Of a stretch of DNA of 23,551 nucleotides, positions 1 through 23,551 are shown one piece after another. The notes under the pieces are model-generated. The model was not told where the DNA came from. It was given only the letters and a program-made list of their open reading frames with translations, and did not search any database. The stretch's first letter is position 1. Each line of letters begins with the position of its first letter. Source of the DNA: a virus; IMG/VR virus record IMGVR_UViG_3300045431_000716, positions 1 to 23,551 of that record; one strand, given 5' to 3'. The translations under genes were made by a program, and so were the position numbers.

Positions 1-3000
1 TGATTGCAAATCGTTAGAGACAATAAAATCTAAAGATAGATAGTCTATCGATTTAGGAGGTTTTATATAAATTTTTCCTCTAATCGTTTGATTATCAATA
101 TCTGTTTGAGAAGTTTGATTAGCTTCGATTTCTATTTTATATTCCTCTAACCCAAATGCTGAACGAATCGGAGAAAGAATCTCTGTCGCGAGGGTCACGA
201 ATCTATCAACAATTACATCTCTATCCTGCTCAAAGACTAATTGTAAAGCAATATTTCTAATCTGTCGTCTAATTTGTATTAATAATCTTCTTACGTTTAT
301 TCTAGATAATGGCGATGATGAACGATTTAACGTTTTTTGACCTCCTATAAAAACTCCCGATCCTGTACCTCCAACATTGGATGGAGCATATAAAAAGTTG
401 ATATTTTTTGCATATAGAGAATCAATTTCAGATTTTGTTAACTTTACGACAGTAGAAAAAACGTTTGTTAGTCCTCCTCTAACATTTCCAGACGGAGACA
501 TCCAAGATTGTCCTATTAAATCATTTAATGAAACCCCTCCTAAAACAGCTACCGTAGGAGGAACTATAACTGAATCTATGCCATATGTACGTGCATCAAG
601 CTTTAACACAACATCTGGATAATATGCCGCGGCAAATGATGTATTTAAAAATCTATTATTAAAATTATCGATTGTTTTTTGCAGACTAGGTTTCAATTCA
701 TCGCTATATGCTATTATCTCTGACATGTTTATGTTTTCATCGTTGTCGCTAATTTGTTCAATATCCATTAGGTACAAAGAATCTAATCTATTTTCAGCAA
801 CGTCAGCTGCTTCATCAGTTATGATAGGCGCTCTTATTCCAGGTATGGCAAGAATTTGCATATCAACTGCAGTTGTATTTTTTACTATTTCTAATGCTTT
901 TAAATAAGCACCAGCATTTGCACCGGCATCTCTACCTCTATTAATGTCGTACGTGTCAGCGACGACTGCTTCATTTGTTAAATTAAACTCATTTTTTTCA
1001 AAAATATTAACTCCATCAAATCCTCCGCAAAGGATTGTTTGAAATGATAGAAAATTTCTGCTTGAAACATCTTCAAGGTCTTTAATGCTCACTCTACGAG
1101 TTTTTTCTTCATCATTTATTTGTATGTTACCGTTTCTAACATATTGAGCATATGCCCAATCTTCTTGTGAAGAATATCCATTAGATGACGTTAATATTTT
1201 TATATTTTCTATAGTAAATAAATTATTACAAAATCTATCTGCATCAATTATTCCAAGTTGTGGTGTATCAGGAGTTCCGTGATTATCTGAAACTGAAAAG
1301 TTAATATTTATTGTAGAATGATTTGGGAAATGTTTTGAAAAACTTAAAATAGACTCGTTTTTATATTGAAAATTATTTTGTTTTTCAACATCAGAAATAT
1401 GATCAAATTTAATTCCCCATCTTCTAACTGCTGATGCATTTTGAGAATTATTTCTATAGACGGAAATGTTGTTGGAAAGAGGAAGAGGATGAGTTATTAA
1501 ATTACTTAAAAAATTAGAATTTAATAATGCTGAAGCATCATGACTTGATAAAGATCCCATGATTGAAGATCCAGACGTAATAATATGGGGTATTCCTCTA
1601 AACCCAATAGGCAAAACTTCAATAGGAACTTCAGAATTTGAAACTTCTTTTGAAACTTCTACTCGAATATATTTTGAACTATTTTGATAACTTCCTTCAA
1701 CAATTAATTTTTGATTATCATCTGGTCTGTCGAAATCAAAATATGTATATGAATCTCCTATGACTTTTGAGATGTATCTATCAGATGATGGATTTAAATT
1801 TAAGTTAGGAAAAGATTCTAAAACCGGCATTACTTCATCAAAATCATCGATATCTCTTATCGACAAAGAAAAAGTTCCAAACTTGTATGTTGATCCATCT
1901 TTTATAGGAGTTATATCATGTATGATGATTTTTTGCTTTTTTGTTTGTTCTCCATCATGTAAAGAATGAAATTTAAATAAATTTATATACTTCCCATGGA
2001 TTTTTTGAGAAATTATCCAGGGGGTTGAAGCGTGAGAAAATCTATCTCTAAATCCTTCATAATTTGGAACTGTAGAACTGCCTATATCTCTTGATAAGGA
2101 TGACGTCAACAAAAACACGGATCGTTCAGTTGAAAAAACCCTTGAAGAATCGGTTGGTACTCCGGCACCTGAATTAACTACACCGGTGCCCGTTAACGTA
2201 GCTACTGCAGGATGAATATCCCAATTTGCAGCAAGATAATGGCCTGCTTGTTGAATTAACGAAGCAGTCATATTCAAGACTCTGGTTATATAAAAAGGTG
2301 ACTGCATATCTAAAGATGCAGTTATTACATTTGGATAATTAAAAGATCCTTTATGCCCATTTAACAAAAGAATAAATTGTTGTAATTGGGCACCGGTTCC
2401 TTCATTGAATAATTTTATCGCTCCAACAGTCGTTCCTTTTGCGGTCGAGTCAGATGCAATTTGCGTAGAAGTCGGGCAGGAAGAATCATGCCCACTTACT
2501 GATGCAGAAAGCCGTAAAATAACGCCAGAAGGCGCCATTAAAATGCCTCTTACGATAGGAACAGAAGTATTTATTCCAATTCCATTAATGCTTCCAGTAC
2601 CTTGAATACCTGCAGCGTTAAAAAAAGTCGATCCAGCAGACTCAGACATAAAACATCCTAAAAAGTATGTTCTTCCTAACGCGCCGCCAAAATTTGCATA
2701 TGGATTTGAACTCAAAGATCCAGACAGCGTCGCATGATCAGGCTGCTGTTCTCCTACTGTATAACCTGCATTAATTACGTCTCCTGCATTCGTTCCAGTT
2801 AATACTCTGTTTTTTCCGTTTCCAGTTCCTAAAACTCTAGTAAAAACTACAGACTTTTGATTACTGACCCATTCATTTACAGCTAAAGCACCGTAGTTAG
2901 TTAATCTATCATAAGAAGATATTCTAGATCCTGAAACATAAGGTATTCCAAATTTTTGCTGAAATTTTGCATTGGAATCAAAAAAAGTTGGAACGAATGC

Positions 3001-3120
3001 AGGTCCTGATAGTGACGTTCCTATGATTACAGCGGGAGGTATCGCTAAATTTAAAATAGGGGCAACTATAGTTCCTAAATCTTGTGCAGAAACTCCAGGA
3101 CTATTAAACTTGACTGTCAT
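1..3120 (-). CDS. gp18: Tail sheath protein, copy A (gp18-like; 3' end cut by window edge)
   Basis: Contractile tail sheath subunit of the T4 gp18 family, which stacks around the tail tube and contracts on infection. The frame is open from ATG at 3118-3120 to base 1 (1040 codons) with no stop; by comparison with copy B only a few residues are missing. The N-terminus has the sheath pattern SPGV...IGTSLSGPAFVP and FTRVLG. The C-terminal hallmark reads GGQKTLNRSSSPLSRINVRR, then a helical stretch ending LVFEQDR. It is plainly paralogous to copy B, sharing for example LAIPGIRAPI and VPNYEGFRDRF. T4 gp18 is 659 residues, so large extra domains are present. Its wobble bases are far more AT-rich than those of copies B and C. 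A terminator at 3183-3216 separates it from copy B, so it probably has its own promoter. The ribosome site is weak (AAGAAG, distant). Confidence 0.93.
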   Translation of the reverse strand, partial: MTVKFNSPGVSAQDLGTIVAPILNLAIPPAVIIGTSLSGPAFVPTFFDSNAKFQQKFGIPYVSGSRISSYDRLTNYGALAVNEWVSNQKSVVFTRVLGTGNGKNRVLTGTNAGDVINAGYTVGEQQPDHATLSGSLSSNPYANFGGALGRTYFLGCFMSESAGSTFFNAAGIQGTGSINGIGINTSVPIVRGILMAPSGVILRLSASVSGHDSSCPTSTQIASDSTAKGTTVGAIKLFNEGTGAQLQQFILLLNGHKGSFNYPNVITASLDMQSPFYITRVLNMTASLIQQAGHYLAANWDIHPAVATLTGTGVVNSGAGVPTDSSRVFSTERSVFLLTSSLSRDIGSSTVPNYEGFRDRFSHASTPWIISQKIHGKYINLFKFHSLHDGEQTKKQKIIIHDITPIKDGSTYKFGTFSLSIRDIDDFDEVMPVLESFPNLNLNPSSDRYISKVIGDSYTYFDFDRPDDNQKLIVEGSYQNSSKYIRVEVSKEVSNSEVPIEVLPIGFRGIPHIITSGSSIMGSLSSHDASALLNSNFLSNLITHPLPLSNNISVYRNNSQNASAVRRWGIKFDHISDVEKQNNFQYKNESILSFSKHFPNHSTININFSVSDNHGTPDTPQLGIIDADRFCNNLFTIENIKILTSSNGYSSQEDWAYAQYVRNGNIQINDEEKTRRVSIKDLEDVSSRNFLSFQTILCGGFDGVNIFEKNEFNLTNEAVVADTYDINRGRDAGANAGAYLKALEIVKNTTAVDMQILAIPGIRAPIITDEAADVAENRLDSLYLMDIEQISDNDENINMSEIIAYSDELKPSLQKTIDNFNNRFLNTSFAAAYYPDVVLKLDARTYGIDSVIVPPTVAVLGGVSLNDLIGQSWMSPSGNVRGGLTNVFSTVVKLTKSEIDSLYAKNINFLYAPSNVGGTGSGVFIGGQKTLNRSSSPLSRINVRRLLIQIRRQIRNIALQLVFEQDRDVIVDRFVTLATEILSPIRSAFGLEEYKIEIEANQTSQTDIDNQTIRGKIYIKPPKSIDYLSLDFIVSNDLQS

Positions 3121-3141
3121 TTAAACAAACTTCTTTGGTTC

Positions 3142-3149
3142 ATAACTAT
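3142..3149 (-). promoter_or_regulatory. Weak late-promoter-like octamer upstream of sheath A
   Basis: The minus strand reads ATAGTTAT here, one base from the ATACTTAT octamer found upstream of sheath B, sheath C and the fibre-like gene. It lies about 21 bases before the sheath A start and after the terminator at 3183-3216, where a new promoter would be needed. Assignment rests on position and similarity only. Confidence 0.3.
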
Positions 3150-3182
3150 CTTGATTTAAATCTATATTGCCTAGATTCAAAA

Positions 3183-3216
3183 CAAAAAATTAAGGGCCTC
3201 ATTAAGAAGCCCTTAA
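3183..3216 (-). terminator. Rho-independent terminator after sheath B
   Basis: On the minus strand an 8-bp perfect stem, TTAAGGGC / GCCCTTAA (3209-3216 with 3190-3197), encloses an 11-base loop and is followed by a T-rich tract. It lies about 55 bases past the sheath B stop and before the sheath A start, so it should end the sheath B transcript and uncouple sheath A. Confidence 0.85.
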
Positions 3217-3271
3217 AAATTCATTTGATATTTAAACGCTTGAATATATCAAACATTTTTATCAATTATTT

Positions 3272-6200
3272 TCACTGTACTTGTTGAAGGTTGTTGGCCA
3301 CAACGAAGTCCAAGGACACGAACTCGATCGTCTTGGTGGGTTGTAAGAAGATCTTACCACGAACAGTGTTGTTCTCAACGTCAGCTTGCGTTGTCGTTGA
3401 AGAATCAATGATGACGCGGAATCTCTCAAGACCTGCAAGCGCCTGAATTCTCTGTAGCCTTGGTGTTACTGCTGCAGTGAATCTTGCAAGGGTTGCTTCA
3501 CGATTCGGTTCAAAGATGATTGTTTGCGCAATTTCACGAACCTGACGACGAATGTCGATGAGAAGACGTCTTACGTTGATTCTATCAAGAGCAGATGCTG
3601 ATTGAAGCATCGTCTTTTGTCCCCATACAACTACTCCTCCTTTTGGATTTGTTCCGCCTCTTGTTGTAGTCGATGGAGCATACAACGGGTTGATGTCTTC
3701 ATCATATAGAGAATCAAGATCTGCATCTTTCAATTGAATGCTAGTCTCAAGCGTTGTTGGAAGTTCTCCTCTTGTTAATCCTGCTGGAGCAAACCATGGA
3801 TATCCAAGAGAATCATTCAATGATAAAGCTCCCATTACAGCGACTGAAGGAGGAACTATGACTGAGTTTGTTGGAAGAGAAGGATCTCTCATTAACAAGT
3901 CAGGGAAGTAAGCTGCTGCAAATGAAGTGTTAAGGTTTCTTGCCTTGTGTTGAGCAACTGTTTCAGTCACCGAAGGTTTGATATTTGACGTAATATTGAT
4001 CAAATTTCCATCCTTATCAACCTGTTCAATGTCCATGACGTACAGAGCATCGAAACGTTCTTCTGTCGCGCGGATTGCTTCATCAGTAACGATTGGAGCT
4101 CTGATGCCTGGTATAGCTAGAAGTTGAATATCGACATTGGTCGTATTCTTCATGACCTCTAAGGCCTTTAGGTATGCAGATACGTTAGGACCAGATGAAC
4201 GGCCACGATCTGCATCATCCATATCAGCTACAACTGCTGCGTTGTTGATCTCTGCTTCATCCTTATCGAAGATATTAACTCCATCGAATCCTCCCTGCAT
4301 GATGAACGAGAATTTAAGGAATTTTCTGTTTTGTGAATTGGACAAATCGCTTACTGCAACGGCTCTTGTCTTTGCTACGTCATCGGCAGCTATGTTTCCT
4401 TTTCTAACGTATGATGCGTCTTTCCAATCATTATTTTGTGCGACTGTTCCATTTGATCCAGTAACGATTTGGATGTTTTCAAGAGTGAAAATATTGTTAC
4501 AGAATCTATCAGCGTCGACTATTCCGTTTTGAACAGTGTCTGCTGCGCCTGTATTATCTCCCACTACAAAGTTAATGTTTGTAGTAGAATGACCAGGGAA
4601 ATGTTTGGTAAAGCTATTAAAAGATTTATCTTGTAGAACAGAGCTGTTTTGTTCAGATAGATTGGTTATGTGTTCAAACTTAACGCCCCAATGGTACCTG
4701 GAATTTACTTGCGTCTGTTGTCCTGTTCCATCATTCAAATGATTTCTAAAAGGAAGCGGTGGCTCAACTGTGTTTCTTGTGAACGTTGAAATCGATAGAG
4801 CAGAAGCATCTACTCCACCTAAAGCCGCAAGGGGTGCAGATCCAGATGTCACTAAATGTGTAATTCCTCTGAATCCCATTGGAAGAGCAGCAGGATCGAC
4901 TGCTTGTTCTGCGACTGCTGTCGATACTTCAACTCTAACGTATCTTGATCTTAGCTCATAATTGCCTTCGATGACCAATTTTTGAGCTGCATCATCTCTG
5001 TCAAAATCGTAGTATGCGTTAACGTCTCCAATAACCTTTGCGATGTATCTGTCAGAAGATGGATCTAAATTAATGCCTTCCCATCTTTCAAGAACTTTTT
5101 GATCAATGTCCGTATCAAACAAGCTTCTTATCGCAAGGCTAAATGATCCATACTTGTTAAGTGGATCTGAGGAAGGAGTTATGTTATAGATAGAGATCTT
5201 AACCTTGTTAGAGATTCCAGCTCCTGAATCAAGTGCGTGAAGTTTAAATAGATCTGTTGCAGAACCGCCGAACTTTTGTGAAATCACCCAAGACGATTTA
5301 GCATTTGTGAATCTATCTCTAAACCCTTCATAGTTTGGAACAGTAGAAGATCCAAGGTTTCTTGCCAGGGATGAAGTCAATAAGAAGACTGATCTTTCGC
5401 TTTGATTAACAGGAACAGCAGAAACAACTCCAACTCCTGTCACTGCAGCTAGAGTTGGATGAATATCCCAATGCGCTGCAAGGTAGTGACCTGCTTGTTG
5501 AAGCTTATAAGGGTCTGTATTAAGAACCTTGCTGATATAATTTGCTGCTGTTACATCGAAAGATGCGGTAAGAACGTTAGGATAAGATGAATCAGTTCCT
5601 TTATGACCGTTCAATAACAAGGTAAATTCTTGTTTTGAAGTAGCATCAGAACCTAACACAACTGATCCTAATGAAGTTCCTTTTGCATTAGCATCATCTC
5701 CTACCAATCCCGAACCAGGATTGCTTGAATCTAATCCTGCTACAGATGCTGATAATCTTAAAACGACCCCAGAAGGAGCCATTAACACACCTCTAACAAT
5801 TGGAACTGCTGAGGTAGCGCTGATTCCATTTGCGTTTCCTAAACCTTGAAGCCCTGCGCTGCTAAACACGTTTGCGCCGAGCGACTCCGACATGAAGCAA
5901 CCCAGAAAATACGTTCTTCCAGGATTACCTCCTGCATTTGCGTAAGTGTTTGATGACAAGGTTCCATCAGAAGCAGGTAATTCTTCCCCGACAGTAAATC
6001 CAGAGTTTGTTACATCACCAGCAGTTTGTCCGCTTAAGACTCTTTTCTTACCATCTCCAACGCCTAAGACCCTAAGATATGTAACAGCTGTGGCTCTTCT
6101 GAGCCATTCTGCTACAGCCATTGGGCCGAACTTCTTAGAATCACTTTCACCAAACTTTGCAAAGAAATCATTTAACGTTCCGTATGTTAAAGGAATAAAT

Positions 6201-6325
6201 GCCGGTCCTTTAACGGAAGTACCAATTATGCCTGCAGGAACACCCGTAGGTGATGTCTCAACTGGTCCTGTTAAATCAATCTCTCTTGTCGTTACCCCTG
6301 CGCTTCCAAATTTGAGCTGTGCCAT
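3272..6325 (-). CDS. gp18: Tail sheath protein, copy B (gp18-like)
   Basis: A complete 1017-residue contractile tail sheath protein of the T4 gp18 family. The N-terminal region has GVTTREIDLTGPV and GIIGTSVKGPAFIPLTYG, matching the family's conserved start, and AEWLRRATAVTYLRVLG. The conserved C-terminal core has VVWGQKTMLQSASALDRINV followed by RRLLIDIRRQVREIAQTIIF (about residues 885-925), the region that packs against the tube. The middle 600 or so residues are the variable protruding domains, longer than in T4. The start is ATG at 6323-6325, with GGAG about 10 bases upstream (TAGGAGCGAAAAATAAATG). An ATACTTAT octamer lies 27 bases upstream. A terminator follows. It is closer to copy A than to copy C. 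Function is firm; why three copies exist is unknown. Confidence 0.96.
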   Translation of the reverse strand: MAQLKFGSAGVTTREIDLTGPVETSPTGVPAGIIGTSVKGPAFIPLTYGTLNDFFAKFGESDSKKFGPMAVAEWLRRATAVTYLRVLGVGDGKKRVLSGQTAGDVTNSGFTVGEELPASDGTLSSNTYANAGGNPGRTYFLGCFMSESLGANVFSSAGLQGLGNANGISATSAVPIVRGVLMAPSGVVLRLSASVAGLDSSNPGSGLVGDDANAKGTSLGSVVLGSDATSKQEFTLLLNGHKGTDSSYPNVLTASFDVTAANYISKVLNTDPYKLQQAGHYLAAHWDIHPTLAAVTGVGVVSAVPVNQSERSVFLLTSSLARNLGSSTVPNYEGFRDRFTNAKSSWVISQKFGGSATDLFKLHALDSGAGISNKVKISIYNITPSSDPLNKYGSFSLAIRSLFDTDIDQKVLERWEGINLDPSSDRYIAKVIGDVNAYYDFDRDDAAQKLVIEGNYELRSRYVRVEVSTAVAEQAVDPAALPMGFRGITHLVTSGSAPLAALGGVDASALSISTFTRNTVEPPLPFRNHLNDGTGQQTQVNSRYHWGVKFEHITNLSEQNSSVLQDKSFNSFTKHFPGHSTTNINFVVGDNTGAADTVQNGIVDADRFCNNIFTLENIQIVTGSNGTVAQNNDWKDASYVRKGNIAADDVAKTRAVAVSDLSNSQNRKFLKFSFIMQGGFDGVNIFDKDEAEINNAAVVADMDDADRGRSSGPNVSAYLKALEVMKNTTNVDIQLLAIPGIRAPIVTDEAIRATEERFDALYVMDIEQVDKDGNLINITSNIKPSVTETVAQHKARNLNTSFAAAYFPDLLMRDPSLPTNSVIVPPSVAVMGALSLNDSLGYPWFAPAGLTRGELPTTLETSIQLKDADLDSLYDEDINPLYAPSTTTRGGTNPKGGVVVWGQKTMLQSASALDRINVRRLLIDIRRQVREIAQTIIFEPNREATLARFTAAVTPRLQRIQALAGLERFRVIIDSSTTTQADVENNTVRGKIFLQPTKTIEFVSLDFVVANNLQQVQ

Positions 6326-6352
6326 TTATTTTTCGCTCCTACAACTTGCTTG

Positions 6353-6360
6353 ATAAGTAT
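6353..6360 (-). promoter_or_regulatory. Candidate late promoter upstream of sheath B
   Basis: The minus strand reads GATACTTATCAAG, with the exact octamer ATACTTAT ending 27 bases before the sheath B ATG. The same octamer precedes sheath C and the fibre-like gene. By analogy with T4-type late promoters, which have a single -10-like element (TATAAATA) and little -35 need, it may be read by a phage sigma factor. That last step is inference. Confidence 0.55.
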
Positions 6361-6383
6361 CAGATTACATAAGAATTTTAGAA

Positions 6384-9300
6384 TCAAACGAACTGAACTC
6401 CTGCATTTGTGATGATGAAGTCAATTGCAATGAATTCGATAGCTCTTGTTGGAACAACAACGATTCTACCATTCAAGCGGTTTAAGTCAACATCCTCTTG
6501 CGTGTTATTGGTTTCATTCATTACAACTTGGTATGCTTCGATACCAGCTTGAGCTTGAATTAGACCCAATTGAAGAACAGAATCTGCAACGAATTTGTTT
6601 CTAACTGCAGGTGTGTTCTGTTCAAACACAATTCTGTTTGCTATGTTTATGATAAGTCTCTTCACTTCAAGAAGCAAACGACGAACGTTTACTCTATCGA
6701 GCGCTGACTTTCTTATTTGTAGTGTCTTTTGTCCGTAGATGACAAATCCCAATCTTGGGAATGTCGCGATTGGATTGATTCGAGCATCATACAATCTATC
6801 TCTATCAGAAACATTGAGTCTAACTTCAACGTTGTTGACGAAATCTAACGCTGCTCTATTAAATCCTGCTGGTGCAAACCATGGATATGCAACTCTATCA
6901 TTAAACCCTAGAGCTCCTAATGCTGCAACAGAAGCAGGAACCTTGACATAACGACTATTTGTTGTATCATTTACATAAACATTCGGGAAGTAAGTTGCAA
7001 TATAATTGTTGTCGAATGATCTAGCTTCGAATGTTGCAGCTGTGTTTTCTATGTTAATTCTATTTGTAGAATCATCATAGATGCGACCATCATTATCATC
7101 ATAGTTTGGAAGATCCATTACGTACATAGAAAGTCCATAATCTCTAACTTTCTTTGCTGCATAATTTGTAATGTAATCTTCACGAATTCCAGGAATTGCT
7201 AGCAAGTTAGTGTTAACTTGAAGCGGATCAGTCATAACATCGACTGCAGTAATATATGAATTTACAGCATTGTTATCGACGCCCGTTCCTGCAAGGTTTG
7301 TAAGCAAACCGGGTGATACAAACGTTGATGATGCTCCGCCGAGTGGAGTTTCAAATGAAGTAGCCTTATCATTCATTCTTGATGCAGCTGAATCAAGAAT
7401 ATTCAATCCATCGAATCCACCTTGCATAAAGGTTGTAAACTTAGCAAATGATGAATACTTGTTAAATTCGTAAGCCTCGCCATTCGACAACAAAGATGCG
7501 AATGTAATTCTATTACCTAGAACTGGATCGTTGACTGTATATGTCGTTGGATCTACCTTGGCATTTCTGATGTATGCAGCTTCTTTCATGTGTGAACGAA
7601 CAGTTCCAGTTAACCCTGCTATTGTTCCTGCTGAGAATGCGACCTTCGACAATGAGAACTTGTTATTGTTGAATGTATCTGCTCCTGAACCAGTTACCAA
7701 AGCGTCAAGTTTCTTTATTCCACCAAACTTAGTATAGCTCTCAAGAAGATGATTCTTAACTTCTGAAAGATTAGAATTAAGAGGAACATCATTTCTTTCA
7801 AACTTAACTCCCCAGTAGAATTGAGGAGATGCAACTTCTTGCGGGCCTGGATCACCGTCCCACGCTGGTGTAGTCATTGGACCCTTAGTTACTTTAAATC
7901 TGAATGGTACAGGAGGTAGTATAGATTGTGAAAGAATTCCCGTCGAGTCGATCGAGAACAATCCGGCTAATCTCTTTGCAGAAGTTGCTCCATCAGTTAA
8001 TGAATCATTGGTCTTCAATAATTCTGGTCCTCTAAACCCGAATGGAAGAGATTTTGCTGGAACCTTCTTATCCTCTACATCCTGTGAAATAACAACTCTA
8101 ACATACTTTGAAACATTTGCGTACTTTCCGCTCGTGATTATTCTTCTTTCTGAAAGTATGTCTTGATCAAAGTCGTAAGTTACCCTACGGTCACCAACAA
8201 CTTTTCCAATATAGTTGTCAGAATCAGGATCTAAAGAGCAATTTACAAATTCTTCTAAAACTGCAGGATTTAAATCTGTATCATTCCAATCGCGAATCTG
8301 TAAGTTAAATGTTCCATATTCGTAAGCTTCATTTTCAGAAACTTTAAGGCTTGCGATTGAAACCTTATAAAGGCTATTTGCATATGCTCCATCATCCAAT
8401 GATTCAACTTGGAAGAGATCATATTCTGTTTTGCCGAATGGCTGAGAAATAAAGTAAGAAGTTTTTGGAGAAGTATATCTTGTATCAAATGCTCCAAATG
8501 CTTTTCTAAACTCTGTGGTAGGTTCACCAGAAACATTACTTGTTAATGAAGAACCTGATAACACAGCGACATAATCATCATTAACGACTGATGCAACTTC
8601 ATCATCTACTGCAAAATCTGTATATAGAAGATGTTGGTATTGCTCAAATTTTTCTGGGTCTCTATTTAAGACTTTTCCGACGTAATCATCACTCGTCGGA
8701 TTCATCGACGCAGTATAGATTTTTACTCCAGGGAGCTTATCATCAAAAGCGAAAGAAGAACCAAGCGTAGAAGAAATAATTAATTTAAACTTACCACTCT
8801 TTACTTGAGCTGCATCGTCGACTGTCGTTGCACCAACAAATGATGCTGCAGTTTGTTGATTTCCGTCAAGAACCATCATTCTTGCACCGGAAGCCAACAT
8901 AACAACACCACGAACCAAGTTAACGTTTGTTGCACTTGTTCTTGAATCGTTGTCAGTAAACATTGGCATTCCATAAGCTTCATTGGTTTGAAGGGTATGA
9001 TCTGCAACCAAGAACTGTACGGCTCCAACGTGACGGCCTGCGGAATCATGCGAAGCCACAGAACCTTCAAGCTTAAATCCGGCGTTTTTTACTCTTCCAG
9101 TAAGAGATGTTGCGCTTATGTCTGTTGCGGTTTTATTCGCACCAGCGCCTAACACTCTCATATAAGTTAAGGCTGTTCGATTCTTTAAAAATTCGTTTAC
9201 TGCATAAGGACCAAATTTTTTAGGATCTAAGTTGCCAAAAATGTTAACGAACTCATTAAAATTAGCGACGGTCACAGGAACGAATGCTGGACCTTTATTC

Positions 9301-9410
9301 GCTGTTCCGATCACGCCTGCTGGAACACCTACTGGCCCTCCTCCAGGGGGCGCTTTTAATTCAATTTCTCTCTCAAAAAAACCAGGAGACCTAAAAACCT
9401 GCTCAGCCAT
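6384..9410 (-). CDS. gp18: Tail sheath protein, copy C (gp18-like)
   Basis: A complete 1008-residue tail sheath protein and the most diverged of the three copies. The N-terminus reads SPGFFEREIELKAPPGGGP followed by VGVPAGVIGTANKGPAFVPV; FGPYAVNEFLKNRTALTYMR follows, as in gp18. The C-terminal core has VIYGQKTLQIRKSALDRVNV, then RRLLLEVKRLIINIANRIVF, and the protein ends DFIITNAGVQFV, equivalent to DFVVANNLQQVQ in copy B. The ATG at 9408-9410 is preceded by AAGGAGCAAGGTA, a strong ribosome site. It lies directly after the gp15-like gene, where the T4 gene order would predict sheath after 15 apart from the missing terminase genes. It has its own ATACTTAT element and no visible terminator before copy B, so B could also be read from its transcript. 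Confidence 0.96.
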   Translation of the reverse strand: MAEQVFRSPGFFEREIELKAPPGGGPVGVPAGVIGTANKGPAFVPVTVANFNEFVNIFGNLDPKKFGPYAVNEFLKNRTALTYMRVLGAGANKTATDISATSLTGRVKNAGFKLEGSVASHDSAGRHVGAVQFLVADHTLQTNEAYGMPMFTDNDSRTSATNVNLVRGVVMLASGARMMVLDGNQQTAASFVGATTVDDAAQVKSGKFKLIISSTLGSSFAFDDKLPGVKIYTASMNPTSDDYVGKVLNRDPEKFEQYQHLLYTDFAVDDEVASVVNDDYVAVLSGSSLTSNVSGEPTTEFRKAFGAFDTRYTSPKTSYFISQPFGKTEYDLFQVESLDDGAYANSLYKVSIASLKVSENEAYEYGTFNLQIRDWNDTDLNPAVLEEFVNCSLDPDSDNYIGKVVGDRRVTYDFDQDILSERRIITSGKYANVSKYVRVVISQDVEDKKVPAKSLPFGFRGPELLKTNDSLTDGATSAKRLAGLFSIDSTGILSQSILPPVPFRFKVTKGPMTTPAWDGDPGPQEVASPQFYWGVKFERNDVPLNSNLSEVKNHLLESYTKFGGIKKLDALVTGSGADTFNNNKFSLSKVAFSAGTIAGLTGTVRSHMKEAAYIRNAKVDPTTYTVNDPVLGNRITFASLLSNGEAYEFNKYSSFAKFTTFMQGGFDGLNILDSAASRMNDKATSFETPLGGASSTFVSPGLLTNLAGTGVDNNAVNSYITAVDVMTDPLQVNTNLLAIPGIREDYITNYAAKKVRDYGLSMYVMDLPNYDDNDGRIYDDSTNRINIENTAATFEARSFDNNYIATYFPNVYVNDTTNSRYVKVPASVAALGALGFNDRVAYPWFAPAGFNRAALDFVNNVEVRLNVSDRDRLYDARINPIATFPRLGFVIYGQKTLQIRKSALDRVNVRRLLLEVKRLIINIANRIVFEQNTPAVRNKFVADSVLQLGLIQAQAGIEAYQVVMNETNNTQEDVDLNRLNGRIVVVPTRAIEFIAIDFIITNAGVQFV

Positions 9411-9444
9411 TACCTTGCTCCTTCATGCGAAATAAACTTCTCTT

Positions 9445-9452
9445 ATAAGTAT
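9445..9452 (-). promoter_or_regulatory. Candidate late promoter upstream of sheath C
   Basis: The minus strand reads AATACTTATAAGAGAAG, with the octamer ATACTTAT ending 34 bases before the sheath C ATG. The extended match AATACTTATAAG is identical to the one upstream of the plus-strand fibre-like gene. A long T-rich run lies immediately upstream on the minus strand and could assist polymerase binding. Confidence 0.6.
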
Positions 9453-9476
9453 TAAAAAAAATTAAAAAAATAAAAA

Positions 9477-10799
9477 TCAATCATCTTCGCCAGTAATATG
9501 ATAGGATAATCCTCCTAATAATGCATCTACAGTTAGCGGTGCAGGGGTCGATCCTACCTGAGAAGCAGGCCTAATTATTGATTCACCAGATGCTTGGTTT
9601 ACAGCATACACTCTTACATACCCGCCACTTGGCGTTTTTCTATAAACAGGTTCGAATTGATATGTTTGAGGAGTTCTTGCTTTTCTTGCAGGGTCATCAG
9701 ACAGCGTTGCATCTTGAGGATCATACAACAACGTTCCATTCGTGTTTCGTTGATCGTTTCTTCTATTTAAAGAATCTGCCAATGGAAGAGTCGGATCATC
9801 TGATCCAAGAAATGGATTCGTAACAGTCGATCCAACTTCATTGTTTATGACTCCTCCAAGAACATTTGTTTCAAATGAAACGATTGGAGAAGAAACATAC
9901 CTTTTTATAGGAATTCCTCCATTCGCATGTTGAGCTGCAAAGATATATGCTTTAACATTTACGGTAAATTTATATTTGATGATTCTTTCTTCCTGTCCTA
10001 ATTCATCTAGGTTTGATTCTGGATCATATGAATTGTTACTAACCGTCGCAATAAACCAATAACCTTTAGGCGTTTCTAACTTCCATGAATTTGCCTGAGG
10101 AAGAAACGAAGAAACAAGCTGTTCTAACAATTGGTTCATATGTTGAGTATATTGCGTCCACATCGTTACGTCATACGTAACGTTATAAAATTGTGGAGAT
10201 GGAACGACAATGGTTTCATAGATGTTATTGCTCTTTATGTCTGCAAGCCAAGCGCCGTCTTGCACAATTTGATCAGTTGAATTTTCTCCGATTGTTCTAT
10301 CTGTCAGCAGTTGATCATCCACATGTTCTAAAAAAGGATTGGTTGCAACGTTCTTTTGATTCTTTAGAAGAAACCTATTGATTAGATTTTGATATTCTCT
10401 ATCTGATTTATCCAATCTTCTTCTTATTACAATTTCTCCAGTTTGTTGATTAATACCTCGTCCAGCAATATCTGATGAAATATCTTGTGCAATTGATGTT
10501 CTAGAAATCGTCAATAAAGGAAGTATTAAAGAATTGTTTTTATCTCTTAAGGCTCTTTTTTTCTTTAATATAGCCCATTTTTCTCCTGTTGCAAAAATCA
10601 CAGGAACCTTTTTAAAATCTGAATTATCTCCACCTACCTGTAATTTAATTTCATTTTCAAACAATTTAAATAGAGACACGTCAACATCTTCTATGCTAAC
10701 AAAAGGTATTGTTATGTCAGCCGTGCCTTGATGAGTGTTTAAATTAATGCCTGATACACCAAATCTTGTTTTGCTATTAGAATTGAACCTAGTCGGCAT
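9477..10799 (-). CDS. gp15: gp15-like tail completion / sheath stabiliser protein
   Basis: In T4, gp15 forms a ring that caps the finished tail and joins it to the neck. The order of conserved blocks matches my memory of T4 gp15: an early helix (SLFKLFENEIKLQVGG), a VPVIFATGEKWAILKKK strand equivalent to the VPITYAS region, LILPLLTISRTSI equivalent to ILPRINLHL, then PQFYNVTYDVTMWTQYTQHM with a helix into QLVSSFLPQ, and finally RIIKYKFTVNVKAYIF. T4 gp15 is 272 residues; this protein is about 440, with an extra C-terminal tail. I chose ATG at 10799 because GAGGAG lies 5 bases before it; a GTG at 10805 is possible but would overlap the upstream stop. The start is 2 bases past the gp14-like stop, so the two are translationally coupled. 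Position between neck and sheath genes supports the call. Confidence 0.8.
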   Translation of the reverse strand: MPTRFNSNSKTRFGVSGINLNTHQGTADITIPFVSIEDVDVSLFKLFENEIKLQVGGDNSDFKKVPVIFATGEKWAILKKKRALRDKNNSLILPLLTISRTSIAQDISSDIAGRGINQQTGEIVIRRRLDKSDREYQNLINRFLLKNQKNVATNPFLEHVDDQLLTDRTIGENSTDQIVQDGAWLADIKSNNIYETIVVPSPQFYNVTYDVTMWTQYTQHMNQLLEQLVSSFLPQANSWKLETPKGYWFIATVSNNSYDPESNLDELGQEERIIKYKFTVNVKAYIFAAQHANGGIPIKRYVSSPIVSFETNVLGGVINNEVGSTVTNPFLGSDDPTLPLADSLNRRNDQRNTNGTLLYDPQDATLSDDPARKARTPQTYQFEPVYRKTPSGGYVRVYAVNQASGESIIRPASQVGSTPAPLTVDALLGGLSYHITGEDD

Positions 10800-10801
10800 A
10801 A

Positions 10802-11473
10802 TCACTCCTCATCGTAAAATGCGCTACCTACGCTGGTAGAATCACCAGCAGGGGATACTTGTTTTGGACCGGTCAATGGCTCTTCTAAGACTCCGTTCTT
10901 AACAAGATCTCTAACATCACCGGTCTCTTCTCCGTTAGCATCAGTTGCATAACCTCTTTGCTGAACGAATGTATCTTGAACTGCGTCGGCGTCGTTGTAC
11001 TTGATGTCTGTTGGACCATTCGTAAGGGCCTTGAACTGGCTTTCACGGACTCTGGTACCAGTCAAAGACACGCCATCTATGTTTTCTGCTTGGCCATAAA
11101 TGGTTCTCATGTATTTGTACTCAGTTATCTCATAAAAGATTGCTCCGAAAGAGAAATAATCGCCTATTGATGGATTAATTCCTTTTTCAATCATGTCTCT
11201 ATGCTGTATATAAACTTCAAGAATAAACTGGGCATCGATTCCAAACTTATTTATCTTGGTTTCAGTTTGAAATTCGCTGTTGACTAAAACATCAATGTTG
11301 ATTGGATTATCAAAAATCTTTTTCAAAGACTCATCATACACTTCATGAGATTTTGTCTTTGTCTCAGAGACAGGGTAATAATAGATCTTTTGTCCTATAA
11401 CGTCTTTTACAATTTCTTTTGTAATGTCAGAAATGAAATTTATTTCTCTTTTTGTAATGAAAAGCCTTGCCAT
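10802..11473 (-). CDS. gp14: gp14-like neck / head-completion protein
   Basis: A 223-residue protein most likely equivalent to T4 gp14 (256 residues), which with gp13 forms the neck that closes the filled head and accepts the tail. Visible features are an N-terminal helical start, KIYYYPVSETKTKSHEVYDE, a LYDEA-like helix typical of the family, and a beta-rich middle with INPSIGDYFSFGAIFYEITE, the GD...yEI pattern seen in head-closure proteins. The C-terminal 50 residues are acidic and low in complexity. The start is ATG at 11471-11473 with AAAGGATTAT before it. It sits between the gp13-like and gp15-like genes with gaps of 12 and 2 bases, as expected for an assembly operon. The call leans on synteny as well as sequence pattern. 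Confidence 0.7.
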   Translation of the reverse strand: MARLFITKREINFISDITKEIVKDVIGQKIYYYPVSETKTKSHEVYDESLKKIFDNPINIDVLVNSEFQTETKINKFGIDAQFILEVYIQHRDMIEKGINPSIGDYFSFGAIFYEITEYKYMRTIYGQAENIDGVSLTGTRVRESQFKALTNGPTDIKYNDADAVQDTFVQQRGYATDANGEETGDVRDLVKNGVLEEPLTGPKQVSPAGDSTSVGSAFYDEE

Positions 11474-11485
11474 ATAATCCTTTCA

Positions 11486-12673
11486 TCAGCCTATGACGAT
11501 GGACTTACCTAACGGCATTGGGATATATCTAAGCTGTTTTTGCATGTTTTCAGCGACCAAAGCATCTTGCTCAAGAAGCTTAGCATGAGTTAAATTTCCT
11601 AAGAATTCCTTCATTTGAGTTGTTAGCTTATCTTTGTCTTCTCTGCCTTGTGAAACTAATTCTCCACCATTTAGCGTTAGTTCAGCATTAGGAATTGGTA
11701 TTGAAGAAAACTTTGAACGAATTAACCCAAGCAATTCTTTGCATAATGCTAAAGTATATTGTCTAATCCATTGCTTGCCAGGTTGGTTTACCGTTGCAAA
11801 CGGTATGTTTGCAAACGGCATGTTATTTGGTCCTGATATTCCATAAATTGAATCATCAGCATATGCTGATGGGTTTAACGGATTATGAGGTTTCATTAGC
11901 TTTATGAAAAGTTTTCCTGTTTGTAGATCAGTGGAAGGTACAGGGTAAATTCGCAAGTTACTTCCTATTATTTCATAGGAATAATTTGATCTTCTAACTC
12001 TAAATGCCGTCTCTAGCATTCCTCTTCTTAAAACATCTTCGAATACTGGCAATACATAGAACACAGTCGAATTGACATAAGATTCATAGTTAAAGTTGGT
12101 CGCTAAGAAGTTGGTTATATTTGAAGCATTTAATAAGAATTGTTGCGACGCTAAAGGCTCTAAATGAAAGACTTCAACGACCCTTAGTTTTCCTTTCGAT
12201 CCAGAGGGTATTGTATCATAAACAACTTCTCCTGCATCATCGCCAGAAACAACCTTGACGTCTTTGTAAATATTATAATCTTGTTGCCCAGAAACCAATT
12301 CTACATATCCTAATGTAGCATCGTATGATCCACCGACATACGCTTCAGTTGCATAAGGCTCTGCCATCCTAAGAAGATATTCGACTGTTCTCTTTGCATA
12401 CCTATTTGTTAAATCAGTCGATCCTGTAGGCATGCCTAAAACGTTCGTTAAATCTGACGTTATTTTCATTTCATGGATCAAACGAGAATATTCACAACAT
12501 GCTTCTTCAAAACATGCCCATATTTCTTTTTTAGTCAATTCGACAGATAGAACATCGTCGCCTAATTTTCTTTTAACAAATAACACCATTGAATCAGCTT
12601 CAGTTTGGAATACTGCTTCTGCATCAAAGAAGCCAAACGGAGTTGGATTAATTGTATCTGCAAATGTCGTCAT
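11486..12673 (-). CDS. gp13: gp13-like neck protein
   Basis: A 395-residue protein most likely equivalent to the T4 gp13 neck protein (309 residues). The N-terminal block MVLFVKRKLGDDVLSVELTK followed by KEIWACFEEACCEYSRLI matches the pattern of gp13 and related connectors: a 'KRKLG.PVI.VELT..qi' segment, then a helix with an EA...Y motif. The middle is beta-rich (residues about 130-260), with YEIIGSNLRIYPVP, and the C-terminal third is helical with KDKLTTQMKEFLGNLTHAK. It is the first gene of the run 13-14-15-sheath. The ATG at 12671-12673 has TGAGGAAATG about 10 bases upstream. It faces the divergent 253-base control region. No exact ATACTTAT element precedes it; the nearest similar sequence is GTTCTTAT on the minus strand. 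Confidence 0.7.
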   Translation of the reverse strand: MTTFADTINPTPFGFFDAEAVFQTEADSMVLFVKRKLGDDVLSVELTKKEIWACFEEACCEYSRLIHEMKITSDLTNVLGMPTGSTDLTNRYAKRTVEYLLRMAEPYATEAYVGGSYDATLGYVELVSGQQDYNIYKDVKVVSGDDAGEVVYDTIPSGSKGKLRVVEVFHLEPLASQQFLLNASNITNFLATNFNYESYVNSTVFYVLPVFEDVLRRGMLETAFRVRRSNYSYEIIGSNLRIYPVPSTDLQTGKLFIKLMKPHNPLNPSAYADDSIYGISGPNNMPFANIPFATVNQPGKQWIRQYTLALCKELLGLIRSKFSSIPIPNAELTLNGGELVSQGREDKDKLTTQMKEFLGNLTHAKLLEQDALVAENMQKQLRYIPMPLGKSIVIG

Positions 12674-12791
12674 TTTGTATTCATTTCCTCAACGCTAAAG
12701 ATGCTTAATAAAAATATGGTAGACGATAAGAACATCTCAAACATTTTTGACGAATAACCAACTAGTTAATCTTGTAATCTACATTTACTTC

Positions 12792-12813
12792 ATTATGACA
12801 AAATTATGACAAA
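12792..12813. repeat. Tandem 11-bp repeat, ATTATGACAAA x2
   Basis: Two perfect, directly adjacent copies (12792-12802 and 12803-12813) lie in the divergent control region. A spacing of one helical turn is typical of paired protein-binding sites, so an operator role is possible. That is inference from geometry only. Confidence 0.6.
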
Positions 12814-12851
12814 TAGCCCACCGCTAGCGTTGTAGCACTGTTCGCTGCTGA

Positions 12852-12859
12852 ATACTTAT
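12852..12859 (+). promoter_or_regulatory. Candidate late promoter of the fibre-like gene
   Basis: The plus strand reads GAATACTTATAAGTG, containing the exact octamer ATACTTAT, 67 bases before the ATG at 12927. The twelve bases AATACTTATAAG are identical to those upstream of sheath C on the other strand. This suggests co-regulation of the oppositely oriented fibre-like gene with the sheath genes. Confidence 0.6.
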
Positions 12860-12861
12860 AA

Positions 12862-12900
12862 GTGTGCAGAAAAATCCGGCATGGTGCTAGATTTGCACAC
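12862..12900 (+). other. 5'-leader inverted repeat of the fibre-like gene
   Basis: GTGTGCA (12862-12868) and TGCACAC (12894-12900) are perfect 7-bp inverted arms around a 25-base loop. If transcription starts a few bases after the ATACTTAT element, this hairpin would lie at the extreme 5' end of the mRNA, leaving the AGGTGG ribosome site free. A role in mRNA protection is inference. Confidence 0.4.
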
Positions 12901-12926
12901 AAAAAACAACCAATTTAGGTGGTAAA

Positions 12927-15344
12927 ATGTCAATTTCAAAAATTCAACAAACTCAAATTAGGGGTTCGCTTTCTTTCGACGATGGGTTACCAGCAGGCGC
13001 TGACTTAGCTGGTAAGTCTACGGTGAAGGGCGACCTCGATGCGCTTCGTTCACAAATGAAGCGTATCATTGGTAAGGACGCATGGTATGCTGAACTAGAC
13101 GGTTTACAAGACCTTGCTGACATCTATGCAGCAGTTCATATGACCGGTTCCGACGCAGATTTCCAAGGCGAAATCTCCTCGGTTAGTCATGCCTCTATCG
13201 GTGGCGATCTCAGCGTGGCCGCTGCCGCCAGTATCGGCGGTGATTTAGGCGTTACAGGAGATTCTACGTTCGCGGGAGATGCGATTATTGCTGGTGCCGT
13301 CAACATCGGTGGCGGTTATGGATCCGGCGGCGTTTCTGTGGACATGGATGGTAACGTCTCCATGAACGGAAACCTCATTGTTGATGCCAACGTCACCCTC
13401 GGCAATGCGTCAACTGATCTCATCACGTTCAATGCCAAGGCCGCCGGCGAGCTTAACATGAATTCTCACAAGATCGTTGGTTTGGCTCAAGCTGGTGCAC
13501 CTGGTGACGCTCTCGCCTTTGGCATGGATGCTTTTGTCTCCGACTTGATCGTTACTGGTGGACACTTCACTGTTGAGGCAGACGGTGACACTAACATAGC
13601 AGGAACACTCGACGTCGGCGGAGCAGTAAACTTCTCCAGCACGCTACAAGCTGGCGCTACTTCGCTCGACGAGCTCGCTGTCTCAGGAACTTCAACATTA
13701 ACCGGTGCAGTAACAGCAGCAGCTGGTCTTACTGTTTCTTCCGGAGGAGCTTCTATCACAGGTGGAGCAGCAGTAACAGGAGACCTTACGGTTTCTGAAG
13801 ACGCTGCAATCATGGGTGATGTAGCAGTTACTGGCGATGCTGATTTTGCTGGCGATATGGCGGTTGTCGGTGAGATGGAAGTCACAGGAGCCGTCCAGCT
13901 TCTTAGCTCACTTGCGGTAGCAGGATCATCCACCCTTGCAGGACTCTCTGCGGGAGCATCAAACCTTTCATCTCTATCTGTATCAGGAAATTCAAGCCTT
14001 GCAGGAAACGCTGGAGTTGGTGGAGCGCTTAACGTTGCAGGATCATCCACTCTTGCAGGACTCTCTGCAGGAGCTTCCAGCCTTTCATCTTTAGCGGTAT
14101 CAGGAAATTCAAGCCTTGCAGGAAACGCTGGAGTTGGTGGAGCGCTTAACGTTGCAGGATCATCCACTCTTGCAGGACTCTCTGCAGGAGCATCAAACCT
14201 TTCATCTTTAGCGGTATCAGGAAATTCAACATTCGCCGGTGCAATCTCAGGCGGAAACGGATTAACTATTTCAGCCGGTTCAACAAGTGTGCAATCGCTC
14301 AGCGCCACGAGCGCTGCAGTCGGCGGCAACGCAAGCGTCGCCGGCAACCTCGGCGTCGGCGGAGGCGCAACCTTCTCCAGCACGCTACAAGCTGGCGCTA
14401 CTTCGGTCGTATCTCTCGCAGTCGCGAACGCAGCTGACTTCAACGGTGGAGTAACTGCAAATGCCGTCAGTATTGACGGAGACGTTGCACAACGCCTCTA
14501 CATCGTTGATGCTAACGGATCCATGAAGGATGAGTCTGCGCTCGTCTTCGACGGATCTGACCTTTCCATCGACGGTGGCCTCGTCGTCTCCGGTGACGCG
14601 CAGATTGATGGTGACCTTCTCGTCAAGGGCTCCTTCACCTACATTGAGACCGAGAACATGAGGGTCAAGGATTCGTTCATCTACCTTGCAACGGGATCTA
14701 ACGGAGCGCTTGACTCCGGTGTCGTTTTCAGCAAGGGTGCAGGCGCTGCGTATGACCTCGTCGTCGGACAAGATGGTGGCGCGGGTGAGCTCGTCTTCGC
14801 TCAGGTTGCCCACAATTCTTCCGGTGATCAACCAGCAGACCTCAACGCTGCAACACTCGTTCCGGCATGGATGTCTCAAACAAAGATCGGTGCGCAGGAA
14901 GGTTCGATGGTCGGTTCTATCAGCAAGTCCGGTGATGACTTCCTCGTCTCCTCTGTTGCTGCGTCGGAACTCTTGCTTCAATCAGCTGGTAACGATCCGA
15001 TCTCCTTCGCATCTGCAGCGCAAGCTCCAGACCCAAGCTTCTCAGCTACTACGATCGTCGGCATGCTCAACGAGCTACGCAGCGACCTCGACAGCGCTTC
15101 TGCGGGTGGAAACCTCTTGAAGCAAGCATTCTTGGGTACAGATGTCTCAGCTGGCGGCGTCCTAGACTTCTCCAGTCTCGGTTCGCTCTCTTCGGCAAAC
15201 CACAAGTTGGTCGACGTCTTCGTGAACGGCGTACTCATGGCCCCAGTCCACGACCTGCCCGGCATCACAACGACATCGGTCACCTTCGAACCTTCATATT
15301 CGTTCATTGCTGACGACGTCATCACTGTCATCATCCGTGGATGA
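12927..15344 (+). CDS. Repeat-rich fibre-like virion structural protein
   Basis: An 805-residue structural protein resembling the long tail-fibre or tail-associated proteins common in marine phages. After an N-terminal domain (residues 1-85, with a helical DLDALRSQMKRIIGKDAWYA block), residues about 90-530 are short beta-repeats of the GGDLSV.A.ASIGGDLGVTGD type. They include two full copies and one partial copy of a 39-residue unit (117 bp, 13917-14229). Next comes a block often seen in such phage fibres, with GDLLVKGSFTYIETENMRVK and DSFIYLATGSNGALDSGVVF. The last 75 residues form a small beta domain (VDVFVNGVLM). There is no signal peptide or enzymatic motif. It is GC-rich (58% in one hand-counted line at 14521) against AT-rich neighbours, runs opposite to the structural genes on its left, and has its own promoter and terminator. 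Host attachment is the likely role, by inference. Confidence 0.8.
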   Translation: MSISKIQQTQIRGSLSFDDGLPAGADLAGKSTVKGDLDALRSQMKRIIGKDAWYAELDGLQDLADIYAAVHMTGSDADFQGEISSVSHASIGGDLSVAAAASIGGDLGVTGDSTFAGDAIIAGAVNIGGGYGSGGVSVDMDGNVSMNGNLIVDANVTLGNASTDLITFNAKAAGELNMNSHKIVGLAQAGAPGDALAFGMDAFVSDLIVTGGHFTVEADGDTNIAGTLDVGGAVNFSSTLQAGATSLDELAVSGTSTLTGAVTAAAGLTVSSGGASITGGAAVTGDLTVSEDAAIMGDVAVTGDADFAGDMAVVGEMEVTGAVQLLSSLAVAGSSTLAGLSAGASNLSSLSVSGNSSLAGNAGVGGALNVAGSSTLAGLSAGASSLSSLAVSGNSSLAGNAGVGGALNVAGSSTLAGLSAGASNLSSLAVSGNSTFAGAISGGNGLTISAGSTSVQSLSATSAAVGGNASVAGNLGVGGGATFSSTLQAGATSVVSLAVANAADFNGGVTANAVSIDGDVAQRLYIVDANGSMKDESALVFDGSDLSIDGGLVVSGDAQIDGDLLVKGSFTYIETENMRVKDSFIYLATGSNGALDSGVVFSKGAGAAYDLVVGQDGGAGELVFAQVAHNSSGDQPADLNAATLVPAWMSQTKIGAQEGSMVGSISKSGDDFLVSSVAASELLLQSAGNDPISFASAAQAPDPSFSATTIVGMLNELRSDLDSASAGGNLLKQAFLGTDVSAGGVLDFSSLGSLSSANHKLVDVFVNGVLMAPVHDLPGITTTSVTFEPSYSFIADDVITVIIRG
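13631..14405 (+). repeat. Dispersed exact 34-bp repeat inside the fibre-like gene
   Basis: An identical 34-base segment, beginning CTTCTCCAGCACGCTACAAG, occurs at 13631-13664 and 14372-14405, 741 bases apart and in the same frame. It encodes the FSSTLQAGATS repeat element. Perfect nucleotide identity, beyond what the protein requires, points to recent duplication or gene conversion. Confidence 0.85.
13917..14229 (+). repeat. 117-bp tandem repeats in the fibre-like gene
   Basis: Units start at 13917, 14034 and 14151, exactly 117 bases apart; the third is cut short after about 79 bases. Units 2 and 3 are nearly identical over their shared length, and unit 1 differs by a few bases. Each full unit encodes 39 residues including VAGSSTLAGLSAGAS and VSGNSSLAGNAGVGGALN. 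The frame is kept because 117 is divisible by three, so gain or loss of units would change fibre length without breaking the gene. Confidence 0.9.
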
Positions 15345-15387
15345 TAAATCCTAAAGTAGAATAGCGATCAAGACTGACTGATTGCGG

Positions 15388-15416
15388 GGCCCGGAGAAAA
15401 CTCCGGGCCTTTTTTT
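15388..15416 (+). terminator. Strong rho-independent terminator after the fibre-like gene
   Basis: A perfect 9-bp GC-rich stem, GGCCCGGAG / CTCCGGGCC (15388-15396 with 15401-15409), has an AAAA loop and is followed by seven T. It lies 43 bases past the stop and ends the fibre-like transcript. Confidence 0.97.
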
Positions 15417-15450
15417 GTCAAAAATAAATGACTGCTAAATATTTTATATC

Positions 15451-16062
15451 ATGGACGAAAAAACAATTAAAACAAGACTAGATCTTATTCAAGAATTATT
15501 GTCAAACAAAACTGAGACATTCAATTCAATGACTGAAACATTGAAAAAAATAGATGGATATGCAGTTGGATCAAAAGAAACTGCTGACAAAATTGAGGAC
15601 TATATAAGAAATCAAAAGAACGAATTAAACAAGCTTGTAGAACAAAAAAAGCTTCAGGATGAAGTTGCAAAAATACTACTAGGCTTTTTTAATAACGCAG
15701 ACGCAACGGTGAGGTTAATTTCTAAAGAATCAGAAAAATTTCTTTATTTAAAACAAGGCGAAATCATTTTCTTAAAACAAGAAATTGAAAAATTATCTGT
15801 TGTAAAAGCTAAACATGAAGAAGCTCTATTACAAAGAGAAAAGCAAAAAGAAGAAGAGAAAAAAGAAGATCAAACACGACTTGAGAACAAAGATAAGCAA
15901 GAAAAAGAACAAACACGAATCAGGCCTGATCAAGACCCAAAAACAAGAACAGGAAGAGCTGCAATGGATCTTGTAGAACGAAGAAAAAAGGCTCGTGAAG
16001 CCTTAGAATTGAAAGAAGATAAATCACAAAAAAAGAGAGGCAGAAAACCTAGACAAAATTAA
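15451..16062 (+). CDS. Coiled-coil protein with basic tail, unknown function
   Basis: A 203-residue protein I do not recognise. Almost the whole length is predicted helix: heptad-like stretches at residues 1-75 and 90-140, then a highly charged Glu/Lys-rich segment (KQKEEEKKEDQTRLENKD), and a basic C-terminus KKRGRKPRQN. The RGRKP element resembles an AT-hook core (RGRP), so DNA contact is possible but not shown. There are no membrane segments or enzyme motifs. It is plus-strand, after the fibre-like gene's terminator, so it needs its own promoter; none is convincing, and no ribosome site is visible before the ATG at 15451 (upstream sequence TATTTTATATC). Its stop overlaps that of the convergent gene by 2 bases. 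A scaffold, chaperone or tail-assembly role would fit the shape, but this is a guess. Confidence 0.75.
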   Translation: MDEKTIKTRLDLIQELLSNKTETFNSMTETLKKIDGYAVGSKETADKIEDYIRNQKNELNKLVEQKKLQDEVAKILLGFFNNADATVRLISKESEKFLYLKQGEIIFLKQEIEKLSVVKAKHEEALLQREKQKEEEKKEDQTRLENKDKQEKEQTRIRPDQDPKTRTGRAAMDLVERRKKAREALELKEDKSQKKRGRKPRQN

Positions 16063-16481
16063 CCAGTAACTCTAGAATAAGTTACAAGGACTTTAGATTT
16101 TGGAGGAGGAGCCCAAAGAAAAGTTATCATCTTTCCTGCTATTGTGTAATCAGCAATTGTTCCATTACGTTCCTTTAAAACGCCGTTAACGAACACCAAC
16201 ATTTTTGAATTATCAAGAGGCGTATATTGCAATTCAAAAGAAACGTTTGATCCATCTGTAACTCCAGATGGAGTTTCATTCCATACGATGTTGTCTGCGT
16301 TTTGAACAAGCTGCGTAACGTTTTGATTCAAGGTCGTAACTTGTGTTAAGGCATTAAAAATGTTAATCATTTCCGACTCTGTTGCGACATCTCTATAAAC
16401 TGGTCTAGTCCTATAATAAGAATATACTTTTCTAACTCGTGATATATCTCTTCTAGTGGCCATGACTAGATTAATTATCAT
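16059..16481 (-). CDS. Small virion-associated protein with fibre-type beta domain
   Basis: A 140-residue protein. After a basic N-terminus and a helical middle (residues about 30-65), the C-terminal 75 residues form a beta domain of a type recurrent in phage tail and fibre proteins: WNETPSGVTDGSNVSFELQY, then MLVFVNGVLKE, DYTIAGKMITFLWAPPPKSK and a final VLVTYSRV. The 'vNGvl' strand-turn is also present in the C-terminal domain of the fibre-like protein encoded at 12927-15344. It follows the peptidoglycan hydrolase gene by 22 bases on the same strand and likely shares its transcript. Two starts are possible: ATG at 16481 (used here) or ATG at 16463 (MATRRDISRV); neither has a clear ribosome site. 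A minor tail or baseplate-associated role is likely by inference. Confidence 0.75.
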   Translation of the reverse strand: MIINLVMATRRDISRVRKVYSYYRTRPVYRDVATESEMINIFNALTQVTTLNQNVTQLVQNADNIVWNETPSGVTDGSNVSFELQYTPLDNSKMLVFVNGVLKERNGTIADYTIAGKMITFLWAPPPKSKVLVTYSRVTG

Positions 16482-16503
16482 CTACAATAAAATAGATGAC
16501 TCA

Positions 16504-17292
16504 TTAAAGTATTTTGTAGGCTTCAAAATGCATTCCATCAGGACGTCTTGGGAACCATCCTCCCCAATAGAATCCATGATCATAAGCAATTTCTACTAAT
16601 TCTCTTACAGACCCAACTTCTCCCCTTAGCGCCGGTTGAGCGCCTAACATATTCCATTGAACATTTATATCAAATGCTGTCGCCCAAGCGTGGTTCGATA
16701 AGACTGATCTTGATCCTCTAATAAATCTAGGAACCCAGGATCCTCCCCATGACATGATCAAATACTTTAAGCCTGCAAAATCCCACGCTTGAAATAAATT
16801 TTCGGTTTGTTTAACTAACAACGCATGAATTTGAATCTTACAAGAAGACGGCGATCCTGCTATTCCTGATAACTGAGGTATAGTAATCGTTGATATACTG
16901 TTTTGAATCCAATTGCCTGTTATCGTTATTGCTTCAGGATTAGAAAATGTTGGTGATGAAACATAAGAAAATTTACCAAATAATTTTTCACGATCAGCAA
17001 CACCCAACGGTCCGTTTGCCGGTTTTTTAGGCCAACTAGGACCGTTAATATCTGATGTTGGATCATCCATCAACGGATATCCGGATTGTAGCGCTGTAGA
17101 TATTGTCTTGGGACCTACAACGCCGTCAGGAACCAATCCTTTCTTAGATTGAAATGCCTTAGTTTCTACATACGTAACTTGATCGAATGTTCCGCTAACT
17201 ACAATCGAACTACTTTTGTTTTGACCTCTTAAAAAGGTCTGCCAGTTTTCTACATCATGGCCGACTGAACCTAATCTTATAACCTGCATCAT
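16504..17292 (-). CDS. Peptidoglycan hydrolase: PG-binding domain plus M15 (VanY-type) peptidase
   Basis: A 262-residue cell-wall enzyme. Residues about 4-70 form a PG_binding_1 domain (RLGSVGHDVENWQTFL ... AFQSKKGLVPDGVVGPKT). Residues about 150-262 form a zinc-dependent M15 peptidase / D-Ala-D-Ala carboxypeptidase domain. The zinc ligand pattern is visible as SNHAWATAFDIN (His201, Asp208) and RPDGMHFEAY (His255). The usual Gly in the SxHxxGxAxD motif is Ala here (HAWATAFD). Between the domains, residues 110-150 hold an unassigned beta-rich segment. There is no signal peptide or membrane segment, so if it is the lysis enzyme it needs a holin, and none is seen in this window. It could equally be a tail-carried wall-degrading enzyme, given its position among structural genes. 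ATG ATG at 17287-17292; the upstream gene ends 4 bases before. Confidence 0.92.
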   Translation of the reverse strand: MMQVIRLGSVGHDVENWQTFLRGQNKSSSIVVSGTFDQVTYVETKAFQSKKGLVPDGVVGPKTISTALQSGYPLMDDPTSDINGPSWPKKPANGPLGVADREKLFGKFSYVSSPTFSNPEAITITGNWIQNSISTITIPQLSGIAGSPSSCKIQIHALLVKQTENLFQAWDFAGLKYLIMSWGGSWVPRFIRGSRSVLSNHAWATAFDINVQWNMLGAQPALRGEVGSVRELVEIAYDHGFYWGGWFPRRPDGMHFEAYKIL

Positions 17293-17296
17293 ATAT

Positions 17297-17515
17297 TTAC
17301 ATTGAAGAAATTAAAACTTGCACTGCTGTTTTTACTCTTTCGCGCAATTCGTCAGGAAGAGCAGAAAGAAGCACGTAAGTTTCTGGACGAACAACATTTT
17401 CTACAGGACCACCGGTCGTTTCTGATCCGCTTCTGTTAACTCCAACATTAATAAACAATGGAGGAGAGCCTACACGAACATGAACAATTGGTTGATACAG
17501 ATCTACTTTTTGCAT
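17297..17515 (-). CDS. Small protein of unknown function (72 aa)
   Basis: An unrecognised 72-residue protein. The first half is beta-like and proline/glycine-rich (QPIVHVRVGSPPLFINVGVN), followed by a linker (SGSETTGGPVENVV) and a C-terminal helix (LPDELRERVKTAVQVLISSM). It is tightly packed: it starts 2 bases after the stop of the 59-residue gene and ends 4 bases before the hydrolase start, so it is almost certainly co-translated with them. No membrane segment is present, so a holin role is unlikely. A small structural or accessory protein is a guess. Confidence 0.7.
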   Translation of the reverse strand: MQKVDLYQPIVHVRVGSPPLFINVGVNRSGSETTGGPVENVVRPETYVLLSALPDELRERVKTAVQVLISSM

Positions 17516-17517
17516 TA

Positions 17518-17697
17518 TTATCCGTTTAATAGGCCTTTAGACTTATTTAAGGCTTCATTCATTAAAGTAAATTTATCCTTAAGCAATGATAATGTTTCTT
17601 CTAATTCAATTGAATTTTTGTCTTGAGATTTATATTCTAAAATCATTTTCTCAAGCTCTATGATTTGAAACAATAAAGCTTCCGATGATGCTGACAT
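17518..17697 (-). CDS. 59-residue coiled-coil protein, unknown function
   Basis: A short frame: ATG at 17695-17697, 59 codons, TAA at 17518-17520. The product is nearly all helix with heptad-spaced Leu/Ile (LFQIIELEKMILEYKSQ and IELEETLSLLKDKFTLMNEA) and is probably a small coiled coil. AAGGA lies 9 bases before the ATG, a good ribosome site, and the gene fits neatly between the 93-residue and 72-residue genes (gaps of 11 and 2 bases). Packing, ribosome site and helical periodicity together support it as real. Function unknown. Confidence 0.7.
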   Translation of the reverse strand: MSASSEALLFQIIELEKMILEYKSQDKNSIELEETLSLLKDKFTLMNEALNKSKGLLNG

Positions 17698-17708
17698 ATA
17701 AAAAATCC

Positions 17709-17990
17709 TTATATCTTTGAAAGCTCTTGTTGCGCTTGCATTAACGCTGTTTTTATTATTCCTTTATTTGCGCCTAATTTTTCTCCAAGACCTGAAGATT
17801 TAATTGCGCTAATTATTAAATCTGCAAGCCCGCGGGCATCTTTAACTTTTCCTGCTTTATTTTCAAATGAAGAAATTGTAGTCGCTTGACCTGCAGAAGC
17901 AGCAGCTTTTTCTCCTGCAGTTTCTGCTTCAACTAAGTTTGAAATTTCTTTTAAAATAATTCTTCGAAGTTGTGATTCAGTTATACGCAT
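17709..17990 (-). CDS. Small protein with N-terminal ITESQLRRII motif (93 aa)
   Basis: An unrecognised 93-residue protein. It opens MRITESQLRRIILKEISNL, an amphipathic basic helix of a kind I associate with proteins of marine T4-like phages. Alanine- and glycine-rich residues follow (GEKAAASAGQA), then two helices (LADLIISAIKSSGLGEKLGA; IIKTALMQAQQELSKI). The opening motif resembles INESTLRTLLREIS at the C-terminus of the 807-residue protein encoded at 19329-21752. Because it contains L-K-E, a possible (L/I)-x-E cleavage site for a T4 gp21-type prohead protease, a head-targeting propeptide is conceivable; that is inference. ATG at 17990 has AGAGG 5 bases upstream. It is likely first or second in the run leading to the hydrolase. 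Confidence 0.75.
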   Translation of the reverse strand: MRITESQLRRIILKEISNLVEAETAGEKAAASAGQATTISSFENKAGKVKDARGLADLIISAIKSSGLGEKLGANKGIIKTALMQAQQELSKI

Positions 17991-18037
17991 ATTACCTCTT
18001 AATAAAAACTATATTTAAATATTAAGTAAAAAAAAAA

Positions 18038-18259
18038 TTAAACTTGAGCTGCAATCTTTATCATTGCTTCAACGTCTTTGATAGATTTCTCTAATTTTGC
18101 TTCCAAAGGTAAAATCACGATAGGAACAACTCCTGAACCATTGATTCCTTTCATTCTCCAAGAACGAATAAGCTGCAACAGCTCATTCAACTCATCTCTT
18201 GTTTTTAAAAGAGTTATTGCAACTGTTGAAGGTTTAATAATCTGCGCCACGTTAATCAA
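18038..18259 (-). CDS. Small protein of unknown function (up to 73 aa, start uncertain)
   Basis: An unrecognised, mostly helical protein: KPSTVAITLLKTRDELNELL, then SWRMKGINGSGVVPIVILPL, then helix EAKLEKSIKDVEAMIKIAAQ. The longest frame starts at TTG (18257-18259), but there is no ribosome site before it, and the start lies inside a 13-bp inverted repeat whose loop carries the ATACTTAT promoter-like octamer. If that promoter is real, transcription would begin near 18250 and the protein would start at GTG 18248-18250 (leaderless) or further in. The coding region is credible from its amino-acid composition and its position in the run, but the start and its control are open. Confidence 0.6.
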   Translation of the reverse strand: MINVAQIIKPSTVAITLLKTRDELNELLQLIRSWRMKGINGSGVVPIVILPLEAKLEKSIKDVEAMIKIAAQV

Positions 18260-18290
18260 TAAGTATTGAATTATAAAGATTAACGTGGCG
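18245..18290. repeat. Perfect 13-bp inverted repeat around a promoter-like octamer
   Basis: CGCCACGTTAATC (18245-18257) and GATTAACGTGGCG (18278-18290) are exact reverse complements separated by 20 bases. The loop contains ATACTTAT on the minus strand (18259-18266). No T-run follows on either strand, so it is not a standard terminator. It could be an operator bound by a dimer, or an RNA hairpin that hides the start codon. Confidence 0.85.
18259..18266 (-). promoter_or_regulatory. Candidate late promoter inside an inverted repeat
   Basis: The minus strand reads CAATACTTATTGATTAACG, with the exact octamer ATACTTAT. It lies in the loop between the 13-bp inverted arms and abuts the start region of the 73-residue gene. 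It may drive the run of small genes and the peptidoglycan hydrolase. Confidence 0.45.
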
Positions 18291-18315
18291 TAAAGATATT
18301 TGTTATTATTAAGTT

Positions 18316-18840
18316 TTACTGCCAGTTAATAATTCTAAAAAAACAATTATCTTGTCCAAAAAGTCTTGTCCAAGACGAAGGAACATTTTCAATGTCAAAA
18401 TAGTGCCAAGTTCTATCTGTTCCTTGTCCAGTAGCTATCTGCAACTCTCTATCAAACATTCTAATGTACGTAACTGGACCCATCGAATCCCTTCCTCCAT
18501 CGATCATCAAGAATGTATCTACCTCTCCTGCTTCATCATGAAGCACTTTCCTAAAAGAAAGGTTCACGTCAGCTCCTGAATCACCAACGGATGAATTATT
18601 TACATGACCATTTACTGATGCTAGCTCGCACAACGATTCAGGATATACATCACCTATAACTCGAAGAGTATCAATAAGCGTCTTCTTATCGTCATCTACT
18701 CCTAAAACATAATTTTCAAAATCTTCTAATAATGAATCAATATTATCAATAACAGGATAACTTGCTCCAACCTTTGTTAAAGAATCATAGTGACATAGTA
18801 CCTTAATCAGAGACATCGCAGTCTGTTTGCTAATTTCCAT
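18316..18840 (-). CDS. Hypothetical protein (174 aa)
   Basis: An unrecognised 174-residue protein, well supported as a gene by the strong ribosome site AGGAGG 8 bases before the ATG at 18838-18840. The N-terminal half is helical and acidic (SLIKVLCHYDSL; IDSLLEDFENYVLGVDDDKK), the C-terminal half beta-rich with many aromatics (YIRMFDRELQIATGQGTDRT, WHYFDIENVPSSWTRLFG, CFFRIINWQ). There are no membrane segments or recognisable catalytic motifs. A terminator ends only about 20 bases upstream of its start, so either read-through through that hairpin or a promoter overlapping it must express the gene. The 13-bp inverted repeat lies just past its stop. Confidence 0.8.
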   Translation of the reverse strand: MEISKQTAMSLIKVLCHYDSLTKVGASYPVIDNIDSLLEDFENYVLGVDDDKKTLIDTLRVIGDVYPESLCELASVNGHVNNSSVGDSGADVNLSFRKVLHDEAGEVDTFLMIDGGRDSMGPVTYIRMFDRELQIATGQGTDRTWHYFDIENVPSSWTRLFGQDNCFFRIINWQ

Positions 18841-18861
18841 CTCAGTACCTCCTGTAAAAAT

Positions 18862-18889
18862 AAAAAAGAGGCTTTATACAACCTCTCTT
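18862..18889 (-). terminator. Terminator (or attenuator) between two small genes
   Basis: On the minus strand AGAGG (82-86 side) pairs with CCTCT (67-71 side), extended by a wobble and two A-T pairs, with a 10-base loop, followed by TTTTTTATTTTTA. It closes the 88-residue gene (stop at 18915) but sits immediately upstream of the ribosome site of the 174-residue gene, a layout that could also attenuate. Confidence 0.75.
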
Positions 18890-18914
18890 AAGTTAAGCTA
18901 AGTTTTTCTAATGA

Positions 18915-19181
18915 TCAGCTCCGAGGCTTACCAGTATACTTATAATGACTACGAAGAAGTCGATAAAGCGTACGTGCCTCGCGGCCGCTGAACTCGACGG
19001 TTTGTTGATCAAGATCGATAAAAAATCGAGTTGAATCATTTCGAACATCGGTTGTCACTGCTGCGTTGAAGCCATCATCACGACGTGCGGTTTCTGTACG
19101 AAGCTTGCCTGTACGATCTCGTCGGCTACGGATTGTTGCATTCTTGTTGGTTGATACATAATTCTTTTTATTCTTTGGCAT
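18915..19181 (-). CDS. Small basic protein, unknown function (88 aa)
   Basis: An unrecognised 88-residue protein. The N-terminal third is very basic and probably unstructured (MPKNKKNYVSTNKNATIRSR then RDRTGKLRTETARRDDG). The rest has beta strands (TRFFIDLDQQTVEF) and a C-terminal helix (SGREARTLYRLLRSHYKYTG). Nucleic-acid binding would fit the charge but no family motif is seen. Codon use is GC-richer than its neighbours (for example, GCGGCCGC at about 18981-18988). The ATG at 19179-19181 has GGAGA about 9 bases upstream. It is flanked by terminators on both sides (19272-19310 before, 18862-18889 after), so it is likely a single-gene transcript with its promoter in 19182-19271, where I see no clear element. 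Confidence 0.75.
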   Translation of the reverse strand: MPKNKKNYVSTNKNATIRSRRDRTGKLRTETARRDDGFNAAVTTDVRNDSTRFFIDLDQQTVEFSGREARTLYRLLRSHYKYTGKPRS

Positions 19182-19271
19182 AAAAATATTCTCCGATTTA
19201 TTTAGATTAATTTAAAGTCGGCTTGATGTTGCCGGTGATAAAAAGGATACCATTTGCCATATGATGTGTAC

Positions 19272-19310
19272 AAAAAAATAAAATGAGAGATCTTTAATGA
19301 CCTCTCATTT
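19272..19310 (-). terminator. Rho-independent terminator after the 807-residue gene
   Basis: On the minus strand AAATGAGAG and CTCTCATTT (19302-19310 with 19281-19289) form a 9-bp stem with a 12-base loop, followed by a TATTTTTTTG tract. It lies 18 bases past the stop of the gene ending at 19329. Confidence 0.9.
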
Positions 19311-19328
19311 AAATTTACTAAGATAAGA

Positions 19329-21752
19329 TCATTTAATCAATCCTGCTAATTTCATCCAATGATTATTTTCTATAATCAATTTAGAATTATCATTTTCTGA
19401 AATTTCTCTAAGCAAAGTTCTTAGAGTAGATTCATTGATAGCTCCTGCCTTAAATAATGCAACTGCTGCTGCTCGTTGAGAAATGCTTTTTGGAGCCCAA
19501 GGTTTTCCTTTAGTAAAATCTGTAAGATTCATTCCGCTTACATCTTTTCCATAACCGCTAGAAAGACTAGCATTCAGCTTTCCTGCTTGTTTAAGACTAT
19601 CAATCATACCAGAAATTTCAGCTTGTGCTTTTTTATCGTCTTTAACAAACTTTGAAGCGGCGGCAACAATCTTCTTTGTGTCTATTTTCTTTTCTTCTTC
19701 TGCATCTGGCAAAGCTATGTTATCGTTATTGATCAAAAATTGCATAAAGTCTTCTGCAAATTTTTCAGGTGTAATTCCTGATGGAAGAAGCTTTTCTTGA
19801 GATTTTATTGAAGCAACGACATCGTTGAATAAAGGATGATCTTTTGGATTTCCTTTATAAGAATCTTTCTCTACTCTCTTTGCAGTAATGTCGATGTCTG
19901 CTGCTGTCTCTAACAACTTTTGTAATCTTATTCTAGAATCAGCAAGCAGAGCCTTCTTCTTCATAAGAGTGTCTAGCGCAGCAACGGCTGGTTGAGACGC
20001 ATACCTTTTATCTTGACCTTTGACTCCAATAGAATCTAAGAATTTATTAGCAACTCCTGAAAGATATGATCCGCTAGTATTGACTGTCGTCATTTTCTTT
20101 ACGGATTTTCCAGACTTCTTTTCAATCTCACCTTCTTCTGGAGGAGGAATTGGTGTTGGGCTCGTTTCTTCTTCCTCTTTTTTTTCAAATTGGTCAATTT
20201 GATCGTATAAATCGTTTAGGAACGCAGCCCTGCTATCTTTCTTGCTCTTTTCTCTTAAACGGCTAATAGCAAATCCTGAAAGAAGACCGCCTATTCCGAC
20301 AGCACCTGCAACGGCGGCGGCTGTAGCTGCACCGGCGGCTCCTAATACTCCTCCTGCAACCATCTTTGTTACAACTGACTTGATCGCTTTACTAACAAGC
20401 TGCTTTGCGATTATTCCTGAAATAGATACCGGTATTCCAGCAGCTCCGCCCATTCTCTCCATGAAGCTACCTTTTACAGCTCCAAGATTAGCACCTACTG
20501 TTCCATATTCATAATCAAAACTTGATTCAAGATCTCTTGCACCAGGCACAAACGCAGCATCATCTATGCTCTTACCTTCCATAAGACGTTCCAAGAAATA
20601 ATTTGAATTTGCACTTCCACCAGGATTTGCTATGTTTACTTTCTTAAAAAATTCTGCGGCGCCCTTCGCTTCATCTCCTGATCCCATTTCCTTAAAAAAT
20701 AGTACAAGATCTTTAGGGTTATTTTCAGGATTTCCTGCTAATTCAATGCCTTGTGCCTTTAATCCGCTAAAATACTCAGGAACAATATCATTTAAAAATC
20801 TTTCTTTTACAACAACAGGAGGCAATTTTGCATCAATAGCCTTTTGAATCGCTGAAGTATCTTCTGTTGTAATTGCTTTAACTGAAGTTGGATTAAGAAT
20901 TTCAGGATAAGCAGCTAAAATTCCAGCTGTAACAGCTAAACCTGCACCTCCAAGAATCTTCAAGATAATAGGTAACAAAGTACTTTCTAACCCTTTAATC
21001 GATTCTGATGAACCTTTTTTTGTTCCTAAAGTTTCTTCTTCTGCCTCTAAGAGAAGCAAGGCACCAGAAAGAGACATGTTCTCCATAAAGTGTTTGTAAT
21101 GATCGCCAATCTTTTGATCCAAAAGATAAGTGACCCACTTTTTTAGAGCTTTATACATTTCTGCACGAACCCCTGGGTCTTCATGGGTCTTAATGAAAGC
21201 TTCGGCGTCATTCAACGATTTTGCTGTTTCTGACTTAAATTCTTCTACATCTTCGTTGTTTGGATAATCTTTTGAAGTTGCAGCCTTAAGAATGTCGATC
21301 AACTTTTTTTGATCTTGCTCTAACTTAGCCCATTCTTCTCGTTGAGCCTTTGATTTAGCTCCTAGACCGAACAAAGATCCACCTTTTTCAAGGCTTCGCT
21401 TACCAGCAATTTTTCTGCTGATCCACTTTAATCCTTTCCCTATTCCAGATTTAATCTTGCTCCAAATTCCAGTCTTTTTAGGACCTTCTCCATCATTATC
21501 ATCCTCAACCATCAAAAAGTTCTCCCATCTTTCGACTCGAGAACCTGTCAACATGTTTTCATTTAGTAATGATTCAGCATATGTAAATCTGCTCCATGCT
21601 TCATTAATAGTTACGATCTCTTCTTTCGTGAGATGATCCTTCCACTTACGAGGACTAATCAAATTTCTATGAGGAATTGTCCCACGATTAGATTCATAAA
21701 GAGCGCCGACAAGAAGGTACGTTTGATGCACATTACTATTAAAGTCCAACAT
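19329..21752 (-). CDS. Large protein with two hydrophobic segments, possible internal virion protein
   Basis: An 807-residue protein I cannot assign to a family. The N-terminal 230 residues are helical and charged. Residues about 257-282 are strongly hydrophobic (STLLPIILKILGGAGLAVTA) and residues 463-497 form an Ala/Gly-rich stretch (VLGAAGAATAAAVAGAVGIG). Between about 517 and 556 is an acidic/proline linker (EEEETSPTPIPPPEEGEIEK), and the C-terminal 250 residues are again helical. The last 36 residues contain INESTLRTLLREIS and end NNHWMKLAGLIK. Glycine/alanine-rich membrane-active segments in a long helical protein recall phage ejection or internal proteins, but no homology is visible, so this is inference. 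ATG at 21750-21752 has AGGGGA 7 bases upstream; the minus strand reads ATATTTAT, one base off the ATACTTAT octamer, 23 bases before the start. A terminator follows. Confidence 0.85.
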   Translation of the reverse strand: MLDFNSNVHQTYLLVGALYESNRGTIPHRNLISPRKWKDHLTKEEIVTINEAWSRFTYAESLLNENMLTGSRVERWENFLMVEDDNDGEGPKKTGIWSKIKSGIGKGLKWISRKIAGKRSLEKGGSLFGLGAKSKAQREEWAKLEQDQKKLIDILKAATSKDYPNNEDVEEFKSETAKSLNDAEAFIKTHEDPGVRAEMYKALKKWVTYLLDQKIGDHYKHFMENMSLSGALLLLEAEEETLGTKKGSSESIKGLESTLLPIILKILGGAGLAVTAGILAAYPEILNPTSVKAITTEDTSAIQKAIDAKLPPVVVKERFLNDIVPEYFSGLKAQGIELAGNPENNPKDLVLFFKEMGSGDEAKGAAEFFKKVNIANPGGSANSNYFLERLMEGKSIDDAAFVPGARDLESSFDYEYGTVGANLGAVKGSFMERMGGAAGIPVSISGIIAKQLVSKAIKSVVTKMVAGGVLGAAGAATAAAVAGAVGIGGLLSGFAISRLREKSKKDSRAAFLNDLYDQIDQFEKKEEEETSPTPIPPPEEGEIEKKSGKSVKKMTTVNTSGSYLSGVANKFLDSIGVKGQDKRYASQPAVAALDTLMKKKALLADSRIRLQKLLETAADIDITAKRVEKDSYKGNPKDHPLFNDVVASIKSQEKLLPSGITPEKFAEDFMQFLINNDNIALPDAEEEKKIDTKKIVAAASKFVKDDKKAQAEISGMIDSLKQAGKLNASLSSGYGKDVSGMNLTDFTKGKPWAPKSISQRAAAVALFKAGAINESTLRTLLREISENDNSKLIIENNHWMKLAGLIK

Positions 21753-21796
21753 GGATGTCCCCTAAAAAACTAGAATAAATATATTAGATTTAACAT

Positions 21797-21895
21797 TTAT
21801 TGCTTTTGATTGATTAATCCTGATACGATATTTGGCGAATTACCGTATTCTGATGTTTTATTGCCATCACCTTTGGCAACGGCATAAACTTGAAG
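21797..21895 (-). pseudogene. Out-of-frame C-terminus of the DUF1501-like gene
   Basis: In the frame shifted by one base from the upstream reading, bases 21889 down to 21797 encode VYAVAKGDGNKTSEYGNSPN and IVSGLINQKQ, then TAA. This is a plausible natural end for the protein, while the in-frame reading stops after the unlikely CRCQR. It fills what would otherwise be an intergenic gap before the 807-residue gene. Confidence 0.55.
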
Positions 21896-22601
21896 CAAAA
21901 GTAGAAACTTGTTCTGAGTTTTTCAATGAATCATCCATACCAGCTAAAGGATTAAATCCAATTGCATTCTTACCGTTGACTTTGTTTGCATAAACATGGC
22001 CGAACCATCCATTCTTTATATGCCCTTTTGGATCCATGACGTACATCCAATTACAAGCATCAGGTGTAGCATCTGGCCATGTTGATCCAACAAGCGGAGT
22101 ATGAGGCGCGTCACCATATGCAACGAATGTAGTGTTCTGGTCCAAACGTTCTGTCGGACTTTCAGGATCAATTTGCTGAGATAGATAATTGTAGAATCCA
22201 TCAAGGACTTTTCCTAGATGTTTTGTCGTATTACGTCCTTGATTCATCTGCATCGTACCATCGAAGGTTACGTGAGGATCTGTAAATGTTGTATCACTCG
22301 TAGGTCCTGGTGATAATGCAACTATCGCTGTCTTAGACGAACCTAAAGTGAATGCCTTAGCAACAACGATCAATACTCTACCAAACTCTTCAATTCCTGC
22401 TCGCTGAGCCGACGTCATATATCCAGAATTTGATGTTATTCCATCAATCATTTCTTGAATACCGAAATCAGTCAAATCTTGACTCGTAGGCGTTAATTGT
22501 GATGCAAAGTTTAAACCTATGATTCTTGCTGCATTCTTCGTTACTTCATACTGGCGATCAGCACAAGACTGGAAGAAGATGGATTCCCACGACGAATGCA
22601 T
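21867..22601 (-). CDS. DUF1501-like C-terminal fragment with fused nuclease remnant and 3' frameshift
   Basis: A 244-residue frame that looks chimeric. Its first 22 or so residues (MHSSWESIFFQSCADRQYEV, then TK) match the 'SSWE' start of the nuclease domain in phage zinc-finger homing-type endonucleases. From about NAARIIGLNFASQ onward it resembles the C-terminal half of DUF1501 / sulfatase-like proteins: FGRVLIVVAKAF, DPHVTFD, a helix HLGKVLDGFYNYL, then TTFVAYGDAPHTPLVGSTWP and NWMYVMDPKGHIKNGWFG. The frame ends at SSLCRCQR, but the neighbouring frame continues as VYAVAKGDGNKTSEYGNSPN to a TAA at 21797-21799. This suggests a one-base insertion near 21890-21910. The same frame is open upstream to 22826 without a usable start, so the ATG at 22601 may not be an authentic start. 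No ribosome site is obvious beyond GAGGAGGAG at 22605-22613, which is coding in the nuclease remnant. Likely a pseudogene; DUF1501 assignment is moderate. Confidence 0.5.
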   Translation of the reverse strand: MHSSWESIFFQSCADRQYEVTKNAARIIGLNFASQLTPTSQDLTDFGIQEMIDGITSNSGYMTSAQRAGIEEFGRVLIVVAKAFTLGSSKTAIVALSPGPTSDTTFTDPHVTFDGTMQMNQGRNTTKHLGKVLDGFYNYLSQQIDPESPTERLDQNTTFVAYGDAPHTPLVGSTWPDATPDACNWMYVMDPKGHIKNGWFGHVYANKVNGKNAIGFNPLAGMDDSLKNSEQVSTFASSLCRCQR

Positions 22602-22929
22602 GTACTCCTCCTCTCCCGTCCATGGACTTATTAGCGTCTCACGCTTAAATGGTGATTGCGGTCCAATCTTATTCTCTGATAATAACTTAATAGCACGCTG
22701 CGAAGCCTCTTCACGAAGGATAGGCGCTAGAGGTGACTCGGCCCAGAAGCGGTGGATAGACTCTGAAGTTTTTTTTGCCCTGTTAGAAGATGAGTATGAT
22801 TTTTTGCAGCAGTTGACTGCATCTGTCTATATTCTTTTATTTCATCATTTTTCTAATTTCTTCCCCATGAATCTCCCATCTCTTTTTGGTGCCTTCTGAA
22901 TAATTTTTTAATTGTTCAGAGGTTCTTTC
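22536..22929 (-). pseudogene. Degenerate zinc-finger/NUMOD3/SSWE endonuclease, 3' part
   Basis: Continues the 93-residue frame at 22908-23189 in three other frame segments. Bases 22929-22837 encode ERTSEQLKNYSEGTKKRWEI then HGEEIRKMMK and a stop; bases about 22849-22770 encode KEYRQMQSTAAKNHTHLLTG then QKK; bases 22778-22536 encode SESIHRFWAESPLAPILREE and, further on, RETLISPWTGEEEYMHSSWE. The order (SEGTKKRWE helix, spacer, 'PWTG...MHSSWE') is that of phage mobile endonucleases whose nuclease domain opens with (R/H)SSWE. The catalytic half (PDF...E.K region) is absent and replaced by the DUF1501-like sequence. Each change behaves as a one-base loss, one of them at an A8 run (22769-22776). 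I read this as a decayed homing-type endonuclease; sequencing error at homopolymers is the alternative. Confidence 0.6.
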
Positions 22930-23189
22930 AAACCAAATATGGGAGATTTATCTCCTGTCTTTCCTGACATCGGATTGTTAGTTCCACTTGCTGCGCAAGA
23001 CTTAGAGCAAAAACGAGAAAAGCCTCCTTTCTTGTAAGGAGGCTTTGTTCCACAATGACAGTGAGACCAAACGTTGCCATGCTCATGTTTGACAACGTAA
23101 TCTGGATATGTCAACCCATGAGATCTTAGATGATATCCTAAAGCATTCTGAGCTGAACATTGGTAACCGCATTCTTTGCATGTAATCAT
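22837..23189 (-). mobile_element. Homing-endonuclease-like insertion, remnant
   Basis: This span is the zinc-finger/NUMOD3 frame plus its out-of-frame continuation to the first stop, and represents the 5' half of a mobile endonuclease gene. It sits against the DUF1501-like fragment. Insertion of a homing-type gene followed by decay would explain both broken genes. Insertion borders cannot be set from this window. Confidence 0.4.
22908..23189 (-). CDS. Zinc-finger/NUMOD3 module of a mobile endonuclease (93 aa, truncated)
   Basis: A 93-residue frame with two zinc-binding modules. The first is C2H2-like: MITCKECGYQCSAQNALGYH with Cys4, Cys7, His20 and His24. The second is a treble-clef-like set with Cys44, Cys46 and, in FCSKSC, Cys61 and Cys65. 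A NUMOD3 motif follows (NNPMSGKTGDKSPIFGLK), the DNA-binding repeat typical of GIY-YIG and HNH homing endonucleases. The frame then breaks (EPLNN stop), while an overlapping frame continues the expected helix SEGTKKRWE. It is thus the DNA-recognition end of a broken selfish endonuclease, possibly still expressed as a small DNA-binding protein. No clear ribosome site precedes ATG 23187-23189. It is about 74% identical over 68 residues to the next frame. Confidence 0.65.
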   Translation of the reverse strand: MITCKECGYQCSAQNALGYHLRSHGLTYPDYVVKHEHGNVWSHCHCGTKPPYKKGGFSRFCSKSCAASGTNNPMSGKTGDKSPIFGLKEPLNN

Positions 23190-23249
23190 GATTTAACTAC
23201 ATGTGGTTACATGTGACTTGTAAAAAACAAGCTTCTTCCGGGGCGAGCA

Positions 23250-23456
23250 TCACCTCGAGGCGCATGACTTAGAACAGAATCGGGGAAAACCACCCTTCTT
23301 ATATGAGAGCTTCTCACCGCAGCAACACTTCGGCCACTCACCTCCATGCTCGTGTTTGACGATGTAATCAGGGTAAGATATTCCGTGTGTTCTTAGATGA
23401 TATCCAAGTGCGTTCTGAGCTGCGCACTCGGTTCCACATTCTTTGCAAGTGATCAT
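23250..23456 (-). CDS. Truncated paralog of the zinc-finger module (68 aa)
   Basis: A 68-residue frame, identical at 50 of 68 positions to the start of the 93-residue protein encoded at 22908-23189. It keeps all the putative zinc ligands (Cys4, Cys7, His20, His24, Cys44, Cys46, Cys61, Cys65) but stops right after FCSKSCASR, before any NUMOD3 or nuclease part. The upstream sequences of the two copies are also alike around the start (ATGAT(C/T)AC(T/A)TGCAAAGAATG). It is GC-richer than its partner. Either it is a fragment left by decay of a second endonuclease copy, or a small zinc-finger protein in its own right; the abrupt stop within the conserved region favours decay. Confidence 0.55.
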   Translation of the reverse strand: MITCKECGTECAAQNALGYHLRTHGISYPDYIVKHEHGGEWPKCCCGEKLSYKKGGFPRFCSKSCASR

Positions 23457-23512
23457 GTTTATAACTATGCATGGTCAACTGAGAATTGTAAAAATTCAGT
23501 GTGTAAATACAA

Positions 23513-23538
23513 GAAAGGCCACCTTTCGGCGGCCTTTC
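23513..23538. terminator. Strong hairpin near the right edge, possible terminator
   Basis: GAAAGGCCACC (23513-23523) pairs with GGCGGCCTTTC (23528-23538) through an 11-bp stem with one wobble and a 4-base loop, which is GAAA on the minus strand. The minus-strand flank TTGTATTTAC is only mildly T-rich. It would end a minus-strand gene lying to the right of the window, upstream of the zinc-finger fragments. Confidence 0.55.
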
Positions 23539-23551
23539 CTATCAGACATGA

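Follow-up and report, generated by a model that had tools for sequence, protein, structure and literature searches.

Three consecutive predicted tail sheath paralogues in a large T4-like phage and a possible division of labour among them

Introduction

The contractile sheaths described so far mostly consist of a single polymerised protein. The viral DNA analysed here, a stretch of 23,551 nucleotides referred to below as the window, contains three consecutive genes that each appear to encode a tail sheath protein, and this raises the question of what a single phage would do with three of them. Within the open-access literature searched, we found no phage reported to have three sheath paralogues. 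We asked whether the three copies are genuine sheath genes, how far they are kept in relatives, how they arose and in which respects they differ.

The sheath genes and their neighbourhood

The following features were annotated in the window.

11486..12673, minus strand: head-tail adaptor (Ad2-like), predicted from phrog_211 (E 2.9e-9)
10802..11473, minus strand: protein at the gp14 position of the neck, named by position only; its place is kept in relatives
9477..10805, minus strand: gp15-type tail sheath terminator (stabiliser), predicted from PF16724 (E 9.4e-15) and phrog_227
9445..9451, minus strand: TA[CG]TTAT promoter-like motif upstream of S1, in 36/38 clade loci
6384..9410, minus strand: S1, tail sheath paralogue 1, the first transcribed of the three; 1008 aa, PHROG match and AF2 model
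6353..6359, minus strand: TA[CG]TTAT promoter-like motif upstream of S2, in 25/35 clade loci
3272..6325, minus strand: S2, tail sheath paralogue 2; 1017 aa, PHROG match and 37% identity to S1
3184..3216, minus strand: terminator-like hairpin and T run in the S2-S3 gap; 11-bp stem, -16.8 kcal/mol
3142..3148, minus strand: TA[CG]TTAT promoter-like motif upstream of S3, in 22/22 clade loci
1..3120, minus strand: S3, tail sheath paralogue 3, sister of S2 with a relaxed core; 1040 of 1042 aa, assigned by PHROG, AF2, trees and constraint

The order of transcription on the minus strand is adaptor, protein at the gp14 place, gp15-type terminator, S1, S2 and S3. No family match was found in the Pfam or PHROG searches for the product at the gp14 position. 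As expected of the T4 superfamily, the gp15 and gp18 types are both found in the window, and the tube is recognised in relatives by place and sequence. A relative with a 211-kb contig (G001) encodes a T4-type terminase, portal, major head protein and DNA polymerase as well as a ribonucleotide reductase, and the closest match of its portal is the one of Microcystis phage Mel-JY01 (40%). Together these genes mark the window as a piece of the neck and tail module of a large phage of the T4 superfamily.

The earlier note on this DNA had described three consecutive, head-to-tail sheath genes of about 1000 codons, and frames of 1008, 1017 and 1040 aa do lie in that arrangement. What it called copy A is S3, the third in transcription order and the odd one out. 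Its statement that all three are full length, with copy A cut at the window edge alone, holds as well, since comparison with the near-identical contig L004 reveals that S3 loses the residues 'EI' and the stop codon and nothing more. The INVRR(L)L signature it had read in all three frames is present as VNVRRLLL in S1 and as INVRRLLI in both S2 and S3.

All three proteins match the PHROG family phrog_23 'tail sheath' (E-values of 1e-52 for S1, 1e-50 for S2 and 2e-34 for S3), and the Pfam sheath domains match them weakly, mostly under the curated cut-off. AlphaFold models of S1 (pLDDT 85, pTM 0.84) and S3 (pLDDT 82, pTM 0.83), built from alignments of window and IMG/VR sequences, both have T4 gp18 (9mkb) as their best PDB match, with E-values of 3.5e-17 and 7.9e-16 respectively, and both show the gp18-like fold, namely an N- and C-terminal core with inserted outer domains. 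Over nearly the full length, S2 is 37% and S3 31-32% identical to S1. Chance is excluded by the E-values, the open frames of about 1000 codons, dN/dS values well below 1 and the same gene order in many contigs. By sequence and, for S1 and S3, by predicted structure as well, all three are tail sheath proteins of the gp18 type.

Conservation of the array in environmental relatives

A first scan of environmental viral contigs (IMG/VR) returned 80 relatives and a second, profile-based scan returned 79 loci that partly overlap the first set. The arrays with both ends in view comprise 49 loci with S1-S2 and 17 loci with S1-S2-S3, always in this order. Not all of these loci are independent, since a number of them come from overlapping parts of a single contig or from near-identical contigs. 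Where the contig extends that far, the array is preceded by gp15 and followed by a single gp19-type tube gene. The lack of full-length homologs in relatives, which the earlier note would have read as a sign of decay, is not what we observed, as full-length copies occur in both the 17 three-sheath and the 49 two-sheath arrays.

Within the three-sheath clade, S3 is present in 22 of the 23 loci that extend beyond S2. The exception (L123) is judged to be a two-sheath locus that was pulled into this clade by a short S1 fragment, and S3 is kept in all 22 usable loci. The larger contigs (63-309 kb), including three-copy contigs of 204-278 kb, carry no extra sheath copies elsewhere. On the evidence of these arrays, S1-S2 pairs are the rule across a phage group much wider than the three-sheath clade, a group of large, T4-like phages known from environmental DNA alone.

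Two frames in this collection are split into two overlapping frames, the third sheath frame of L158 (1100-3914) and the first sheath frame of L115 (3636-6727), through either sequencing error or real damage. Long tails were also considered as the origin of the extra sheath genes. This was rejected, as tape-measure proteins (putative, named by place alone) of 1373-1740 aa in three-sheath phages and 626-1809 aa in two-sheath phages have no clear link with sheath number.

Duplication history

The sheath phylogeny proposed in the earlier note for dating the duplications was run as one tree of 153 sheath sequences and one mixture-model tree of 49, and it places the duplications in two separate steps. 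S1 and S3 each form one clade in both trees. S3 joins the S2 of three-sheath phages with full support, the S2 of two-sheath phages falling outside in both trees, and the S1 tree alone likewise unites the three-sheath phages. Because S3 is nested with the three-sheath S2, the duplication that separated S1 from S2 is the older one and common to the whole group, and the one that produced S3 from S2 followed later in one clade. Gene conversion between S2 and S3 was rejected as the source of their alike outer domains, since pairs from the same genome are no more similar than pairs from different genomes.

In the 484-kb uncultured phage record LR756508.1 (11881-17859) there are two sheath genes, each about 825 codons long, which the trees place outside the S1/S2 duplication. 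They possibly stem from a separate duplication, a placement made unsure by long branches.

Constraint on the three copies

Compared with the nearest differing relative (L006), dN/dS was found to be 0.03 for S1, 0.04 for S2 and 0.12 for S3, with dS near 1. Values for S3 range from 0.12 to 0.24, which indicates purifying selection and is approximate, dS being near or above 1. The copies differ in where change is tolerated. We took S1 residues 1-90 and 655-1008 as the core and everything else as the outer part, a split made from sequence patterns whose exact bounds are our choice. Over 116 genome pairs, which share genomes, the median core/outer dN ratio is 0.47 (range 0.19-0.72) for S1, 0.41 (0.20-0.61) for S2 and 1.38 (1.01-1.61) for S3, and the range of S3 does not overlap those of S1 and S2. 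The rate of S3 relative to S2 is raised about 5.6-fold in the core and 1.8-fold in the outer part.

Within-set identity follows the same lines. For residues 121-320, bounds slightly different from those of the dN analysis, it is about equal in S3, S1 and S2, whereas over the first 25 and the last 30 residues S3 falls far below the other two; the C-terminal arm does not vary within S1 or within S2 but does so in S3. Of the sites invariant across S1 and S2, S3 retains 79-88% in the core segments past the first 25 residues, and the smallest share in the N-terminal arm. The substitution patterns indicate that the inner cores of S1 and S2 are strongly constrained and that this constraint is inverted in S3. 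The copies pass every sequence test of function that we ran, and by these tests they are not decaying duplicates.

Signs of expression

Codon adaptation in G001 was measured against the major capsid and tube genes and ranked among its open frames, which places S1 at the 89th, S2 at the 95th, S3 at the 42nd and gp15 at the 36th percentile. With the own tube gene of each locus as reference, codon adaptation lies above that of gp15 for S1 and S2 in 11 of 11 loci and for S3 in 5 of 11. In codon use, S1 and S2 look like abundant virion proteins and S3 looks ordinary.

Transcription signals also differ along the array. A terminator-like hairpin is found in the S2-S3 gap in all 22 loci, in the S1-S2 gap in none of 38 and in 3 of 59 coding stretches that served as control, with wobble pairs and longer loops allowed in the scan. 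The motif TA[CG]TTAT occurs at most 60 nt from the gene start in 22 of 22 loci for S3, 36 of 38 for S1 and 25 of 35 for S2. It is enriched upstream of genes in G001 and absent upstream of the G001 capsid gene, for which reason we call it promoter-like only. Protein amount is reflected only indirectly by codon use and transcription signals, and these loci are related, so that their counts are not independent trials.

The T4-type TATAAATA late promoter was tried and has no exact match within the window, where TA[CG]TTAT was found instead. A palindromic ACTTATAAGT-like stretch lies at 12853-12860, between the adaptor gene and a divergent gene of 805 aa, and reads TA[CG]TTAT on the plus strand; it could serve as a signal for both genes.

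Comparison with known systems

Pseudomonas phage PaBG encodes two sheath paralogues from a gene duplication, gp76 and gp213, which are 38% identical and each gave a protein band in virions (PMC7412058). Two sheath proteins have also been noted in some other phage genomes (PMC9230969). Both PaBG sheath places are recovered by our S2 search. The present phage resembles PaBG in encoding at least two diverged sheath paralogues in one genome. It differs in that the PaBG sheath genes have about 550 codons, are unlinked by gene number, number two only and belong to a separate phage group.

Several sheath proteins are also found in eCIS-type systems, for which an ordered alternation of layers is stated (PMC9230969; PMC8894135). 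AFP (Afp2/3/4) and PVC (Pvc2/3/4) are alike to the present case in having three paralogous sheath proteins per machine, although theirs are of about 350-450 residues, lack the long outer domains and belong to machines with no phage head; the likeness does not imply a copy-by-copy relation between the two paralogue sets. A headless machine is not what is encoded here, as neck genes are present in the window and a terminase, portal and major head protein in G001. PDB entries of the AFP sheath contain Afp2 and Afp3, whereas Afp4 is confined to 6rao (baseplate) and 6rgl; Pvc2 is likewise found in sheath entries, with Pvc3 and Pvc4 confined to 6j0n, a baseplate entry.

The likeness to T4 lies in gp18 as the best structural match of S1 and S3, in the gp15-type terminator and in the gp19-type tube of relatives, whereas T4 has one sheath protein, of 659 residues. 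Among annotated phages, the nearest sheath and portal sequences are those of Microcystis phage Mel-JY01, Rhodothermus phage RM378 and LR756508.1. Mel-JY01 and RM378 have one sheath gene each in the region read and LR756508.1 has two.

A possible division of labour

We see about an even chance that the sheath is made from several paralogues with different jobs, S1 and S2 forming the trunk and S3 being a scarce special subunit. S1 and S2 would together build the trunk around a single kind of tube, arranged as alternating layers or at fixed positions; a mixed trunk is favoured by the order and adjacency of S1 and S2 in all complete arrays and by the one tube gene. S3 would be made in a smaller amount and fill a few special places, most likely as a ring at one sheath end, as Afp4 may do among Afp2/3/4. 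At a sheath end it would need fewer core contacts, with its S2-like outer domains still packed. A distinct role for S3 is favoured by its core/outer dN ratio of 1.38, its codon percentile (42nd), the hairpin and motif in 22 of 22 loci and the two-step history, with the distribution of the AFP and PVC sheath proteins over PDB entries as a parallel, and its retention of most S1/S2-invariant sites is a point against this, as it also fits an ordinary sheath subunit. A more definite version, to which we give somewhat less than even weight, is a fixed division of labour in which two co-major paralogues are patterned along the trunk and a separately transcribed third starts or ends the sheath, with a stepwise origin, in a widespread group of large phages, that parallels AFP and PVC.

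It is unlikely that all three are bulk subunits mixed along the tail, with S3 just evolving fast because, for example, it meets host surface or defence factors. The three intact, full-length gp18-type proteins with conserved sheath motifs and the purifying selection on S3 agree with such a tail, but it is the core of S3 that is accelerated and not its exposed outer domains, whereas contact with host factors should give the opposite pattern, and S3 resembles gp15 in codon use. S3 might instead stand outside the sheath rings, helping assembly, regulating sheath polymerisation or decorating a sheath formed by S1 and S2. Its relaxed core and terminal arms, retained outer domains and separate transcription signals would suit this role; we nevertheless regard it as quite unlikely, for S3 has lost neither the fold nor the length of a sheath protein and retains most S1/S2-invariant sites.

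The earlier note had offered a mixed-subunit sheath, segments of differing composition or alternative sheaths for different conditions. The former two are favoured in combination, given the constant S1-S2 order, the major-like character of both and the scarce-like character of S3. That one sheath is used at a time according to host or conditions is very unlikely: each gene in the window does have a promoter-like motif before it, but the motif is of the same kind for all three, no invertible segment or switch was noticed in passing, and S1 and S2 always co-occur in the same order and both look highly expressed. Decay of S3, or of all the extra copies, is highly improbable. S3 is the most variable copy and its frame is broken in one contig (L158), and against this stand its dN/dS of 0.12-0.24 (approximate, with dS near or above 1), its conserved control signals and its presence in 22 of 22 usable clade loci.

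In the present case two sheath paralogues are kept throughout a broad phage group, and three in one clade, with differences in constraint, codon use and transcription signals. Phages with one sheath gene (Mel-JY01), with two and with three are available for comparison and the order of the duplications can be read from the tree, so that the origin of position-specific sheath subunits becomes testable. If S3 is indeed an end ring, phages would have arrived at the layout of eCIS independently.

Other genes near the array

The 805-aa gene (12927-15344, plus strand) is rich in repeats and lies on the strand opposite to the sheath genes, with a G+C content of 52-55% against 35-40% around it. The codon adaptation of its counterpart in G001 equals the level of the major capsid gene, a rough figure as the reference gene set is shared, and this counterpart has a weak Bactofilin match. 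The product is possibly an abundant fibre or decoration protein.

Frames that start with zinc-finger-like CxxC motifs were observed in L004 (13703-15358, minus strand, and 15934-16857, plus strand), and similar ones in L010, L017 and L078. In many relatives such frames follow S3 or S2 as well as the tube gene, frequently on the opposite strand; they have no clear Pfam match and look like homing-type insertions.

Finally, the gene at 17709-17990 (minus strand) and genes after S2 in L042, L044, L051 and L081 encode small proteins that are otherwise unlike each other and share a similar start, such as MRITESQLRRIILKE or MKITQKQLRQIIRE, which is perhaps a targeting sequence for the virion.
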